Below are positions 1 through 64,000 of a stretch of 64,000 nt of DNA, in pieces. This DNA comes from Agromyces sp. Root81 (GTDB lineage Bacteria; Actinomycetota; Actinomycetes; Actinomycetales; Microbacteriaceae). The stretch is from the NCBI RefSeq assembly GCF_001429165.1, contig NZ_LMIR01000002.1, forward strand, positions 1,477,261-1,541,260, given 5' to 3'. Within the stretch, counting starts at the first letter, position 1. Each line of letters starts with the position of its first letter. Both the position numbers and the translations under genes were made by a program. Below the pieces are notes generated by a model. The model worked only from the letters and a program-made list of their open reading frames with translations, made no database searches and was not told the DNA's origin.

Positions 1-746
1 GGCGGGGTGGCCGGCGCCGGCGGTTCGCCGATGTCGAGGATCACGACGGTCACGTTGTCGGGCGCACCGCCGTCGAGGGACGCCTTCACGAGACGATCGG
101 CGACCTGCTTCGCTCCTGCCTCGGCCGACATGAGCTCGTGGATCTCGTCGAAGGAGACGACGCCCGACAAGCCGTCGGAGCAGAGCATCCAGCGGTCGCC
201 GTCGCGGGTGTCGAGCACCATCGAGTCGATCTCGGGCGACGCCTCGACATCGCCGAGCACGCGCATGAGCACCGAGCGCCTCGGGTGCACCATCGCCTCC
301 TCGGCGGTGATGCGGCCGGCGTCGACGAGGCGCTGCACGAAGGTGTGGTCGGTGGAGATCTGGCTGAGTTCGCCCGACCGCAGCAGGTAGATGCGGGAGT
401 CGCCGATGTGCGAGATGACGACGCGGTCGCCGACGAGCAGCACGGCGCTCACCGTCGTTCCCATGCCGGTGAGCTCCGAGTGGTCGGCCACGGTCGCGGC
501 GAGCTGCCGGTTGGCCGCGATCAGGGCGCCTTCGAGGGATGCCCCGGCCTCGGTGGTGCTCTCGTAGTCGACGTCGGCCTCGGCGATGCGCCGCGTGGCG
601 ATCGCACTCGCGACGTCACCGCCGGCGTGCCCGCCCATGCCGTCGGCCACCACGAACAGCCGGCGTCCGGCGTAACCGGAGTCCTGGTTGTTCGAGCGGA
701 TCCGCCCGACGTGCGAGACCGCAGCGCTCGCCTTGATGGTCGCCAT
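1..746 (-). CDS. pstP: PP2C-family serine/threonine protein phosphatase (PstP-like), C-terminus outside window
   Basis: Metal-dependent protein phosphatase that would reverse the action of PknA/PknB-type kinases at the cell envelope. Metal-site motifs are visible: an N-terminal NNQD near residue 20, VADGMGGH with its Asp at about residue 35, a GDSRIY segment, a CSDGLS segment and GAPDNVTVV near the left edge. The ATG lies at 744-746, three bases past the fhaB stop, so the genes are probably co-transcribed. Actinobacterial PstP usually continues into a transmembrane segment and an extracellular part, and then rodA, pbpA, pknA and pknB follow; those would lie left of the window. The family call is secure. 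The name pstP rests on the fhaA-fhaB-pstP order. Confidence 0.93.
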   Translation of the reverse strand, partial: MATIKASAAVSHVGRIRSNNQDSGYAGRRLFVVADGMGGHAGGDVASAIATRRIAEADVDYESTTEAGASLEGALIAANRQLAATVADHSELTGMGTTVSAVLLVGDRVVISHIGDSRIYLLRSGELSQISTDHTFVQRLVDAGRITAEEAMVHPRRSVLMRVLGDVEASPEIDSMVLDTRDGDRWMLCSDGLSGVVSFDEIHELMSAEAGAKQVADRLVKASLDGGAPDNVTVVILDIGEPPAPATP

Positions 747-749
747 CGG

Positions 750-1304
750 CTACCGCCGCAGCTCGAACGTCGTCGCTCCGACCTTCACGGCGGCTCCGAG
801 CGGGATCGGGGTGGGCACGGTCACCCGGGAGCCGTTGAGGAAGGTGCCGTTGGTCGAATCGAGGTCCTGCAGCATCCACCGGCCGTTCCACTGCATGATG
901 CGCGCGTGGTGGGTCGAGGTGTAGTCGTCGCGGATGATGATCGCCGAGTCGCTGGAGCGGCCGATCGTGATCTCGTCGTGGCCGAGCGGGAACTCGGAGC
1001 CGCTCTTCGCGCCGCTCGTGATGACGAGTCGTGTCGCGTTCTCGCTCGAGGCGAGCTCGCCCGTGCCGCCGCCCGTCGCCGCAGCCGGGAAGGCGACGGG
1101 GGAGGTCGCTGCTGCGGGAGCGGCGGGGGCCGCCGCCGGGAAGGCGGATGCCGCCGCCGGTGCAGCCGCGGCCGTCTCGGGCTGCAGCTTGCGGACGCGC
1201 TGGCCGAACAGGTCGCTGCGCAGCGCGTAGACGATCGCGAAGATGAACACCCAGAGCAGCACGAGGAAGCCGAGCTGGAGCACGAGGAGGGTCAGTTCGC
1301 TCAT
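750..1304 (-). CDS. fhaB: FHA-domain membrane protein FhaB (FipA-like)
   Basis: 184 residues. One N-terminal transmembrane segment (residues 4-28) is followed by an Ala/Pro-rich linker (about 42-88) and a C-terminal FHA domain (about 92-184). The FHA phosphothreonine-binding residues are recognisable: GRS at 115-117, S130 to H133, and STNGTFLNG around 150-158. In actinobacteria this protein binds phosphorylated partners of the PknA/PknB kinases and links them to cell-wall growth and division (family knowledge). Its ATG overlaps the fhaA stop codon in an ATGA arrangement (1301-1304), which indicates translational coupling, and pstP starts three bases downstream. Confidence 0.92.
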   Translation of the reverse strand: MSELTLLVLQLGFLVLLWVFIFAIVYALRSDLFGQRVRKLQPETAAAAPAAASAFPAAAPAAPAAATSPVAFPAAATGGGTGELASSENATRLVITSGAKSGSEFPLGHDEITIGRSSDSAIIIRDDYTSTHHARIMQWNGRWMLQDLDSTNGTFLNGSRVTVPTPIPLGAAVKVGATTFELRR

Positions 1305-2044
1305 TCGCCGGGCCCCCAGAACCCACCCATGTCGCGGCGTTCGGTGGCAGGGTCGGTGCGATCGCGAGCGCTCCCGCCCGAGGCCTGCGCGAGCACCCGG
1401 AAGGTGATGCGGGAGCGGCCGATGCCGATGACCGAGTCGGGTTCGAGGATGGCGTCTTTCACGGGGGCGCCGTTGAGCTGGGTGCCGTTCGTGGAGCCGA
1501 GGTCGCGCACGCGCGCGCGGCTGCCGTCCCACTGCACCTCGGCGTGCCGACGCGAAGCGCCGGAGTCGTCGAGGGTGACGTCGGCCTCGCTGCCGCGGCC
1601 GATGACCGTGCGGCCCTTCATGATCGGGTAGCGCTTGCCGTTGACGTCGAGCACCGGGGTCCAGGCGACCTGGCCCTTCACATTCTGGGAGTCGACCTGC
1701 ACCATGCCGACGGCGAGACCCTCGTCGGCCTGCAGCGAGAGCGTGATGCCGCCCGCGAACTGGAAGCGCTGGCTCGCCGCGTGCTTCTGCACGAGGTCGA
1801 CGAGCTCGTCGATGAGCGCCGGACCGAGGCCGGTCATGCGGGCATAGTCGTCGGGCGACATGCGCACGATGAAACTGTTCGGCACGAGCACGCGGTCGCG
1901 AGAGACGACTGCAGCCTTCGTGTCGATCTCCCGCTTCAGGGCAGAGGTGATCTCGACGGGTTGCAGCCCCGAGCGAAAGGTCTTCGCAAACGCGCCGTTG
2001 ACGGCTCGCTCGAGACCTTTCTCGAAGTTGTCCAGTAGGCCCAC
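1301..2044 (-). CDS. fhaA: FhaA: DUF3662 + FHA domain protein
   Basis: 247 residues from a GTG start at 2044. The N-terminal part (about 1-125, beginning GLLDNFEKGLE) is the DUF3662 domain typical of FhaA. The C-terminal part (about 150-235) is an FHA domain with TVIGRGSEAD, SRRHAE and DLGSTNGT motifs. The protein is a cytoplasmic adaptor that recognises kinase-phosphorylated proteins in peptidoglycan synthesis (family knowledge). It is the first gene of the fhaA-fhaB-pstP operon read leftwards. The open frame extends much further upstream, but homologues of this family begin at this GLLDNFE segment, so the GTG is chosen. Confidence 0.92.
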   Translation of the reverse strand: MGLLDNFEKGLERAVNGAFAKTFRSGLQPVEITSALKREIDTKAAVVSRDRVLVPNSFIVRMSPDDYARMTGLGPALIDELVDLVQKHAASQRFQFAGGITLSLQADEGLAVGMVQVDSQNVKGQVAWTPVLDVNGKRYPIMKGRTVIGRGSEADVTLDDSGASRRHAEVQWDGSRARVRDLGSTNGTQLNGAPVKDAILEPDSVIGIGRSRITFRVLAQASGGSARDRTDPATERRDMGGFWGPGE

Positions 2045-2121
2045 AGGTCTCCCGCTCCAGATTCGCACCGACGCTGTCGTGACTGTGACATGGTAGCCCG
2101 AAGGGCTGGGAACACTCGTGA

Positions 2122-4632
2122 TCAGTCGATCTGGATCGCCGAGTCGGATTCGTCGACATCGAGCGACAGCGTCGGGATCGACGCCGTGAGCAGGGTTCCG
2201 TCGGCGCGGCGCGAGCCGGTGACGTCCTGCATCGTCGGTGCCCCGAGCAGGCGCGGACCCTGGCCGTCGAGCGGCACCGAGACATCCGACTCGGCGCTCA
2301 CGACCACCTCGACGCCGCGCACCCTGACCCGCGCCTCGACGCCCGCCTCGACGGCGAAGGAGATCGATTCGGGGTCGAGGCTCACGCGGAGCCGCGTGCC
2401 GCGGAGCGAGATGCGGAACGTCAGTCGCTGCCATCCGTCGGGCAGTCGCGGGTCGAACGTGAAGACGCCGTTGTGGTCGCGGAACCCGCCGAAGCCCGAG
2501 ACGAGCGCACTCCACACGCCGCCCGTCGAGGCGACGTGCACGCCGTCGGCCGCGTTGTGGTGCAGGTCGGCCAGGTCGACGAAGAGCGCAGCGCGGAAGT
2601 ACCGCACCGCGAGCTCGTGGTAGCCGACCTCGGCCGCGATGATCGACTGCACGACGGCCGACAGCGTCGAGTCGCCCGTGGTCAGCGGGTCGTAGTACTC
2701 GAAGTTCGCCCGCTTCGCCTCGGTCGAGAAGCGGTCGCCCTGAAGGTAGAGGGCGAGCACGACATCGGCCTGCTTCAGCACCTGGAAGCGGTAGATGACG
2801 AGCGGGTGGTAGTGCAGCAGCAGCGGCCGACGGTCTTCGGGTGTGTTCTCGAGGTCCCACAGCTCCTTCTGCAGGAACGCACTGTCCTGCGGGTGGATGC
2901 CGAGCTGCTCGTCGAACGGGATGTGCATGTGCGCGGCCGCGCGGCGCCAGCGGGCGACCTCGGCCGGCGTCACCATGAGCCGCTCGACGAGGCGGTCGTA
3001 GGCCGCAGGGTCGAGCACCTGCAGGTTGTCGACGGCGGATGCCGCGGCGGCGAGGTTCGCCCGCGCCATGACGTTCGTGTACAGGTTGTCGTTGACGACC
3101 GTCGTGTACTCGTCGGGGCCGGTGACGCCGTGGATGTGGAACACGTCGTCCGTGTTCGACCGCCAGAAGCCCAGGTCCTCCCACATGCGCGCCGTCTCGA
3201 CGAGGATGTCGATCGCACCGCGGGCGAGGAAGTCCTGGTCGCCTGTCGCCGCGACGTACTGGTTGAGGGCGAAGGAGATGTCGGCGTCGATGTGGTACTG
3301 CGCGGTACCGGCCGCGTAGTAGGCGCTCGACTCCTGCCCGTTGATCGTGCGCCACGGGAACAGGGCCCCGAGCTGGTTCAGCTCCAGTGCCCGGGCGCGG
3401 GCGGCCGGAAGCATCCGCTGCCTGAAGCGCAGCACGTTGCGCGCCACGACCGGTGCCGTGTAGCTGAGGAACGGCATCACGTACACCTCGGTGTCCCAGA
3501 AGTAGTGACCGCCGTAGCCCGAGCCCGAGACGCCCTTCGCGGCGACGCCGTCGCCGTCGGTGCGAGCCGTCGCCTGGGCGAGCTGGAAGAGGTTCCACCG
3601 GGTCGCCTGCTGAATCGAGGCCTGACCCTCGATCTCGACGTCGGAGCGCGCCCAGTAGTCGTCGAGCCAGGAGCGCTGCTGCGCGAACAGCTCGGCGACG
3701 CCGAGTTCGGCGGCGCGGTCGAGGGTGCGGTCGCACCGGTCGACGAGCTCGCGCGTGGGCACGGTGCGGGCCGTGTGGTAGCTGATGGCCTTCGTCACGC
3801 GGATCGGCTGACCCTGCTTGGCGTTCACCCGGTAGATGTGCTTCGCGAGATCGTCGCCGATCGAGCTCGACTCGCTGAACTGGTTCTCGGTCGCGATGTG
3901 GTGCTCGGCGCCCACCGCGATCGTCATGCCGGAGTTCGTCGTCTGGTAGCCGAGCATGTAGCGCCCGCCCTCCGCCCGCTTCACCCGTGGCTGCAGCACG
4001 CGCTCATTGAACATCTCGGCCTTGCGCGGGTCGAAGCTGCCGACCGCCTCCGGCACGCCCGAACGGTACTCGTCGCGGCCGTCCTGACGGTTCAGGATCT
4101 GGCTCGAGATCGTCACCGCGGCATCCGCGTCGAGCATCTCGACCTCGTAGTCGAGCACCGCGAGGTGGCGGTCGGTGAAGCTCACCATGCGTCGGCTCGT
4201 GATGAGCACGCGCTTGCCCGACGGGGTGCGCCAGACGATCGAACGGCTGAGCGCGCCGAGCCGGAAGTCGAGGCGGCGCTCGTAGGAGAGGATCTCGGCG
4301 ACGGTGAGCACGAGCGGTTCGTCGTCGACGTAGAGGCGGATGACCTTCGCGTCGGGCGCGTTCACGATCGTCTGCCCGACCCGTGCGAAGCCGAACGCCT
4401 CCTCGGCGTGCCGGATCGGCCACGTCTCGTGGAACCCGTTCACGAACGTGCCGTGCATGTGGCCGTCGCGGCCCTCCTCGACGTTGCCGCGGAGGCCCAG
4501 GTACCCGTTGCCGACGGCGAAGATCGTCTCGGTGCGGCCCATGTCGGCGTCGCCGAACTCGGTCTCCACGAGCGCCCATTCGTCGATGGGGAAGCGCGTG
4601 CGGTTCAGCGGGTCGTGGTCGGCGAACCTCAT
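2122..4632 (-). CDS. Glycoside hydrolase family 65 disaccharide phosphorylase
   Basis: 836 residues, the normal size for GH65 phosphorylases (maltose, trehalose, kojibiose or nigerose phosphorylase). Domains run in family order: N-terminal beta-sandwich (about 1-280), (alpha/alpha)6 barrel (about 320-700) and C-terminal beta-sheet domain. The catalytic acid lies in the GPDEY motif, Glu at about residue 508. The enzyme cleaves an alpha-linked glucose disaccharide with phosphate to give beta-glucose 1-phosphate. Its ATG overlaps the stop of the upstream beta-phosphoglucomutase (ATGA at 4629-4632), and that enzyme converts the product to glucose 6-phosphate, so the pair forms a complete two-step route. 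The exact disaccharide cannot be read from the sequence. Confidence 0.93.
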   Translation of the reverse strand: MRFADHDPLNRTRFPIDEWALVETEFGDADMGRTETIFAVGNGYLGLRGNVEEGRDGHMHGTFVNGFHETWPIRHAEEAFGFARVGQTIVNAPDAKVIRLYVDDEPLVLTVAEILSYERRLDFRLGALSRSIVWRTPSGKRVLITSRRMVSFTDRHLAVLDYEVEMLDADAAVTISSQILNRQDGRDEYRSGVPEAVGSFDPRKAEMFNERVLQPRVKRAEGGRYMLGYQTTNSGMTIAVGAEHHIATENQFSESSSIGDDLAKHIYRVNAKQGQPIRVTKAISYHTARTVPTRELVDRCDRTLDRAAELGVAELFAQQRSWLDDYWARSDVEIEGQASIQQATRWNLFQLAQATARTDGDGVAAKGVSGSGYGGHYFWDTEVYVMPFLSYTAPVVARNVLRFRQRMLPAARARALELNQLGALFPWRTINGQESSAYYAAGTAQYHIDADISFALNQYVAATGDQDFLARGAIDILVETARMWEDLGFWRSNTDDVFHIHGVTGPDEYTTVVNDNLYTNVMARANLAAAASAVDNLQVLDPAAYDRLVERLMVTPAEVARWRRAAAHMHIPFDEQLGIHPQDSAFLQKELWDLENTPEDRRPLLLHYHPLVIYRFQVLKQADVVLALYLQGDRFSTEAKRANFEYYDPLTTGDSTLSAVVQSIIAAEVGYHELAVRYFRAALFVDLADLHHNAADGVHVASTGGVWSALVSGFGGFRDHNGVFTFDPRLPDGWQRLTFRISLRGTRLRVSLDPESISFAVEAGVEARVRVRGVEVVVSAESDVSVPLDGQGPRLLGAPTMQDVTGSRRADGTLLTASIPTLSLDVDESDSAIQID

Positions 4633-5432
4633 TCGCGGTCCTCTCGTGGGGTGGCGTTCGCGGGCGCGTCGGCGGTCGTCGGGGCGGCCGCGGGGAGCAG
4701 GGGGATCAGTTCGTCGAGCTCGTCGACCACGATGTCGGCGCCGAGCTCTTCGAGCGCGGCCCGGCCGACGCCGCGATCGACGCCGATGACGATGCCGAAC
4801 TCGCCCGTTGCGCCGGCCGTCACGCCCGATTCGGCGTCTTCGACGACGGCGCACGCGCCGGTGGGCACGCCGAGCAACTCCGCCGCGCGCTCGAAGGTGT
4901 CGGGGGCCGGCTTGCCGGGGATGCCGTCGCGCGCGGCGACCGCACCGTCGACGACGACCTCGAATCGATCGGCGAGCCCTGCCGCCGCGAGCACCGAGGG
5001 GGCGTTCTTCGAGCTCGAGACGACGGCCACGAGGCATCCGCTCGCCTGTACCGCGTCGAGGAAGGCGACGCTCGCCGGGTACGCCGCGACGCCCTCGTCG
5101 GCGAGGGTCTGGTTGAAGGCCTCGTTCTTGCGGTTGCCGAGCCCGTGCACGGTGTCGGCTTCGGGCGGGTCGGTCACCTCGCCCTCGGGCACGCGGATGC
5201 CGCGGCTCTCGAGGAGGCTGCGGACCCCGTCGTAGCGGGGCTTGCCATCGATGTACGAGAAGTAGTCGGCCTCGGTGTACGGCGCCGCGCCGTGCTGTTC
5301 GAGGAACGGAGCGAACAGGCGCGCCCACGCGTGCATGTGCACGGTCGCGGTGGGCGTCAGCACGCCGTCGAGGTCGAAGAGATAGGCACGGATGCCGCGG
5401 AGGCCTTGCGTGGACTCGCTGGGGGAGGTCAA
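4629..5432 (-). CDS. pgmB: HAD-superfamily beta-phosphoglucomutase
   Basis: 267 residues from a TTG start at 5432. On the coding strand an AAAGGA ribosome site lies about 7 bases before this TTG; an in-frame ATG at 5465 has no such site. HAD motif I is FDLDGVLTP with nucleophile Asp20 and acid/base Asp22. Later come VVSSSKN (motif II), a GKPAPDTF segment (motif III) and VVEDAESG (motif IV). The enzyme isomerises beta-glucose 1-phosphate to glucose 6-phosphate. It is translationally coupled to the GH65 phosphorylase downstream. Upstream, 5582-5635 holds an inverted repeat that may be the operator of this operon. Confidence 0.9.
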   Translation of the reverse strand: MTSPSESTQGLRGIRAYLFDLDGVLTPTATVHMHAWARLFAPFLEQHGAAPYTEADYFSYIDGKPRYDGVRSLLESRGIRVPEGEVTDPPEADTVHGLGNRKNEAFNQTLADEGVAAYPASVAFLDAVQASGCLVAVVSSSKNAPSVLAAAGLADRFEVVVDGAVAARDGIPGKPAPDTFERAAELLGVPTGACAVVEDAESGVTAGATGEFGIVIGVDRGVGRAALEELGADIVVDELDELIPLLPAAAPTTADAPANATPREDRE

Positions 5433-5581
5433 ACGGCGGTCCTTTCGTCGCGTCGGTCGGGGCAACGGAACCCGCAGATCGATGCTATTCCCGGGCGGCG
5501 GCGCAGCGCGAGGTGTGAGCCGGACTCGGAGGAATCGTGGAGGCGCGGGGCCCGGGGTCGTGGGTCGTCACAGCTGCGGAG

Positions 5582-5635
5582 ATACGATCCGCCACGCCGC
5601 GGCCCGGGTCTCTCGCTCGGCGCTCCGGATCGTAT
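5582..5635. promoter_or_regulatory. Inverted repeat upstream of the pgmB-GH65 operon
   Basis: Two perfect 10-base arms (atacgatccg at 5582-5591 and its reverse complement at 5626-5635) are separated by 34 bases. They sit about 150 bases before the start of the minus-strand operon. Two half-sites of a regulator bound across a promoter would look like this, but no clear -10/-35 pair was identified. The rest of the 5433-5784 gap shows no gene. Confidence 0.4.
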
Positions 5636-5784
5636 ATCCGCAGGCGGTCGCGCGCGAGGCATCCGATGGGCTCGAATCGCGGTGAAGGTGCGGGCGAGGT
5701 GAGGGCGGGTGCGGCTCGAATGGCTTTGCGGGGCGCGAGATGTTAGTCTCTCGTGGTTGGACGCACTGAGGTGCGACCACACGT

Positions 5785-5871
5785 GCGCGAGTGGCGGAAT
5801 TGGCAGACGCGCTGGCTTCAGGTGCCAGTACTCGCAAGGGTGTGGGGGTTCAAGTCCCCCCTCGCGCACCA
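5785..5871 (+). tRNA. tRNA-Leu (anticodon CAG)
   Basis: The acceptor arms are gcgcgag at 5785-5791 and ctcgcgc at 5861-5867, followed by discriminator A and an encoded CCA (5869-5871). The anticodon stem ctggc/gccag encloses the loop ttcaggt, giving anticodon CAG. A long variable arm, as expected of a class II leucine tRNA, and a T-arm with ggttcaagtcc are present. The 87-base length fits tRNA-Leu. The last bases of the gene are repeated at 13181, which marks this tRNA as the edge of the island. Confidence 0.97.
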
Positions 5872-6030
5872 CGAGGAGTTTATGAATCTCATTGATTCTG
5901 TTCACGAAACTCTGATCAACAGAAAAGCCCCCGCGGTTGCGGGGGCTTTTCTGCGTTTGCCGGAGCCTAAGTCGCGCTGGGAGCACGCTGCGGGGCGGAG
6001 TTTCGGGCCCGAATCACGGGTTCGGGCAGC
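5867..6030. repeat. Island boundary repeat copy A (left, att-like)
   Basis: The sequence starts with the last five bases of the tRNA (CACCA) and continues through the tRNA terminator into the region near 6030. It is repeated, with scattered mismatches, at 13181-13340. A 65-base part (5943-6007) recurs at 10779-10843 with only four mismatches and no gap. Direct repeats starting at a tRNA 3' end are typical of integration at tRNA genes. Because the identity inside the tRNA is short, an origin through homologous exchange is also possible. Confidence 0.7.
5923..5950 (+). terminator. Rho-independent terminator of tRNA-Leu
   Basis: A 12-bp stem (aaaagcccccgc / gcgggggctttt) with a four-base loop GGTT is followed by a T-run. 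It lies about 50 bases after the tRNA and is the expected transcription stop. The same hairpin, with one stem mismatch, recurs in boundary copy C near 13237-13264. Confidence 0.9.
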
Positions 6031-6094
6031 CTGACGCCGTCGTTGCGCGTGGGTGTTCGGCCTTCTCGGACGGGTGTCGCTGGGAGCGCGGACG

Positions 6095-7369
6095 CTATTC
6101 GCGTTGGTATCGCTCGTGCTGGTGCGGCGGCTCGTAGGGAATCGTTCCGGCGTCCGCCCACTTCTTCAGCGAGTGTTTCGTGCGTGGGGGCCGGGTCTTC
6201 CGGACTGGCCCGAGGCCGCTGGGTACCTGGTGCTTCTGGTACTTCTCGTGAAGGAAGTTGGTGATGCGGCGGAGGTTCGTCGCTGCGGTGAGGACGGCGG
6301 TGATGAGGTAGGTCGCGGCGTACCCGCGAAAGCGCCTCCGGAGCTTGGAGCCGAGGCCGCCTCTCGCGTCGTCTTTGACGTCGCCGTTGAACGCTTCGAC
6401 GACGTTGCGGTGTGCGTACCAGCGGGCCCATTCCTCGCTCTTGTGCGGGATGGGTTGCCAGTATTTTGCCCCGGCTTCGGCGGGGAAGCTGATCGAGGAC
6501 TTGTTCGTGCAGACCTTCGGCGGGTCGGTGGGGGCCTTTCGAATCGTGATGGTGACGGGCACCTTCGTGCTCGCCGCGTCGTTACGGGGCTTCAACGGAC
6601 AGTTGACAGTGGGGTTCGGACCGGCGGCCGGGCACATCATCGGGGTGTTGCCGTGCTTGTCGGGCTTTTCCTTGGGGCGGAACTGGAAGGTTCTGCGGCG
6701 TTCGATGTAGTTCTGGTGCGTCTCGTCGTCAATGCGCGCGGGGTCGTCGGCACGGCGGACGTTGTTCCTCGTGGCGTTGCGGAGTGCTTCGGACATCTGA
6801 GGGCAGTAGAAGGTGCCATCGACGAGTTGCGCGCCTGCGAAGCCTCCCTGCAGGCCGAGGTCGCTGTCCTTGTAGTCGTGGACGGGGAGGTAGCCGAGTT
6901 CGCGGACGGGGAGTTGGAATCGTTCGGCGTTCGCATCCGGGAAGTAGAGCCGGTCGGTGATGATGTAGCCGGCGGGGTGGCCGCGGCCGGCGACGGAGCG
7001 GAGGGCGCTGAGCCCTTCCTGCGCGGCCTTCTTGCCGGGGCGGTGGAAGGCCATGCCGATGGCGAGCTGGGGGAAGTCGGCGGGCCTGGTCGGGTCGTTG
7101 GTTGCCTGGACGACGTAGGTGGCCTCAAATCCCCAAATGGCGGTCTTCAGTGGCGGGGCCTTTCTGCTTGTGCTGGTGAGTTTGGAGTACGCCTTGCGGC
7201 GGTCGGGGTTGCGTGCATACCAGCCCGCATCGGGGTCGGCGGAGATGCCGCCTTTCGAGTGGGGTGAGTGGTACCGCCCGAACGCTTCGACGGGTGTGGC
7301 GTCGACGGCCACGTTGCCTTCCCATTTCCGGTGCTCGGTGGGGAGGACGTGCAGGGTTGCTTCGAGCAT
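6095..7369 (-). pseudogene. DDE-type transposase, N-terminally truncated
   Basis: The open frame of 424 residues begins at an internal methionine. The frame continues a few codons upstream in protein-like sequence (WCNQ before the Met) and then breaks at about 7378. DDE-like acidic residues can be placed at VAVDATPVEAF (residues about 20-30), ITDRLYFPDAN in the middle, and RNVVEAFNGDVKD near residue 330. A basic C-terminal tail follows. No N-terminal DNA-binding part is present, so the element is probably immobile. No terminal inverted repeats were found. It separates tRNA-Leu from a 5'-less gene remnant on the other strand, and insertion followed by deletion would explain both truncations. 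Confidence 0.7.
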
Positions 7370-7377
7370 CTGGTTGC

Positions 7378-7620
7378 ACCAAGAGCGTCGCGAACGGCGT
7401 CACCCTGCTCGACTCCGTGCTGCAGAGCACCGTCGGCTTCGACATCAAGAGCCTCCTCGGCGGTGTCGTCGGTAGCCGCGCCGCAGGTGCCGCGTTCGGC
7501 GCTGCCGCCGCAGAGAGCTCCGACGTGGTCGCAACGGCAACAGCCAGTGTCGCCAGCGCCGGCGCAGCCGTGCGCGACGGTGTGGCCGCCGCCATCGGTG
7601 CCGGGACGTCGCCCGAGTAG
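7378..7620 (+). pseudogene. 3' remnant of an unidentified gene (possible SPFH/flotillin-like tail)
   Basis: About 80 codons of good protein-like sequence (from SVANGVTLLDSVLQ through FDIKSLLGG to a TSPE end and a stop at 7618-7620) have no start codon or ribosome site. They begin exactly where the transposase frame ends, at about 7378, so this is the C-terminal end of a disrupted gene. The Ala-rich tail after a FDIKSLLG segment is reminiscent of C-termini of bacterial SPFH/flotillin proteins, but that resemblance is weak. A strong palindromic terminator follows immediately. Confidence 0.55.
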
Positions 7621-7630
7621 CAGTCGATAC

Positions 7631-7668
7631 ACAGAAGGGGCGGACCAAGCTTGGTCCGCCCCTTCTGT
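7631..7668. terminator. Perfect 38-bp palindrome, probable bidirectional terminator
   Basis: Two 19-base arms (acagaaggggcggaccaag and its exact reverse complement) meet with no spacer at a HindIII-like centre AAGCTT. It starts 10 bases after the stop of the remnant gene. As RNA it would form a very stable hairpin. Only a short T stretch is present, so the terminator role is inferred from position. Confidence 0.7.
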
Positions 7669-7741
7669 CGCGCTCGCCGTGTCCTCATTAAGGGGGACAG
7701 CTCGCGAAACGGAGTACTGGTACCTTTTCGCAGAACGATAT

Positions 7742-7779
7742 AGCTCGCTCAGCCGCATCTGGTGTGCGGCTAGCGAGCT
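7742..7779. repeat. Imperfect inverted repeat upstream of the secreted-protein gene
   Basis: The arms agctcgct-c-agccgca (7742-7757) and tgcggctagcgagct (7765-7779) pair over 15 positions with one bulged base around a 7-base loop. The repeat lies 50-85 bases before the GTG of the next gene, so it could be an operator or a leader hairpin. No T-run follows, which argues against a terminator. Confidence 0.45.
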
Positions 7780-7827
7780 TCAGCAATCCAGGTACGTGCC
7801 GTTGACGTGAGTGCTAGAGGAGTGATC

Positions 7828-8196
7828 GTGCGAAAACTACGGGGCCGGCGCACTGGGGCGAGGCATCAGGAGCGAGCATTGATCGGGGCCCTCGCGGTCG
7901 TGCTCCTACTCGGTGTCGGTGCTGCGCCAGCACAGGCGCTCGGGAACCGCATTGTTGGGTGCCCGCCGACCGCGGGCTACTACAAGGGCGTGTCATGGTC
8001 AGGCGGCGCCCAGACCTTCCCAATTGATGGATGCAACGGGTACTCGACCGGGTCGCAGGTACGGTACAACGCCTACCCGGGCTCACCGAGCTACCTCACG
8101 GGCGTCAACTACGGGTACCCGAGTTCGGTGATATATCAGAGCGGCACCTACCAGGGCATCCACCACCCCGGCGGTGTGGCCAACTTCACGACCTGA
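7828..8196 (+). CDS. Small secreted protein with two cysteines, unknown function
   Basis: 122 residues from a GTG at 7828, preceded by GAGGAG with a 5-base gap; an earlier in-frame start at 7807 lacks a site. The N-terminus has basic residues, a hydrophobic stretch (17-33) and an APAQA cleavage site, so export by Sec with a mature chain of about 85 residues from Leu38 is likely. The mature part is rich in Gly, Tyr, Ser and Pro, with exactly two cysteines (45 and 69) that could form one disulfide. No family was recognised. Its size and make-up would suit a secreted peptide effector or bacteriocin-like protein, but this is speculation. A lipoprotein gene follows 13 bases later. Confidence 0.75.
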   Translation: MRKLRGRRTGARHQERALIGALAVVLLLGVGAAPAQALGNRIVGCPPTAGYYKGVSWSGGAQTFPIDGCNGYSTGSQVRYNAYPGSPSYLTGVNYGYPSSVIYQSGTYQGIHHPGGVANFTT

Positions 8197-8209
8197 GGAA
8201 TGAGATCAA

Positions 8210-8722
8210 ATGTCTAAGCGAGTTGCCACTGCCCTTGCATCTCTTGCCCTCCTGCTCGCAACAGCAGGATGCGCCTCCTCTGCCGCTACGGCAGGGGACA
8301 CCCCCGTCATGCGCGAAGATCTGCCAGTGGTCCAAGCGTCCGCTGAACAGCAGAGCGAGCTCAAAGGCGGCGTCGAAGCCGCGGAGTACCAGTCCGCTTT
8401 CGGACGATTCCAGTCCTGCATGGCGAAGGCAGGTGCTGCGCTTTCCGGCGTGAAGGAAGCCGGACCGCTCATGAACTACCGACTGCCGGCCGAGGCCTAC
8501 GACACCGGCGACTTCGACAGGTGCTACCTGTCGGAGTTCCAGCAGGTCGACGAGCGCTGGCAGTACCAGAACAAGGACGTCTCACCTGCCAACATCGCCT
8601 ACAAGGCGTGTCTCGAGGCGGCAGGAATCGCGCCGAAGCAGGCTTCGGAAGACGTCTGGGCGCAGCTGCTCGAGGCAGGTTTGGACCCCGAGAAGTGCGC
8701 GACGGAGCACGCCCCAGAGTAG
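8210..8722 (+). CDS. Small lipoprotein with four mature cysteines besides the lipid site
   Basis: 170 residues. The lipobox LATAGC places the lipid-modified Cys at 21. After a linker of about 35 residues there is a helical domain with four further cysteines in contexts FQSCMAKAG, DRCYL, YKACLEAAG and EKCATE. The repeated C-x3/4-A-G pattern is common in small extracytoplasmic actinobacterial proteins of unknown role. GAGGA precedes the ATG. It lies 13 bases after the secreted-protein gene and ahead of a terminator, so the two form an operon. A surface receptor, chaperone or immunity role toward the secreted partner is possible but not shown. Confidence 0.75.
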   Translation: MSKRVATALASLALLLATAGCASSAATAGDTPVMREDLPVVQASAEQQSELKGGVEAAEYQSAFGRFQSCMAKAGAALSGVKEAGPLMNYRLPAEAYDTGDFDRCYLSEFQQVDERWQYQNKDVSPANIAYKACLEAAGIAPKQASEDVWAQLLEAGLDPEKCATEHAPE

Positions 8723-8731
8723 GCGACACGA

Positions 8732-8765
8732 AAGCCCCTCGCGCTCATTCCTACGCGAGGGGCTT
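8732..8765. terminator. Bidirectional terminator between convergent genes
   Basis: A 12-bp perfect stem (aagcccctcgcg at 8732-8743, complement at 8754-8765) with a 10-base loop sits between the lipoprotein stop and the end of the convergent helicase gene. It is A-rich on one side and T-containing on the other, suited to stopping both transcripts. Confidence 0.8.
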
Positions 8766-8790
8766 ACGTGGTGCAACGGTAGTCGTGAAC

Positions 8791-10263
8791 TCAGGCGGCG
8801 ACACCAGCCGTGAACTGTTTCGCCCAGTCGAGCCCTGAGGCGTCGAGGTGGCGCTGCGCACGGGTGACGGCGACGTAGGAGAGGCGGGCCTCCTCGCGGA
8901 TGATCGGCTTCTGGTTGCCGTCCTCGTCCTTGCCGGGCTCACGGAAGTCGTTCGCGATGCGGACATGAAACCACTCGAGACCCTTTGCGACGTGCGCGGT
9001 CGAGATGGTCTGCTCGGCCTGCTCGGTCGGCACGCACGCGTCGATTGCGTCGATGACCCGCTCAGCGGTGTACTCCTCTACGACGTTGACGAGCGCGGCG
9101 ATCTCCGTACCGTCGTCCATCTGGGAGAAGGTGACGACGTCGTCCCACGAGTTGAAGATGTCGAGGTCGGGGTGGCTCGTGGAACCTCTCTGCTGAAGGT
9201 CCAGCGCCGCCTTCGCGAGGGCGTGCATCTCCCTCGCCTTGTTCGCCCCAGCGATGCCGACTCGGGTACCGCGGCGCTGCGACTCGAGCACCTCGCGGAT
9301 GGCTCCGACGTTCGAGCGGGTGAGGATGGCTTCCGGCTGACGCCCTGACTTCCAGACGCTCGAGGCCGCGCCAGGCATCCCGGACAGGCGGAGGTCGGAG
9401 TCGAGGAGTTCGAGCCAGAAGTTCGCCTCGTCGGCGATGGCCTGGCCGAACCGGAACGACTGCGTCAGCTGGGTGCGGATGCCTCCGAACGCGTTCATCG
9501 CGTCGATGGCGCCGCGCCAGGAGTAGATCGCCTGGTTCGGGTCGCCGACGACGGCCAGCTGGGTGTTCTGCTGCGCGCTGATGACCGCGGTCATGATCGG
9601 GTCGGCGTCCTGCGCCTCGTCGAACATAATGAGGTCAGCGTCGATGCTCGGGCGGGAGAGCTGCCACAGCTTGAGGTAGTAGTCGTGCTTGAAGGGCAGG
9701 GTGCCGTCGACGAAGGTGACGTTCTGCCAGTACGCGCGGGCGAGGCGGGTGACGTACTTCCGCAGGTGCGTCTCCGCGTCATCGGCGAGCGTCAGGTTCT
9801 CCGGCAGGACCATCATGTCCTCTGTGAGCTCGTCGGCTGCCGAACGGGCGAATGCATCAACCGTCTCCGTGGTCAGGCGCACGAGCGTCTTCGGAGCAAG
9901 GAAACGCTGGCTCGCGGACGGGCCGAGGTCAAAGCGTTCGCGGACGCCGAGGACCTTCGCCTTGTCGTGCCAGAACATGTACTTCGCGCCGAGCCGCGGA
10001 CCGAACGGGCGGCCGACGGCGTTGAACGCGAGCGAGTGCACGGTCTTCGCGGTGATGCCGGTGCCGGCGAACTTCCGCTGCGCCTCAGTGGCGATGGCCT
10101 TGTTGAACGCGACATAGAGGCCGCGGCGGCGGGGGTTATCGCGTGCGATGAGCTGCAACGTACTGGTCTTCCCAGTGCCGGCGCCCGCCTCGATGACGAG
10201 GTTGCCCCCTGTGCGGTACGCGTCAAGGGCTGCCTGCTGCTCAGCGGTGGGTGTGAAGGTCAC
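8791..10263 (-). CDS. UvrD/Rep-family (SF1A) DNA helicase, compact
   Basis: 490 residues. SF1 motifs appear in order: Q-motif region TAEQQAAL, Walker A GAGTGKTS (residues 26-33), motif Ia VAFNKAIA, motif II DEAQD (about 213-217), motif III GDPNQAIYSWRGA, motif IV QSFRFG, motif V TAHVAKGLEW and motif VI YVAVTRAQ. It is much shorter than chromosomal UvrD/PcrA (over 700 residues) because the large 1B/2B insertions are reduced; compact forms of this kind are known from phages and plasmids. The ATP-dependent translocase call is secure and the biological role is not. It is divergent from the 10422 gene, with a strongly structured inverted repeat between them. Confidence 0.9.
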   Translation of the reverse strand: MTFTPTAEQQAALDAYRTGGNLVIEAGAGTGKTSTLQLIARDNPRRRGLYVAFNKAIATEAQRKFAGTGITAKTVHSLAFNAVGRPFGPRLGAKYMFWHDKAKVLGVRERFDLGPSASQRFLAPKTLVRLTTETVDAFARSAADELTEDMMVLPENLTLADDAETHLRKYVTRLARAYWQNVTFVDGTLPFKHDYYLKLWQLSRPSIDADLIMFDEAQDADPIMTAVISAQQNTQLAVVGDPNQAIYSWRGAIDAMNAFGGIRTQLTQSFRFGQAIADEANFWLELLDSDLRLSGMPGAASSVWKSGRQPEAILTRSNVGAIREVLESQRRGTRVGIAGANKAREMHALAKAALDLQQRGSTSHPDLDIFNSWDDVVTFSQMDDGTEIAALVNVVEEYTAERVIDAIDACVPTEQAEQTISTAHVAKGLEWFHVRIANDFREPGKDEDGNQKPIIREEARLSYVAVTRAQRHLDASGLDWAKQFTAGVAA

Positions 10264-10297
10264 GAGGGCTCTCCTGGTCGAAGAGGCGCGGGAGTGC

Positions 10298-10386
10298 GCC
10301 TGCCCTGTCTATGCGCAGTCCCGCGAGGTGGTGGTCGCGGTGCCTCTGAACACCCGTCGGCAGCACCGCGCATAGACAGGGCAGGC
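10298..10386. repeat. 19-bp perfect inverted repeat enclosing a potential three-way junction
   Basis: The arms gcctgccctgtctatgcgc (10298-10316) and its exact reverse complement (10368-10386) flank 51 bases. Inside are two smaller stems: ccgcga/tcgcgg (10321-10340, 8-base loop) and a stem of at least 4 bp, tgcc/ggca. Either strand could fold into a closed three-way junction. It lies in the 158-base gap between the divergent helicase and the 10422 gene, so it could be a regulatory RNA leader, an operator pair or a replication/transfer-type structure. Nothing is transcribed for certain. Confidence 0.6.
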
Positions 10387-10421
10387 CAAGAGCTGGCCGC
10401 AACCCCAGAACGGAGCCACCC

Positions 10422-10895
10422 ATGACCTCGCTCGCCAAGCTCGAGATGTACCAGTCCCTGCGTCCTGCCCAGCGTCTCGCGGCGCTGAGCGCGCTCAAGT
10501 CCGCCCTCGACGAGCAGATCAAGGTCGAGAAGGACCGCAGCCTCGAAGTCGCCGCAGAAGTTGGCGTGAAGTCGTTCTCCACCGAGTTCGGCGGCGTGAC
10601 CGTCGTCGAGAAGGACGCGCCCATCGCGTTCAACGAGTTCGAGCTGTTCGACTTCGTGAAGGAGACCGCGCCGGAGGTCATCGAGACCGTCGAGCAGGTC
10701 CCCGACTGGTACGTGGCACAGCTGACGAACACGAAGAACATCCAGATCATCGACGGCGTCGTCTACGACCTCAAGGGCGGGCTTTTCTGCGTTCGCCGGA
10801 GCCTAAGTCGGGCCGGGAGCACACTGCGGGGCGGAGTTTCGGGGCTCGCTCAGCTCGGCGGTCGCCGCGGGGTCGATACGCGAATGCGAAGGTGA
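10422..10895 (+). pseudogene. Chimeric ORF: phage-like hypothetical protein truncated by boundary repeat
   Basis: The first 118 or so codons look like a genuine protein: helical N-terminus MTSLAKLEMYQSL with a charged stretch LDEQIKVEKDR, then an acidic FNEFELFDFVKET region. ACGGAG precedes the ATG. From about 10779 the frame runs into boundary repeat copy B, and the last ~39 residues (from LFCVRRSL) are translated repeat sequence with low-complexity Arg/Gly content, unlike the rest. The natural C-terminus was therefore probably lost when the repeat was joined here. The native function is not recognised; the divergent helicase suggests a phage or plasmid replication context. Confidence 0.7.
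10779..10843. repeat. Island boundary repeat copy B (internal, partial)
   Basis: Sixty-five bases match 5943-6007 with four substitutions and no gaps. The copy starts inside the second arm of the tRNA terminator, so it lacks the tRNA end and first arm. It splits the island into a left part (helicase, secreted protein) and a right part (membrane proteins, YjdF), suggesting two successive insertion or recombination events. Confidence 0.75.
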
Positions 10896-11146
10896 GGGAA
10901 TTCTCCGTTTCTCACGTCATGATTCGAGCATTCGCCGATCTCTTCCTCTGAGGGCAGTTTTCTCAGTCGAGTCTTTGGGGGTGTCGAACAAGGAACTCGA
11001 GGCTGGGTACACGACGTTGGCAAGTGGCCACCTCGAGGTTGCGCGCGTGCACTATCCGACAGGGCTCGTAATGCGGGAACCGACTTCGCAGAGACAGCGA
11101 TGACGGCACCCCTGCCGCGCCTGGCGCATGACAGGAGAACCTACCC

Positions 11147-11869
11147 GTGACCGACGAACACGCCAGCGCCGCGCCGCCGCGGCACGTCGTCGTGCTCCCG
11201 TTCGGGCTCCGTCGGGTCGCCCCGCGTGACCTGAAGGCGATGGGCGGTGCGTGGATCTCAGCCCACCATGAGTGGTCGATGCCCTGGGAAGAAAAGCGCA
11301 CCAGCAGCTACCTCGTCGCGCTCGATCCAGACGACGTGGATGACGACTTCTGGGACCGGCGCCGCGGTCGGCCTCAGCGGATGTACCGCGGCCGGTTCGC
11401 CGCGCCCACCGACCCCGGGTACAAGATGAGCTACTCGCACGACGCTTCCGTCCGGCTCGCGAGCCAGGAGCAGATCGACACACGGATCGGTCAGGTGGAG
11501 GCAAATATCTCGGCCGGCTACGCGCCGCTGCAGTTCAACCCGAAGCCATCGATTCGTTCCGCGTTCTGGATGGGCCTCGTCGCCTTCGGTGTGATGGCCT
11601 GGACCGGCTACCTCGTCAAGGGCGGGTGGCTCGTCGCACTCGGCCTCGCCGCCGCCACACTCCTCGGCGTGATGCTCAGCGACTACATCCCGCACCGACG
11701 GGGGCGCGCAGCTCGCGCACGCGAAGCCGAGAAGCTCGCTCGGCAGCTGAACGAGCTCCCGCGGACCCCGCAAGTCTCGGCGCGCGCGATCCGCTGGCGC
11801 GGGAAGTTCGGCAAGTCACGCGCCTCGTACACGTCAGCGACGGACCCAGCGCTTGCAGGCGACTCGTGA
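11147..11869 (+). CDS. Membrane protein of unknown function, two TM segments
   Basis: 240 residues from a GTG at 11147 with AGGAG about 9 bases upstream. The N-terminal 140 residues are soluble and rich in Arg, Asp and Trp (WSMPWEEKRTSS, DDVDDDFWDRRRGR). Two adjacent hydrophobic segments follow (about 145-165 and 168-188), and the tail is basic. No family was recognised. Its stop overlaps the GTG of the next membrane gene in a GTGA arrangement (11866-11869), so the two proteins are probably made together. The 10896-11146 stretch before it shows no gene. Confidence 0.65.
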   Translation: MTDEHASAAPPRHVVVLPFGLRRVAPRDLKAMGGAWISAHHEWSMPWEEKRTSSYLVALDPDDVDDDFWDRRRGRPQRMYRGRFAAPTDPGYKMSYSHDASVRLASQEQIDTRIGQVEANISAGYAPLQFNPKPSIRSAFWMGLVAFGVMAWTGYLVKGGWLVALGLAAATLLGVMLSDYIPHRRGRAARAREAEKLARQLNELPRTPQVSARAIRWRGKFGKSRASYTSATDPALAGDS

Positions 11870-12372
11870 TCCGCCCGGTGATGGCGCGGCCGCGCTTCCC
11901 GTTGCGGGTGCGGTCCGTGGCCGGCAAGGCACTGTTCATCGGCGTCGGGGTTGTGGCGGTGATCGCGTGGTACCTGGTGCTCTTCCTCGTGGATCGTGCG
12001 GTCGGGGTGAGCGTGTCGGACGGGCCGTACCGGATCTCGGTCCTCGTGCTGTGGGTGCTGTGCGGTCGGTGTTTCCGCGGTCCGGGTGAGTCGTTGGATG
12101 TACCGCGGCCGTGGTGGCGGATGACGAACCGGTTTCCTGCGAGTGCCGTGTTCGCCGTCCTGCACGGCGTCTCGCTCGCGGTGAATGTCTTCTGGGTCGG
12201 CGTTTTCATTGTCAACAGTGAGCTCCGCGATGTGACGGACGGGCTCTGGTGGGCACTGATCAGTTCCGTGGTGCTCGCTACGTTGTTCATCAGTTCTGCG
12301 GTCAACTTGTGGCCGCGACGACAGGCAGGAGCCGCCAGTGCGGTCGATGCATCACAGCGATCAGAGCGCTGA
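11866..12372 (+). CDS. Small membrane protein, about four TM segments, unknown
   Basis: 168 residues from a GTG overlapping the upstream stop. Hydrophobic segments appear at about residues 18-40, 52-64, 92-116 and 127-148, with a short basic cytoplasmic N-terminus and a hydrophilic C-terminal tail. No conserved catalytic motif was seen. Translational coupling to the 11147 gene argues that the pair forms a complex in the cytoplasmic membrane. Confidence 0.65.
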   Translation: MIRPVMARPRFPLRVRSVAGKALFIGVGVVAVIAWYLVLFLVDRAVGVSVSDGPYRISVLVLWVLCGRCFRGPGESLDVPRPWWRMTNRFPASAVFAVLHGVSLAVNVFWVGVFIVNSELRDVTDGLWWALISSVVLATLFISSAVNLWPRRQAGAASAVDASQRSER

Positions 12373-12510
12373 GGAAGGTTTCGCGGGATCTGTTCTGGAT
12401 TCGGGCCTGGCTGGGCGTGTTCATCATCAGTGGCTGAGCCGCGCAGAGAATTGAGCCGTGTGGGAGCGGCGCGGTGTAAATTCGATGTTCCTATCGTTAC
12501 GAACCTCACG

Positions 12511-12602
12511 GCCCGGCTGGTAGTCCGGGCGGTCGGTCTTCGGGTCGGCTCGTTGTCCATGCAATGGAAACCGGTATTGCATAGGCGTCTTTTGTGATGC
12601 CT
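12511..12602 (+). promoter_or_regulatory. Structured leader of the yjdF-like gene, candidate riboswitch
   Basis: Three consecutive hairpins precede the gene: gcccgg/ccgggc (12511-12530, 8-base loop), atgcaat/attgcat (12559-12582, loop ggaaaccggt), and aggcgtc/gatgcct with one G-U pair (12583-12602). The last ends just before the GAGGAG ribosome site at about 12610. In Firmicutes, yjdF genes are preceded by the yjdF motif, an azaaromatic-sensing riboswitch. Whether this leader is the same RNA cannot be settled by eye. Confidence 0.5.
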
Positions 12603-12620
12603 GATTACCGAGGAGTACTC

Positions 12621-13052
12621 ATGGAAACCGAATCGACCTTCACGGTCTACTTCGACGGCACGTTCTGGGTCGGCGTCCTGGACATTGTCGAACACGGGAC
12701 GGTCCGCGCCGCCAAGGTCGTCTTCGGGTCGGAGCCGACGCCTGCAGAGCTGTGGGAGTTCACCCGAACCGGCGGCAACCGGCTCATCGACGACGCAGCT
12801 GGTGCGCCCGCCGTCCGAATGGAAGAGCGCTCCCGCACGCGTTCTGCTGCGAATCCGAAGCGGTTGGCTCGCGACGCCGCCCGTCAGCAGAGGGATCTTC
12901 GTGCAACGCGAAGCGAGGCGGCGCTTGCGGCGGCGCAGGAGGCGTTCGCGAAGACGCGGAGGATGACTCGGAGGGAACGACGAGACGCCGACGCGGAGCA
13001 TCGCCGCGCGGCTCTGGTCGCGAAACGCAAAGCGAAGCACCGCGGGCGTTGA
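12621..13052 (+). CDS. yjdF: YjdF/DUF2992 family protein
   Basis: 143 residues from an ATG at 12621 with GAGGAG five bases upstream. The N-terminus LTVYFDGTFWVGV-like segment, the central RAAKVVFGSEP motif and the very basic C-terminus with NPKRL and the final KAKHRGR match Bacillus YjdF closely in order and spacing. The C-terminal half is a charged helix, possibly nucleic-acid binding. The biochemical function of YjdF is unknown. In Bacillus it is controlled by an azaaromatic riboswitch and thought to relate to toxic aromatic compounds. Its presence on an island and its structured leader fit a stress or resistance role. Confidence 0.88.
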   Translation: METESTFTVYFDGTFWVGVLDIVEHGTVRAAKVVFGSEPTPAELWEFTRTGGNRLIDDAAGAPAVRMEERSRTRSAANPKRLARDAARQQRDLRATRSEAALAAAQEAFAKTRRMTRRERRDADAEHRRAALVAKRKAKHRGR

Positions 13053-13180
13053 GGAAGCGGGCAGCGCCGCGTACATCCAAGACACCGAGAGGATCCGCCG
13101 CTCGTTAGCGGAGGATCCGCCAAAACAAGCCGATCCAACCGCCCCGGAACGACGGGGCAGAAGGAGTTTCGTGAATCCGT

Positions 13181-13340
13181 CACCACGAGGAGTTTACGAA
13201 TCTCATCGATTCAGTTCATGAAACTCCGATCAAGAGAAAAGCCCCCGCGGGTGCGGTGGCTTTTCTGGGTTCGCGGGAGCTTGAGACCTCCTGGTGCACG
13301 CGCCAGAGCGGAGTTTCAGGCCCGAACCACGATTCGGGAT
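13181..13340. repeat. Island boundary repeat copy C (right, att-like)
   Basis: It begins with the last five bases of tRNA-Leu followed by the same downstream sequence as 5867 (caccacgaggagttta identical), including a mismatched version of the tRNA terminator, and continues with decreasing similarity to about 13340. Together with copy A it encloses about 7.3 kb. Divergence between A and C suggests an old event or a donor from another species. Confidence 0.7.
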
Positions 13341-13404
13341 GCGGCCGCGAGTTCTCACTCGAGGGCGTCCGCGTTCTGCTACCTGAAGACGGTCTGGATC
13401 GCGT

Positions 13405-13420
13405 GGACCGCGAGCGGTCC
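13405..13420 (-). terminator. Hairpin downstream of the marR-type gene
   Basis: A 7-bp perfect stem (ggaccgc/gcggtcc) with a two-base loop lies two bases after the regulator's stop codon (cta at 13423-13425). There is no T-run, so termination efficiency is uncertain. Apart from boundary copy C and this hairpin, 13053-13422 also holds a doubled aggatccgcc near 13085-13120 and no gene. Confidence 0.5.
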
Positions 13421-13422
13421 AG

Positions 13423-13884
13423 CTAGACGGTCTCTCCAACCGGGCCATCATCGAAAGCTCCGATGGCGTCGGTCAAGGCGGCGATACTCGTGACGAGTGC
13501 TTCGTACGCGGTGTCACCGAGGACACCGCGATAGCGGGTTTCGATGGCGTTTCGGATGTCGCGGGCGGCGACCCGTTGCGCGTCCCCCTTCGGAGTCGGC
13601 TTGACGAGCTTTGCTCGCCGATCTCTCGGATCCGGGACGCGGCAGACGTAGCCAAGGTTTTCGAGTTCGTCGATGAGGGTTCCGATGATCTGCCTGTGGA
13701 CGCCAGATCGGCGCGACAGCACGCTCGCGCGGGTTCCGTCTGCATCAAGGTAGGCGAAGATCGATCCGTGGCGCGGTGTGATGTCGGTGAAGCCTTGCGC
13801 GTGGAGCGCTTCATACAGCTCACGCTGGAACTCGCGCATCAAGTGCGCGACGAGTATTCCAATGTCGGTATCAGTGCTGTTCAT
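13423..13884 (-). CDS. MarR-family transcriptional regulator
   Basis: 153 residues, typical MarR length. A dimerisation helix is followed by a winged helix-turn-helix (about residues 50-110) with HGSIFAYLDADGTRASVLSRR as recognition region and the wing VPDPRDRRAKLVKPT, the classic D-x-R-D/DRRA signature. It is divergent from a short-chain dehydrogenase at 14250. The intergenic region carries a small palindrome at the putative dehydrogenase promoter that is a good candidate for its operator. MarR proteins are usually repressors released by phenolic or other small aromatic ligands. Confidence 0.92.
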   Translation of the reverse strand: MNSTDTDIGILVAHLMREFQRELYEALHAQGFTDITPRHGSIFAYLDADGTRASVLSRRSGVHRQIIGTLIDELENLGYVCRVPDPRDRRAKLVKPTPKGDAQRVAARDIRNAIETRYRGVLGDTAYEALVTSIAALTDAIGAFDDGPVGETV

Positions 13885-14170
13885 GTTCGGCTGTGCGCTC
13901 TCGGTCGAGCTTCAAAGCTAGCAGCCGCCGATGCCAGCGTTGAGGTGCCTCCGATGAGGGGGCCGAACGGGCCGGTCGAGCGCGAACGGGGCGGACTCGC
14001 CCCATTCGCCCGTGGCGGCGAACGCGCCCGTTGGTGACGCGCTCGTGCTCGCTCGGCGTGCGCCCCGTCGTCGTCCTGAGTGATGTCGCTGACGGTGACA
14101 TTCCGAACTGCATCATGCCCTCCTGAGCTCTTCCTGGTGCTTCGAGAGAACCCGCCTATTTATGCACGAA

Positions 14171-14199
14171 TCTTGACAATCAAGAAACATTCGTAATAT
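14171..14199 (+). promoter_or_regulatory. Putative promoter with MarR-type operator for the SDR gene
   Basis: The palindrome tcttg-acaat-caaga at 14171-14185 contains the -35-like TTGACA (14173-14178). A -10-like TAATAT follows at 14194-14199 after 15 bases, or TATGGT three bases further. Repressor binding here would block the promoter of the SDR gene. The rest of the 13885-14249 gap shows no gene. Confidence 0.6.
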
Positions 14200-14249
14200 G
14201 GTTCTGGACGCCCACGTCGGGCAACTTGGTCACACAGAGGAGAACGTCG

Positions 14250-15017
14250 TTGGTAGATGCGCAGTTGTTCGGCGGCAAGGTCGTGCTGATTACGGGCGCC
14301 GGATCGGGGATCGGTCGGGGGAGTGCGCTCGGGTTCGCCGAGCGAGGTGCCACCGTCGTGTGCGTCGGGCGGTCGCAGAGCGCGCTGGACGAGACGGTCG
14401 CCCTGATCGCCGAAAGTGGCGGCACGGCTGAAGCGTTCGTCGCCGATGTGACGGAGTCGAGCGCGATTGCCGCTGCCGTAGCATTCACGGTCGAACGCTT
14501 CGGCGGGCTGCACATCGCGCACAACAACGCCGGAGTGTTTCCGAAGCCCGCCCCGCTCGCTGATCTCGACGCCGCCGATTGGCTGCGCACCCTGAACACG
14601 AACGTGACGGGAATCATGTACGCGATGCAGCACGAGATCCGGCACATGCGTGCCAACGGCGGTGGTGTCGTTGTGAACACCTCATCGAACATCGGTGCGC
14701 GCGGTCACCGGCCGGGGATGGCTGCGTACGCAGCTTCGAAGGCGGCCGTGTCGACGCTGTCGTCGATTGCAGCTCTCGATCACATCGCTGACAACATTCG
14801 CATCAACGCGGTGAGCCCCGGGGCGACCGCGACCGAAATGTCGCGACGCCCCGGTGAAACCGATGAAGATCGCAGTGCCCGTCTGAAGAACGCTGTTCCG
14901 ATTGGACGCGCCGGGACCGTGGACGAAGTCGTCGAGGCGGCCATCTGGCTTGCGTCCCCGGCTTCGTCGTTCGTCGTCGGCGCCGACCTCGTCATCGACG
15001 GCGGGGTCACCGCATAA
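14250..15017 (+). CDS. Short-chain dehydrogenase/reductase (SDR)
   Basis: 255 residues from a TTG at 14250, chosen because AGAGGAG lies seven bases before it; another TTG at 14226 has no site. Classical SDR features: cofactor motif TGAGSGIG (about residues 15-22), NNAG, catalytic Ser in NTSSNIG, YAASK with catalytic Tyr and Lys, and a C-terminal VVGADLVIDGG. An Arg near the first beta-alpha unit (VGRSQ) would favour NADP over NAD. The substrate is unknown. It is controlled in all likelihood by the divergent MarR regulator. Confidence 0.9.
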   Translation: MVDAQLFGGKVVLITGAGSGIGRGSALGFAERGATVVCVGRSQSALDETVALIAESGGTAEAFVADVTESSAIAAAVAFTVERFGGLHIAHNNAGVFPKPAPLADLDAADWLRTLNTNVTGIMYAMQHEIRHMRANGGGVVVNTSSNIGARGHRPGMAAYAASKAAVSTLSSIAALDHIADNIRINAVSPGATATEMSRRPGETDEDRSARLKNAVPIGRAGTVDEVVEAAIWLASPASSFVVGADLVIDGGVTA

Positions 15018-15049
15018 TCTCCTTCGGGGTTCGTTGCGGCGGGCGGGCG

Positions 15050-16678
15050 CTACTCGTGCAGCAGCCCGAGGCGGTCGGCCTGGAACAGCGCCTCTCGACG
15101 GGTCGTCGCGTTCAGCTTGCGGTAGACGCTCTTGACGTGGGTGCGCACGGTGTTCACGGACACGCTGGAGGTGTCGGCGATCTGCTGGGTGGTGACGCCG
15201 CCGGCGAGGGCCCGGAGCACCTCGAGTTCTCGCCTCGTCAGCGTCACGAGCTGCAGCTGCCGCGCCTTCCATGCCGGTGGCGGTGGAATGGCTTCGATGT
15301 GCCCGGCCATCTCGAACAGCGAGGAGAGCTCGTCGTGCGGTATGCGCGCGTAGGTCGCAGGACGAGCTGCCGGCGTCTTCAGACGCAGCGCGGCGCCGAA
15401 CGCCTCAACGGCCTCCCGCGGACGCTCGAGGCGAAGATATGCCACGGCGAGCATCAGACGGAGCTCGAGCGCATCCCGTGTGGTGAGTGCCGTTCGCCGG
15501 AGCGCGCGTGATGCCACACCGACGACGGCGGCATCGCGACCGGCCAGCAGGTTCGTCCGAGCGATCGGCACGTTGGTCACGTCCGGGCGCCCGGCGCGCT
15601 CAGCGAGGGCGAGCACCACGGTGCCTTCGCCGACGTCCACCAAGAGATCGAGGTAGGCGCGGAAGACCCAGTGCCCCGCGAGCTCCGAGCTCTCCAGCCT
15701 GTGGTTGTGCGCGAACGCGGCGGCCTTGAGCGTCTCAAGGCCCGCCGACGGCTGGTCGAACGCCGCATCGAAGGCCGCATGGACGGCCGCGACGAATGGC
15801 CAGAGTTCGACCGGGTCGGTTCCCGGGCCGACGTCCGAGAGCGCGGCTTCGGCGCATTCGCGGTCGAGTCGGTCGATGGCGAGATGGGCGCGGGCGATCT
15901 TCGCGCCGAGATTCGTGAGGTGCTCGATCTGGGGCGGAACGGGGCCGAACTCCACCAGCCGCGCGAGCCAGGCGTGGGCTTGCTGCTGGTGGTCCTGCAG
16001 AGCGGCCAGCATCGCGAGGTTGGCGGCCGCGTTGGCGCCGGCCGGGTGTTGATACGGAGCCGGACCGGCCTCGGCGACCGACCGCTGGTAGAGCTGCATC
16101 GCGCCGCCGAAGTCGCCGAGGAGGGTGAGCGTGAGCCCGCGCTGCATGCTGAGCTGCCCGGGTCGCATCGCGACGAACGACGGTTCCCATGGGAAGGCGG
16201 CCGGAGCAGATCGATCGAGACGGGCCTGCAGCGCGTCGCCGATCCTGCGGGAAGCGGTCAGATCGCCGTGCAGTCGGGCGGCGGTGAGCGAGGTCAGACC
16301 GATCGACAGTTGATCATGCGGATGCTCCGGCGCGGTCGGGTTCAGCCCGGCACGCCTGCGGCTGCTCGCCACGAACGAGTACTGCATCACGGCGAGATTC
16401 AGGTCGCTCCGCCCTGATCGGAACTGGTGGGCCAGAACCCCCGCGTAGACGACTCGCGGTCTGACGGCGATCTCCTCCGCAGGTGAACCGTCGAGCATCG
16501 CGATGAACTCCTCGGCGAATCTCGCGGGAAGCTCGTACCACATGCGATCGATGAGCTCCTCGATCCGAGCCCAGTCGCCCGAGCGGAGGGTCGCCAGGAC
16601 GATGTCGTCCGGTATCGCCTCATCGGCTCGACCGGTACCACCGCGGACGTCATCGGACTTCGTCATGGCGCGCCTCAT
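15050..16678 (-). CDS. Large LuxR-type (helical-repeat) transcriptional regulator
   Basis: 542 residues. The start ATG at 16678 has GGAGG ten bases upstream. The first ~460 residues are alpha-helical and Ala/Leu-rich, resembling the TPR-like sensory region of MalT/LAL-type regulators, but no Walker A ATPase motif is present. The C-terminal ~65 residues are a LuxR helix-turn-helix: LTRRELEVLRALAGG, IADTSSVSVNTVRTHVKSVYRKL. It probably activates genes in response to an unknown signal. It faces away from the lipoprotein/giant surface protein genes, with a 314-base shared upstream region (16679-16992) in which no gene was seen, so those genes are candidate targets. Confidence 0.87.
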   Translation of the reverse strand: MRRAMTKSDDVRGGTGRADEAIPDDIVLATLRSGDWARIEELIDRMWYELPARFAEEFIAMLDGSPAEEIAVRPRVVYAGVLAHQFRSGRSDLNLAVMQYSFVASSRRRAGLNPTAPEHPHDQLSIGLTSLTAARLHGDLTASRRIGDALQARLDRSAPAAFPWEPSFVAMRPGQLSMQRGLTLTLLGDFGGAMQLYQRSVAEAGPAPYQHPAGANAAANLAMLAALQDHQQQAHAWLARLVEFGPVPPQIEHLTNLGAKIARAHLAIDRLDRECAEAALSDVGPGTDPVELWPFVAAVHAAFDAAFDQPSAGLETLKAAAFAHNHRLESSELAGHWVFRAYLDLLVDVGEGTVVLALAERAGRPDVTNVPIARTNLLAGRDAAVVGVASRALRRTALTTRDALELRLMLAVAYLRLERPREAVEAFGAALRLKTPAARPATYARIPHDELSSLFEMAGHIEAIPPPPAWKARQLQLVTLTRRELEVLRALAGGVTTQQIADTSSVSVNTVRTHVKSVYRKLNATTRREALFQADRLGLLHE

Positions 16679-16992
16679 CGTGATCGAACCTCCGGACAGC
16701 GGCCGACGCCGAGCCCTCGTGTTCCACCCAGGCACAACGGCGGCGTGAGCCCTACCTCACGTGAGTACGTACCAGTCGGGGGATATCTGGATCGTATCGA
16801 TCCCGCGCTCCGGCGATCGGTTGCGACACTGCCGGCGAATGGGTGAGGCAGTGGGTGATCTTTCGCGAGTTCGACCGGAAGCGGCGTCACAACCTGCCCC
16901 GAGCCTGATCTCCTCAGTAGGAGTGACAATTCATGGCCGTGTCGCCGGCCTGGATTTCTGGGCCGCTTCGCCGGTCTGAACGGGGGGAACGA

Positions 16993-17319
16993 ATGCGTCG
17001 ACGCTTGGTCGCGGCTTCAGCCGTGCTGGGGTGCACGCTCGGCCTGTTCGGATGCGCATCCGGCCAGTCGGTCCCGACGGCGACGGGAGCCGCCGTCGCC
17101 GCGGTCGTCGCCGACACGGTCGAGCTCCAGGTCGACATACGCCCATCGGTCGACTGCGGTGACGAACGCGTCGGCATCACCGACGGGACGGTCGTCGACT
17201 GCACCGTCACCGACCCCACCGACGAACTCTCGTACGACGCGCGCGTCCGCATCATCAACCCCGACGGTGGTGACCGGTACTCGGTCAGCCTCGACGTCGC
17301 CAACGATCCGAAGCACTGA
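16993..17319 (+). CDS. DUF4333-like small lipoprotein
   Basis: 108 residues from an ATG at 16993 after a G-rich ribosome site. The lipobox LFGC places the acylated Cys at 21. The mature part has two further cysteines in VDCGDE and VDCTVTDPTD, a spacing and context like DUF4333 domains of actinobacterial secreted lipoproteins, which are thought to fold with one disulfide. Function is unknown. It lies 17 bases before the giant surface-protein gene, so the two are probably co-transcribed and it may help display or sense that protein. Confidence 0.75.
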   Translation: MRRRLVAASAVLGCTLGLFGCASGQSVPTATGAAVAAVVADTVELQVDIRPSVDCGDERVGITDGTVVDCTVTDPTDELSYDARVRIINPDGGDRYSVSLDVANDPKH

Positions 17320-17336
17320 GAACTGGAGCCACCGGC

Positions 17337-20300
17337 ATGAAGAACCTCCTCCGCGCGTTGTCCGGGCGCCCGCCCGCGGCACGCCACCGTCGTCGACAGC
17401 CGGTTCGTGCCGCGATGAAGGCGATCTCCACGGTCGCCGCGACGACGCTGATCCTCACCGGGCTGACGTTGCCGTCGTTCGCGGCGTCGGCCGAGGAACC
17501 GACCGGCAACCCCGTCGCCGAAGTCACTCCGATGCCGGAGGCGCCCATCGACGCGCCGCAGGCTCCCGACGCGACCGAGGGCCCCGAGCCCGCCGAGGCA
17601 CCGGTCGAGGAAGCCGCTGGAGCGCCGGCCGAGGAGTCGGCTGGAGCGCCGGTCGAGGATGCCCCGGAGCCGCCGGTCGCGGATGCCGGCATCGCCGATG
17701 CGCCCGTGATCGTCGCCCCGGCGGCGGTTCCCGGCGGCACCGCCGTGCTGACGACGTCGATCGAACCGGTTGACCACATCACCACCGACCCGCAGACCAC
17801 GGCCGCGTGGAACACGCACGACAACCGCGTCGGCTACCGAGTGTCGTACTCGTGCGCCGTGTCGGCGTGCGACAACGTCACCGTGAAGCTCGCCCCCTCG
17901 CAGCCGAGTCCGTACTTCACGGCTGCCCAGATCGGCACGCTCCTGCAGTACTCGAGCTGGACCTCCCCGTTCATCGGCGCGACCATCACCGGTGATGACG
18001 CGACCGGCAAGGTCGTGAACCTCGGCAACCTCACGCCTGGCTCGTCGGGCACGTTCCAAGTCGTCTACACGATCGGCTACGGCGGCAGCTACACCACCAA
18101 TCGCCCGGCGAACGCATACCCGTCGGGCTTCCAGATCCAGAACTCCGCGACCATCGACGCAGCGACCGCAAGCGCGACCGCGAGTGCCAACGCAGCACCG
18201 GTCACCTGGAAGAGCGAGGTCCCGAACCCGTCGCAGTCGATCACGAACCCGGGCATCGTCAAGCCGGGCCAGACCGTCAGCTACAAGGTCTACATGGGCT
18301 CAGGTGCGTTCGTGTACTCCGGCTCCGGCGCGATCACCGGCACCTCCCGATACGTCGGCGCAGGCAGCTGGACCGTCGTCGACAAGCTCCCCGCCGAGGC
18401 GTCCTACGTCTCGAGCAACGGCGGTGGCGTGTACGACCCCGCTGCTCACACCGTGACGTGGACGCTCGGCTCGGAGAGCCAGCCCGACCCCAACGCGATC
18501 GGCGGCTGGGGCTCGTCCGCGACATCCGGCTGGACCACGCGCGGCGGCTACACGCCTCGGACGGTGTCCGTTCGCTACGAAGCCGACCGCTTCCCGGCCG
18601 CGACGAACGGCTGCGACTTCACGGCTGACGTGACGCACGAGGTCTCCTCGAGCCTGACCTACCTCGACGCCGACCGCACGACGAAGACGACGTCCGGCTC
18701 GATGAAGCACACCGTGTCCTGCGTCTCGCCGTTCGGCGACGCGCGCATCTTCAAGGACTCGACGAGCAGCGCGAGCTCGGGCAACACGCGCCTGCTGAAC
18801 GTGCCGACGACCGACACGCCGAACACCTTCAACTGGATCGTCGACACCTTCAACCGCGGCAACGTCCCCGGTGTGGCCGTCGTCACGGACAACACGCTCG
18901 ACCAGGCGGATGCTCCGGTGTTCCGGATCAACACGTCTCCCACGACGCCGCTGCCGACGATCAACTACTCGTATGTCTGCTCGGCGCCCGACCCGGTCAC
19001 CGGTCAGACGAGCGTCACCGGTTCGGCTGTTTCGCGGGATCTCTCCTTGACCGCAGCGCAGAAGGCGGCCGGCTGCCGCTACGCGACCGCTGAGATCACG
19101 TCCGGCGAGATCGGCCACAGCCGCGTCTCGCAGACGGACCCCAATTCGGGCGTCCTGTTCCGCGTCGCGTACTACTACGACGTCTCGAAGACCGCTCCCG
19201 TGGGCCAGACGCGCATGAACACCGCGTCCGGAACGATGACCTACCCCGGCCAGCCGGGCATCGCCGACGTCGCGCTCGAGCCGGTGTCGCGCACGATCAA
19301 GTTCCGGGAGACTCCGGATCCGACGAAGCCGAAGCCGGCGTTCACCTCAGGCTTCGTGGGCGCAGCGGTGGTCGAGGGCGGCGGTGCGGCCGTTCCCGGC
19401 CGCAGCGTCACGTTCAACGTTCGCGGCGCGTCGGGGAACATCCCCGTCGACACCGAGATCACCCCTGAGTACGTGTTCCTCGCACCTGCAGGCTGGACGA
19501 TCACGGCCGACTCGGCCTCGTTCCCCGCGGGCAGCGTGCCCGACGGCGTGACCTTCACCTACCGCACCGCGACGACCATCGGCGGCGTCGAGCGACAGGT
19601 CGTCGCTGCGAAGTGGCCGGACACGGTCGCCTTCGGCATGAACACCACGTGGCCGACGATGACCGTCGTCACGTCGCCGACCTTCCAGGTCGCACCGGGC
19701 ACCAACAGCCAGGCGCACGCGTGGATGGGCGACGTCCGTGAGACGTACGACAACGTGACGGCGAACTTCGGCGGTGCCACGCAGAACACGGCGGATGTCG
19801 TGGGTGACGGTGCGACCTCGCAGTGGTTCGCCTCGTCGGCGCAGAACGTGCTGGTCTCATCCGCCGACGGCCTGTCCGTCCTCAAGGAGATCTGCCTGCC
19901 CGACGCTGAGGCGCCTGACGGCTGCAAGTGGATCTCGGACTCGAGCCGAACGGTCCAGGTGCCGGTCAACTCGTCGAGCATCAAGTACCGTGTCAGCCTC
20001 CAGAACACCGGCAACACGGCACTCTCGAACGTGGTCGCCTACGACGTGCTCCCGCACCTCGGCGACACTGGTCTCATCCCGGCCACCGCAGGAACGCCCC
20101 GTGGTTCGAGCTTCAACCAGACGTTGAACTCGGTCTCGGACGTGTCGGACAACCTGACGATGTCCTACTCGGCGTCGACGAACCCGTCGCGTCCCGAGGT
20201 CAGCCCTGCCGGCACGACCAACGACTGGTCGGGTTCGGAATCGGGCAAGGTCGCGATCCGCGCAGCGGTCAACGGCGCGCTCGCACCGGGCCAGGTCGCC

Positions 20301-23300
20301 GCATTCACGTACACCTCCGCAGTGGGGGCAGGAGCGGCAGCTGACGCGAAGGCGTGCAACTCGGTCGCGATCGCGTCGAACCGCACCCTTCCGTCCGAGC
20401 CGCAGCCCGTCTGCGCGACGACCGCGGAAGCCGACCTCGAGGTGGGCGGCGTCGACACCATCGACGCACAGCTCGGCCGCCCGACGGTCTTCCCGTTCGT
20501 GTTCGAGAACCTCGGCGGGTCGCAGTCTGCGCCCGCAGAGGTCTCCGTCAAGATCCCGGCCGGCGTGACCGTCACCGGCTTCCCGACGGGATGGACCTGC
20601 ACCCCGAGCTCGCTCCCGGTGACCGGGCCTGCGACGCTCGCCTGCACTCCGCCGGCGAACCTCGAGAAGGACACCCCGGTGACCTTCGACCTGCCCGCCA
20701 TCGTGACCGCTGACGGCGTGGCCGTCACCGCGAGCGTGACCGGCACGATGTACGACCCCGAGGAGGGCAACAACGAGCACACCATCACCGTGCCGAATGC
20801 CGTTGCTGCGGCATCCGGGCTGACGGTCGCCAAGACCGACGGCGTCACCGGGGTGACGGTCGGCCAGGAGTCGACCTACACGATCACGGTGACCAACCCG
20901 CTCGAGTTCGAAGCGCTCACCGGTGCGACGATCACGGACACGATCCCGGCCGGCACGGAGTTCGTCTCCGCGTCGAACGGCGGCACCTTCGCCGGCGGAG
21001 TCGTGACCTGGTCGCTCGACGTGGCAGCTGCGGCATCCGCTGATGTCACGGTCACCGTTCGCGTTCTCGACGCCGCGGCCGACTCGATCGTGAACACCGC
21101 GGCCGCCTCTGTCGCTGACCCGGCGTTCCCGACCGAGACCCTCACGGGAACCGGCTCGGACACCGACTCCGTCGACCGGCTCACGCTCACGAAGACGGGC
21201 GCGATCGCGAATGCGTCGGCTCCGAAGCCGGGCGACGTGGTGACCTACACCTTCGTCGCGACGAACAACGGCGGCGGCGTGCTCTCGGGCGTCGAGATCA
21301 CCGACGCGATGCCGGGCCTCTCGGCGATCACGATCGGTTCATGGCCGGCGCTGCCCGGCTTCCTCGGCGCGGGTCAGTCCGTGACGGGCACGGCGACGTA
21401 CACCCTCACGCAGGCCGACGTGGATGCAGGAACCGTGTCGAACACGGCGACTGCGACCGGCACATCGGCCGGCGGCGGCACGGTGACCGTTGACGCGACG
21501 GAGGACATCACCCTCCCGAGCGCACCGGTGGTCCTCGTCCAGAAGGACGGCGCCATCGCAGCGGGCACGCCGAAGGCCGGCGACCTCGTCACCTACACCT
21601 TCACGGTGAAGAACGCGGGCAACGTCACGCTCACGGCCGTCGGCATCGACGACCCGATGGCCGGCCTGTCGGCGATCACCTTCGGCACCTGGCCGGGCAC
21701 CGCGGGTCAGCTCGCGGCCGGACAGTCGGTCACCGCCTCGGCGACGTACGCGCTCACGCAGGCGGACATCGACGCGGGCAAGGTCGACAACACGGCAACC
21801 GGCTCCGGCGTCCCGCCGACCGGCGCCCCGGTGACCAGCACCGACGGTGCAACCGTGACGCTCGTGCAGAACACCGCGATCTCGCTGGAGAAGACCGGCG
21901 CGCTCCCGGACCCCACGAACGTGGCTGCAGGTGACACCATCACCTACACGTTCACCGCCGTGAACACGGGCAACGTGACGCTCACCGGTGTCACGATCGC
22001 CGACCCGCTCGCGGGGCTCTCGCCGCTCACCTACAGCTGGCCGGACACGACCACGGGCGTCCTCGCACCGGGTCAGACGGTCACCGCGACGGCGACGTTC
22101 GTCACGGGTCAGGAGCACGTCGACGCGGGCAAGGTCGACAACACCGCCACCGCGACCGGCGACGGTCCCAGCGGCAACGTGTCGGCGACGGATGCGACGA
22201 CGGTGAGCCTGCTCGCCGACGCAGAGCTGTCGCTCGTCAAGACCGCCGCGGTTGCCGCTGGTGACCCGAAGGCCGGTGACACCGTCACGTACACCTTCGA
22301 GGTCGAGAACACCGGCAACGTCACGATCGACTCCGTCGAGATCGACGACCAGCTCGCGGGTCTCTCGGCCATCGAGTACGGCGCATGGCCGGGTGCTGAC
22401 GGCGTCCTGAAGCGCGGTGAGAAGGTCACCGCCACGGCGACCTACGAGCTCACGCAGGCCGACGTCGACGCGGGCACGGTGGACAACACCGCGGTCGCAG
22501 CTGGTGAGGCCCCGAACGGCGATGCCGTCTCCGCGACGGATGCCGTGACGGTCAGCCTGACCGCAGCACCGGCCATCACCCTCGTGAAGGACGGTTCGAT
22601 CGCGGCAGGCGCCCCGAAGGCCGGCGACACGGTCAGCTACGACTTCGAGGTCGAGAACACCGGCAACGTGACGCTCTCGGGCGTCGGCATCACCGACCAG
22701 CTCGCCGGCATCTCCGATGTCGAGTTCGGCGCGTGGCCGGCAGCTGACGGCGTGCTCGCACCGGGTGAGAAGGCCACGGCCACGGCGACCTACACGCTCA
22801 CGCAGGCCGACCTCGACGCTGGCACCGTGGTGAACGTCGCCACGGTCGACGCGGCCGGCGCACGTGGCGGCGACGTCACGGCTGAGGACGGCGTGACCGT
22901 CGACCTGCCCGCGGCCCCTGCGCTCGAGCTCGTGAAGGACGCGAAGCTCGACGCCGGCGGCACCCCGAAGGCGGGCGACACCGTCACCTTCTCCTTCGAG
23001 GTCACCAACACCGGCAACGTGACCGTGGCAGGCGTGAGCGTGCTCGACACGATGGCGGGCCTGTCGGCGCTCAGCTACGACTCATGGCCGGCCGCTGACG
23101 GCGTCCTGGCACCGGGGGAGTCGGTCACCGCGACCGCGAGCTACGTGCTGACGCAGGACGACCTCGACGGCGGCACCGTGTTCAACGACGCGACCGTCAC
23201 GGGTGCACCTGCCCGCGGCGACCTCGATGACACCGGCGACTCGGCGACCGTCGAGCTGCCCGCAGCACCGGCGCTCGCGTTCACGAAGACGGGCACCGCG

Positions 23301-24113
23301 GCCGACCCCGAGCGTCCGCTCGCGGACCAGCTCGTGACCTTCGAGTTCGAGATCGAGAACACCGGCAACGTGACCGTCGACGGCATCGCGATCACCGACG
23401 AGCTCGACGGGCTCTCGGACGTCGCGTTCGGCACCTGGCCGGGCGCCGACGGCGTGCTGGCTCCGGGGGAGAAGGTCACCGCCACGGCGACGTACCCGCT
23501 CACCCAGGCCGACATCGACGCGAGCGAGCTGCTCAACGAGGCGACCGTCGCAGGCACTCCTGCTCGTGGCGACGCGCTCGAGGTGCCTGCTGAGGTCACG
23601 GTCGAGCTTCCTGCTCTGCCTGGGCTCGCGATCGTGAAGACGGCGGAGCTGGCCGACGCCAACGGCGACGGCTTCGCGAACCCGGGCGAGAAGATCACCT
23701 ATTCGTTCGACGTCGAGAACACCGGCAACGTGACGATGCACGACGTCGTCGTGAACGACGCGAAGGTGACCGGCATCCCGGACGTCGGCGAGCTCGCTCC
23801 TGGCGAGACCGTCACGGTGCAGGCCGCCGAGTACACGGTGACCACCGCCGAGGGCGCCGCCGGCGAGGTCGTGAACACCGCGACCGCGACCGGTGAAGCC
23901 CCCGACGGGTCGACCATCGACGCCGACGAGTCCTCCACGACGACGAAGGCCGGTCTCATCCCCGGCGCGCCGGTCGTGAAGGACGGGCTGGCCCACACCG
24001 GATTCGCCGGGTCGGACATCGCTGTGCTCTCGGGCCTGATGGTGCTGGCCGGGATCGCGCTGCTCGGGTTCGTGCTGCTCCGCCGCCGACGCGACGAAGC
24101 GACCACCGACTAA
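17337..24113 (+). CDS. Giant LAXTG-anchored surface protein with DUF11-type repeats
   Basis: 2258 residues. The N-terminus is basic with a hydrophobic stretch (about 28-48) and an AASAEE cleavage region, i.e. a long signal peptide. A Pro/Ala/Glu-rich segment (about 55-130) follows. The middle (about 150-1000) is Ser/Thr-rich beta-type sequence. From about 1160 there are nine tandem DUF11-like beta-sandwich repeats of ~116 residues, each starting with a KTG/KDG-type segment and containing NTGNVT, then TYTLTQADVDAGTV. The C-terminus has LAHTG at 2218-2222, a hydrophobic helix and an RRRR tail: a sortase signal of the LAXTG kind used by class E sortases. It should form a long wall-attached stalk, for adhesion or coat structure. 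No sortase gene is in the window. Confidence 0.9.
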   Translation: MKNLLRALSGRPPAARHRRRQPVRAAMKAISTVAATTLILTGLTLPSFAASAEEPTGNPVAEVTPMPEAPIDAPQAPDATEGPEPAEAPVEEAAGAPAEESAGAPVEDAPEPPVADAGIADAPVIVAPAAVPGGTAVLTTSIEPVDHITTDPQTTAAWNTHDNRVGYRVSYSCAVSACDNVTVKLAPSQPSPYFTAAQIGTLLQYSSWTSPFIGATITGDDATGKVVNLGNLTPGSSGTFQVVYTIGYGGSYTTNRPANAYPSGFQIQNSATIDAATASATASANAAPVTWKSEVPNPSQSITNPGIVKPGQTVSYKVYMGSGAFVYSGSGAITGTSRYVGAGSWTVVDKLPAEASYVSSNGGGVYDPAAHTVTWTLGSESQPDPNAIGGWGSSATSGWTTRGGYTPRTVSVRYEADRFPAATNGCDFTADVTHEVSSSLTYLDADRTTKTTSGSMKHTVSCVSPFGDARIFKDSTSSASSGNTRLLNVPTTDTPNTFNWIVDTFNRGNVPGVAVVTDNTLDQADAPVFRINTSPTTPLPTINYSYVCSAPDPVTGQTSVTGSAVSRDLSLTAAQKAAGCRYATAEITSGEIGHSRVSQTDPNSGVLFRVAYYYDVSKTAPVGQTRMNTASGTMTYPGQPGIADVALEPVSRTIKFRETPDPTKPKPAFTSGFVGAAVVEGGGAAVPGRSVTFNVRGASGNIPVDTEITPEYVFLAPAGWTITADSASFPAGSVPDGVTFTYRTATTIGGVERQVVAAKWPDTVAFGMNTTWPTMTVVTSPTFQVAPGTNSQAHAWMGDVRETYDNVTANFGGATQNTADVVGDGATSQWFASSAQNVLVSSADGLSVLKEICLPDAEAPDGCKWISDSSRTVQVPVNSSSIKYRVSLQNTGNTALSNVVAYDVLPHLGDTGLIPATAGTPRGSSFNQTLNSVSDVSDNLTMSYSASTNPSRPEVSPAGTTNDWSGSESGKVAIRAAVNGALAPGQVAAFTYTSAVGAGAAADAKACNSVAIASNRTLPSEPQPVCATTAEADLEVGGVDTIDAQLGRPTVFPFVFENLGGSQSAPAEVSVKIPAGVTVTGFPTGWTCTPSSLPVTGPATLACTPPANLEKDTPVTFDLPAIVTADGVAVTASVTGTMYDPEEGNNEHTITVPNAVAAASGLTVAKTDGVTGVTVGQESTYTITVTNPLEFEALTGATITDTIPAGTEFVSASNGGTFAGGVVTWSLDVAAAASADVTVTVRVLDAAADSIVNTAAASVADPAFPTETLTGTGSDTDSVDRLTLTKTGAIANASAPKPGDVVTYTFVATNNGGGVLSGVEITDAMPGLSAITIGSWPALPGFLGAGQSVTGTATYTLTQADVDAGTVSNTATATGTSAGGGTVTVDATEDITLPSAPVVLVQKDGAIAAGTPKAGDLVTYTFTVKNAGNVTLTAVGIDDPMAGLSAITFGTWPGTAGQLAAGQSVTASATYALTQADIDAGKVDNTATGSGVPPTGAPVTSTDGATVTLVQNTAISLEKTGALPDPTNVAAGDTITYTFTAVNTGNVTLTGVTIADPLAGLSPLTYSWPDTTTGVLAPGQTVTATATFVTGQEHVDAGKVDNTATATGDGPSGNVSATDATTVSLLADAELSLVKTAAVAAGDPKAGDTVTYTFEVENTGNVTIDSVEIDDQLAGLSAIEYGAWPGADGVLKRGEKVTATATYELTQADVDAGTVDNTAVAAGEAPNGDAVSATDAVTVSLTAAPAITLVKDGSIAAGAPKAGDTVSYDFEVENTGNVTLSGVGITDQLAGISDVEFGAWPAADGVLAPGEKATATATYTLTQADLDAGTVVNVATVDAAGARGGDVTAEDGVTVDLPAAPALELVKDAKLDAGGTPKAGDTVTFSFEVTNTGNVTVAGVSVLDTMAGLSALSYDSWPAADGVLAPGESVTATASYVLTQDDLDGGTVFNDATVTGAPARGDLDDTGDSATVELPAAPALAFTKTGTAADPERPLADQLVTFEFEIENTGNVTVDGIAITDELDGLSDVAFGTWPGADGVLAPGEKVTATATYPLTQADIDASELLNEATVAGTPARGDALEVPAEVTVELPALPGLAIVKTAELADANGDGFANPGEKITYSFDVENTGNVTMHDVVVNDAKVTGIPDVGELAPGETVTVQAAEYTVTTAEGAAGEVVNTATATGEAPDGSTIDADESSTTTKAGLIPGAPVVKDGLAHTGFAGSDIAVLSGLMVLAGIALLGFVLLRRRRDEATTD
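21181..23940 (+). repeat. Tandem in-gene repeats (~345-360 bp units) encoding DUF11 domains
   Basis: Units begin near 21181, 21530, 21885, 22230, 22577, 22922, 23278 and 23627. Stretches such as ctcacgcaggccgac and aacaccggcaacgtgac recur nearly unchanged, showing expansion by duplication. Such arrays can change copy number by recombination and are prone to assembly collapse. Confidence 0.85.
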
Positions 24114-24119
24114 GACCGG

Positions 24120-24159
24120 CGGGTCCGCCGCTTCTCCTCCCAGACGAGCGGCGGGCCCG
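24120..24159 (+). terminator. Terminator after the surface-protein gene
   Basis: The arms cgggtccgccgc (24120-24131) and gcggcgggcccg (24148-24159) pair over 12 bases with one G-U, around a 16-base loop, 7 bases after the stop codon. A short T-containing tail follows. Confidence 0.75.
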
Positions 24160-24264
24160 TCTTCGCACTCGGTTCCTCGACGCCGGATGTCACACTTCGC
24201 GCGCCGCGGCGTCTTTCTCTGCAGGGGCCGCCAGCAGGCGGCCCCACGAAGAAAGGCGCATCCC

Positions 24265-24645
24265 ATGGCGACTCCCGTCACCTCCCTCGACCAGCTCAAC
24301 CTCGCATTCGCCGACCGGTTCAACGCACGCGACCTCGACGGCCTGATGGCGCTGAACGTCGACGACGTCGTGTTCGTGCCCGCCCCGGGCCAGCCCGTGC
24401 AGGGCGAGGCGGGCGTGCGCGGCGCGCTCGAACAGTTCCTCGGACTGAACCTCCCGATCACGATGTCGGTCCGCCACGTCTTCCAGAGCGGGGATACCGG
24501 CCTCGCGATCGCCGACTGGACGATCACGGGCACCGGCCCCGACGGCTCGGAGATCGCACTGGCGGGCACCACCGCCGATGTCGCCGTGCACGACGAGCAG
24601 CACGGATGGCGCTACGCGGTCGACAACCCCTTCGGCACCGCCTGA
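24265..24645 (+). CDS. SnoaL-like/DUF4440 NTF2-fold protein
   Basis: 126 residues from an ATG at 24265 with GAAAGG upstream. The FADRFNARDLDGLMALNVDDVVFVPAPGQPV opening is that of small NTF2-fold (SnoaL/DUF4440) proteins, with a cone-shaped pocket that either binds a ligand or catalyses isomerase- or hydrolase-like reactions. The length is normal for a single domain. No catalytic residues are certain, so the function stays open. It is a single gene ended by a hairpin (ggccggcc arms, 24664-24692) in front of the convergent sigma-factor gene. Confidence 0.8.
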   Translation: MATPVTSLDQLNLAFADRFNARDLDGLMALNVDDVVFVPAPGQPVQGEAGVRGALEQFLGLNLPITMSVRHVFQSGDTGLAIADWTITGTGPDGSEIALAGTTADVAVHDEQHGWRYAVDNPFGTA

Positions 24646-24663
24646 GCCAGCAGTACGGGGGAG

Positions 24664-24692
24664 GGCCGGCCGCTGGGGGAACAGGGCCGGCC
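24664..24692. terminator. Terminator between SnoaL-like gene and sigma-factor gene
   Basis: GGCCGGCC arms at 24664-24671 and 24685-24692 enclose 13 bases in the gap of two convergent genes. The stem is very GC-rich and would serve both transcripts. Confidence 0.65.
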
Positions 24693-24736
24693 TTCCTGCC
24701 GTCGGGGATCCGAACCGGAGTCCGGTCGGGGCGACC

Positions 24737-25282
24737 TCAGGGAGCTTCCGACATGCCGGACTCCCGGCACGCGGCGAGCGACTTCCGCGCACGGGAGATC
24801 CGCTGCCGCGCCGCAGCCGGCGTGATGTCGAGGCGTTCGGCGATCTCGGGCGCCGAGAGCTCGTCGACGACGCTCAGCAGCAGCGGTTCGCGAAGAGACT
24901 CGGGGAGGTCCCGGATCGCGCCGAGGGCGCCGTCGAGGATCACCCGCAGCTCGACGTCGCCGGCGACGCTCGCCTCATCCGGGAGATCCGAGTCGAGTGC
25001 CGCCACCGGGCGACGAGCCCGCTGGCGGGCGAGGTCGGCCGCGGCGTTCCTGGCGATGGCATCGAGCCACGAGCACATCTGCCCCGGGCCCGGCGCATGC
25101 AGGTGCTCGATCGACCGCCAGGCCCGCAGCAGCGCCGTCTGCGCGACATCCTCTGCATCATCCGCAGCCACGCCGAGCGAGATGCTCCGCCGTCGGAGAC
25201 GGTCGGGCTCCGCGGCGACCATCGCGGTGAGCGAGGCGCGACGGCCGTCGTCGCGCCTGCTCGGCGCAGCCTCGGAGATCAT
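24737..25282 (-). CDS. ECF-like RNA polymerase sigma factor
   Basis: 181 residues, the size of an extracytoplasmic-function sigma factor. Region 2 is visible at about residues 35-90 (DAEDVAQTALLRAW, WLDAIARNAAADLAR) and region 4 at about 125-175 (LPESLREPLLLSVVDELS, ITPAAARQRISRARKSL). There is no region 1.1 or 3. It begins nine bases after the stop of the membrane-GH5 gene, so it is probably transcribed with it. No anti-sigma gene is adjacent, so the upstream membrane protein itself might take a signalling role; that is only an inference. Confidence 0.88.
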   Translation of the reverse strand: MISEAAPSRRDDGRRASLTAMVAAEPDRLRRRSISLGVAADDAEDVAQTALLRAWRSIEHLHAPGPGQMCSWLDAIARNAAADLARQRARRPVAALDSDLPDEASVAGDVELRVILDGALGAIRDLPESLREPLLLSVVDELSAPEIAERLDITPAAARQRISRARKSLAACRESGMSEAP

Positions 25283-25291
25283 GCCCCGAGG

Positions 25292-27715
25292 CTACCGGGT
25301 GGTCGACAGCGTGTAGTCGCCGTCGGCGCAACCCGTCACGATCCATCCGCCCGGCACCTCGGTCGTCTCGACCTTCGTGATGCCGGTGACCTGCACGTCG
25401 GGCTCGGCCGAGCCGGGGATCCACACCTCGAGGCCGCAGCTGCCGGCGTCGGTCGTGCCGGCGAGGTCGATGGCCGCGCCGTCGGCCTCGAGCGAGGCGA
25501 GCACGCCCGGTGCCGCCTGGGGGTAGGCGCGGCTCAGGATCTCGAGGAGGTCCGACTTGGGCGGGGCGTCGCCGCCGGTCTCGCAGTCCTGCATCATGAG
25601 GGCGTTGCCGACGGGGCCGATGCCGTTCTGCGGATCGCCGCAGGCCTGCTTCCAGACCCAGTACGCACTGCCGAGCCTGCGCTCGTCTTCAGCGTCGGCG
25701 TAGCGGTTCAGACGTGCGAGCACGTCGTCATCCTCGCCCCAGTAGCCGTACTCGCCCGACCACAGCGGGGCGTCGTAGATGTCGGCGACGCGCTGCGCGA
25801 GCGCGAACTGGCGCTCGATGCTGACGATCGGGGGAATGCCGAGATCGCGGTCCATCGTGATCGACTCGGCGTAGAGGTGCGGCGAGAAGACGATGTTGTC
25901 GTCGTCCGTGAAGCCCGGGGTCGGGCCGGTGTCGAAGCCGAGGCCCGACCAGAGGATGCTCGGCTCGAAGAACACGATCTGCTCTGCGCCGGCCCCTCGG
26001 ATCTCGTCGATCGCCCGGTCGTAGAACTTCCCGAGCTGGTGCGAGGTCGTGACTGGCGCCGTCTCGCCGAAGCCGGGCTCGTTGATGAGGTCGAAGCCCG
26101 CGACCATCGGCTCGTCGCGGAACTCGGCGGCGAGCCTGCCCCACGTCTCGGCGAACGCGGTCTGCACGCCGTCGGTGTCGAAGTAGAAGTTCTGGAACGC
26201 CCGGTCTCCGGCGGGGGAGATGTCTCGGCCGGTGAACTGGCAGCGCGGCGCGTCATCCGTGATCGTCGCCCACTCGGGAGCGCCGTCGTACCCCCACATC
26301 TCCTCGGTGCCGGGGCGGCACACGGTGCCCTCTTCGGTGGGGCCGTTCCACCAGCCGTCCTGGTGCATGTCGAGCACCGTGTAGATGCCGTGCTCCGTGC
26401 CCCAGTCGACCGCATCCTCGATCTTCGAGAGGTACTCGGGGTCGAGCGTGCCGCGCTCGGGCTCGAGCGCCGACCATGAGATGTTGAGCCGTACGACGTT
26501 GAAGCCGTACTCGGCCATGTCGGCGTAGTCGTCTTCGGTGAGCGGGCGGGTCGCGGGCACGTCGGCCTGCGGCTGGTAGAAGTCGACGAGCTGGTTGACG
26601 TTGGCGCCGCGCAGCAGCACCTGATTGCCGTCGCCGTCGGTGATGATGGAGCCCTCTGCGCGGAGGAAGCCCTCGGGCGGCGAGGCCTCGGCGGCCGAAT
26701 CGACCGCTGCCGCCGAGGCGACCTCGGCGCTCGGCAGGCCGAGCGTCGCGCCCAGCGCGAGCACTGCGACTGACGCGGCGACGACCTCGGGAGCGCGTGC
26801 GGCCCGTGCCGTGCGGCCGGCGCGCACCCGGTCGAGGATGACGGCGCTCACGCCGACGATCCAGCCGACGCAGGCTCCGAAGGCGAGCCCGTCGGCGACG
26901 GTCACATAGGCCGCCATCAGCGGCCAGATGTCCCCGGCGAAGCCGCCGTCGACGATGAGGGCGACGATCGCCTGCACGATGCCGACCAGGCCGCCGGCGA
27001 CGAGCGCGGCGAGCCATCCGCCCAGCACGCCGGGCACCCGCGCCCGCATCCAGCGCAGGCTCAGCGCGGTCGCGCCGGCGATGAGCACCATCGCGATGAT
27101 CATGGAGAGGATGCCGCGGTCGGGCCGCGCCATGGGAATGCCGTCCGCGTACACGGCGCCCGTCCACCACAGGCCCGCGAGCAGCGGTGCGACGACGGCG
27201 AAGATCACCGCGGAGGGCCAGATCGACCCGCGCTCGAGCGTCTGCCGCGTCGTCGGCCCGCCGAGCCAGCGTGCGAGCGCGGCGACGATGAGCGCCGCGG
27301 GCACGGCCTTCGCCGTCACGAAGCCGGCGGCCCACCCGGCCACCGCGAGATCCCAGGTCATGACGAAGCACGCCGCCGCCTGTGCGAGCAGCACCGCGAG
27401 CACCACACCGGCGGTGAGCGTCCAGAAGCGGTCGCCGGCGCGGACCGCGACCCACCACACGACGCCGAGCACGACGGGCACGAAGACCACGTACGGCGCG
27501 AACGGCCAGACGCCGGCGCTCGGCTGCGGGATCGCCCCCGACCAGCCGACCAGTGCGAGCAACCCGGTGGGGTCGGCGACGGCCTGGATGACGATCAGGG
27601 CGAGCATCGCGGTGATGGCCACGACGGGGCGACGGACCGAGCGATGGACGGAGGCGTCGGCCGGGGTCGAGTGATCCGTCTGATCGTTCGAGTGCGTCGT
27701 GGGGGCGTCGTGCAT
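25292..27715 (-). CDS. Multi-TM membrane protein fused to a GH5 (endoglycoceramidase-like) glycosidase
   Basis: 807 residues from an ATG at 27715 preceded by AGCGAGG. The first ~320 residues contain about nine or ten hydrophobic segments. A linker follows, then a secreted-type GH5 catalytic domain (about 365-720) opening with the SIITDGDGNQVLLRGANVN motif of endoglycoceramidase-like enzymes. The acid/base is Glu546 (LINEP) and the nucleophile Glu655 (SGEYGYW). A small beta domain ends the chain. Bacterial GH5 glycosidases of this type are normally secreted or lipid-anchored without such a membrane part. The topology would put the enzyme outside the cell. The substrate may be a glycolipid, but this is inferred from motif similarity only. 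It is co-transcribed with a sigma factor. Confidence 0.85.
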   Translation of the reverse strand: MHDAPTTHSNDQTDHSTPADASVHRSVRRPVVAITAMLALIVIQAVADPTGLLALVGWSGAIPQPSAGVWPFAPYVVFVPVVLGVVWWVAVRAGDRFWTLTAGVVLAVLLAQAAACFVMTWDLAVAGWAAGFVTAKAVPAALIVAALARWLGGPTTRQTLERGSIWPSAVIFAVVAPLLAGLWWTGAVYADGIPMARPDRGILSMIIAMVLIAGATALSLRWMRARVPGVLGGWLAALVAGGLVGIVQAIVALIVDGGFAGDIWPLMAAYVTVADGLAFGACVGWIVGVSAVILDRVRAGRTARAARAPEVVAASVAVLALGATLGLPSAEVASAAAVDSAAEASPPEGFLRAEGSIITDGDGNQVLLRGANVNQLVDFYQPQADVPATRPLTEDDYADMAEYGFNVVRLNISWSALEPERGTLDPEYLSKIEDAVDWGTEHGIYTVLDMHQDGWWNGPTEEGTVCRPGTEEMWGYDGAPEWATITDDAPRCQFTGRDISPAGDRAFQNFYFDTDGVQTAFAETWGRLAAEFRDEPMVAGFDLINEPGFGETAPVTTSHQLGKFYDRAIDEIRGAGAEQIVFFEPSILWSGLGFDTGPTPGFTDDDNIVFSPHLYAESITMDRDLGIPPIVSIERQFALAQRVADIYDAPLWSGEYGYWGEDDDVLARLNRYADAEDERRLGSAYWVWKQACGDPQNGIGPVGNALMMQDCETGGDAPPKSDLLEILSRAYPQAAPGVLASLEADGAAIDLAGTTDAGSCGLEVWIPGSAEPDVQVTGITKVETTEVPGGWIVTGCADGDYTLSTTR

Positions 27716-27734
27716 CGGGAACCTCGCTGTCTCC

Positions 27735-27756
27735 AACTGGGTCGCTTGACCCAGTT
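27735..27756 (-). promoter_or_regulatory. Perfect operator-like palindrome before the GH5 fusion gene
   Basis: The arms aactgggtc and gacccagtt (9 bases each, 4-base spacer gctt) lie 20-41 bases upstream of the start codon. Size and symmetry suit a TetR- or LacI-type repressor. No regulator gene is adjacent, so the binding protein is encoded elsewhere. Confidence 0.65.
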
Positions 27757-27853
27757 CGGCCCACCCTATCTGGCAACAGCGGCCCGCGGAAGAGAGTCTG
27801 AGTAACGATCGAGACCGCGCCGTCGTGACCGACGCTCGGCGTCCGCCCGCGAA

Positions 27854-28516
27854 TCAGTCCACGACGTGGATGCCCACGTGGCTCGCGAGGGTCGTCGCGA
27901 GCAGCGCGACCTGCATGCCGTCCATCGTCGCGCCCCTCAGGCCCTCGAGCCCGGAGATCGCGGCGAGGTCGAGACCGCGCAGATCGACGTCGCGGAGCTT
28001 CGCTCCCGTCGCGTCGAGGGCGCGCACGTCGCACTGCTCGAATGCGACGCGCTCGGCCTTGGCGCCTCCGAGGTCGAGCTCCTCGATCGTGCAGTCCGTG
28101 AACCGGATGTCGCGGAGCTCGGCTCCCCGCAGGTTCACGAAGCCGAGCTTGCAGCCGACGAAGCGCACCGACTGCCAGTGGTTCTCGTAGAACTCGACCG
28201 ACCCGATGCGGGAGCCCGAGACGAGCACGTCGCGCAGCGTGGCACGGGGTGCGCGCAGCACCGGCGCCTCGAGCCGCTCGATCACGGTCTCGGCGAGCAC
28301 GGCTCCGCGCAGGAGCGCGTCGTGGGCGAAGACCCCGACGAGTTCGCACTCGCCGATGCTCACGCCCGTGAGGTCGCGCTCCGAGATGTCACCGCCCCGG
28401 TAGCGCAGCCCGTCGACCCGGTCGCCGGCGGCCAGCTCGGCGAGTTCGCCGTCCACCAGGTCGGCGAGCACGATCTCGTCGATGCGGGGCGCGGTCGGGC
28501 GCGTGTCTTTCGGCAT
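27854..28516 (-). CDS. Pentapeptide-repeat protein
   Basis: 220 residues. From about residue 40 there are successive five-residue units of the A/C-D/N-L-x-x type (for example VNLRGAELRDIRF, ALDATGAKLRDVDLRGLDLAAI) that build a right-handed quadrilateral beta-helix. Length and composition recall fluoroquinolone-resistance (Qnr/MfpA-like) proteins, which mimic DNA and protect gyrase. However, the repeat array is irregular and interrupted in the middle, so that role is only one possibility. It is a single gene with an ATG at 28516. Confidence 0.85.
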   Translation of the reverse strand: MPKDTRPTAPRIDEIVLADLVDGELAELAAGDRVDGLRYRGGDISERDLTGVSIGECELVGVFAHDALLRGAVLAETVIERLEAPVLRAPRATLRDVLVSGSRIGSVEFYENHWQSVRFVGCKLGFVNLRGAELRDIRFTDCTIEELDLGGAKAERVAFEQCDVRALDATGAKLRDVDLRGLDLAAISGLEGLRGATMDGMQVALLATTLASHVGIHVVD

Positions 28517-28657
28517 GGCGGGTGTCCTCTGCGAGCTCGGCGGATGCGGATCTCGTCGAGGCTACTGCCCGGCTCCGACAACGCTCATCGCCCGGCGCCG
28601 CAGCAGGCGGGGTTCCGAGACGCCCCGCTGAGTACGACGGATGCCGCGCGCTCGCGT

Positions 28658-29587
28658 TCAGACGACGGCGGCGCTGCGTTCGCCGATGCGGCGGCGGGCC
28701 TCGTCGACGGCCGCCTGCAGTGCACCGGCGGGATCGACCGCGATGTCGGGGACGACGCCGACGCCCTCCCAGTTCGTCCCGGTATGCGGGTTGACGGCGC
28801 GGGCGAACGGGACGGTGATCTCGATCGTGTCCGAGATCGGGATGTAGCGGGTGGGGTGCGCCCCGCCGCCCGTCGTCCCGCCGATGATCGTCGCTCGGCC
28901 GATCGCCTGCAGGTCGTAACTGAAGTGCTCCGCCCCTGAGAAGGTCGTCCCGCTCGTCAGGACGAACACCTCGCCGTCGAGGTAGCGGGGCCCTGCCACG
29001 TCGGCGAGCGTCCAGTACTGGCGCGCCGATGCGCTCTCCCGTTCCTCCACGGAGCTCAACTGCGTCTCGTCGTCGGGAACGAGGTGGCTGATCCACGACT
29101 GCACGCCGTTCGGCGAGCCGCCGAGGCAGGCGCGCAGGTCGAAGACGAGCGCGTCCGTGCGGGAGACGAGCTCCATGGCCGCTGCGATCGCCGGTCCGGC
29201 CAGCGAGGCGTCCGCGATCATGCGGAGGTCGATGAGGCCGATGTTGCCGTCGAGCCGCTCGACCTTCGCGATGCCCCAGTTGTCGTCGCGGAACCGCGCG
29301 ATGAGGGCGGCGGTGGCGTCCTCCCGGCTCCTCCCCGTGTTCTCGCTCGTCCGTCGCGGCCGCACCCGCAGGTGCTTGTCGTTCGTGCGCGACTGCAGTT
29401 CGGCGGTCAGTCGAGCGCAGAGCTCGGCCTCGTCGAGGCCGGCGAAGAATCCGGTCCGTTCCAGCTCGCGGATGGCGGCACTGGTGGCGACGGCGACCTC
29501 GGGGAAGACGTAGAGGCGATCGAGGTGGCCGAGCGCGGCGTCGATGAGGTCGGAGGTCGAAGTCTGCGTTGTTCCCATCCTCGGCAT
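28658..29587 (-). CDS. S41-family (C-terminal processing type) peptidase
   Basis: 309 residues from an ATG at 29587; a second ATG three codons on (29578) is equally possible and neither has a strong ribosome site. No signal peptide is visible, so the enzyme may be cytoplasmic. The S41 core is recognisable: IGLIDLRMIAD, a RTDALVFDLRACLGGS strand, the catalytic Ser in LTSGTTFSGAEHF, the GGTTGGGAHPT turn and GVGVVPDI. A PDZ domain is absent. N-terminal helices resemble those of IRBP-like members of the family. A long hairpin sits just before its start. Confidence 0.87.
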   Translation of the reverse strand: MPRMGTTQTSTSDLIDAALGHLDRLYVFPEVAVATSAAIRELERTGFFAGLDEAELCARLTAELQSRTNDKHLRVRPRRTSENTGRSREDATAALIARFRDDNWGIAKVERLDGNIGLIDLRMIADASLAGPAIAAAMELVSRTDALVFDLRACLGGSPNGVQSWISHLVPDDETQLSSVEERESASARQYWTLADVAGPRYLDGEVFVLTSGTTFSGAEHFSYDLQAIGRATIIGGTTGGGAHPTRYIPISDTIEITVPFARAVNPHTGTNWEGVGVVPDIAVDPAGALQAAVDEARRRIGERSAAVV

Positions 29588-29591
29588 CGTA

Positions 29592-29629
29592 CGGGTCGGG
29601 CCGGCGCGATGTCGCGCCGGCCCGACCCG
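29592..29629 (-). terminator. 18-bp perfect hairpin between SDR and S41 genes
   Basis: The arms cgggtcgggccggcgcga and its exact complement, with a 2-base loop TG, fill most of the gap after the SDR stop (29647) and before the S41 start (29587). This is a probable terminator for the SDR transcript, or an attenuator for the peptidase gene, since the two are only 59 bases apart. Confidence 0.75.
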
Positions 29630-29646
29630 CCCGATCGGACGGGCGA

Positions 29647-30729
29647 CTACGCCGCGGACCAGCCGCCGTCGCTCGCGAGCACGACGCCGTTGATGTTCAC
29701 GCCGTCGTCGCTCAGCAGGAAGGTGATCGACGCGGCGAGGGCCTCGGCCTCCGCGGCATCCGGCAGGATCGCCATCGCCTGGCGCACGCGCTGGGCGCCG
29801 AGCGGCGAGGCGAAGGTGGCCTCGATGTTCGTGATGGTCGCGCCGGGGGCGACCGCGTTGACGCGCAGGCCGCTCGGGCCGTACATGAACGCCGTCGACT
29901 TCGTGAGGCCGACGACCGCGTGCTTCGACGCCGTGTAGGCGACGCCCGCGGCCGAACCGCGGAGCGCGGCCTCGGAGGCGGTGTTCACGATCGAACCGGT
30001 GCCGCGGGCGAGCATGACCGGCACGACGGCGCGCATGAGCTTCATGGTGCCGTCGACGTTGACCGAGAAGACGCGCTTCCAGACGGCGTCGGTGAGCTCG
30101 CCGATCGGCGTCATGTCGTCCATGATTCCGGCGATGTTCGCGAGGCCGTCGATGCGGTCGCCCGCCGCGGCGACGATCTCGGCGACCTTCGCGTCGTCGG
30201 TGATGTCGGCCACGAGGGTCAGGATCTCGGCGCCGTCGTGCTCGGAGGCGAAGTCGTCGAGGCGTTCCTGCGAGACGTCGACCGCGATGACCCGACCGCC
30301 CTCGCGCGCGACGCGAGACGCCGTGGCGCGGCCGATGCCGGAGCCGGCGCCGGTGACGATGACGGTCTTGCCGGCGAATCGGCCCTGGTCGAGGCGCTCG
30401 ACCCATTCGGGACGCTCCACCACGGGCACGGTGTCGCCGGCGTCGGCCGACTCGGTCGTGGGCTCGGGCGCGGCGGCCGGGGCATCCGCTGCTCCCACCG
30501 GCACCTCGCCGGCCGCAGCCCGTGCGACGAGCTGGTCGACCATCTCCTGGCTGAACTGGCCCTTGCTGAGCTTGACCAGGCGCTTGATGGCGAGCCGCTG
30601 CACGGGGCGCAGCACATCGGGATCCTGGCCGGACTGGGCGAGGAGATCGCGGATGATCGGGCCGCCGACGGGGTGCTCGAGCCAGGTCTTGATCGAGTCG
30701 TCGCCGGTGAGGGTCTTGGGGGTGCTCAT
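29647..30729 (-). CDS. SDR oxidoreductase with an N-terminal helical extension
   Basis: 360 residues. Residues ~115-360 form a classical SDR: TGAGSGIG cofactor motif, acidic residue at the end of the second strand (VIAVDVS) favouring NAD, NIAG, catalytic Ser in VNTASE, YTASK with catalytic Tyr/Lys, and a C-terminal GVVLASDGG. The first ~75 residues (TWLEHPVGGPIIRDLLAQSG...) form a separate charged helical domain, followed by an Ala/Pro/Glu linker. Such an extension is unusual for an SDR and may serve oligomerisation or docking. It is divergent from a TetR regulator and has that regulator's likely operator in its promoter. Confidence 0.88.
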   Translation of the reverse strand: MSTPKTLTGDDSIKTWLEHPVGGPIIRDLLAQSGQDPDVLRPVQRLAIKRLVKLSKGQFSQEMVDQLVARAAAGEVPVGAADAPAAAPEPTTESADAGDTVPVVERPEWVERLDQGRFAGKTVIVTGAGSGIGRATASRVAREGGRVIAVDVSQERLDDFASEHDGAEILTLVADITDDAKVAEIVAAAGDRIDGLANIAGIMDDMTPIGELTDAVWKRVFSVNVDGTMKLMRAVVPVMLARGTGSIVNTASEAALRGSAAGVAYTASKHAVVGLTKSTAFMYGPSGLRVNAVAPGATITNIEATFASPLGAQRVRQAMAILPDAAEAEALAASITFLLSDDGVNINGVVLASDGGWSAA

Positions 30730-30765
30730 GGTGTGGTTCCTTCTCTTCGATGTGGTGCGAAGCTC

Positions 30766-30789
30766 CTACCGGACATTGCTGTCCGGTAG
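30766..30789. promoter_or_regulatory. TetR-type operator between SDR and TetR genes
   Basis: The arms ctaccggaca and tgtccggtag (10 bases, perfect, 4-base spacer ttgc) lie in the 73-base gap between the two divergent genes, 14 bases before the regulator's GTG. One dimer pair here could repress both promoters. Confidence 0.8.
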
Positions 30790-30802
30790 TAAGGTAACAC
30801 CC

Positions 30803-31381
30803 GTGCCTGAACGTAGGAAGGGAACTTCCGAGGCCCGCAAGGCCAATCGCGGCCCGAGCGCCGGCCCCGAGAATCGCCGCGCGATCATCGCCGCCGCGCG
30901 CGCGGTCTTCGCCGCCGATGGACTGCAGGTGCCGTTCAACGCGATCGCCAAGAAGGCGGGCGTCGGGCAGGGCAGCCTCTACCGCCATTTCCCCGATCGG
31001 CTCTCGCTCGCCGTGGCCGTCTTCGACGAGAACATCGACGAGCTCGAGGCATCCGTCGAGCCGGAGGACGCCACGCTCGACGACCTGCTCGAGGCGATCA
31101 TCGGGCAGGCGGTCGTGTCGACCGCGCTCATCGACCTCATCTGGCAGCACCAGCACGACGAGCGGGTGGAGCACCTCGGCTCTCGGCTCGCGGCCATCGT
31201 GGGCGCGGTCGTCGCGCGCGAGCGCGCCGGCGGACGACTCGGCGCCGACGTCGAGGACGCCGACGTGCTGCTCGCCGTCACGATGCTCGCCGACCTGTTG
31301 GCGCGCACCGACGCCGAGGATCGCCGGCGGGTCGCACAGCGTGCCTGGGGGATCTTCCACGCGGCGTTCGCGCCGCGCTGA
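30803..31381 (+). CDS. TetR-family transcriptional regulator
   Basis: 192 residues from a GTG at 30803. After a charged tail of about 25 residues, the HTH is clear: NRRAIIAAARAVFAADGLQVPFNAIAKKAGVGQGSLYRHFPDR. The remaining helices form the ligand-binding domain. It is divergent from the SDR gene and sits next to a perfect palindrome, so it probably represses itself and the dehydrogenase until a substrate or product of the enzyme binds. Confidence 0.92.
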   Translation: MPERRKGTSEARKANRGPSAGPENRRAIIAAARAVFAADGLQVPFNAIAKKAGVGQGSLYRHFPDRLSLAVAVFDENIDELEASVEPEDATLDDLLEAIIGQAVVSTALIDLIWQHQHDERVEHLGSRLAAIVGAVVARERAGGRLGADVEDADVLLAVTMLADLLARTDAEDRRRVAQRAWGIFHAAFAPR

Positions 31382-31417
31382 CCGGGTGCCCGAGTGCCCA
31401 GGTGCCCGTGCGCGGCG

Positions 31418-31942
31418 TCAGTCGTTCCGGACGCGCTCGAGCGTGAGGTTCGGCCTTCCATCGGCGTCCGGCCCGATGGTGATCGTCGTGGAGAATTCGT
31501 CGCGCGCGACGGACTCCGATGGAGCGGGAATCGGTGTTCCCTCGGGCCAGCGCACGGTCGCCCACTCGCGGGCGCCTCTCGGGGACGTCGACGAACCCGA
31601 GTCGGTCACCTCGGCGCCTGGCGGGAATCGGACTCCGGCGAGACGCTCGACGTAGTCCACCTCGAGCGAGGTGCACCACTTCGGTTCGAGGAGGAAGCAG
31701 TGCCCCTTCGGCGGATTCGGACCGGGCCCGTCCATCGGCGTCGACGGGAAGAGGATCGCCGGCGCCATGGAGACCCCGACCGCGAGCAGGGCGACGGCGG
31801 CGACCGGCAGGAGCGCCAGGAACGCCGCCTTCCCGAGCCACCCGGCTCCGCCCTGGTCGGACGCCGTCGCGGTCGCCGTCGCCGACTCGTTGAAACCGAG
31901 TTCGCGCAACGACGGCGAGGTGCCGGTCGGTTCAGGGTCCAC
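31418..31942 (-). CDS. Single-TM protein of unknown function with extracytoplasmic domain
   Basis: 174 residues from a GTG at 31942. A short cytoplasmic part (1-35) is followed by one hydrophobic segment (about 37-62), then a Pro/Gly linker and an ~105-residue outer domain containing two cysteines (HCFLLEPKWC) that may pair. No family was recognised. A convergent TetR gene ends 36 bases beyond its stop. Confidence 0.6.
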   Translation of the reverse strand: MDPEPTGTSPSLRELGFNESATATATASDQGGAGWLGKAAFLALLPVAAVALLAVGVSMAPAILFPSTPMDGPGPNPPKGHCFLLEPKWCTSLEVDYVERLAGVRFPPGAEVTDSGSSTSPRGAREWATVRWPEGTPIPAPSESVARDEFSTTITIGPDADGRPNLTLERVRND

Positions 31943-32100
31943 AGCAGCTCACTCTACGGATCGCCGACCGCGCCGAGCCGACCATCGTGGTGCGGCCGAG
32001 CCGACCCGGTTCAATCCTTCGTTGGATGCGCCGGGGCGCCGAGGAAGAGGAGTATCGAGGTGAGGCTCGTCCACCTCGCCAACCTTCGAAGGGAATCGCC

Positions 32101-32550
32101 ATGCAGAAACTGTTCTACGCAGCGTTCGCGTACATGATCCTCGGTGTCGGCTCCGGCCTCTTCTACCGTGAGTTCACGAAAGCCAACGACTTCCCCGAAG
32201 GGCAGTTCAGCCAGCTCGGCTTGGCGCACACCCACCTGCTGACCCTCGGCTTCATCGTGCTGCTCATCGTGCTCGTGATCGAGAAGGTCTTCGCGATCTC
32301 GAAGAGCCACCTCTTCGAATGGTTCTTCTGGGTCTACAACGCGGGCGTCATCGTGACCTCGGGCATGCTCATCTGGCACGGCTCGCTCACCGTCATGGGC
32401 GAGGAGTCGACGTCGGCGATCGCCGGCATCGCGGGCCTCGGCCACATCGCCCTCACCGCGGGCATGGTGCTGCTCTTCCTCGCACTGCGCAGCCGCATCG
32501 TGGCGCCGAAGGACGCGCCGTCGCCCGTCGCGGCGGCTGCCGCCGAGTAG
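32101..32550 (+). CDS. DUF2871 family membrane protein
   Basis: 149 residues with four hydrophobic segments (about 5-22, 45-63, 72-94 and 105-128). The conserved LGLAHTHLLTLGF segment, with two His in or near the second helix, and YREFTK near the first loop match DUF2871, a four-helix membrane family of unknown function common in actinobacteria and Firmicutes. Histidines in the membrane suggest metal or haem binding, which is inference. ATG at 32101 with GAAGGGA upstream. Confidence 0.82.
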   Translation: MQKLFYAAFAYMILGVGSGLFYREFTKANDFPEGQFSQLGLAHTHLLTLGFIVLLIVLVIEKVFAISKSHLFEWFFWVYNAGVIVTSGMLIWHGSLTVMGEESTSAIAGIAGLGHIALTAGMVLLFLALRSRIVAPKDAPSPVAAAAAE

Positions 32551-32570
32551 TCCGGCCTCGCCGAGCGCGG

Positions 32571-32885
32571 CTACAGGGCGTTCGTGGAGATGCTGAGCAG
32601 GTACAGGAATCCGGCGAACGCGGCGACGCCCAGCACGGCGCCGACGATCGAGCTGACGCGGCTGAATCGCGGCCACCGGGTGCCGGGCTGACCGCTGAGC
32701 CGGAGCCCCTGGAGGGCGAAGAGCAGTGGCACGATCGAGGCGATGACGGAGAAGGTCCATTCGCCGCCTGACCTCGCGGTCGAGATCACGATCCACAGCG
32801 CTCCCGCGCCGATGATCACGCTCAGTGCACCGCACACCCGTGCGGAGATCTCGCGGGGCTCGCGGCTTCGGGATTCAGCAGTCAC
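32571..32885 (-). CDS. Small three-TM membrane protein, unknown
   Basis: 104 residues from a GTG at 32885. Hydrophobic segments are at about 18-36, 45-61 and 80-100, and the N-terminus carries Arg/Glu-rich residues. It is convergent with the DUF2871 gene (20-base gap) and divergent from the AlkA-like gene. No motif points to a function. Confidence 0.6.
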   Translation of the reverse strand: MTAESRSREPREISARVCGALSVIIGAGALWIVISTARSGGEWTFSVIASIVPLLFALQGLRLSGQPGTRWPRFSRVSSIVGAVLGVAAFAGFLYLLSISTNAL

Positions 32886-32993
32886 AGCGACGATGGTGCC
32901 AATCGGCGGCCGAGCGTGTCAACCCGGCCGACGGGGTCACGGCGCCATGGCGGCACCGTCGCGGCTGTCAGGTGCGTGCGTCACACTGGAGCC

Positions 32994-33911
32994 GTGATCG
33001 CCGACCATGCCCTCAGCTGGCGGCCGCGGCATCCGACCGACCTGCGGGAGACGCTCGGCGCGCTGCGGCGCGGCGGCGGCGACCCGGCGTTCGCGCTCGA
33101 CGCGAGCGGTGCGGTGTGGCGATCGGCGCGCACCGTCGAGGGCGACGCGACCCTGCGGTTGACCCAGCCCGATGCCGAGACGCTGCGCTGCGAGGCGTGG
33201 GGCCCCGGAGCAGGGGCGGCCGTCGCGCAGGCGCCCGAGCTGCTCGGCGACGCCGACGACCCGGCGGGGTTCGAACCCCAGTTGCCGCTCCTCGACGACG
33301 CCCACCGGCGCAACCCCGGCCTCCGCATCCCGCGCACGGCGCAGGTCTTCGAGGCGCTCGCGGCGACGATCCTCGAGCAGAAGGTCATCACGCTGCAGGC
33401 CCATGATTCGTGGCGCCGGCTGCTGACCCGGTTCGGCAGCCCGGCGCCCGGTCCCACTCCGCGGCCGATGCGGGTCGTGCCGTCGCCCGAGGTGTGGCGC
33501 ACGATCCCGAGCTGGGAGTGGCACCGCGCCGGCGTCGACCCGAAACGGGCGCGCACCCTGCAGAACGCCGCGGGCTACGCCGACAAGCTCGAAGCCGTCG
33601 CCGCGATGAGCCCGGCGGATGCCGCGGCTCGCCTCACCCTCATGCCCGGCGTCGGCCCGTGGACCGTCGCCGAGGTCGCCCAGCGTGCACTCGGCGACGC
33701 CGACGCGCTCTCGGTCGGCGACTATCACCTCTCGAACTTCGTCGGCCATGCGCTCGCGGGGCGGGACATGACCGACGATGAGATGCTCGAGACGCTCGAG
33801 CCGTGGCGCGGCCACCGGTACCGCGTGGTGCGCCTGCTCGGTGCGGCCGGGGTGCCCGGTCGCCCGCGGCGCGGACCCCGGATGAGCTTCGTCGACCACC
33901 GGGCGATCTGA
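32994..33911 (+). CDS. AlkA-type DNA-3-methyladenine glycosylase
   Basis: 305 residues from a GTG at 32994 with TGGAG upstream. It belongs to the HhH-GPD superfamily: helix-hairpin-helix LMPGVGPWTVAEV (about residues 218-230) and catalytic Asp243 in SVGDYHL. The region before it (FEALAATILEQKVI) is the usual interdomain segment of AlkA-like glycosylases. It removes alkylated bases from DNA in base-excision repair. No ada-like gene is beside it. Confidence 0.88.
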   Translation: MIADHALSWRPRHPTDLRETLGALRRGGGDPAFALDASGAVWRSARTVEGDATLRLTQPDAETLRCEAWGPGAGAAVAQAPELLGDADDPAGFEPQLPLLDDAHRRNPGLRIPRTAQVFEALAATILEQKVITLQAHDSWRRLLTRFGSPAPGPTPRPMRVVPSPEVWRTIPSWEWHRAGVDPKRARTLQNAAGYADKLEAVAAMSPADAAARLTLMPGVGPWTVAEVAQRALGDADALSVGDYHLSNFVGHALAGRDMTDDEMLETLEPWRGHRYRVVRLLGAAGVPGRPRRGPRMSFVDHRAI

Positions 33912-34065
33912 GCCGGGCCTCGATCGAGCAGTGCGCGAGGCGGCCCGAGTCGGCCCCGGGCCTCCGGGCGGATGTTCCCGTGATGCATAGGACACGCATA
34001 GGCTCAGCCAATACCGTGCCGAGAGGCCGAACCCGGCCTCTCCCGACTGCGAAGGACGTCAAACC

Positions 34066-34584
34066 GTGAACACAACCGCCAGCTCCAAGGTCAACGTGCC
34101 GCTGATCCTGCTCTGGGTCGCGGCAGTGGCCCTGATCGGCGGGGGCTACTGGCTCCTGAACGCCTCGACCGCGAGCCAGATCGAGTTCTACACCTCGGGC
34201 TCGCAGGACGTGGCTGGCCTCCTCACCGCGCAGTCGTCCACGACGATCGCCGGCCTGCTGATCGCCGTCGGCGCACTCGCCGCGGTCATCGCCCTCGCCG
34301 TGCACGCGCTCGGCTGGAGCGCCCGCGCCGCGTCGGCGGAAGCCGCTGCGCTGGTCGCCGCAGAGGACGCCGCCTTCGAGGCGGAGCTCGACCGTGCCGA
34401 GGCCGAGGCCGAGGCCGCAGCTGCCGCTGAGGCCGCCGTGGTCGCGCCGCTCGCCGAGGCGCCCGCCGTCGTCGAGGAGACCGTCGTCGAGGAGACCGTC
34501 ATCGTCGAGGAGCCCGCCGCGGCTGCCGCTGACGAAGCCGCCGCAGCTGCTGCCGAAGCCGGCAAGGCGACCGACACCAAGTAG
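34066..34584 (+). CDS. Two-TM protein with Ala/Glu-rich tail
   Basis: 172 residues from a GTG at 34066. Hydrophobic segments lie at about 12-30 and 62-82. From residue ~90 the chain is almost entirely Ala, Glu and Val with VVEETVVEETVIVEE repeats, a low-complexity cytoplasmic tail, probably extended or coiled. No family recognised. Confidence 0.65.
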   Translation: MNTTASSKVNVPLILLWVAAVALIGGGYWLLNASTASQIEFYTSGSQDVAGLLTAQSSTTIAGLLIAVGALAAVIALAVHALGWSARAASAEAAALVAAEDAAFEAELDRAEAEAEAAAAAEAAVVAPLAEAPAVVEETVVEETVIVEEPAAAAADEAAAAAAEAGKATDTK

Positions 34585-34775
34585 TCCCGACCGGGCGCGC
34601 CGCTGCGTCGCCCCACCGGCTGCCCGAGCGCGCGGCATCCGACGATCGAGTGCGTGATCACGCCCGTTTCGTCGCGATGCCGCGCGTTCGTGCGTTCCGG
34701 CGGCGACGGGAACCCGATCCGCACTGCCGGACATACCGCTGCGACGACCCCGAAGTCCGGGGTGGAGGGGCAGTG

Positions 34776-35021
34776 ATGAGTCGAACCGCAATCGTGCTCG
34801 CCGGCGTGCTCGCAGGTGCCGTCGCCGTGTGCGTCGGTCTGGGAGCGAGCCTGTCGATCGAGGTGCTGGTGGCGTCCGGCCACGACGGAGCCGGAGCCGC
34901 AGGTCTCGACGGCGACGGCCGATGGCCGGCCCTCGCCTGTGCGCTCACGATCGTGGTCGCGAGCACAGGGCTGCTCGCCGCCCTCGCTGCGCGGGCCAAC
35001 CCGCAGGCGATCGGACTCTGA
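34776..35021 (+). CDS. Small two-TM membrane protein
   Basis: 81 residues from an ATG at 34776 with GGAGGGG upstream; the frame is open further left, but that part is Arg-rich and looks untranslated. Two hydrophobic segments (about 4-30 and 52-72) are joined by a Gly/Asp loop. It is convergent with the HxlR gene, whose stop is only seven bases beyond. Function unknown. Confidence 0.55.
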   Translation: MSRTAIVLAGVLAGAVAVCVGLGASLSIEVLVASGHDGAGAAGLDGDGRWPALACALTIVVASTGLLAALAARANPQAIGL

Positions 35022-35027
35022 GGGCGG

Positions 35028-35435
35028 TCAGCCTGCCTCGTGCTCGGGGGTGGCACCTCGTGCGTGACTCCATTCGACGAGCGGCTGCAGCAGCTCGATC
35101 AGCTGGAGGCCCGCCGCGCTCGGGGTGTAGGTGATCGTCACCGGGGTCGTCGCGCGTACGTGTCGTTCGAGGATGCCCTCGTCCTCGAGTTCCTTGAGCC
35201 GCGCGGCGAGCAGCCGATCGGAGATGCCGGTGACGGCGCCGCGGTACTCCGAGAACCGGCGGGCCCCACGCACCCCGGCGAGCAGGATCGCGGCGTTCCA
35301 CTTGCGACCGGCGAACTCGACGGTGCTCTGGAACCGCCGGCACTCCGCCTCATCGATGTGGCCGAGGTCGTGCAGACGGGCGCGTCGCTCATCGAGCATC
35401 GCGACGGCCGCGGCATCCGTGTTCTCGCTAACCAT
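35028..35435 (-). CDS. HxlR-family transcriptional regulator
   Basis: 135 residues with the winged-helix of HxlR proteins: FAGRKWNAAILLAGVRGARRFSEYRGAVTGISDRLLAARLKELEDEGIL. HxlR proteins often act as redox- or aldehyde-sensing switches. The usual N-terminal Cys of the family is replaced: the segment reads EAECRRFQSTVEFAGRKW with one Cys further upstream. It is divergent from the LLM/BBE flavoenzyme gene. A small palindrome (35437-35451) sits directly before its start codon. Confidence 0.88.
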   Translation of the reverse strand: MVSENTDAAAVAMLDERRARLHDLGHIDEAECRRFQSTVEFAGRKWNAAILLAGVRGARRFSEYRGAVTGISDRLLAARLKELEDEGILERHVRATTPVTITYTPSAAGLQLIELLQPLVEWSHARGATPEHEAG

Positions 35436-35436
35436 A

Positions 35437-35451
35437 AGTAAGTAGCTTACT
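35437..35451. promoter_or_regulatory. HxlR-type operator palindrome
   Basis: agtaag-tag-cttact is a perfect 6-base-arm palindrome one base upstream of the regulator's ATG and about 83 bases before the flavoenzyme ATG. It resembles the GTAAG..CTTAC-type sites of HxlR/MarR-like regulators and would allow autoregulation plus control of the divergent gene. Confidence 0.65.
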
Positions 35452-35533
35452 CCTGTTGTGCACGGATGTCACCGGTGCTTCAGGATGGGAGAGTGGCGCA
35501 GGATGCCGCGCGCCCACGACCGATCGGAACACG

Positions 35534-37843
35534 ATGCACTACGGCCACGAACTGCAGTTCGGCACCTTCATCACGCCGAAGAACGACCCTCCGCAGTTCG
35601 CCGTGCGACTCGCCGAGCTCAGCGAGGCATCGGGCTACGACCTCGTCACGTTCCAGGACCACCCGTACCAGCCGGCATTCCACGACACGCAGACCCTTCT
35701 CGCCTGGGTGGCGGCGCGCACCGAGCGCATCCACCTCGCCGCCAATGTCACGAACCTGCCGCTGCGTCCGCCCGCCGTGCTCGCCCGCGCCGCCGCGAGC
35801 CTCGACCTGCTCTCGGGCGGGCGCTTCGAGCTCGGCCTCGGAGCCGGTGGATTCTGGGATGCGATCGAGGCGATGGGCGGCCGCAGGCTCACTCCGGGGC
35901 AGGCGGTCGACGCGCTCTCCGAAGGCATCGACGTGATCCGCGGCATCTGGGACCAGGGCGACCGCGCCCGCTTCCAGATCGACGGCACCTACTACCGGGT
36001 CGACGGCGCGAAGCGCGGGCCGGCGCCGGCGCACAACATCCCGATCGTCATCGGTGCGCTGAAGCCCCGCATGCTGCGGCTCATCGGTCGCAAGGGCGAC
36101 GGCTGGCTGCCCTCCCTCGGCTACATGCAGCCCGGTGACTACGCGGCGGGCAACGCGCGCATCGACGAGGCCGCGATCGCGGCCGGTCGCGACCCGCGGG
36201 AGATCCGCCGACTCGTCAACATCGGCGGCCGGTTCGGGGCGGGCGCCGGCGGCGGATTCCTCAACGGGCCCGCCGCCCAGTGGGTCGAGCAGCTGCTGCC
36301 CTACGTGATCGACGACGGCGTCGGCACCTTCATCCTCGCGAGCGACGACCCCGGCACGATCGTGCAGTTCGGCGAGGAGGTCGCGCCGGCCCTGCGCGAT
36401 GCGGTGGCGCGCGAGCTTCGGGCGACGGATGCCGCGGCATCCGCCGACTCGATCACCCTGAACCCGCTGGGCTCTGCCGCCGCCCCCGTGCGCAGCTCGA
36501 CGGTGCGTGCGAAGCGCCGGGACGGCATCGACTACGCCGCAGTTCCCGCCTCGCTCGCGGCCGACGCGATCGAGCCGGGCGACGCCGGCTACGTGCGCGT
36601 GAAGTCGACCTACATGCGCGGCGGTGCGCCCGGTCTCGTGCTGCGACCTGCCGACGCACGGCAGGTCGCCGAGGCGGTCGACTTCGCACGGGCGAACCCC
36701 GACGTGCCGCTCGGCGTGCGCAGCGGCGGCCACGGCATCAGCGGGCGGTCCACGAACGACGGCGGCATCGTCATCGACCTCTCGCGGCTGAACGCGATGG
36801 AGGTGCTCGACGAGGCGAGCCGGCTCGTGCGCGTCGAGGCCGGCGCGCGCTGGCAGGACGTCGCGGCGTTCCTCGCGCCGCACGGCTGGGCGCTCTCCTC
36901 GGGCGACTACGGCGGGGTGGGCGTCGGCGGGCTCGCGACGGCGGGCGGCATCGGCTGGCTCGTGCGCGAGCACGGGCTCACGATCGACCACGTGCGCGCC
37001 GTCGAGATGGTGCTGGCCGACGGCAGCATCGTGCGAGCGGATGCGTCGCAGCATCCCGATCTCTTCTGGGCCGTTCGCGGCGCCGGTGCGAACCTGGGCA
37101 TCGTCACCGCCTTCGAGTTCGAGGTCGACGAGGTCGGCGCACTCGGCTTCGCGCAGCTCGCGTTCGACGCGAGCGACACGGCCGGCTTCCTGCAGGCCTG
37201 GGGCGACTGGGTCGTCGACTCGCCGCGCGACGTCACGAGCTTCATGCTCATGGGCGGCGCCCGCCCGGGTGAGCCGCCGGTCGCGCAGGTCATGGCGACG
37301 ATCGACTCCGACGACCCCGACACGGTCATCGCGCGACTGCAGCCGCTCGCCGAGGTCGCGCCGCTCATCGGTCAGGACGTGCGGCTCACGACGTACGAGT
37401 CGATCATGGCGAACGCCGCTGACGGCAGTCACGGGGCCGAAGGCGAGCCGACCGCACGCACCGGCCTGATCGGCCGCATCACGCCCGAGTTCGCGCGCGA
37501 CGCGGCCCGGTTCGTCGCGAGCGGTGCGACGTACTTCTTCCAGCTGCGGGCCGTCGGCGGGGCCGTGCACGACGTGCCCGCCGACGCCACGGCGTTCGCC
37601 CACCGATCGGCCGAGTTCTCGGTCGTCGCGTTCGGCTCGAGTCGGCACCGGACGAGCGAGCAGTGGAACGAGCTCATGGCGCCGCACTTCTCGGGCTCCT
37701 ACGTGAGCTTCGAGACCGAGCAGGGGCCGGCGGCGATCGCCGCGGCCTATCCGCCGGCGACGCTCGAGCGGCTGCGCGCGATCAAGCGGGAGGTCGACCC
37801 GGACAACGTGTTCCGCGACAACACGAACATCGAGCCCGCGTGA
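35534..37843 (+). CDS. Fusion of LLM-class flavin monooxygenase and BBE-type FAD oxidase
   Basis: 769 residues from an ATG at 35534. Residues ~1-310 are a luciferase-like (LLM) TIM barrel (LQFGTFITP, TFQDHPYQP, RFELGLGAGGFWDAIEAMGG). A linker of ~45 residues joins it to a PCMH-type FAD oxidase domain (about 365-769) with VRSGGHGISG, where His400 is the expected covalent FAD ligand, and the BBE C-terminal signature NVFRDNTNI. The Cys used for second FAD attachment in bicovalent oxidases is absent (SSGDYGGVGVGG). Both halves look complete and could act sequentially on one substrate. The HxlR regulator is divergent; an NADP-binding oxidoreductase follows. Confidence 0.88.
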   Translation: MHYGHELQFGTFITPKNDPPQFAVRLAELSEASGYDLVTFQDHPYQPAFHDTQTLLAWVAARTERIHLAANVTNLPLRPPAVLARAAASLDLLSGGRFELGLGAGGFWDAIEAMGGRRLTPGQAVDALSEGIDVIRGIWDQGDRARFQIDGTYYRVDGAKRGPAPAHNIPIVIGALKPRMLRLIGRKGDGWLPSLGYMQPGDYAAGNARIDEAAIAAGRDPREIRRLVNIGGRFGAGAGGGFLNGPAAQWVEQLLPYVIDDGVGTFILASDDPGTIVQFGEEVAPALRDAVARELRATDAAASADSITLNPLGSAAAPVRSSTVRAKRRDGIDYAAVPASLAADAIEPGDAGYVRVKSTYMRGGAPGLVLRPADARQVAEAVDFARANPDVPLGVRSGGHGISGRSTNDGGIVIDLSRLNAMEVLDEASRLVRVEAGARWQDVAAFLAPHGWALSSGDYGGVGVGGLATAGGIGWLVREHGLTIDHVRAVEMVLADGSIVRADASQHPDLFWAVRGAGANLGIVTAFEFEVDEVGALGFAQLAFDASDTAGFLQAWGDWVVDSPRDVTSFMLMGGARPGEPPVAQVMATIDSDDPDTVIARLQPLAEVAPLIGQDVRLTTYESIMANAADGSHGAEGEPTARTGLIGRITPEFARDAARFVASGATYFFQLRAVGGAVHDVPADATAFAHRSAEFSVVAFGSSRHRTSEQWNELMAPHFSGSYVSFETEQGPAAIAAAYPPATLERLRAIKREVDPDNVFRDNTNIEPA

Positions 37844-37895
37844 AGCGATTCGTCACGGCCGGAATTGAATCGTCGCGCCTGCGTTGCATCCGAGC

Positions 37896-38558
37896 ATGAC
37901 GAACATCGCACCCACCCGTATCGGAATCATCGGCGCCGGCAACATCGGCGGCACGCTCGCCCGCAAGCTCGTCGAGCTCGGCCACCACGTCACGATCGCC
38001 AACTCGCGCGGCCCCGAAAGCCTCGCCGAACTCGTGGCGGATCTCGGCCCGAACGCGACGGCCGGCACCGCGACAGAGGCCGCCGAGGCGGGGGAGTTCG
38101 TCATCGTGACGGTGCCGCTGAAGGCGTACCGCGACATCCCGGTCGAGCCGCTCGCCGGCAAGATCGTCATCGACACGAACAACTACTACTGGGAGCGCGA
38201 CGGCCGTATCGCAGAGCTCGACTCCGGCGAGGCGACCGTCTCGGGCTTGCTGCAGGAGCACCTGCCCGAGTCGAAGGTCGTGAAGGGCTTCAACAACATC
38301 GCCGCCGCGGCGATCCTCACCGACGGCACGCCGGCTGGAACTCCCGGCCGCCGAGCACTGTCGACCGCGAGCGACTTCGACGACGCCGCTGCGCTGGTCA
38401 CCGCACTCTTCGACGACCTCGGGTTCGACTCGGTCGTCTTCGGCACGCTCGCCGAGAGCTGGCGCGCCGAGCGCGACCAGCCGGCGTACGTCACGCCGCA
38501 GAACCGCGAGGAGCTCGTGGCGAACCTGGCACGGGCGGAGCGGTTGCTCGCGGCGTGA
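37896..38558 (+). CDS. NADPH-dependent F420/flavin reductase-like protein (NADP-binding Rossmann fold)
   Basis: 220 residues from an ATG at 37896; a TTG at 37884 is possible. The N-terminus IGIIGAGNIGGTLARKLVELGHHV is a Rossmann dinucleotide fold, followed by ANSRGPESL, the Arg of which would bind the NADP phosphate. KGFNNI in the middle is typical of the F420H2:NADP oxidoreductase/YrpG-like family. It may supply reduced flavin or deazaflavin to the LLM domain encoded 52 bases upstream, since LLM enzymes need reduced flavin or F420. That functional link is inferred from the neighbourhood. Confidence 0.83.
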   Translation: MTNIAPTRIGIIGAGNIGGTLARKLVELGHHVTIANSRGPESLAELVADLGPNATAGTATEAAEAGEFVIVTVPLKAYRDIPVEPLAGKIVIDTNNYYWERDGRIAELDSGEATVSGLLQEHLPESKVVKGFNNIAAAAILTDGTPAGTPGRRALSTASDFDDAAALVTALFDDLGFDSVVFGTLAESWRAERDQPAYVTPQNREELVANLARAERLLAA

Positions 38559-38576
38559 TCACGCCGCGATAGGGGT

Positions 38577-38624
38577 TCGGCAGGCTCGACCCGCACACCT
38601 CGCTCTGCGGGTCGAGCCTGCCGA
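38577..38624. terminator. 19-bp perfect inverted repeat between convergent genes
   Basis: The arms tcggcaggctcgacccgca and its exact complement enclose 10 bases and lie in the 71-base gap between the reductase and the cupin gene. The stable hairpin probably ends both transcripts. The 'ggcaggctcgac' wording resembles dispersed intergenic repeats of related bacteria. Confidence 0.8.
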
Positions 38625-38629
38625 GGCCG

Positions 38630-38974
38630 CTACTCGAGCCATTCGGTGATGAAGGTCGGACTCGCGTGGATGTGCGTCGAGATCATGGCCTCTGGGCCGA
38701 TGATCACGAACTTGTGCGGGGTCTGCGCCGGCACGACGAGCACCTGACCGCCGACCGCCTCGAGCTGCTCGTCGCCGACGGTGAACAGTGCCCGCCCGTG
38801 CCGGATGACGAACGTCTCGGAGTAGGGATGCCGATGCAGTCGCGGCCCTGAACCGACCTTCGAGCTGTACGTGAGGATGAGCGACACCTCGGAACCGATC
38901 GAGGAACCCTCGATCGACTCGTGCCAGTAGACATCGTCTTCGGCCACGCCGCTGCGCTGGTGCTTCAGAACCAT
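38630..38974 (-). CDS. Single-domain cupin
   Basis: 114 residues from an ATG at 38974 with GAGGAG six bases upstream. Cupin motif 1 reads GPRLHRHPYSETFVIRHGRALF (two His, one Glu) and motif 2 reads VPAQTPHKFV (one His), so the metal site of the beta-barrel is complete. It could be a dioxygenase, isomerase or sugar-binding protein; nothing in the neighbourhood fixes the substrate. Confidence 0.85.
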   Translation of the reverse strand: MVLKHQRSGVAEDDVYWHESIEGSSIGSEVSLILTYSSKVGSGPRLHRHPYSETFVIRHGRALFTVGDEQLEAVGGQVLVVPAQTPHKFVIIGPEAMISTHIHASPTFITEWLE

Positions 38975-39060
38975 GATGTGCTCCTCGCTCTCGCGAGGCA
39001 CGGTACACCCGGCGACTTCCGGCCGCATGCGCGACTGGGTGGGAAATCGTCACCGCTGAC

Positions 39061-39116
39061 TCTGGCGCTCTGGTGCTCTGGTGCTCTGGTGCTCTGGTGC
39101 TCTGGCGCTCTGGCGC
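39061..39116. repeat. Octanucleotide tandem repeat, seven copies
   Basis: Seven head-to-tail units of tctgg(c/t)gc, four with T and three with C at the sixth base, lie just beyond the stop of the frameshifted HNH gene and before the start of the cupin gene (minus strand). Such arrays can slip during replication. It is outside any coding region. Confidence 0.9.
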
Positions 39117-39124
39117 TCATGGGC

Positions 39125-40647
39125 TCAGGCGACCGCGTCGGTGCCGGTGGGACCCGCGCGCCGACGGGCGAGCGCAGCGGCACGTCGCGTCGCCGACACC
39201 GTCGATGATCGCCACTGCTGCGGCCCCATGCCGGGCGGCGGCATCACCTCGGGCGCGCCCTCGACCATGCGGATGCGCCACCCGGAGCTGTCGATGCTGC
39301 GATGGTGGAACCAGCAGAGCAGCACTCCGTTGTCGGTGTGGGTGGCGCCTCCATGCCACCAGGGGATGACGTGGTGCACCTCGGTGGCCCACGCCGGGGT
39401 GTCGCACCCCGGAATGATGCAGCCGCCGTCGCGTGCGGCGAGGGCACGGCGCTGCGCGCGGTTGAAGCATTGCTCGGTCGTGCCGATGCCGACGACCCGG
39501 CCGTTGGCGGCGAGTGTGACGCGCTGGATGCCGTTCGCGCTCGCATGCTGCTCGACCGCGCGCATCGAGATCGGTTCGGCGACGCCGTCGACGTGGCCGA
39601 CACCGTGGCCGGCGCGGAGGTCGTCGGCGAGCACAGTGACGACGATCGTCGGGAGGCGCCGCCGAGGGTCGGAAGCTCATCGGCCCGCGCCGCGATGTCG
39701 AAGACGGTGGCGATCGCGTCGTGCTGGCGTTGGGCGCGGGTGCGGGGGTCTCTGCGACCGGATGCCTCGGACTCCGCCTGCTCGCCGCCGGACCCGGCCT
39801 GCGTCGTCGCGGTCTGATCGGTGATGGGCATGAACCCGGTCGATTGCCGGAAGTTGGTGATCGAGTCGAACACGCGCCGCACCATGCCGGCGACTTCGGG
39901 CAGCAGCGCGCCCCGCACCGGGACGAGGCCGTCTCGGGCGGGGAGGAGCTCGAAGCCGCGGGCCGCCCACTGCCGGTGGGATGGTTCGGCGCCATCGGGG
40001 TCGAGGACCTCGGCCCACACAGCGGCCTGCATTCGCGTCTCGGTGGCCGTCGCGGGGGCCGCGACCTCGGCACCCGGCGCGGCGGCGACGCCGATCGCGG
40101 CGCAGACGAGTTCGTGCTCGGCAGCGCGCACACCGTCGAGGTCGCCGTTGGCGTGGCGGGGAAGCACCGCGTCGAGCGCCTTCGTGATGACGACGGCCGA
40201 GTCGATGCCGAGTTCACCGGTGCGAAGACCCTCGGCGACGCGCTCGAAGCGGGGCGGCATCGAATCGCCGAGCAGGGTCGAGGTGCGGCGAACCGCGGCT
40301 CCGAGCCGGAGTCGTGCCCGGGCGGTCTGCGACGAGACTCGAGTGAGGCGTTCGATGAGTTCGACGGCGCTCGTGCAGCCCTGCTTCGCCGCGAGTCCCT
40401 CGTGACCGAGTGAGGTGCGGGAGCGGTGCTCGACCTCGCCTGCCGCGTCGACGCGCAGGGCGTCGGTGAAGCGGCCCAACCGTTCGATCTCGGAGACGAC
40501 CGAGATCAGTTCGCGGTCGTGCGCCGACGCCAGAGACGACTCCACGCTCGCGGCATCGAGGAGGTCGCCGACACGATCGGCGACCTCTGCGACGAGGGAT
40601 GCGAGGCTGCGCTCCATGTCTTCGACACTAGGGGCAACCACTGACAT
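39125..40647 (-). pseudogene. DUF222/HNH endonuclease (13E12 family), frameshifted
   Basis: An ATG at 40647 opens a frame coding for a DUF222 domain (about 330 residues: MERSLASLVAEVADRVGDL, RTGELGIDSAVVITKAL, ending near ADELPTLGG). Homologous sequence then continues in another frame from about 39656 (IVVTVLADDLRAGHG...) through a complete HNH nuclease motif (GCIIPGCDTPAWATEVHHVIPWWHGG, DNGVLLCWFHH) to a stop at 39125. One missing base near 39655 explains the shift. The gene is inactive unless this is a sequencing error. These genes occur in many copies in actinobacteria and are associated with mobile elements; function is poorly known. Confidence 0.85.
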
Positions 40648-40743
40648 TCCGCGGCCAGTGGAAACCGGACCTGATCAGGATATGTTGCTGTGCAGAAATA
40701 GGGTCGGGAGTCCCCTGTGGAGGAGGAGCGGGGAGCGTTCGGT

Positions 40744-40784
40744 GGGGTCTCGATACGCTCGCTTTGCTCGCTACTCGACCAGCC
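40744..40784. repeat. Dispersed intergenic repeat (Microbacteriaceae-type) overlapping pfkB 3' end
   Basis: The segment runs from gggtctcgatacgctcgct to gctcgctactcgaccagc, two halves that pair as an imperfect hairpin. It contains the pfkB stop codon (40771-40773), so the last codons of that gene come from the repeat. Related wording (ggtcgagga, gggtctcgagacc) appears at 45095-45210. Such units recur across genomes of related bacteria (recollection, not tested). Confidence 0.6.
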
Positions 40785-41676
40785 CGTCGAGCACCCCGTC
40801 GAGCACGGGGTGCAGGTGTCGGGTCGTGAGCACGGTGGCGGCGTGCCGGGCACCCGCCTCGAGCGCATCGCCGAGCGCGGCCCCGCCGAGATGTGCGTCG
40901 AGCACACCAGCCATGAAGGCGTCGCCGGCCCCGTTGGTGTCGAGCACCTCGACGGGGACGGCGGCGACCTCGGTCACCGACATCCGCTGCGACCCGGACC
41001 CCGACCCGGCACTCGCATCAGCCTGCGAGACCGCGATCGCGCCCCGCGCGCCGAGCGTGCACACGACGACGGATGCCCCGCTGCGCACGCACTCCTCCAT
41101 GAAGGGGAGCGGATCGGCGCCGATGCGGTCGGCGTTCATGAAGATCCAGTCGGCGGCCTCGATGAACGGGCGGTGGAAGTCGGCGCTGCCGTCGTAGTCG
41201 TGGATGTCGGTCCAGATCGGCCGGCCGGTGGCGCGCGCGGCGCCGATGAGCCCGCGCGAACGCTCAGAGAGGTCGAGCACGATCGCCGAGGCATCCCGCA
41301 TCGCCTGCGCCAGCTCGACCGACGGCGGCGTGCCCGGATCGGCGGGCGCGCTGAGGTAGAGCGAGACGCGCTCGCCCTGCCGGGTCATGAGGTTCAGGTG
41401 GCTCTCGGTGCGCGCGACGGCGAGGCTCGAGAGCTCGACGCCGGATGCCTCGAGCGCGCCCTGCACGCGGCGGCCCTCGTCGTCGCCGAGGAGGGTGTGC
41501 AGCAGTACGGGCCGGCCGAGGCCTGCGAGTCCGAGCGCCTTGCCCGCAGAGGTGCCGCCGATCGTCTCGTAGTCGTCGAGTGCGAACTGCATGTGCGGCA
41601 CCGGCTCGGGCAGGTGGTCGAGGTACACGATGCGGTTCCAGGCGGCCGGGCCCGAGATGACGATGGGTGCGCTCAT
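40771..41676 (-). CDS. PfkB-family carbohydrate kinase
   Basis: 301 residues from an ATG at 41676. The ribokinase/PfkB fold shows an N-terminal GGTSAGKALGLAGLG segment near residue 40 and the C-terminal signature DTNGAGDAFMAGVL with catalytic Asp252 in GAGD and the anion hole GAG. It phosphorylates a sugar or nucleoside at a hydroxyl using ATP. The substrate is not apparent and no transport gene is beside it. Its last residues and stop codon lie inside a dispersed repeat. Confidence 0.9.
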   Translation of the reverse strand: MSAPIVISGPAAWNRIVYLDHLPEPVPHMQFALDDYETIGGTSAGKALGLAGLGRPVLLHTLLGDDEGRRVQGALEASGVELSSLAVARTESHLNLMTRQGERVSLYLSAPADPGTPPSVELAQAMRDASAIVLDLSERSRGLIGAARATGRPIWTDIHDYDGSADFHRPFIEAADWIFMNADRIGADPLPFMEECVRSGASVVVCTLGARGAIAVSQADASAGSGSGSQRMSVTEVAAVPVEVLDTNGAGDAFMAGVLDAHLGGAALGDALEAGARHAATVLTTRHLHPVLDGVLDGLVE

Positions 41677-41785
41677 GGTTGGCCAGCGTAGCGGCGGCGC
41701 TCTCGAGTTCCGGGCGGACACTGATGCCGCCCCGAGTCGCGCAGACGACCATGATCATGAGGATCACTCACGAGAGGAGTGCGCC

Positions 41786-42898
41786 ATGTCGGTCAGCATC
41801 GGGGGAGTGGAGCTCTACATGGGGCCGACCGCGGTCGGCGGCCCCGACGATCTCGATCAGGCGATCCGCGACTTCCTCGACGGCGCGCAGCACAGCCTCG
41901 CGATCGCCGTGCAGGAGATCGACTCGCGACCGATCGCCAAGGCGATCCTCGCGGCGAAGGTGCGCGGCGTGCGGGTCAGGGTCATCCTCGAGGGCGACTA
42001 CCTCACTGAAGAGAAGGCGCTCGAGGACCCGTGGGGCGTGACCGGGGCGCACGAGGAGAACCGCGTCATCCAGGGCGCCCTCCTGAAGGCGCGCGTCGAC
42101 GTGATCAGCGACCTGAACCCGAAGATCTTCCACCAGAAGTTCATCGTGCGCGACTCGGGCAAGCCGGCTGCGGCCGTGCTCACGGGCTCGACCAACTTCA
42201 CCCTCACCGACACGGGCAGGAACGAGGAGCCCGGCATCGGCGCGGGCCAGAACCTCAACCACGTCGTCGTGCTGCACGGCCAGCTCGCGGCCACCGAGTA
42301 CCTGCGCGAGTTCGAGCGCATGCGTTCGGGCACCTTCGGCGACCTGCACGAGCGCGTCGAACCGAAGCCCAAGGAGTTCGACCTGCCCGAGGTGCGGATC
42401 AAGCCCCTCTTCGCCCCGCGGCACGGTCCCGAGATGGAGATCATGAAGCAGATGCTGAAGGCGAAGGACTCGATCGACTTCGCGATGTTCACCTTCGCCC
42501 AGTCATCCGGCATCGACGACACCATGATCCGCCTGCGCCCGCTCGTCCCGCGCATCCGCGGCGTGCTCGATCGCGACCAGGGCGCCGCGAAGTGGGCGGC
42601 GACGAGCGGCCTCGGCCACGGCGACGTCGAGCTCTTCGCGAACCGCCGCAACACGGGCGTGCGGAAGCTCCACCACAAGCTCATGGTCATCGACGAGCGG
42701 CTCATCATCGTCGGCAGCTTCAACTACACGGCGCCCGCCAACACCCTGAACGACGAGAACATCATCGTGATCGGCGACCTCGAGGAGGAGCAGGGCAGTG
42801 CAGCGGATGTCGCGCAGCGCGCGCTCGCCCGCTATGCGCTCACCGAGATCGACCGCATCATCGACGACCTCTTGGCGCCGGTTCCCGTCTCGCCGTAG
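41786..42898 (+). CDS. Phospholipase D-like protein with two HKD motifs
   Basis: 370 residues from an ATG at 41786 with GAGAGGAG upstream. Two catalytic HxK(x4)D motifs are complete: HQKFIVRDSG with a following TGSTN, and HHKLMVIDERLIIVGSFN. Both halves fold together into one active site in this superfamily. No signal peptide is visible. Members act as phospholipases, phosphatidyl transferases or nucleases; the lack of an export signal and the family's breadth leave all of these open. Confidence 0.88.
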   Translation: MSVSIGGVELYMGPTAVGGPDDLDQAIRDFLDGAQHSLAIAVQEIDSRPIAKAILAAKVRGVRVRVILEGDYLTEEKALEDPWGVTGAHEENRVIQGALLKARVDVISDLNPKIFHQKFIVRDSGKPAAAVLTGSTNFTLTDTGRNEEPGIGAGQNLNHVVVLHGQLAATEYLREFERMRSGTFGDLHERVEPKPKEFDLPEVRIKPLFAPRHGPEMEIMKQMLKAKDSIDFAMFTFAQSSGIDDTMIRLRPLVPRIRGVLDRDQGAAKWAATSGLGHGDVELFANRRNTGVRKLHHKLMVIDERLIIVGSFNYTAPANTLNDENIIVIGDLEEEQGSAADVAQRALARYALTEIDRIIDDLLAPVPVSP

Positions 42899-42963
42899 CG
42901 CCGAGTTCTCCACAGTTCTGCGCGTGCGGCCGATCGGCTGTCGATCGCCACTACGGTCGAGGG

Positions 42964-43206
42964 ATGTTGTACGACGTGGTGAGCTTCGGCATCTCCTGGC
43001 TGTACCAGATCGTCTGGGCACTCGTCGCCCTCGCCCTCTTCGTGGCGCTCGTGTGCCTCAGCGCGCTGATGGTCGCCGGGGCGAAGGCGTTGCGGGCCAC
43101 CGCTCGCTGGCGCACGGTGCAGACCGAATTGCTGCTCGCCGAGGCGTCTGCGGGCGCCGATGACCCCAGGGCACCCGAAGCGCCGGCGACCGGCCCGTCG
43201 GCGTAG
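42964..43206 (+). CDS. Small single-TM protein
   Basis: 80 residues from an ATG at 42964. One long hydrophobic stretch (about 12-40) is followed by a short basic segment and an acidic, Ala/Pro-rich tail. No family recognised. It sits between the PLD-like and the BadF-type genes. Confidence 0.55.
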   Translation: MLYDVVSFGISWLYQIVWALVALALFVALVCLSALMVAGAKALRATARWRTVQTELLLAEASAGADDPRAPEAPATGPSA

Positions 43207-43256
43207 CGCGGAGTCCACAGCATCAGCGGCGCCGCTCAGCTGGTAGCGTCGCAGCC

Positions 43257-44180
43257 GTGAATTCGACGAGCACTCTCGCGATCGACGCCGGCCAGTCGGG
43301 CATCAAGGTCAGGCACACGGATGCCTCGGGCTCCGGTGAATGGTCGGCCCCCGGCATCCGCACCGACCTGCCGCTGCTGCCGCAGCTCGCGCGCATCATC
43401 GAGCAGGCGCACGAGGGCGGCCGCACGGCAGAGCGCGTGGGGCTCGGCGTCTCGGGGCTGACCGACGACGAGTTCGACGCCGGCTACCTGCTCGCCGCCG
43501 CAGCGCCGATCGGCGCCCGCAGCGTGCACCTCGCCCACGACTCGATCACCGCCTATCTCGGTGCGCTCGGCGACGAGCGCGGCGTCGTCGTAGCGGCAGG
43601 AACCGGAGTGGTGACGCTCGCAGTGGGCGCCACCGAGACCGCCCGGGTCGACGGGTGGGGCTACATCATGGGCGACGCCGGCAGCGGGTACTGGCTCGGC
43701 CGGGCCGGGCTCGAGGCCGTCATGCGAGCGCACGACGGCCGCGGCGCCCCGACCGCGCTCACCGAGGTGGTGCGTGCCGACTTCCCCGACCTCGAGGCCG
43801 CGTACATCGAGCTGCAGGGCGACCTCGGGCGCGTGCAGCGCATCGCATCCTACGCGCGTGCGGTCGCGGACGCCGCTGCCGCCGGCGACGCGGTCGCCGA
43901 GCAGATCGTCACCGACGGAGCGCGCGAGCTCGCGGCATCCGCGTTCGCCGGTCTCCGCCGCGTCGGCGAATCGGGCGTGCCCGACCCGCACGTGCGCGGA
44001 GTCGGCGGACTGTTCCTCGGCGAGGTGCTCGGGCGCGAGTTCGTCGCCGCGATCCGCGCCGAGATCCCGGGTGCCGAGATCCGGCTCGGCGAGGCCCACC
44101 CGCTCGACGGCGCGGCGGCACTCGCCGACGTCGCGCCGACGAGCGCGCTCGCGGCGCACATCGCCGTCGCTCGCGCCTGA
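43257..44180 (+). CDS. BadF/BadG/BcrA/BcrD-type ATPase, probable N-acetylglucosamine-kinase-like
   Basis: 307 residues from a GTG at 43257. It has the ASKHA sugar-kinase fold: phosphate-1 motif LAIDAGQSGIKV, phosphate-2 motif VVVAAGTGVVTLAV, the GWGYIMGDAGSGYWLG motif diagnostic of GlcNAc kinases of this family, and the adenosine motif GVGGLFLGE. It phosphorylates an amino-sugar or related sugar, perhaps recycled from cell wall. There are no neighbours from the same pathway. Confidence 0.85.
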   Translation: MNSTSTLAIDAGQSGIKVRHTDASGSGEWSAPGIRTDLPLLPQLARIIEQAHEGGRTAERVGLGVSGLTDDEFDAGYLLAAAAPIGARSVHLAHDSITAYLGALGDERGVVVAAGTGVVTLAVGATETARVDGWGYIMGDAGSGYWLGRAGLEAVMRAHDGRGAPTALTEVVRADFPDLEAAYIELQGDLGRVQRIASYARAVADAAAAGDAVAEQIVTDGARELAASAFAGLRRVGESGVPDPHVRGVGGLFLGEVLGREFVAAIRAEIPGAEIRLGEAHPLDGAAALADVAPTSALAAHIAVARA

Positions 44181-44233
44181 CACGCGAGGGCGCCAGCGGC
44201 CACACAGCAACCGCTGACGCCCGCCGCCCTGCT

Positions 44234-44698
44234 TCAGCTGCGGGTGAGGTACGCCTCGATGCGATCGAACGCGCCGTTCCAGACCTGGGCCTGGAAGAAG
44301 TCGCGCAGCTCGGGGGTCGGGAAGCCGGTCTGCTCGACGGTCACCAGTGTGCCGCCGTCGTTCGCCTCGAACGTGACCACGACGTGCGTCGTCATGCTCG
44401 TGCCGTCGGGTTCGCTGCCGGTCGACTCGGTGACGAGCCGGTGCGGGCGATCGATCTCGAGGTAGGTCTGGACCTCGCGGAAGAGGGTCTCGCGATTCGG
44501 ACCCCACACCGCGGTCTGCGTGCCTCCCACCCGCAGGTCGACCTCGATCTCGACGATCCCCGGATCCTCATCGAGGATCGAGAACCAGATCTTCTGCTTC
44601 TCTGGATCGGTGTAGGCGTCGAAGACCTGTTCCGGCGTCGCCGGCAGCTGGCGTCGGAGCCGGAGGCCGATCGTCTCGTTCGTTTCCGTGTCGCTCAT
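44234..44698 (-). CDS. SRPBCC/AHSA1-family protein
   Basis: 154 residues. The N-terminus RLRRQLPATPEQVFDAYTDPEKQKIW and the C-terminal TVEQTGFPTPELRDFFQAQVWNGAFDRI are those of activator-of-Hsp90-like (SRPBCC) domains, which have a deep hydrophobic ligand pocket. Its ATG overlaps the stop of the ArsR-type regulator upstream (ATGA, 44695-44698); ArsR-SRPBCC pairs are a common bacterial arrangement in which the second protein may bind the inducer. Ligand unknown. Confidence 0.88.
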   Translation of the reverse strand: MSDTETNETIGLRLRRQLPATPEQVFDAYTDPEKQKIWFSILDEDPGIVEIEVDLRVGGTQTAVWGPNRETLFREVQTYLEIDRPHRLVTESTGSEPDGTSMTTHVVVTFEANDGGTLVTVEQTGFPTPELRDFFQAQVWNGAFDRIEAYLTRS

Positions 44699-45045
44699 GA
44701 TTCCGTTCCTTTCGCGAGGGTGAAGTAGGCGTCGAGGCCGTCGAGGCGGCGAGCCCAGAGCCGTTGATAGAAGGTGATCCATGCCATGGCGTCGTCCAGT
44801 CGTTCCGTGCCGAGGGTGACCTGTCGCACGCGCCCGACCTTCTCGGTCGCGACGAGCCCCGCAGCCTCGAGCACGTCGACGTGCTTGCGGATGCCGGTGA
44901 GGGTCATGCCGCTCGGTTCGGCGAGCTCGGTGATCGTGGCGGGGCCGGCACCGAGCCTGGTGAGGATGCCGCGCCGGGTCTCATCGGCGAGGGCGCCGAA
45001 GGCACGGTCGAGCATCGACGGATCGAGTGCAGTTTGCTGAACCAT
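44695..45045 (-). CDS. ArsR-family transcriptional regulator
   Basis: 116 residues from an ATG at 45045. The winged helix reads LADETRRGILTRLGAGPATITELAEPSGMTLTGIRKHVDVLEAAGLV. No metal-binding Cys motif is present, so this is the non-metal subgroup paired with SRPBCC proteins. The start codon lies inside a palindrome (45037-45054), and a second inverted repeat follows at once, so the gene is almost certainly autoregulated. Confidence 0.9.
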   Translation of the reverse strand: MVQQTALDPSMLDRAFGALADETRRGILTRLGAGPATITELAEPSGMTLTGIRKHVDVLEAAGLVATEKVGRVRQVTLGTERLDDAMAWITFYQRLWARRLDGLDAYFTLAKGTES

Positions 45046-45070
45046 GTGGTTCAGTGTAGAACACTGAACC
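45037..45070. promoter_or_regulatory. Two overlapping operator palindromes at the arsR start
   Basis: ctgaacca/tggttcag (45037-45054, centre TG) covers the start codon. ggttcagtg/cactgaacc (45048-45070, 5-base spacer) shares its right arm with the first. Three copies of the ctgaacc-type half-site therefore lie in 34 bases, well suited to cooperative dimer binding. Confidence 0.75.
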
Positions 45071-45116
45071 GTAAAGTTCAATAACCGCATCGGCTGGTCG
45101 AGGAGCGAGGGCCAGC

Positions 45117-45189
45117 GCGGGTCTCGAGACCGGCTGCGGGTCTCGAGACCGGGTGCGGGTCTCGAGACCGGGTGCGGGTCTCGAGACCG
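45117..45189. repeat. 19-bp tandem repeat, about four copies, in a dispersed repeat
   Basis: Nearly identical units of the form gcgggtctcgagaccgggt, each containing the palindrome ggtctcgagacc, fill the gap between the ArsR gene promoter and the PLP decarboxylase stop. Flanks ggtcgaggagcgag and cctcctcgacc are complementary, so the array sits inside a larger hairpin-like dispersed repeat. Confidence 0.85.
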
Positions 45190-45221
45190 CCGCGGGCGGC
45201 CTCCTCGACCAACGAGGGGAG

Positions 45222-46652
45222 CTACATCGTGTCGAGGATCGCGACGAGGTGCTCGAACGTCGTGTTGGGGTTCACGATCGCGAAGCGCGTGTTCGGCCGG
45301 CCCGCGTGCGAGCTCGGCGTCACGAACGCCCGCTGCTCGTCGAGCAGTCGCGCCGACCACGCGTCGTAGTCGGCCTTCGTCCAGCCGTCGCGCTCGAACA
45401 CGACGACCGACAGCTGCGGCGACCGCACGAGGCTGAGCCCATCGCGGCGCCCGATCTCGTCGGCGATGCGCTGCGCCAGGGCGATCGAGCTCGAGATCGC
45501 CTCGCGGTACGCGGTGCCGCCGTAGGTCGCGAGCGAGAACCAGAGCGGCAGGCCGCGGGCCCGTCGCGTGAGGTGCGCGGCGTAGTCCGACGGGCTCCAG
45601 TCGCCGCCCTCGGTGAGGGTGTCGAGGTACTCGGCGTGCTGCGTGTGCGCCCGGCGGCCCTGCTCGGGGTCGCGGTAGATGAGGGCGCACGCGTCGAAGG
45701 GGGCGAAGAGCCACTTGTGCGGGTCGACGATCACCGAGTCGGCGTGCTCGACGCCCGCGAAGCGGTGCCGTGCGAGCGGCGAGAGCATGCCGGCCAGTCC
45801 GTAGGCGCCGTCGACGTGGAACCAGAAGTCGAAGTCGCGCTTCAGCTCGGAGATCGAGGCGAGGTCGTCGACGATGCCGAAGTTCGTCGAGCCGGCGGTC
45901 GCGACGACGGCGAAGACGGATGCCCCGTGCTCCTCGAGTGCGCCGCGCACGTCGTCGCCCCGCAGCATGCCGTCGCCGGCTGGGGTCACCGGCACGACGT
46001 CGACGTCCATCACGCGAGCGGCAGAGGCGATCGAGGAGTGCGCCTCGGCGCTGCATACGATCTTCCACCGGCCGCCGGGCGGTGCGGGCACCGCGGCATC
46101 CGCTGCGCCGTCGCTCAGCCGGTGACGGGCGTGCTCGCGGGCGGCGACGAGGGCCGAGAGGTTGCCGAGCGTGCCGCCCTGCACGAAGACGCCGCCCGAG
46201 TTCGCGGGCAGGCCGAACTCGCGGCCGAGCCACGACAGCACCTCGTTCTCGGCGTAGACCGCGCCGGCGCCCTCGAGCCAGGAGCCGCCGTAGAGGGCGC
46301 TGGCCGAGACCACGAGGTCGAAGGCGGTGGCGGCCTTCGTTGGCGCCGTCGGGATGAAGGAGAGGTACTGCGGGTGGTCGGTCGTGATGCACGCCGGGGC
46401 GAGCACGTGCTCGAAGAGCGCGAGTGCGCGGGCCGCGCCGATGCCCTGCTCGTCGATCGTGCGACCGGCGAGGCGACGCAGCTCGGTCTCGGTGACGGGC
46501 TTGTCGAGCGGGGTGTCGTCGCTCAGGATGCGGCGGCGCGAGTACGCGAGCACGAGGTCGACGAGGTGCGAAGTCTCGTCCGACGTGGAGTGCATGCGGG
46601 TCGCGGGGTCGCGCGGCTCGTTCGCGTCGCGGGCGGGTTCAGTGCGGTGCAT
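45222..46652 (-). CDS. Group II pyridoxal-phosphate-dependent decarboxylase
   Basis: 476 residues from an ATG at 46652 with AAAGGG upstream. PLP-binding Lys313 is in the signature DPHKWLFAPFD. Other family features are HPQYLSFIPTAP near the N-terminus, GGVFVQGGTLGNLSALVAARE, and HVDGAYG before the lysine. This family includes aromatic-L-amino-acid, glutamate, diaminobutyrate and tyrosine decarboxylases. The substrate is not decided by the motifs seen. It is a single gene. Confidence 0.9.
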   Translation of the reverse strand: MHRTEPARDANEPRDPATRMHSTSDETSHLVDLVLAYSRRRILSDDTPLDKPVTETELRRLAGRTIDEQGIGAARALALFEHVLAPACITTDHPQYLSFIPTAPTKAATAFDLVVSASALYGGSWLEGAGAVYAENEVLSWLGREFGLPANSGGVFVQGGTLGNLSALVAAREHARHRLSDGAADAAVPAPPGGRWKIVCSAEAHSSIASAARVMDVDVVPVTPAGDGMLRGDDVRGALEEHGASVFAVVATAGSTNFGIVDDLASISELKRDFDFWFHVDGAYGLAGMLSPLARHRFAGVEHADSVIVDPHKWLFAPFDACALIYRDPEQGRRAHTQHAEYLDTLTEGGDWSPSDYAAHLTRRARGLPLWFSLATYGGTAYREAISSSIALAQRIADEIGRRDGLSLVRSPQLSVVVFERDGWTKADYDAWSARLLDEQRAFVTPSSHAGRPNTRFAIVNPNTTFEHLVAILDTM

Positions 46653-46754
46653 CCGTGGTTCCCTTTCGGCTCGGCCGAGCCGGATCGCCGGCGGGCCACG
46701 GGAAAGTTTCACATACGTCGGCGGAACCGCATAAAAGCATCACGATTCCTGCGT

Positions 46755-46787
46755 CGCGCGCCGCTTTCGTGCTGAAAGCGGCGCGCG
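46755..46787. terminator. Hairpin downstream of the sulfatase gene
   Basis: A 14-bp perfect stem (cgcgcgccgctttc and complement) with a 5-base loop lies 14 bases past the sulfatase stop. It is the likely transcription end of that gene. Confidence 0.75.
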
Positions 46788-46800
46788 AACGCAACGGTTG

Positions 46801-49155
46801 CTACTGGTGACGCAACGCCGCCTGGAGGTGGTCGGCCGGGTCGACGAGGTGGTTGTGGTCGTCGACGCCGAGGGCGACCTCGGCCCAGTGCAGCGTGCCG
46901 CTGAACGCGCCGCCCCACACCTTGTAGCCCTCGTACGCCGGCATGCCGGTGTCGCAGCCCGTGTCGAGCCCCTCGTCGAACGAGAAGTAGAGCGCGTGCG
47001 TGTGCTCGACCCGTCCGGTGCCCACGGCCTTGCCGTCGATGAAGAGCGACACGTCGCCGCCCTTGCCGATGCCGCCGCCGTCGTAGGCGAACTCGACCCG
47101 CACCTGGTGCTCGCCCGCGCCGATCGGGACATCCGACCGGGTGGTCGACCGCTGCAGGCCGCAGTAGTTGTAGTGGAAGCCGAGCTTGCCGTCTTCGGCG
47201 AAGAACGACCAGCCGCCGGTGCGGCCGCCCTGGGCGACGATCGCGCCCTCGAGCGAACCGTCGTCGGGTGCGACCACCTCGGAGGTGACCGAGAACGAGC
47301 GGTTCTTCACGTTGATCGCGACGTTCTCGCCGAGGCGCACCATGCCGGGGTAGAGCCGCAGGCGGTCGCCCTTCACGAGGGTCGGCCGGCCGGCGATCTC
47401 GGGGTTCATGCGCTCGGCGGCGCGGTCGTCCATCGGGAACACGTTGTGACGTGCGGCCTCGATGAGGAAGAGCCGCTGCAGCTCGGCGAGCTTCTCGGGC
47501 TGCTCGCCTGCGAGGTTCTTCGCCTGGGTCCAGTCGGTGGTCGTGTCGTAGAGCTCCCACACGTCGAGCGAGAAGTCGGGGGCCTTCGACACGACGTCCC
47601 ACGGGGTGCGGTGCTTCGTGACCGCGGTCCAGCCGCGGTGGTAGATGCCGCGGTTGCCCATGAGCTCGAAGTACTGCGTCGTGTGGCGTTCGTCGGCGGA
47701 TGCGTCGTCGAAGCTGTACGCCATCGAGACGCCGTGCATCGGCTCCTGCGTGACGCCGTTCACCGTGTGCGGCTCGGCGAGGCCGGCCACGTCGAGCACG
47801 GTCGGCGCGAGGTCGATGACGTGGTGCCACTGCTCGCGCACCTCGCCCTTGGCCGCGATGCGGCTCGGCCAATGCACGATCGTGCCGTTGCGGGTGCCGC
47901 CGTAGTGCGAGGCGACCTGCTTGGTCCACTGGTACGGGGTGCACATCGCGTGCGCCCAGGCGACGGAGTAGTGGTTGTACGCCTCGGGGCCGCCGACCTT
48001 GTCGAGGTGCTCCTTCCAGAACTCGACGGTCTCGAACCGGCCGCCGCCGTTGGAGGCGGTGGTCAGCATATAGGCGCCGTTGATACCGCCCTCGGCCGAG
48101 GCGCCGTTGTCGCCGATGATGTAGTAGATCAGCGTGTCCTCGAGGATGTCGAGCTCTTCGAGGGCGTCGACGAGTCGGCCGGTGTGGTGGTCGGCGTACT
48201 CGAGGAAGGCAGCGTAGACCTCCATCTGGCGGGCCAGCACGGGCTTCTGCTCGTCGGGCACGTCGTCCCACGCCGGCAGGCCCTCGGGGCGTGCGGTCAG
48301 TTCGGAGTCGGCGGCGATGACGCCGAGCTCCTTCTGACGGGCGAACGTCTGCTCGCGCTGCGCGTCCCAGCCGTGGTCGAACCGGCCCTCGTACTTGGCG
48401 ATCCAGTCCTTCGGCACGTGGTGCGGGGCATGGGTCGCGCCCGGCGCGAAGTACACGAAGAAGGGCTTGTCGGGCGTCAGGCTCTGCTGCTGGCGCACGT
48501 AGCCGATCGCCTTGTCGGCGAGGTCGGGCATCAGGTGGTAGTCGGGGTCGGTCGGCGGCTCGATGGTCGTGAGGCCGTCGATGAGCGCCGGCGTGTACTG
48601 GTTCGTCTCGCCGCCGATGAAGCCGTAGAAGCGCTCGAACCCGCTCTGCGCGGGCCAGTGGTCGAAGGGGCCGGTCGGGCCCGACTCCCACACGGGCACC
48701 TCGTGGCACTTGCCGAACTGGGCCGTGTTGTAGCCGCTCTGGCGCAGGATCTCGGGCAGCGGCACCGCGGTGTTCGGGCGCGTCGAGCGGTAGCCGGGGG
48801 CCGGCGTCGCGGTCTCGGTGATGTGGCCCATGCCGACGGCGTGGTGGTTGCGGCCCGAGAGCAGCGCGGCGCGGGTCGGCGAGCAGAGCGCCGTGGTGTG
48901 GAACCGCGAGTAGCGCAGGCCCTCGCCGGCGAGGCGCTCTGCGGTGGGCGTGTGGATCGGCCCGCCGAAGGCGCTGGATGCCCCGAAGCCGACGTCGTCG
49001 AGCAGGATCACGAGCACGTTCGGCGCCTGGGCCGGCGGCCTCGCCGGCTCGATCGGCGGGAACTTCGCGTCGAGCTTCTTCGCGTCGTACGCGACCGGGC
49101 CCTGGTCCGGGCGGTCGGGCACGGGAAGCACGGATCCCGGTCGGACGTCGTTCAT
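46801..49155 (-). CDS. Type I (formylglycine) arylsulfatase
   Basis: 784 residues. The nucleophile Cys91 is in the motif CSPTRAALLSGR and would be converted to formylglycine by a maturation enzyme not found in this window. Metal ligands are suggested by LLDDVGFG (Asp53-Asp54) and by GDNGAS in the middle. The length and the C-terminal ~230-residue beta-rich extension fit the large arylsulfatase subgroup. There is no signal peptide, so it acts in the cytoplasm unless exported by folding partners. It could remove sulfate from imported sugars or sulfate esters; its neighbour, the sugar-acid cluster, makes the first attractive. Confidence 0.92.
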   Translation of the reverse strand: MNDVRPGSVLPVPDRPDQGPVAYDAKKLDAKFPPIEPARPPAQAPNVLVILLDDVGFGASSAFGGPIHTPTAERLAGEGLRYSRFHTTALCSPTRAALLSGRNHHAVGMGHITETATPAPGYRSTRPNTAVPLPEILRQSGYNTAQFGKCHEVPVWESGPTGPFDHWPAQSGFERFYGFIGGETNQYTPALIDGLTTIEPPTDPDYHLMPDLADKAIGYVRQQQSLTPDKPFFVYFAPGATHAPHHVPKDWIAKYEGRFDHGWDAQREQTFARQKELGVIAADSELTARPEGLPAWDDVPDEQKPVLARQMEVYAAFLEYADHHTGRLVDALEELDILEDTLIYYIIGDNGASAEGGINGAYMLTTASNGGGRFETVEFWKEHLDKVGGPEAYNHYSVAWAHAMCTPYQWTKQVASHYGGTRNGTIVHWPSRIAAKGEVREQWHHVIDLAPTVLDVAGLAEPHTVNGVTQEPMHGVSMAYSFDDASADERHTTQYFELMGNRGIYHRGWTAVTKHRTPWDVVSKAPDFSLDVWELYDTTTDWTQAKNLAGEQPEKLAELQRLFLIEAARHNVFPMDDRAAERMNPEIAGRPTLVKGDRLRLYPGMVRLGENVAINVKNRSFSVTSEVVAPDDGSLEGAIVAQGGRTGGWSFFAEDGKLGFHYNYCGLQRSTTRSDVPIGAGEHQVRVEFAYDGGGIGKGGDVSLFIDGKAVGTGRVEHTHALYFSFDEGLDTGCDTGMPAYEGYKVWGGAFSGTLHWAEVALGVDDHNHLVDPADHLQAALRHQ

Positions 49156-49234
49156 GTGTTCCCCCTCATGCGCGGCGCAGGTCGTCGCGCTCTTCGAGCA
49201 TGGCAGCCCGCGGCGCGCACGAGAGGAGCGCCGC

Positions 49235-50395
49235 TCAACGGCGCACGAACTCCCGCACGAACGCCTCGTCGACGTCGACGCCGAGGCCTGGGCCGGTCGG
49301 GACCGCGAAGTCGCCGTTCGGCTTCACCTCGAGCGGCGTCGTGAGGATCCGGTTCGCGACCGGCAGGGTGAGCGGCTGGTACTCGAACGCGAGGAGCGAC
49401 GGCGAGCTCGCGGCGACGTGCACACCGGCGGCCATCGCGATGCCGAACGCGGCGGAGTGATGCGGTGCCACCTGTGCGTGGAAGGCGTCGGCGATGGCCG
49501 CGATCGCGAGCCCCTCGGTGATGCCGGTGCGACCGATGTCGGGCTGGGTGAGGCCGACGGCTCGGCGGGCCAGCCAGTCCGTGAACTCGAATCGGCTGCG
49601 CATCGCCTCGCCGACCGCGACGGGGGTCTCGATGGATGCCGCGAGGTCACGGTGGCCTTCGACGTCCTCGGGCGCGAGCGGCGCCTCGAAGAACCAGGCG
49701 TGGCGTTCGTCGAGTTCGCGCCCGAGCGCCTTCGCCTCGCCGAGGCGGTAGCTCCAGTGCGCGTCGAGCGCGACCTGGAGGTCGGGGTGCGCGCCGCGGA
49801 CGGCGTCGTAGGTCGCGAGGTCGGTGCGGAGGTCGGTGCCGAGGTGCATCTTGAACCGGCGCACACCCGCCTCGACGAGCACGGCGGTCTTCTCGGCGAT
49901 CTCGGCGTCGTCGGCGCCGCGGACGCCCGAGACGTACGTCGGCAGCACGTCGGCGAAGCGTCCGCCGGCGAGCTCGGATACCGAGAGGCCGGTCGCCTTG
50001 CCCCAGAGGTCCCACAACGCGATGTCGACGGCGGCCATCGCATCGGCCTGATGCCCCGTGAGGTGCCCGCGCTCGCGCATCGACTCCGACATCCGATGCC
50101 AGAGCGTGCGCACCGAACGCGGGTCCTCGCCGATGATGAGCGGCGTGAGCAGGTGGTCGACGATCGCGGCCGCGACTTCGGGTGCGACGGGGGCGAGCCC
50201 CTCGCCCCAGCCCACCAGGCCGTCATCGGTCTCGATCTTCACGATGAGCGTCTCGTAGCCGGGGGAGTAGAGGCTCCGCCACGGCGGCCTGATCATGTAG
50301 CCGCGGTGCTCGACCGCCGCCTCGCCCGCGTAGGAGTCGTCGGCATCCTCCTTCGAGATGAAGAGGGGGAACGTTTGGACGCGCGCGATTCTCAC
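49235..50395 (-). CDS. Mandelate racemase/muconate lactonising-type sugar-acid dehydratase
   Basis: 386 residues from a GTG at 50395 with GGAG upstream. It has the enolase-superfamily barrel with a catalytic Lys in RRFKMHLG, metal ligands in LDAHWSY (Asp), FFEAPL (Glu) and VGEAM (Glu), and a His general base in VAPHHSAAF. The likely reaction is syn-dehydration of a sugar acid to a 2-keto-3-deoxy acid. It is separated from the IclR gene by 106 bases and transcribed in the same direction. A DapA-like aldolase, an SDR and an SMP-30 lactonase lie within 13 kb, completing the enzyme classes of an oxidative sugar pathway. Confidence 0.88.
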   Translation of the reverse strand: MRIARVQTFPLFISKEDADDSYAGEAAVEHRGYMIRPPWRSLYSPGYETLIVKIETDDGLVGWGEGLAPVAPEVAAAIVDHLLTPLIIGEDPRSVRTLWHRMSESMRERGHLTGHQADAMAAVDIALWDLWGKATGLSVSELAGGRFADVLPTYVSGVRGADDAEIAEKTAVLVEAGVRRFKMHLGTDLRTDLATYDAVRGAHPDLQVALDAHWSYRLGEAKALGRELDERHAWFFEAPLAPEDVEGHRDLAASIETPVAVGEAMRSRFEFTDWLARRAVGLTQPDIGRTGITEGLAIAAIADAFHAQVAPHHSAAFGIAMAAGVHVAASSPSLLAFEYQPLTLPVANRILTTPLEVKPNGDFAVPTGPGLGVDVDEAFVREFVRR

Positions 50396-50466
50396 AGGGT
50401 CTCCGGTGACTTGAGGGATCGAGAAAGCCGGCGACGGATGCCGCGGCCGGGGTTCAGGCTGAGGGG

Positions 50467-50533
50467 GTCAGAGGGCCGCGAACGCCGTCGCGGAGTGGGG
50501 GTCAGAGGGCCGCGAACGCCGTCGCGGAGTGGG
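50467..50533. repeat. 34-bp tandem duplication at the 3' end of the IclR gene
   Basis: gtcagagggccgcgaacgcc plus 13 further bases occurs at 50467-50499 and again at 50501-50533, identical and offset by 34 bases. The second copy contains the real stop codon of the regulator; the first lies just downstream. It is probably a recent slippage event. Confidence 0.9.
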
Positions 50534-51305
50534 AGGCGCTGTAGCCGAGGGCGACGGAGATCTCGTCGGCGGCCTCGATCACCTGCAGCGCGAGCTCCTG
50601 GTGGGGCGCCTGCAGGTCGAGCACCGAGAGCGGACCGCTCGCGGAGAGGCCGGCGACGATCTCGCCCGCCCGGTCGCGGATGGGAGCGGCGATGCAGGCC
50701 CGCCCGAAGGCGAGCTCTTCGATCTCGGTCGCGTAGCCGCGGCTGCGGGTCTCGTCGAGGGCGATCTCCATGGCGGCGCGGTCGACGATCGTGTGCGGGG
50801 TGTACCGCTGGGGCGTGTTCGCGAAGTACTCGTCGACGAGCGCAGCGGGCATGCCCGACAGCAGCGCTTTGCCGAGACCCGTCGCGTGCAGCGGCGCGGT
50901 ACGGCCGGCCATCGCGAACGACTTCGGTGCGAGCGCGCCCTCGAAGTTGCAGAGGTAGGTGAAGGTGAAGCCGCTGAGTTCGGCGACGTTCACTCCGATG
51001 CCGAGCCGGTGTGCGAGGTTCTGGGCGATCTGGCGCGAAGCGCGGAAGATCGGGGAGCCGTTGAGCGCGATGGTGCCGAGGGAGACGGCGGCCGGGCCGA
51101 GCCGGTAGAGGCCCGTGCGGTCGTCCTGGACGACGAACTTCATGCGGTCGAGCGCCGACATCATCCGCGACACGGTGGACTGGCCGAGCCCGGTGAGCGC
51201 GCAGAGCTCGGACACGCGGAGTTCGCCGACCTCCTCGGTGAAGCACGCGAGCAGGGACATAGCCCGTTCGACGGTCTGTGTGCCGCCGACCGATTCGGAT
51301 GCCAT
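50502..51305 (-). CDS. IclR-family transcriptional regulator
   Basis: 267 residues from an ATG at 51305, chosen for AGAGGAG five bases upstream; the frame is open six codons further. An N-terminal winged HTH (TVERAMSLLACF, LRVSELCALTGLGQSTVSRMMSAL) is followed by a C-terminal effector domain (from ~85) with VAELSGFTFTY and RACIAAPIRDRAGEIVAGLSASG. IclR proteins sense small acids and sugars. It is divergent from the carbohydrate ABC transporter, its most likely target, and lies beside the sugar-acid dehydratase gene. Confidence 0.92.
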   Translation of the reverse strand: MASESVGGTQTVERAMSLLACFTEEVGELRVSELCALTGLGQSTVSRMMSALDRMKFVVQDDRTGLYRLGPAAVSLGTIALNGSPIFRASRQIAQNLAHRLGIGVNVAELSGFTFTYLCNFEGALAPKSFAMAGRTAPLHATGLGKALLSGMPAALVDEYFANTPQRYTPHTIVDRAAMEIALDETRSRGYATEIEELAFGRACIAAPIRDRAGEIVAGLSASGPLSVLDLQAPHQELALQVIEAADEISVALGYSASHSATAFAAL

Positions 51306-51543
51306 CGGGACTCCTCTTTCCATGCAGTTGCCGGGCGTCGCTGCATACCCGCTCGGGCTGCGCCGTTGCCGTCAGTGTAGTGAGCGGAATCGGCTGAGGC
51401 AATCCAAATATGGGTGCGTCATGCATTTTGTGGATTTCGCATCCGCATTGTGGTTTACTGGCCGCACGTCAGCGTTGACGACTTGTGACGACGACGCACA
51501 GGGGCCCTGACGAAGGGTCGCCATCTCTCGGGAAGTGAACGCA

Positions 51544-52479
51544 ATGCAGCAAGCCATCCTCGACCGGCCCGCGACACGCGAGACGACCGAGCCGCGATCC
51601 GGGCGGCGTACGACACTCGGTGCGAAGGATCGCACCTTCGGATTCATGATCGCACTCCCTGCGGTCCTGCTCTTCCTCGTGATCGCGATCTACCCGCTCG
51701 TCTCGAGCATCGGCACGAGTCTCTACGACCAGTCGCTGCTGCGCCCTGAGCGCACCTTCGTCGGGTTCGACAACTACACGGCGATCTTCGGCGAGTTCGT
51801 GGCGCGCCTCGGTACGACGCTCACCTTCGCGACGCTCGCGACGATCTTCCCCGTGCTCCTCGGCGTGGCCCTCGCCGTTCTCCTGAACGCGCGCATCCGC
51901 GGGCGCAACATCCTGCGCGGCACGCTCATGCTGCCGTGGCTCCTGCCCGGCGTCGTCGTCTCCTTCCTCTGGGCGTGGATCTTCAACGACAGCTACGGCG
52001 TGCTGAACCACCTGCTGACCATGGTGGGCCTCCCCGAGGTGAGCATGCTCGGCAACCCCACCGGCGCGATGGCGGCGGTGGTCATCGCGAAGACGTGGCA
52101 CTCGTTCCCCTGGATCATGGTCGTCGCCCTCTCGGTGCTGCAGACCCTGCCGAGCGAGCAGCTCGAGGCCGCGACGATCGACGGGGCCACGCGGTCCCAG
52201 CGCTTCCGCTACATCTCGCTGCCGCACATCGTCGGCCCCGTCGCGCTCGTGGCGACCCTCGAGTTCATCTACAACTTCGGCAACTTCGACACGATCTTCG
52301 TGATGACGGGCGGCGGACCCGGGGATTCGACCACGACGCTCGCCGTCAGCCTCTATCAACTCGCGTTCGGCAGCTACGAGCTCGGCAAGGCATCCGCCAT
52401 GGGCGTGCTCTGGCTCATCCTGCTCGCGATCATCTCGAGCGCATACCTGCTGCTCAACCGACGTCTGGAGAAGCGATGA
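51544..52479 (+). CDS. Carbohydrate ABC transporter permease (MalF/UgpA type)
   Basis: 311 residues from an ATG at 51544, preferred over a GTG at 51535 because GGGAAG is correctly spaced. Six transmembrane segments are visible and the EAA loop reads EQLEAATIDGATRSQRF followed by SLPHI, which contacts the ATPase. It works with the permease encoded next (ATGA overlap) and the binding protein after it. No ATPase gene is present; many actinobacterial sugar importers share one ATPase (MsiK type) encoded elsewhere. Confidence 0.93.
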   Translation: MQQAILDRPATRETTEPRSGRRTTLGAKDRTFGFMIALPAVLLFLVIAIYPLVSSIGTSLYDQSLLRPERTFVGFDNYTAIFGEFVARLGTTLTFATLATIFPVLLGVALAVLLNARIRGRNILRGTLMLPWLLPGVVVSFLWAWIFNDSYGVLNHLLTMVGLPEVSMLGNPTGAMAAVVIAKTWHSFPWIMVVALSVLQTLPSEQLEAATIDGATRSQRFRYISLPHIVGPVALVATLEFIYNFGNFDTIFVMTGGGPGDSTTTLAVSLYQLAFGSYELGKASAMGVLWLILLAIISSAYLLLNRRLEKR

Positions 52480-53333
52480 GTCACGGCCGCGACATCGGAG
52501 AGGCGATCGTTCGCCCGAGACTGTCGATCCCGGGGCGCCTCGGACTGCTGCTGCTCGCCCTGTTCGGACTGCTGCCGGTCTACTGGCTGACGGCGACGGC
52601 GTTCATGAAGAAGGAGGCGGTCTTCGCACTCGACCGGCCGCTCTTCCCGGTCGACCCGACCCTCGACAACTTCATCGGGTTCTTCCAGAACGACCTGCTG
52701 CTGCAGAACCTCAAGAACAGCTTCATCGTCTCGACGGGCACCGCCGTGCTCGCCGTGCTCGTCGGCGCCTTCATGGCCTACTCGCTCTCGAAGTTCCGGT
52801 ACTCCGGGCGCAATGCGATCATGTTCATGTTCCTCATCGGCCAGCTCATCCCCGGTGCGCTCCTGCTCATCTCGCTGTTCCTGATGCTGAGCTCGGTGAA
52901 CCTGCTCTACACCTACACGGCGCTCATCATCTCGTTCACGACGTTCACGCTGCCGCTGACGGTGTTCCTCCTGAAGGGCATCATCGACGGGCTGCCCGAC
53001 GACATCCTCGAAGCCGCGAAGGTCGACGGCCTCTCGCGCATCGCGACGATGTTCAAGATCGTCTTCCCGCTCATCGTGCCCGGCCTCATCACGGCGGCGA
53101 TGTTCGCCTTCATGCGCGGCTGGAGCGACCTGCTCTTCGCGCTCACGCTCGCAGGGCCCGACAAGCAGACCCTGCCCGCCGGCCTCACCCAGGCGTTCAT
53201 CCGTGACGGCACGGCCGATTGGCCGGCGCTCATGGCGGCATCCCTCATCACGTCGCTGCCGCTCGCCATCATCTTCATCCTCCTCCAGCGCTACTTCGTC
53301 TCCGGCCTCGCGTCGGGGGCCGTCAAGGGGTAG
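52476..53333 (+). CDS. Carbohydrate ABC transporter permease (MalG/UgpE type)
   Basis: 285 residues, with its ATG overlapping the stop of the first permease. Six transmembrane segments are present and the EAA loop reads DDILEAAKVDGLSRIATMFKI followed by FPLIVPG. It forms the heterodimeric channel with the upstream permease. The length is slightly above the family average and no domain is missing. Confidence 0.93.
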   Translation: MSHGRDIGEAIVRPRLSIPGRLGLLLLALFGLLPVYWLTATAFMKKEAVFALDRPLFPVDPTLDNFIGFFQNDLLLQNLKNSFIVSTGTAVLAVLVGAFMAYSLSKFRYSGRNAIMFMFLIGQLIPGALLLISLFLMLSSVNLLYTYTALIISFTTFTLPLTVFLLKGIIDGLPDDILEAAKVDGLSRIATMFKIVFPLIVPGLITAAMFAFMRGWSDLLFALTLAGPDKQTLPAGLTQAFIRDGTADWPALMAASLITSLPLAIIFILLQRYFVSGLASGAVKG

Positions 53334-53386
53334 CGATGATCCACCGAACCGTCCCGACCCACACCACGACGAAGGAGCAGTCCCCC

Positions 53387-54694
53387 ATGAACATCTCGTC
53401 CTCGCAGCTCAGCCGCCGCGCCTTCCTCGGCGGTGGCACTGCACTCGCCGCGTTCGGCGCCCTCGCCCTCGCCGGCTGCGCCACCCCGGCTGCACCGGGA
53501 GCCACGGCCGCCGCGAACGCCGCGACCAAGGCCAAGACGATCAACTTCTACGGCAACTCGCTCGGCGAAGAGGCCCTGAAGCCCGCCTGGCAGGCCGTGC
53601 TCGACGATTTCTCCGCCGAGGAGGGCGTCACGGTCTCGCCCGTGATCTACCCCTACGACCAGGCGGCCACGCAGCTCGCCCTCACCGGGAGCGCCGGCAA
53701 GCTCATGGGCGTGGGCCAGTCGGGCGGATGGCAGGTGCTCACGCCGATGGACGTGCTGGCCGACCTCACCGACCTCGCCAAGGGGCTCGGCATCCCGCAG
53801 GGCGTGCTCGACGCGTACACGATGGACGGCAAGCTCCTCGTGATGCCGCTCACGGCCGCCGGCATCGGCATCATCACGAACGGCGAGATCGCCAAGAGCG
53901 TCGGCATCAAGTCGGGCATGACGATCGAGCAGTTCGCGACCGCGCTCGAGAAGATCAAGTCGCAGGACTCCTCGCTGATCCCGTACGCGGCGGTCACGAA
54001 GAACCCCGACCTGAAGGATGCCGCGCACTGGATGTGGGGCTTCGGCAGCCCGGTCGTCACCGACGACTTCGAGTGCACGATCGGCGACAAGGAGAGCGTG
54101 AAGGCGATCACCTGGTACAAGTCGCTCCAGGACGAGGGGCTCACCCAGGCGAACGTGGCCCGCGCCGATGCGCGCATCCTGTTCGCGAGCGGGCGTGCGG
54201 CCCTCTACGACGACGCGCCGCTCGCCTCGACCTTCGTGAAGACGAACGGTGCCGCCCAGAACATCATCGACAACATCGGCGCGATCTCCCGGCCCACGGC
54301 CGGTGGCAACGAGTCGTACAACCGCGCCTGGGGCAGCGGCCTCTTCGCGAGCGCCGGCGAAGGCGAGCTCACGAGCCGCGACTTCATCACGTACGCGGCG
54401 ACGAACGTCGAGGCCGCGACGGCTTTCTACAAGCAGTCGGCCGTCGCGCCGGCCGCGAAGTCCGTCGCCGACCAGATCCCGGAGCTGGCCGCCGACAAGT
54501 TCCAGACGGCGTTCCGCACCGAGGTCTCCGAGCACGCGCGCGGTGCCGCGTGGGACCGCGTGCCCGTGACGGCGCAGATCGACGCCGCGATCGGCGCCGG
54601 CGTCGCGAACATCCTCGCCGGCCAGGTCGACGTGCAGTCCGGCCTCAACTCCCTCCAGAAGGAAGTGCAGGGCCTGCTCGACGCGAACGCGTAG
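53387..54694 (+). CDS. Sugar ABC transporter substrate-binding lipoprotein (Tat-type signal)
   Basis: 435 residues from an ATG at 53387 with GAAGGAG upstream. The signal has a twin-arginine motif SRRAFLGGG (Arg10-Arg11) and a lipobox LALAGC with Cys31, so it is probably exported folded by Tat and lipid-anchored outside. The rest resembles family 1 solute-binding proteins for oligosaccharides (GEEALKPAWQAVLDDFSAEEGV). The ligand is likely a sugar oligomer produced by the secreted enzymes downstream. A terminator hairpin follows at 54704-54739. Confidence 0.9.
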   Translation: MNISSSQLSRRAFLGGGTALAAFGALALAGCATPAAPGATAAANAATKAKTINFYGNSLGEEALKPAWQAVLDDFSAEEGVTVSPVIYPYDQAATQLALTGSAGKLMGVGQSGGWQVLTPMDVLADLTDLAKGLGIPQGVLDAYTMDGKLLVMPLTAAGIGIITNGEIAKSVGIKSGMTIEQFATALEKIKSQDSSLIPYAAVTKNPDLKDAAHWMWGFGSPVVTDDFECTIGDKESVKAITWYKSLQDEGLTQANVARADARILFASGRAALYDDAPLASTFVKTNGAAQNIIDNIGAISRPTAGGNESYNRAWGSGLFASAGEGELTSRDFITYAATNVEAATAFYKQSAVAPAAKSVADQIPELAADKFQTAFRTEVSEHARGAAWDRVPVTAQIDAAIGAGVANILAGQVDVQSGLNSLQKEVQGLLDANA

Positions 54695-54703
54695 CGCCTC
54701 GAC

Positions 54704-54739
54704 GCCGGCGGCCTGCGGAGGGACCCGCAGGTCGCCGGC
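54704..54739. terminator. Terminator after the ABC transporter operon
   Basis: Fifteen-base arms gccggcggcctgcgg and ccgcaggtcgccggc, with one G-U pair, enclose 6 bases ten bases after the binding-protein stop. They lie between convergent genes, so both may end here. Confidence 0.75.
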
Positions 54740-54795
54740 GTTCGGCGTGCCCGGGGCATCCGTTCGAGCCGGATGCCTCGGGCCGCCGGGTGCGC

Positions 54796-55761
54796 TCAGG
54801 CCAGGCGGTCGTCGGGCAGCGCGAAGAAGTCGGCGGCATCGCGGCGCGACATCCGCTCGGAGACCTCGGCGACCGTCCCGTCGAGGTGCCCGTTCGCCCG
54901 CACGCTGAGTCGCCTCGGGCCGGTGAGCGCGTGGTAGACGGCGAACTGCCCGCGCGGGTCGACGGCAGGATCGAGCACGGCCGCCGCGACATGCACCGGG
55001 ATGCGGATGCGCGACGCCGCGATCGCGGCGTCGAAGTAGTCCAGCACGGGGCGCACCTCGGGGTGCAGCTGCAGGTGCCGGCGCACGGCCTCGCCGCTGC
55101 CGCTGCACTGCCGGGTCAGGCGGATCGCATGGTGCCCGAAGCTCGGCACGTCCAGCGAGGCGCGGCGGAAGCGGGCGTCCCAAGGGAGGGCCATCGCCCC
55201 GATGCCGCCGCCGAAGCTCCCGCCGCTGAAGTCGAGCGCCCCGCCGACTGCCGGTGCGGTGTCGATCAGGACCGTCGCGGCACGCCAGACATCGGCGGCG
55301 GCGAAGCGGTGCGAGTACGTGTCGCGGTGCGCGATGCCCGCGAGCACGTGCTCGTCGGGAAGCGCAGGGAAGCGACTCGAGGCGTTCGGTGCCGTGCCCG
55401 GCGCGGCGGGGAAGATCGCGGCCGTGTCCGCGGGCACCTGATCGAGATCGGGGGCGGTGCGGCCGCCGTAGCCGTGTCCGATCACGAGGCCGCGTCGGAG
55501 GTCGGATTCGACGTGCGGCACCATCACGAAGGCCACCGTCGGCTCGTCGGCGGACGATTCGAACCGGATCTCCGTCACGCGGTGGGTCGCGGTGGCGTCG
55601 AGGTCGCGCGCGAGCTCCCAGGGGACCGATCCGGTTCCGAACTCCTCGAACGTCCCCCGCCAGAACTCCTCGAAGTCGGCGGGCTCCTCCGGCCGCGCAG
55701 CCGGCGTCAGCAGCGCGGTCAGCGAGTACTCGGTCAGTTCCTCGGGTCGGTACTGGGTCAC
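54796..55761 (-). CDS. Acetyl-xylan esterase-like (AXE1 family) alpha/beta hydrolase
   Basis: 321 residues from a GTG at 55761 with GAGAGGA upstream. It is a CE7-type hydrolase: nucleophile Ser182 in SGGSFGGGIG, an oxyanion segment VIGHGYGGR near residue 97, a late Asp in AVLDPAVDP and His in NGHLDG near the C-terminus. There is no signal peptide, as usual for this cytoplasmic family that deacetylates imported oligosaccharides. It lies between the sugar importer and the big Tat-exported protein. Confidence 0.9.
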   Translation of the reverse strand: MTQYRPEELTEYSLTALLTPAARPEEPADFEEFWRGTFEEFGTGSVPWELARDLDATATHRVTEIRFESSADEPTVAFVMVPHVESDLRRGLVIGHGYGGRTAPDLDQVPADTAAIFPAAPGTAPNASSRFPALPDEHVLAGIAHRDTYSHRFAAADVWRAATVLIDTAPAVGGALDFSGGSFGGGIGAMALPWDARFRRASLDVPSFGHHAIRLTRQCSGSGEAVRRHLQLHPEVRPVLDYFDAAIAASRIRIPVHVAAAVLDPAVDPRGQFAVYHALTGPRRLSVRANGHLDGTVAEVSERMSRRDAADFFALPDDRLA

Positions 55762-55820
55762 CGCGTGTTCCTCTCAGAGATGCATGGTCGACGCTACCGG
55801 CGCCGCTGGCCGCATGGCCA

Positions 55821-55855
55821 TTGACACTGTCGCATATCGCATGCATCATATGCAT
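55821..55855 (+). promoter_or_regulatory. Promoter/operator region of the 1335-residue Tat protein
   Basis: A -35-like TTGACA (55821-55826) lies 30 bases before the ATG at 55857. The stretch between has the palindrome atgcat-cat-atgcat (55841-55855) and a wider gcatat/atatgc pair. No ribosome site precedes the ATG, so the transcript may start close to it. Regulator identity unknown; the IclR protein is a candidate. Confidence 0.5.
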
Positions 55856-55856
55856 C

Positions 55857-58800
55857 ATGGATTCAACGCAGAAGCCAGAGACCAACGACGGATCAGCGCT
55901 GTGGAGCCGGCGTTCAGCGCTCCAACTCCTGCTTGCCGCGGGCGTGCTCCCGGCCGTCCTGGGGGCCAACCCCGAAGCCGCCGCGGCGGACCCCGGGTTC
56001 AGCGGCGTGAACGGTGCGTATGCCGACGCCCTGCGCCGCTTGGACAAGCCGAACCTGTCACTGACCTGCGTTGCGCGGCTGGTGGGACGCAACCACCGGA
56101 TGACCTTCTTCCAGGCCAGATGGGACGGCGGCGAGACGATCGTCCGCGATCTCGAGATCAAGCACGACGGCGGCTGGCTGTCGCTGACCGACCCCGAGCG
56201 CCGCTTCGACGAGCAATGGGTCGTGCTGGCCGGCACGCTGCCCTCCGGCAGCGCCCCGGAACTCTACGGGCCGCTGCAGCCGGCCTGGCTGGGCTTCACC
56301 TCGTATCGACGCCTCAGCGGCCAGGTGATCGAGCTGCGCACCAGCACCGATGACGTCGAGCTCGTCGTCAACTGGCGGCTCGACGGCGATCATCCCGAGG
56401 CGCACTACGTGCTGAAGGCCAAGAAGGCCGGCGACTACCTCGTCGGCTACCAGAGCCAGGACGTCAAGCAGCTCGACGACCTCGACGAGGTGCTCTGCGG
56501 GTCGTACCAGCACGCGCTCACCGTGGTCGACGGCTCGGCCCCCCTCGGCGCGTGGGAGCTGTTCGCCCCCATGGCGCTGACCCAGTACGCGGTCGCCGAC
56601 GTCGCCGTCACCTCGGGGGTGTACCTGCCCGCCGAGGTCGCCGAGTTCGTCCACGAGCGGCAGCTGATGTCCGATCGGCAGCCGTACGGGATGAGCCTGC
56701 GCAACGACAGCCTCGACGTCGTGCCGTCCATCTACGCACCGCAACCGGGTCTCCGAACCGCCATGGCGGCCGGTGAACGACGCGGCTTCGCCTTCGGCCT
56801 GGCGGCTCGCGCCGGCAGCCTCTACGACACCTACACTCAGCTGTGCCGCGGTGAGTACGGCCTGAAGGCCTATCGGCACAACGTCTACGACCGATCGCTG
56901 ACCGACGCCGTCCACGCCATGACGGAGCTCATCGCCATCGAGCCCGACGGCGACGACTCGGTCGACTACATCCCCTCCTACTCCGGCTGGTGGAACCGCG
57001 CGAAGGGGTTCGTCGACGTGGAGAACGAGGACGCGGTCCGCACCGCGGCCAGCGGTGTGCTGCTCTCCGCGCACTATCTGACCGACACCGCCGGTGGCAC
57101 CCTCTACGATCGGCGCGCAAGGCCGGCGATCGAGTACCAGCTGTCGCGCAAGGGCATCGGCCACTCGCCGGTGATCGGCGGCTCGGTCTACAACGACAAG
57201 ACGCAGTACCGGATCGGCCGGATCCCCACGGACGCCGTGAACCTGACGGCGCTCTCGCAACTCACCCACGGGCGCAATGCGGGAATCCAGCGGCTCGCGA
57301 TGCAGGCCACCAAGGCGGGGGTCGTCGGGCAGAGCCGGGCGCCGTTCGCGACCGCACTGGCCACCTACCAGGTCACCGGCGATCCGGCCTACCTGGCGGA
57401 GGCGACCCTGATCGCCAAGCGCTACGTGCAGGAGGAGATCATCACGCCGTACCGCGGCAACGGGCAGCCGCCGGGTGGATTCGCCTACAGCTTCTCCAAG
57501 TACTGGGTCGACCTGCTCGTGATGTTCGAGCTGACAGGGGACGCCGAGTTCCTCGACGGGGCCTACCGGGAGGCGCAGCGGTTCATCACGCAGACCGCGG
57601 TCCGGCCGGTGCCGGACCAGACGGTCACCGTGCCGGAGGGCCACGTGATCGAGCAGCAGTACGACTGGGAGTCGCGATCCTCGCTGCCGTCCTATCCGAC
57701 GACGGAGGTCGCGTCGGAGACCGTGCCCGCCTGGTACGTCTCCGCCACCGGCCTCACCTTCGAGGCCCTGTCGTCGTTCAAGCTCGGTGTCAGCTCGCTC
57801 ACCGATCCGGGCGGCGGCTACGTCTTCAACCCGTGCTGGGCCGGAGCACTGCTGCGCCTGGCGCATCACACCGGCGACCCGATGCTGGCCGACATCGCGC
57901 ACAACATGGTGATCGGCCGGTTCACCACCTATCCCGGCTACTACAGCCGCCAGTTCCAGGTGGCCCAGATGAAGCCCGACTTCGCCACCAGCGGTCCGGT
58001 CGGGATCACCGGGTACTACTTCCACCACGCGCCCGCCCAGCTCGGCCTCGCGATGGACTACCTGATCAGCGAGAGCTTCTACCGCAGCTCGGGCAACATC
58101 GACTTCCCGCACGTGTTCGAGGCCGACTTCGCCTACTTCAAGTACTTCGCCTACGGCCACGCTCCCGGCGCCTTCTACGGCGAGGACGGCGTGTGGCCCT
58201 ACTTCCCGGCCGGCCTCGTCTCCCTCGACAATCCGTTGGTCAACTGGCTGGGCGGTGTCGGCAACGACGCCCTCTACGTCAGCCTGACGAACTCCTCGGC
58301 CGACGCCCAGTCCGTGGTCGTCGACCTCACCGGTGAGCTGACGGGACTGACGCGCGGCGATGCGCCCGCCGTCGAGGTGGTGGCCGCCGACGGCAGTCGT
58401 TCGTCCCAGGCGGCCGACGGCGGCCGGATCACGGTCCGCGTGCCCGGACACGGGCTGGTCGGGCTGGTCGTGCGCGGGGTGACGGTGGAGCGACCGGCGC
58501 AGCCGTTCGACGACATCGTCGATCACGGCCCCGACAGCTTCCACGAGGTCGACACCGATCCGGGCACCGACTACGGCCTCGCCCGAGGGGTGCTCCTCGT
58601 GCGACCCGACGGTGCAGGCTACGACGCCTACGTGCAGATCGACACGGAGGAGCCGGCCACCCTCGCCTATCGGATCGGCGACGGGTCGGAGAAGCAGGCG
58701 CCGCAGAAGGGTTACCCGTACGAGTGGACGATCGCCGTCGACTCGCTGGCCGAGACGTTCAGCTACACGATCACCGTCGGTGCGATGACGACCGAGGAGG

Positions 58801-59864
58801 TCACCCTGCGCCTGCCGGGCCGCATCAGCGGCGCCGATCCCGGAGTGGCCGGAGACGTGATCGCCCAGGCCACCGGCACGGCCGGCGACCGGGTGCCGCT
58901 CGTCATCGAGGTGCGCAATGCGACCGAAGAGCCGATCACCGGCGACGTGGCCCTGACCCTGCCCGACGGGTGGCAGCTCGACGGCGCCGCCCCGACCGTC
59001 TTCGTTCCCGCGAAGGGATCCGCCCGGGTGGACTCGGCGGCGATCATCGCGCCGGGCGCCGCGCTCGGCGAGGTCCGGGTCGAGGCATCGTTGGCAGCCG
59101 CCGGGAGCGATCCGGTGGCCCTGCGACCGGCGGCGATCGACGTGATCGACAGTCGCCGACTGGTGTCGCTCTCCACCGACACCGCCATCATCAGCGGACC
59201 CGGCGCGACCGCGCGACTGACCGCCCTGGTGATCAACACCGGCGTCACCCCGCTGCGGGGCACGCTGGCCCTCTTCGGCATCGCGGGGTGGAGCGTCGAC
59301 CGGAAGGATGCCGTGATCGAGGTGCCGCCGCGGTCCGATCTCACCCACACGTGGACGGTGACGGCCGGATCGACCGTGACCCCTGGGTCGTCGACGCGGT
59401 TCGAGGCGCGGCTCGACGGGACGCTCCGCCGCGGCGTGCTGGTGCGGGTCGCCGACGAGGGAGTGATCGCCCACACCCAGTCGCCGTGGCCCGGCTATCT
59501 CGAGACCGGGCTGTGGTACCCGAGCGGGCTGACCGGCTGGAACGGCACTCGGACGCGCTACAGCGACGTCGACTCCGTGGGCAGCACCGTGACCTGGACG
59601 GTGACCCTGCCCGAGCCGGGCGAGTATCGGGTCTCAGTCTGGTACCCGACGAATCCGACGACCACGACCTCGGCCGCCTACATCGTCGAGCATGAGGGCG
59701 GCAGCACCGAGGTCGTCGTGAATCAGACCGAGGGGGCGGCGGCCTGGCGCTCGCTCGGCACGTTCAGGTACGCCGCCGGCGCCGCCGGCGTGGTGCGCCT
59801 GGAGGTGCGCAGCGCCGCCTTCCACCGCGTCAGCGCTGCGCAGTTCGTCCGCGTCGGGAACTGA
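55857..59864 (+). CDS. Large Tat-exported multidomain protein with golvesin-like C-terminus, catalytic type unknown
   Basis: 1335 residues. A twin-arginine signal (WSRRSALQLLLAAGVL, Arg18-Arg19) precedes an AEA-type cleavage region near residue 45. Residues ~50-300 are beta-rich. Residues ~330-830 are helical with Trp/Tyr-rich repeats (SYSGWWNRAKGF, YSFSKYWVDL, AFATALATYQV) suggesting an (alpha/alpha) toroid of the kind found in polysaccharide lyases and some glycosidases. Then come beta-sandwich segments (about 1000-1200) resembling NEW3-type domains (VPLVIEVRNATEEPITGDV), and a C-terminal carbohydrate-binding-like golvesin domain (about 1215-1335). I cannot name the enzyme. It sits among sugar import and sugar-acid genes, so an extracellular polysaccharide-degrading role is inferred. 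Confidence 0.8.
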   Translation: MDSTQKPETNDGSALWSRRSALQLLLAAGVLPAVLGANPEAAAADPGFSGVNGAYADALRRLDKPNLSLTCVARLVGRNHRMTFFQARWDGGETIVRDLEIKHDGGWLSLTDPERRFDEQWVVLAGTLPSGSAPELYGPLQPAWLGFTSYRRLSGQVIELRTSTDDVELVVNWRLDGDHPEAHYVLKAKKAGDYLVGYQSQDVKQLDDLDEVLCGSYQHALTVVDGSAPLGAWELFAPMALTQYAVADVAVTSGVYLPAEVAEFVHERQLMSDRQPYGMSLRNDSLDVVPSIYAPQPGLRTAMAAGERRGFAFGLAARAGSLYDTYTQLCRGEYGLKAYRHNVYDRSLTDAVHAMTELIAIEPDGDDSVDYIPSYSGWWNRAKGFVDVENEDAVRTAASGVLLSAHYLTDTAGGTLYDRRARPAIEYQLSRKGIGHSPVIGGSVYNDKTQYRIGRIPTDAVNLTALSQLTHGRNAGIQRLAMQATKAGVVGQSRAPFATALATYQVTGDPAYLAEATLIAKRYVQEEIITPYRGNGQPPGGFAYSFSKYWVDLLVMFELTGDAEFLDGAYREAQRFITQTAVRPVPDQTVTVPEGHVIEQQYDWESRSSLPSYPTTEVASETVPAWYVSATGLTFEALSSFKLGVSSLTDPGGGYVFNPCWAGALLRLAHHTGDPMLADIAHNMVIGRFTTYPGYYSRQFQVAQMKPDFATSGPVGITGYYFHHAPAQLGLAMDYLISESFYRSSGNIDFPHVFEADFAYFKYFAYGHAPGAFYGEDGVWPYFPAGLVSLDNPLVNWLGGVGNDALYVSLTNSSADAQSVVVDLTGELTGLTRGDAPAVEVVAADGSRSSQAADGGRITVRVPGHGLVGLVVRGVTVERPAQPFDDIVDHGPDSFHEVDTDPGTDYGLARGVLLVRPDGAGYDAYVQIDTEEPATLAYRIGDGSEKQAPQKGYPYEWTIAVDSLAETFSYTITVGAMTTEEVTLRLPGRISGADPGVAGDVIAQATGTAGDRVPLVIEVRNATEEPITGDVALTLPDGWQLDGAAPTVFVPAKGSARVDSAAIIAPGAALGEVRVEASLAAAGSDPVALRPAAIDVIDSRRLVSLSTDTAIISGPGATARLTALVINTGVTPLRGTLALFGIAGWSVDRKDAVIEVPPRSDLTHTWTVTAGSTVTPGSSTRFEARLDGTLRRGVLVRVADEGVIAHTQSPWPGYLETGLWYPSGLTGWNGTRTRYSDVDSVGSTVTWTVTLPEPGEYRVSVWYPTNPTTTTSAAYIVEHEGGSTEVVVNQTEGAAAWRSLGTFRYAAGAAGVVRLEVRSAAFHRVSAAQFVRVGN

Positions 59865-59919
59865 CGGCGCATGCCCGCCGGCCGAGTGCGGTGAGCACCG
59901 GCCGGCGGATGACTGCGGC

Positions 59920-60639
59920 TCAGAGCCAGCGTTCGCGCAGCGCGGGCTTCACCCAGGCGGCGGGGGAGGCCATCGACAGGCCGCCGTCGACGGGGATCGT
60001 CGTGCCCGTGACGAACGACGCGGCGTCCGAGCCGAGGAACGCGACGACGGAGGCGACCTCCTCGGGGCGGCCGATCCGGCCGAGGGGGTAGCCCTCGCTC
60101 TCGCCGGTCTCGGTCGCCGAGATGCTCCCGGGCGCCACGGCGTTGACCCGGATCCCGCGCGGGCCGTAGTCGAGGGCCAGCTGCCGCACGAGGCCCTCGA
60201 CGCCGGCCTTCGCCGCAGCGTAGGCCGGCAGGGCCGGCGCGGCCAGGGAGGCGTTGACCGACGTGACCGCGATGATCGATGAGCCGGGTGCGAGTCGCGG
60301 CAGTGCCGCTCGCGACACGAAGAAGGCGGAGTCGAGGGTCGCCCCGAGGGCGCCGCGCCAGTCGTCGTCGCTCGTGGCCTCGGCCCGGCCGATCGGCATC
60401 CGAGCGGCGGCCAGCACCACGACGTCGAGCCGGCCGAGCGCCTGCTCGGCGTCGGCGACGGCCTGGCCCGCGGCATCCGCTCGGCTGCAGTCGGCGACGA
60501 GGTACCGCTCGAAGACGGGGTCGGCGGATGCCTCGAGCCCGACTCCGACGACGGCGTCGCCCTGCTCGGCGAAGGCCCGGGCGATCGCGAGTCCGATGTC
60601 GGAGCCGCCGCCGATCAGCAGTACGCCGCGACGGGTCAC
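59920..60639 (-). CDS. SDR sugar dehydrogenase
   Basis: 239 residues from a GTG at 60639 that overlaps the stop of the DapA-like gene (GTGA, 60636-60639). The cofactor motif is LLIGGGSDIGLAIA rather than the usual TGxxxGIG, the catalytic Ser is in VTSVNAS, and YAAAK holds Tyr and Lys. GTTIPVDGG closes the fold. It is tightly coupled to a DapA-like enzyme and neighbours an SMP-30 lactonase, so oxidation of a sugar or of a 2-keto-3-deoxy acid is a good guess. The substrate is not determined. Confidence 0.88.
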   Translation of the reverse strand: MTRRGVLLIGGGSDIGLAIARAFAEQGDAVVGVGLEASADPVFERYLVADCSRADAAGQAVADAEQALGRLDVVVLAAARMPIGRAEATSDDDWRGALGATLDSAFFVSRAALPRLAPGSSIIAVTSVNASLAAPALPAYAAAKAGVEGLVRQLALDYGPRGIRVNAVAPGSISATETGESEGYPLGRIGRPEEVASVVAFLGSDAASFVTGTTIPVDGGLSMASPAAWVKPALRERWL

Positions 60640-61553
60640 ACACGCACCGCGGTCGGCAGCGGCGGGAGCTCGAGTTCCTCGATGACGAGGTCGACGGCGG
60701 CGCGGCTGCCGGCGTCGAGGCGAGCGGCCGGGTACCGCACGGTGGCGTGGTCGATGATGCCGCGCGCCACGAGCACCTCCTTGTGCACCGCCCACGCGAT
60801 GCCGCCCTGCAGACCCACCAGCACGAGGGGGAGCATACGTCGGAACCCGGCCCGCGCCTCCTCGACGCGCCCGGCGACGAACTGCTCGAGCACCGGCGCG
60901 AGCAGGTCGGCGAACTCGCAGGCCGGCATCGTGCCGACGGCGCCTCGTGCGTATTCCTCCAGGCAGAACTGCGCGTTCTGGCCGCCGAGCACCGCGAAGT
61001 CGTCGTCGCCGATCGCCTCGACGACCGCGCCGACCTTCGGAGCGGTCGGCGGTGCCTCGATCTTCACCGAGTCGACGCCGTCGAGGCGGGCGAGTTCGGC
61101 GATGAGCGTCGGCGGCATGGCGACACCGGTGACGCCAGGGGCGTCCTGCACCATGACCGAGAGGGACGTGGCCGCGGCGACCTCGCCGTAGAAGTCGACG
61201 AGGCTCGCAGCGGGCGGCTTCACCATGAACGGCGGCAGCACCATGAGGGCGTCGGCGCCGCCCTCCTGGGCGATGAGCGCCTGCTCGATCGAGGTCGCCG
61301 TCGAGGTGCCGTTGACGCCCGCGATGACGGGCACGCGTCCGTCGACGAGCTCGACGACATCGGAGAGGATGGTGCGTCGTTCGGCAGCGGTGAGCGCGAA
61401 GCCCTCGCTCGCCATGCCGAAGACGGCCACGCCGTCGACGCGGGAGGCGAGCTGGAACTCGACCAGGCGTCGCAGGCCGGCGCGGTCGAGGGCGCCTGAT
61501 TCGTCGAACGGGGTGGCAAGAATCGGCATCAAGCCGTGGAGCTTCGGGGCCAT
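60636..61553 (-). CDS. DapA-superfamily aldolase/dehydratase
   Basis: 305 residues with the (beta/alpha)8 class I aldolase fold. Schiff-base Lys164 is in DSVKIEAPP. The catalytic Tyr of typical DapA (YN-P segment) is replaced: this protein has VQDAPG with Gln136-Asp137. The substrate loop reads GMASEG rather than GTTGE. It is therefore unlikely to be lysine-pathway DHDPS and more likely a 2-keto-3-deoxy-sugar-acid aldolase or dehydratase. It is transcribed before the SDR and divergent from the SMP-30 lactonase, in a cluster with an enolase-type sugar-acid dehydratase. Confidence 0.87.
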   Translation of the reverse strand: MAPKLHGLMPILATPFDESGALDRAGLRRLVEFQLASRVDGVAVFGMASEGFALTAAERRTILSDVVELVDGRVPVIAGVNGTSTATSIEQALIAQEGGADALMVLPPFMVKPPAASLVDFYGEVAAATSLSVMVQDAPGVTGVAMPPTLIAELARLDGVDSVKIEAPPTAPKVGAVVEAIGDDDFAVLGGQNAQFCLEEYARGAVGTMPACEFADLLAPVLEQFVAGRVEEARAGFRRMLPLVLVGLQGGIAWAVHKEVLVARGIIDHATVRYPAARLDAGSRAAVDLVIEELELPPLPTAVRV

Positions 61554-61664
61554 CGGCCAGTTCCTCTTTCAGCGTCGTTGCTTCTGCCAGTCTCGCAACT
61601 GACATTCATATTGTGAGATAGCCTGCCACATATCGGGTACCTCCACCACCGAAGGATGACACGG

Positions 61665-62564
61665 ATGTCGCGCTCCACACCCTTACGAACCGTCGAGATC
61701 ATCTCCGCTGAGCGGTACGTCCAGGCCGAGTCGCCCCGCTGGGACGGCCGCGACGGCGGCCTCGCCTGGATCGACATGGCGACCGGCTCGTTCCATCGCG
61801 GGCGGCTCGAAGGGGGAATGGTCGTGCCGGGGTCGGCCGTGACGGTCGGCAAGCAGATCGGCGCGCCCGTGCCGCTCGCCGAGCCGGGTGCGGGCTGGGC
61901 CGTGGCCGTCGATCGCGGTGTCGTTCACGTGGGCGACGACGGTGCCGTCTCCTCGATCGCCACGGACGTCGCAGCGGCCGACAGCTACATGAACGACGGC
62001 GGATGCGACCCGTCGGGCCGATTCTGGGTGGGCAACCAGTCGATGCCCCGGGCGCCGCACTGCGCGCTGTGGAGCATCGACCCCGACGGCGTGGCGACCG
62101 AGCGGCTGGGCGCCGTGACCGTCTCCAACGGCCTCGCCTTCGATCGCACGGGCGAGACGCTGTACTACATCGACACGCTTCCGCACCGCAGCATCGAGGC
62201 CTTCGATGTCGCGCCCGACGGCCGGCTCGGCAACCGGCGCACGGTGTGCAGGGTCGAGGGCGGCAACCCCGACGGCATGACGATCGACCTCGAGGGCATG
62301 CTCTGGGTCGCGGTCTGGGATGCCGCCGAGGTGCGCCGCTACTCGCCGCACGGCGTGCTCCTCGAGACGATCGAGCTCCCGTCGAAGCGGCCCACGGCCG
62401 TCGCGCTCGTCGACCGCCTGCTCGTGATCACGACGGCGAGCGTGGGGCTGGCGCATCCGGCCGACGCCGACGGCGCCCTCCTCGGTGTCGAGGTCGAGGT
62501 CGGCGGGGCGCCGTCGCTGCCATGGGGCGGGGTGCCGCCGCGGGCGCGCGACGAGGCCCCGTAG
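61665..62564 (+). CDS. SMP-30/gluconolactonase/LRE family lactonase
   Basis: 299 residues from an ATG at 61665; GAAGGA lies eight bases upstream, whereas the in-frame ATG at 61656 overlaps that site. The six-bladed propeller has metal-site residues in AESPRWD (Glu), NDGGCDPSGRFWVG (Asn, Asp) and NGLAFDRTGETLYYID (Asn, Asp). It hydrolyses sugar lactones to acids. It is divergent from the DapA-like gene, with a shared 111-base control region. It would act between a sugar dehydrogenase and the enolase-type dehydratase of the cluster. Confidence 0.9.
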   Translation: MSRSTPLRTVEIISAERYVQAESPRWDGRDGGLAWIDMATGSFHRGRLEGGMVVPGSAVTVGKQIGAPVPLAEPGAGWAVAVDRGVVHVGDDGAVSSIATDVAAADSYMNDGGCDPSGRFWVGNQSMPRAPHCALWSIDPDGVATERLGAVTVSNGLAFDRTGETLYYIDTLPHRSIEAFDVAPDGRLGNRRTVCRVEGGNPDGMTIDLEGMLWVAVWDAAEVRRYSPHGVLLETIELPSKRPTAVALVDRLLVITTASVGLAHPADADGALLGVEVEVGGAPSLPWGGVPPRARDEAP

Positions 62565-62675
62565 GCTCGCGCGGCGGAGGGCCCGCTGCCGGGCACTCCT
62601 CGCAGCGGGTGCCGCTGGTGCACAGGGCCGCGCCGATCTCGGGCATGCAGCGCTCGGCGTGAATAGACTGCGCCA

Positions 62676-64000
62676 ATGGTGAGCGCATGGAACGAGCAGG
62701 CCGCACGATATCTGCTCGCCTCGACGCACTGTCCGCGGTGCGACGCGCAACTCCGCGACAGTGCGATCTGCCGGGCGTGCGGCGCCGACCTGCGCGGCGC
62801 CGGCGGAAGCGAGCTGTGGGAGGCGTCGCAGCGCGCCGCCGAGGCCGTGCGCGAGCGCACGCGACTCATCGCGGCGCTGCCGACCGCGTCGTGGGCCGAT
62901 CGCACCGCGGCACCCGCCGGCCGGCAGCAGGCGCGGGCGGAAGCCTCGCCCGCCGCAGCTTCCGTCGCCCCGCCCGCCACTGACGTCGCCGCCTCGGCGC
63001 CGGTGCCAGCCGTGGAGGCCGGTGCCACGCCTTCGCCTTCGTCTTCGTCTTCGTCTTCGTCTTCGTCTTCGACCTCGACCTCGCAGGTCAGCGTGCAATC
63101 GGTGCTCGCCGTCGCCGGGGCCGGCCTCTTCGCGGTCGCCGCGATCGTCTTCACCTTCCTGAACCCCGATATCGGGTTCGCCATGCGCACGACGGTGATC
63201 GCCGTCGTGACCGCGGTCTTCCTCGCGACCGCCTGGATGCTCCGCCGGCGCGGGGTGCAGTTCTCGGCCGAGGCGATCGGCGCGCTCGGCATGGTCTTCC
63301 TGGCCCTCGACGTGTGGGCCTTCTCCGAACTCGCGCCGGCCGCAGTGAGCGGTTGGGCGTTCGCGGCCCTCGGCACCGCCATCGCGGCCACCGCGATGCT
63401 CGCGGTCGCCTGGCGCGCGCGCATCCGCACCTGGTGGTGGACCGCGCTCGTCGGCCTCGCTCTCGTGCCCGCGTTCCTCGGCTACGCCGCCGGCGGGTGG
63501 GGCACGGCGTGGGGCCATCTCGGCGTGATCGGCGTCGCCCTCGGCGCGCAGCAGCTCGTGCGCGTCGCCGTGCCGCGATTCGGCGCGGAGCTCCGCACCG
63601 ATCGCGCGACGCTCACCGTCGTGCAACTGGTCGCGACGGCCGTGGTGATCGTGCAACTGGTGTTCCTCCCGGCAGCGGACCTGCAGAGTCCGATGCTCGT
63701 GCGGGCCGCGATCCTCGCGCTGCTGGCCGCCCTCGCCGCCGTGGCGACCCGCGATGGGATGCCGCGGAGCTGGAGCGGCATCGCGGGGGCCCTCGGCGCG
63801 TCGGCACTCGTCGTGCTGTCGCTCGCCCCGGTGAACCTCGACCCGGCGTGGCAGACGACGCTCATGCCGCTCGCGGGAGCTGTGGCGATCGGGGCGTCCG
63901 GTGCCATCCGGCTCGGCGGCGTCGTGCGCGCCCGCGAGGTGCAGGGCGGTGCACTGGCCGTCGGCCTCGCGGTGGCGCTGCCCGCCGTGATGTTCGCGCT
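62676..64000 (+). CDS. Zinc-ribbon multi-spanning membrane protein, incomplete at right edge
   Basis: 441 residues are in the window; the gene continues to the right. The N-terminus holds a CPRCD...CRACG zinc-ribbon (residues ~19-36). A Ser/Ala/Pro linker follows, with a Ser run encoded by hexanucleotide repeats, and from about 150 there are many hydrophobic segments in a row (at least eight). Such zinc-ribbon plus poly-TM proteins are frequent in Microbacteriaceae and have no known function. ATG at 62676. Confidence 0.78.
   Translation, partial: MVSAWNEQAARYLLASTHCPRCDAQLRDSAICRACGADLRGAGGSELWEASQRAAEAVRERTRLIAALPTASWADRTAAPAGRQQARAEASPAAASVAPPATDVAASAPVPAVEAGATPSPSSSSSSSSSSSTSTSQVSVQSVLAVAGAGLFAVAAIVFTFLNPDIGFAMRTTVIAVVTAVFLATAWMLRRRGVQFSAEAIGALGMVFLALDVWAFSELAPAAVSGWAFAALGTAIAATAMLAVAWRARIRTWWWTALVGLALVPAFLGYAAGGWGTAWGHLGVIGVALGAQQLVRVAVPRFGAELRTDRATLTVVQLVATAVVIVQLVFLPAADLQSPMLVRAAILALLAALAAVATRDGMPRSWSGIAGALGASALVVLSLAPVNLDPAWQTTLMPLAGAVAIGASGAIRLGGVVRAREVQGGALAVGLAVALPAVMFA
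63031..63080 (+). repeat. Hexanucleotide (TCTTCG) repeat inside the zinc-ribbon gene
   Basis: The units ccttcg and tcttcg repeat about seven times, followed by acctcg units, coding for a Ser-rich stretch in the linker. Each unit is six bases, so copy-number change alters linker length without shifting the frame. Confidence 0.85.

Follow-up and report, generated by a model that had tools for sequence, protein, structure and literature searches.

A catabolic gene set recurring around a giant protein in actinobacteria, with candidate enzymes for sugar oxidation without phosphate

The gene set found in the DNA of Agromyces sp. Root81 is a conserved catabolic locus that recurs in many actinobacteria, where regulator, importer and sugar-acid genes lie near a giant protein, a putative exported CAZyme, clustered in the manner of an actinobacterial polysaccharide utilisation locus. 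We consider the chances slightly better than even that this locus scavenges an extracellular glycan, imports a sugar from it and oxidises that sugar without phosphate. The gene content, its conservation, the predicted fold of the giant and the active-site residues form the observed and computed part of this explanation.

Gene content and conservation

Gene calls in the window (the whole stretch of 64,000 nucleotides analysed), made with a codon-usage caller built for this analysis, together with family searches, place every gene named in an earlier note on this DNA where that note had put it (Table 1).

Table 1. Genes of the locus, with positions in the window
Feature	Position	Strand	Remarks
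Sulfatase, accessory at most	46801-49155	-	79 bp from the enolase-superfamily gene, same strand
Enolase-superfamily acid-sugar dehydratase candidate, galactonate-dehydratase-like	49235-50395	-	K-x-H and D-x-H-W motifs
IclR-family regulator	50502-51323	-	
ABC sugar permease 1	51535-52479	+	
ABC sugar permease 2	52476-53333	+	
ABC substrate-binding lipoprotein	53387-54694	+	SBP_bac_8
AXE1-family esterase	54796-55761	-	GGSFGG serine motif; no signal peptide by eye
Giant protein, 1335 aa, presumed secreted glycan-cleaving enzyme	55857-59864	+	RR signal SRRSAL
SDR sugar 1-dehydrogenase candidate	59920-60639	-	4-base overlap with the DapA gene
DHDPS/NAL (DapA) family, probably 2-keto-3-deoxy sugar acid dehydratase	60636-61553	-	active-site residues
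SMP-30 family lactonase candidate	61656-62564	+	

Conservation was followed through the best 80 of 114 relatives of the giant, which with the window give 55 actinobacterial loci (54 relatives and the window itself) and 26 Paenibacillus-type loci; 22 of these 81 loci fall below 22 kb in length, and neighbours were clustered by single linkage at 35% identity and 60% coverage. The actinobacterial loci span 14 genera or genus-level groups, labelled after the titles of their records, and their gene order varies. Relatives of the two permeases occur in 40 and 38 of the 55, of the enolase in 38, IclR in 37, DapA in 35 and SDR in 33; SMP-30 relatives are present in 23, and those of the AXE1-type esterase in 21. 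When Agromyces and Microbacterium are set aside, 33 loci are left, with the enolase in 19, IclR in 18, DapA in 17, SDR in 15 and SMP-30 in 5. With DapA as the anchor, 15 genomes out of 396 in the order matched; of the 11 stretches examined, 8 have the giant at about 10 kb or less from DapA, a count that omits two weak matches (G799 and G902) and scores the poorly gene-called L153 as a miss. Since the same families surround the giant in several genera, and the DapA anchor in turn recovers the giant, the arrangement goes beyond chance. The earlier note had made co-occurrence elsewhere its refuting test, and the genes do recur together across actinobacterial loci; its proposal of an importer joined to a non-phosphorylative sugar-acid locus is likewise supported by this conservation around the giant.

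The association is confined to part of the giant's range. Within loci of the lengths given above, the enolase, DapA and SDR were not found beside the giant in the 26 Paenibacillus-type loci, nor in three loci of Propionibacteriaceae and eight of nine of Occultella. The giant of Occultella aeris (L049) is 87% identical to that of the window, yet its locus lacks all three. Among the papers listed on golvesin, polysaccharide lyases and novel lyase families, Microbacterium clusters and Agromyces, we recognised no description of the locus; our comparisons draw on PMC9795676, PMC8377490, PMC5080750 and PMC6336799.

The neighbouring sulfatase and esterase had suggested a sulfated, acetylated glycan. 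The sulfatase cluster is restricted to 3 of the 55 actinobacterial loci, all from Agromyces, and for this reason we reject sulfation as a general reading; L096 has a different sulfatase. The suggestion of acetylation goes back to one esterase family, in which no signal peptide is evident by eye; this AXE1-type cluster accompanies 21 of the 22 Agromyces and Microbacterium loci and none of the 33 other actinobacterial loci. Pfam identifies another AXE1-family gene in L088, and a GDSL/CE2-like esterase cluster is present in Paenibacillus-type loci.

Candidate pathway enzymes and the predicted route

The DapA-family protein, previously taken for an aldolase, is judged from its residues to be probably a second dehydratase. 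All 35 homologues carry Gln at the position of the aldolase Tyr, which makes an aldolase role unlikely, together with the Schiff-base Lys and a Lys-x-Glu; PMC9795676 ties these residues to L-2-keto-3-deoxyarabonate dehydratase. The dehydratases of this type are also the nearest solved relatives (132 bits, the next one reaching 96), and the KdgD model fits the window's protein poorly (71 bits). The second base of the dehydratase, Glu200, is replaced by Asn in 35 of 35 homologues.

The enolase-superfamily protein scores 188.9 bits with the galactonate dehydratase model NF010624, under the curated cut-off of 311 bits, 163 with the arabinonate model and 102 with the rhamnonate model. The D-x-H pattern occurs in galactonate dehydratase. 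Both this protein and DapA are thus closer to galactonate/arabinonate-type enzymes than to rhamnonate ones. A motif search of the 1175 called proteins gave no hit for aldehyde dehydrogenase, and the conserved core genes do not include a 4-dehydrogenase/hydrolase pair. None of the genes could be identified as encoding the enzyme of the last carbon step, and the description of the locus as complete is accordingly unproven.

We infer the following order of reactions. The exported giant would release a terminal sugar or a short oligosaccharide from an extracellular glycan, and the ABC transporter would import the product, from which the AXE1-type esterase may strip acetyl groups once it is in the cytoplasm. 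Oxidation of C1 by the SDR would then give a lactone, whose ring SMP-30 would open, and the enolase-superfamily enzyme would dehydrate the resulting acid to a 2-keto-3-deoxy acid. A second dehydration by the DapA-family enzyme would proceed via a Lys Schiff base without splitting the chain. The IclR protein possibly senses an intermediate of the pathway.

This route has parts in common with several known pathways. The L-arabinose route of Azospirillum employs an SMP-30 lactonase and an acid dehydratase of the IlvD type. The locus shares with it the SMP-30 family and the Gln, Lys and Glu residues of the DHDPS-family dehydratase, and differs in its enolase-type acid dehydratase, in the Asn in place of Glu200 and in having no semialdehyde dehydrogenase motif nearby. 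With the non-phosphorylative L-rhamnose and L-fucose pathways it has the SDR, lactonase and enolase-type dehydratase classes in common, whereas its DapA lacks the aldolase Tyr and its core lacks the 4-dehydrogenase/hydrolase pair.

The giant protein

The earlier description of the giant as a protein of unknown activity holds for its catalytic part (about residues 45-900), to which no Pfam or NCBIfam family could be assigned and for which neither the protein nor two profiles, run against PDB sequences, found a confident solved relative. It does not hold for the recognisable remainder, which comprises a C-terminal Golvesin_C domain (Pfam, residues 1215-1327) and a NEW3-like match just under the cut-off. 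Five plasmid records match the giant, solely over its C-terminal Golvesin region. An RR export motif, the one signal type scored, precedes 47 of 57 actinobacterial giants and 0 of 26 Paenibacillus-type giants. The giant may well be secreted, and it may well cleave glycans.

Structure prediction, which had been proposed for this protein, gave a confident model (pLDDT 84.6, pTM 0.90) with a predicted N-terminal beta-sandwich, an (alpha/alpha) helical domain, a C-terminal beta domain, the NEW3-like region and Golvesin_C. The top Foldseek match of the full model, a weak one, is the PL27 enzyme BACCELL_00875 (5no8; E 4e-7, TM 0.30/0.36), with GH94 close behind (E 5e-6). According to PMC8377490, BACCELL_00875 is a Rha-GlcA lyase, and the PL27 fold has a beta-sandwich at its N-terminus and then an (alpha/alpha) barrel. 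It is in this succession that the modelled giant may resemble the PL27 L-rhamnose-alpha-1,4-D-glucuronate lyases (BACCELL_00875, BT0263); it differs in its low TM, in an identity of about 11% in the fold alignment and in its additional C-terminal beta, NEW3-like and Golvesin_C parts. The PL27 sequence compared, 5no8, was not returned by the PDB sequence searches with the giant and the two profiles. When the helical and C-terminal part was searched alone, a viral tail protein and GH127 led (HypBA1, E 2e-4), and PL27 was not among the 50 fold matches listed.

The helical domain thus weakly resembles GH127 beta-L-arabinofuranosidase (HypBA1) by fold, and also by profile: the GH127 Pfam model gives weak matches in 4 of 13 giants (best E 0.0058, too weak for the cut-off) and none at E<=1 in the window's. 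GH127 relies on a Cys-Zn catalytic site, whereas no Cys is found among the giant's residues that are shared by 97% or more of 43 sequences. We reject membership in GH127 because the matches fall short of the cut-off and a conserved Cys is absent.

The presence of Golvesin_C in a Paenibacillus xanthan lyase, along with GH88 and GH78 neighbours, had raised the idea of xanthan or gellan breakdown, which was dropped; literature listings on these polysaccharides contained no link of the giant family to either.

Candidate sugars and implications

We favour a substrate containing rhamnose and uronate, on which the giant would act like a PL27 L-rhamnose-alpha-1,4-D-glucuronate lyase, L-rhamnose then entering the pathway; the choice of L-rhamnose itself is tentative. 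Consistent with such a substrate are GH78 rhamnosidases in 4 and GH88 in 3 of the 55 giant loci (the scan outside Microbacterium and Paenibacillus covered 61 of 209 candidate proteins); GH88 enzymes act on unsaturated uronides. Against it stand the low TM of the PL27 match, the proximity of GH94, the absence of PL27 from the sub-domain list and the galactonate/arabinonate affinities of the enolase and DapA. These affinities (189 and 163 bits against 102, the D-x-H pattern, and 132 against 96 bits for DapA) point instead to L-arabinose or another galacto-configured sugar, a close rival, although in itself rather unlikely, in which the giant would be a GH127-like hydrolase feeding a Weimberg-type route to alpha-ketoglutarate semialdehyde. 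The weak GH127 profile matches (4 of 13 giants), the HypBA1 fold match and an arabinofuranosidase-type gene beside the giant in L068 agree with this, but that gene is the single such neighbour identified, the giant has no conserved Cys, and the aldehyde dehydrogenase motif is lacking among the called proteins.

A uronic acid that the glycan would release, oxidised to an aldarate then to alpha-ketoglutarate semialdehyde, appears improbable. NAD-epimerase-family genes, taken for uronate dehydrogenases, lie in 7 of the 55 giant loci, Eda in 15 and PfkB in 4 (one representative of each identified by Pfam), and the three GH88 loci would fit as well; the dehydrogenase of the core locus, however, is a classical SDR, the epimerase-type, Eda and PfkB clusters are absent from the four Agromyces loci, and the KdgD score is low. 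More improbable still is L-fucose from a fucose-containing glycan, with DapA as an aldolase yielding lactaldehyde, as has been proposed for bifidobacteria. PMC5080750 proposes for Bifidobacterium a comparable set of enzymes that includes a DapA-like candidate, and a gene matching GHL6/alpha-L-fucosidase lies near the giant of L089, but the aldolase Tyr is absent from all 35 DapA homologues compared here.

We regard it as unlikely that the giant founds a new CAZyme family of actinobacteria and Paenibacillus with, as its partner, a double-dehydration route not described before. There a DHDPS-family enzyme would convert a six-carbon 2-keto-3-deoxy acid into a 2,5-dioxo acid rather than cleave it; in the rhamnose case its substrate would be 2-keto-3-deoxy-L-rhamnonate.

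The giant family of actinobacteria and Paenibacillus-type genomes has a catalytic part with neither a Pfam or NCBIfam assignment nor a confident solved relative by sequence, and because it so often accompanies a single sugar-acid pathway, family and pathway can each be put to the test. The sugar accepted by the SDR and the enolase would indicate what the giant cuts, and the possible gain is a new CAZyme family together with a variant of non-phosphorylative sugar breakdown.

Gene content and spread of the locus

The genes named by the earlier note in this 4.16 Mb genome were confirmed, their positions by ORF calls and codon-position GC and their families by Pfam and NCBIfam. Intergenic gaps measure 53-211 bases, except for two 4-base overlaps (permease 1/permease 2 and SDR/DapA).

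Genes of the locus, from the leftmost to the rightmost in the window
Gene	Position	Strand
Sulfatase		-
Enolase superfamily		-
IclR		-
Two ABC permeases		+
Binding lipoprotein		+
AXE1-type esterase		-
Giant protein, 1335 residues	55857-59864	+
SDR		-
DHDPS/DapA family		-
SMP-30		+

Elsewhere in the window, a 795-residue ORF (35456-37843, +) joins a luciferase-like monooxygenase domain to a FAD_binding_4/BBE oxidase domain, apparently an unusual fusion provided that the frame is correct. A protein of 2258 residues (17337-24113, +), in which DUF7507 and DUF11 repeats match many times, is probably a surface protein.

A scan of species genomes for the giant retrieved 114 relatives. The best 80 of these, from Microbacterium, Agromyces, Jiangella, Occultella, Micromonospora, Actinopolymorpha, Kribbella and others, were compared together with the window; Agromyces subbeticus, A. 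cerinus and A. fucosus are the nearest locus-bearing relatives (90-92% over giant residues 45-900), which makes Agromyces the most likely genus of the host, and the Paenibacillus-type giants stand at 37-40%. Among 249 genomes of the same family, no match beyond the own genome was found at E<=1e-30; at E<=1e-20 the giant matches 20 of 394 genomes of the class, five of them, by our own reading, through the C-terminal Golvesin region alone.

Relatives of the neighbouring genes cluster around the giant in the 55 actinobacterial loci: permeases in 40 and 38, enolase in 38, IclR in 37, DapA in 35, SDR in 33, SMP-30 in 23 and AXE1 in 21, with binding proteins in two clusters (23 and 15). Gene order varies between Agromyces, Microbacterium and Jiangella. 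The enolase, DapA, SDR, IclR, SMP-30 and AXE1 clusters have no members in the three Propionibacteriaceae loci or in the 26 Paenibacillus-type loci, the latter containing permease 1 in six cases and permease 2 in one, and only one of nine Occultella loci combines enolase, DapA and SDR. Some missing neighbours may be contig-end effects, because 22 of the 81 loci span less than 22 kb. In the Occultella aeris locus (L049), the giant is 87% identical to that of the window and pathway genes are absent within 10 kb; here the giant alone may have been transferred recently.

Anchored on DapA instead, a search across 396 genomes of the order matched 15. The better matches yielded 11 stretches, 8 of which contain the giant. 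The other three are L146 (described below), L153, where genes are hard to call, and L155, where the pathway is present and the giant is not nearby. By both approaches the gene set proposed earlier is found together elsewhere, which marks it as a conserved locus with biological meaning.

Several loci show further peculiarities. Two giant copies lie side by side in L036, L038, L071, L087 and L156, Jiangella and Occultella included, and one Occultella genome has six giant matches. FAD_oxidored genes (PF12831) occur beside or near the giant (L123:5678-7918, Paenibacillus; L076:8189-9802, Occultella; L151:881-2170). A single protein downstream of the giant combines a GH31-type C-terminal domain with Golvesin_C (L106:16063-19539), and a polysaccharide pyruvyl transferase-like gene (PF04230) adjoins the enolase of a catabolic locus (L154:15196-16437).

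The giant protein

The catalytic part of the window giant has no Pfam family at E<=1, and the full protein matches PDB entries via its C-terminal domain only (Paenibacillus xanthan lyase). Searched against the PDB, a profile built from 13 catalytic parts had no match at E<=1, and one built from 43 gave weak matches only, the best being 4mu9 (record name GH73, E 0.0078). The AlphaFold2 model is confident (pLDDT 84.6, pTM 0.90) and comprises a beta-sandwich, a helical domain and a C-terminal beta domain. Its top Foldseek match is the PL27 enzyme BACCELL_00875 (E 4e-7, but TM 0.30/0.36), with GH94 not far below. Modelled alone (pLDDT 81.8), the helical and C-terminal part has a viral tail protein and GH127 among the matches listed, instead of PL27. 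Residues invariant in 43 giants, among others W378, W379, R381, K383, E389, R667, R688, Y692, Y695, H724 and E739, fit a lyase as well as a hydrolase. Of the 57 actinobacterial giants, 47, including that of the window, are preceded by an RR motif; none of the 26 Paenibacillus-type ones is. Subject to CAZy comparison and biochemistry, this protein makes a good candidate for founding a new CAZyme family.

The DapA-family step and the sugar

The best solved relatives of the DapA-family protein are the L-2-keto-3-deoxyarabonate dehydratases 7c0c and 3fkk (132 bits, where the next relative scores 96). In the alignment, all 35 cluster members carry Gln for the aldolase Tyr, the Schiff-base Lys and a Glu two residues after it, so the former label "aldolase" should be dropped. 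These correspond to Gln143, Lys171 and Glu173 of L-2-keto-3-deoxyarabonate dehydratase, of which Glu173 is described as not conserved in other family members (PMC9795676). The two enzymes differ, however, at Glu200, the proposed base at C5, which is Asn in 35/35 members (numbering mapped from our own alignment). Judged from these residues, the step is probably a dehydration, and its substrate may be other than L-2-keto-3-deoxyarabinonate. An aldehyde dehydrogenase motif was found in none of 1175 called proteins.

The nearest PDB entries of the enolase (2ppg, 4h1z) are labelled only as putative isomerase or enolase; its best NCBIfam model, galactonate dehydratase, scores 189 bits, below the cut-off of 311, and that of rhamnonate dehydratase 102 bits. 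K-x-H, D-x-H-W, QPD and PHH occur together in 33 of 57 clustered enolases, the others being one truncated by a locus end and different types. The SDR is nearest to glucose 1-dehydrogenase and the SMP-30 protein to regucalcin-type proteins.

A source of rhamnose and uronate is favoured by the genes near the giant, namely GH78 rhamnosidases in 4 of 55 loci (L071, L078 and L079; L080 by clustering), GH88 in 3 (L095 and L101 by Pfam, L112 by clustering) and, with one representative per cluster identified, Eda (15 loci), PfkB (4) and a gene of the NAD-epimerase type (7). The PL27 fold match points the same way; PL27 enzymes are reported to free rhamnose from gum arabic through beta-elimination (PMC8377490). 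Against this, enolase and DapA lean towards galacto-configured acids. In the host genome, GH88 and Eda-type aldolase genes lie about 1.8 kb apart, away from the locus (C1:365007-366026 and C1:367791-368330; L129, L157), and GH78 has a single match, below cut-off. Weighing these observations, we therefore tentatively place L-rhamnose, a possible rather than a probable sugar, narrowly ahead of L-arabinose or another galacto-type sugar, a close and only slightly less likely rival. The "sulfated" part of the proposed glycan is to be abandoned, as the sulfatase cluster is present in 3 of 55 actinobacterial loci. One DapA-anchored stretch, L146, has enolase, DapA and IclR and no giant within its fetched length, and such pathway genes without the giant could aid identification of the sugar.
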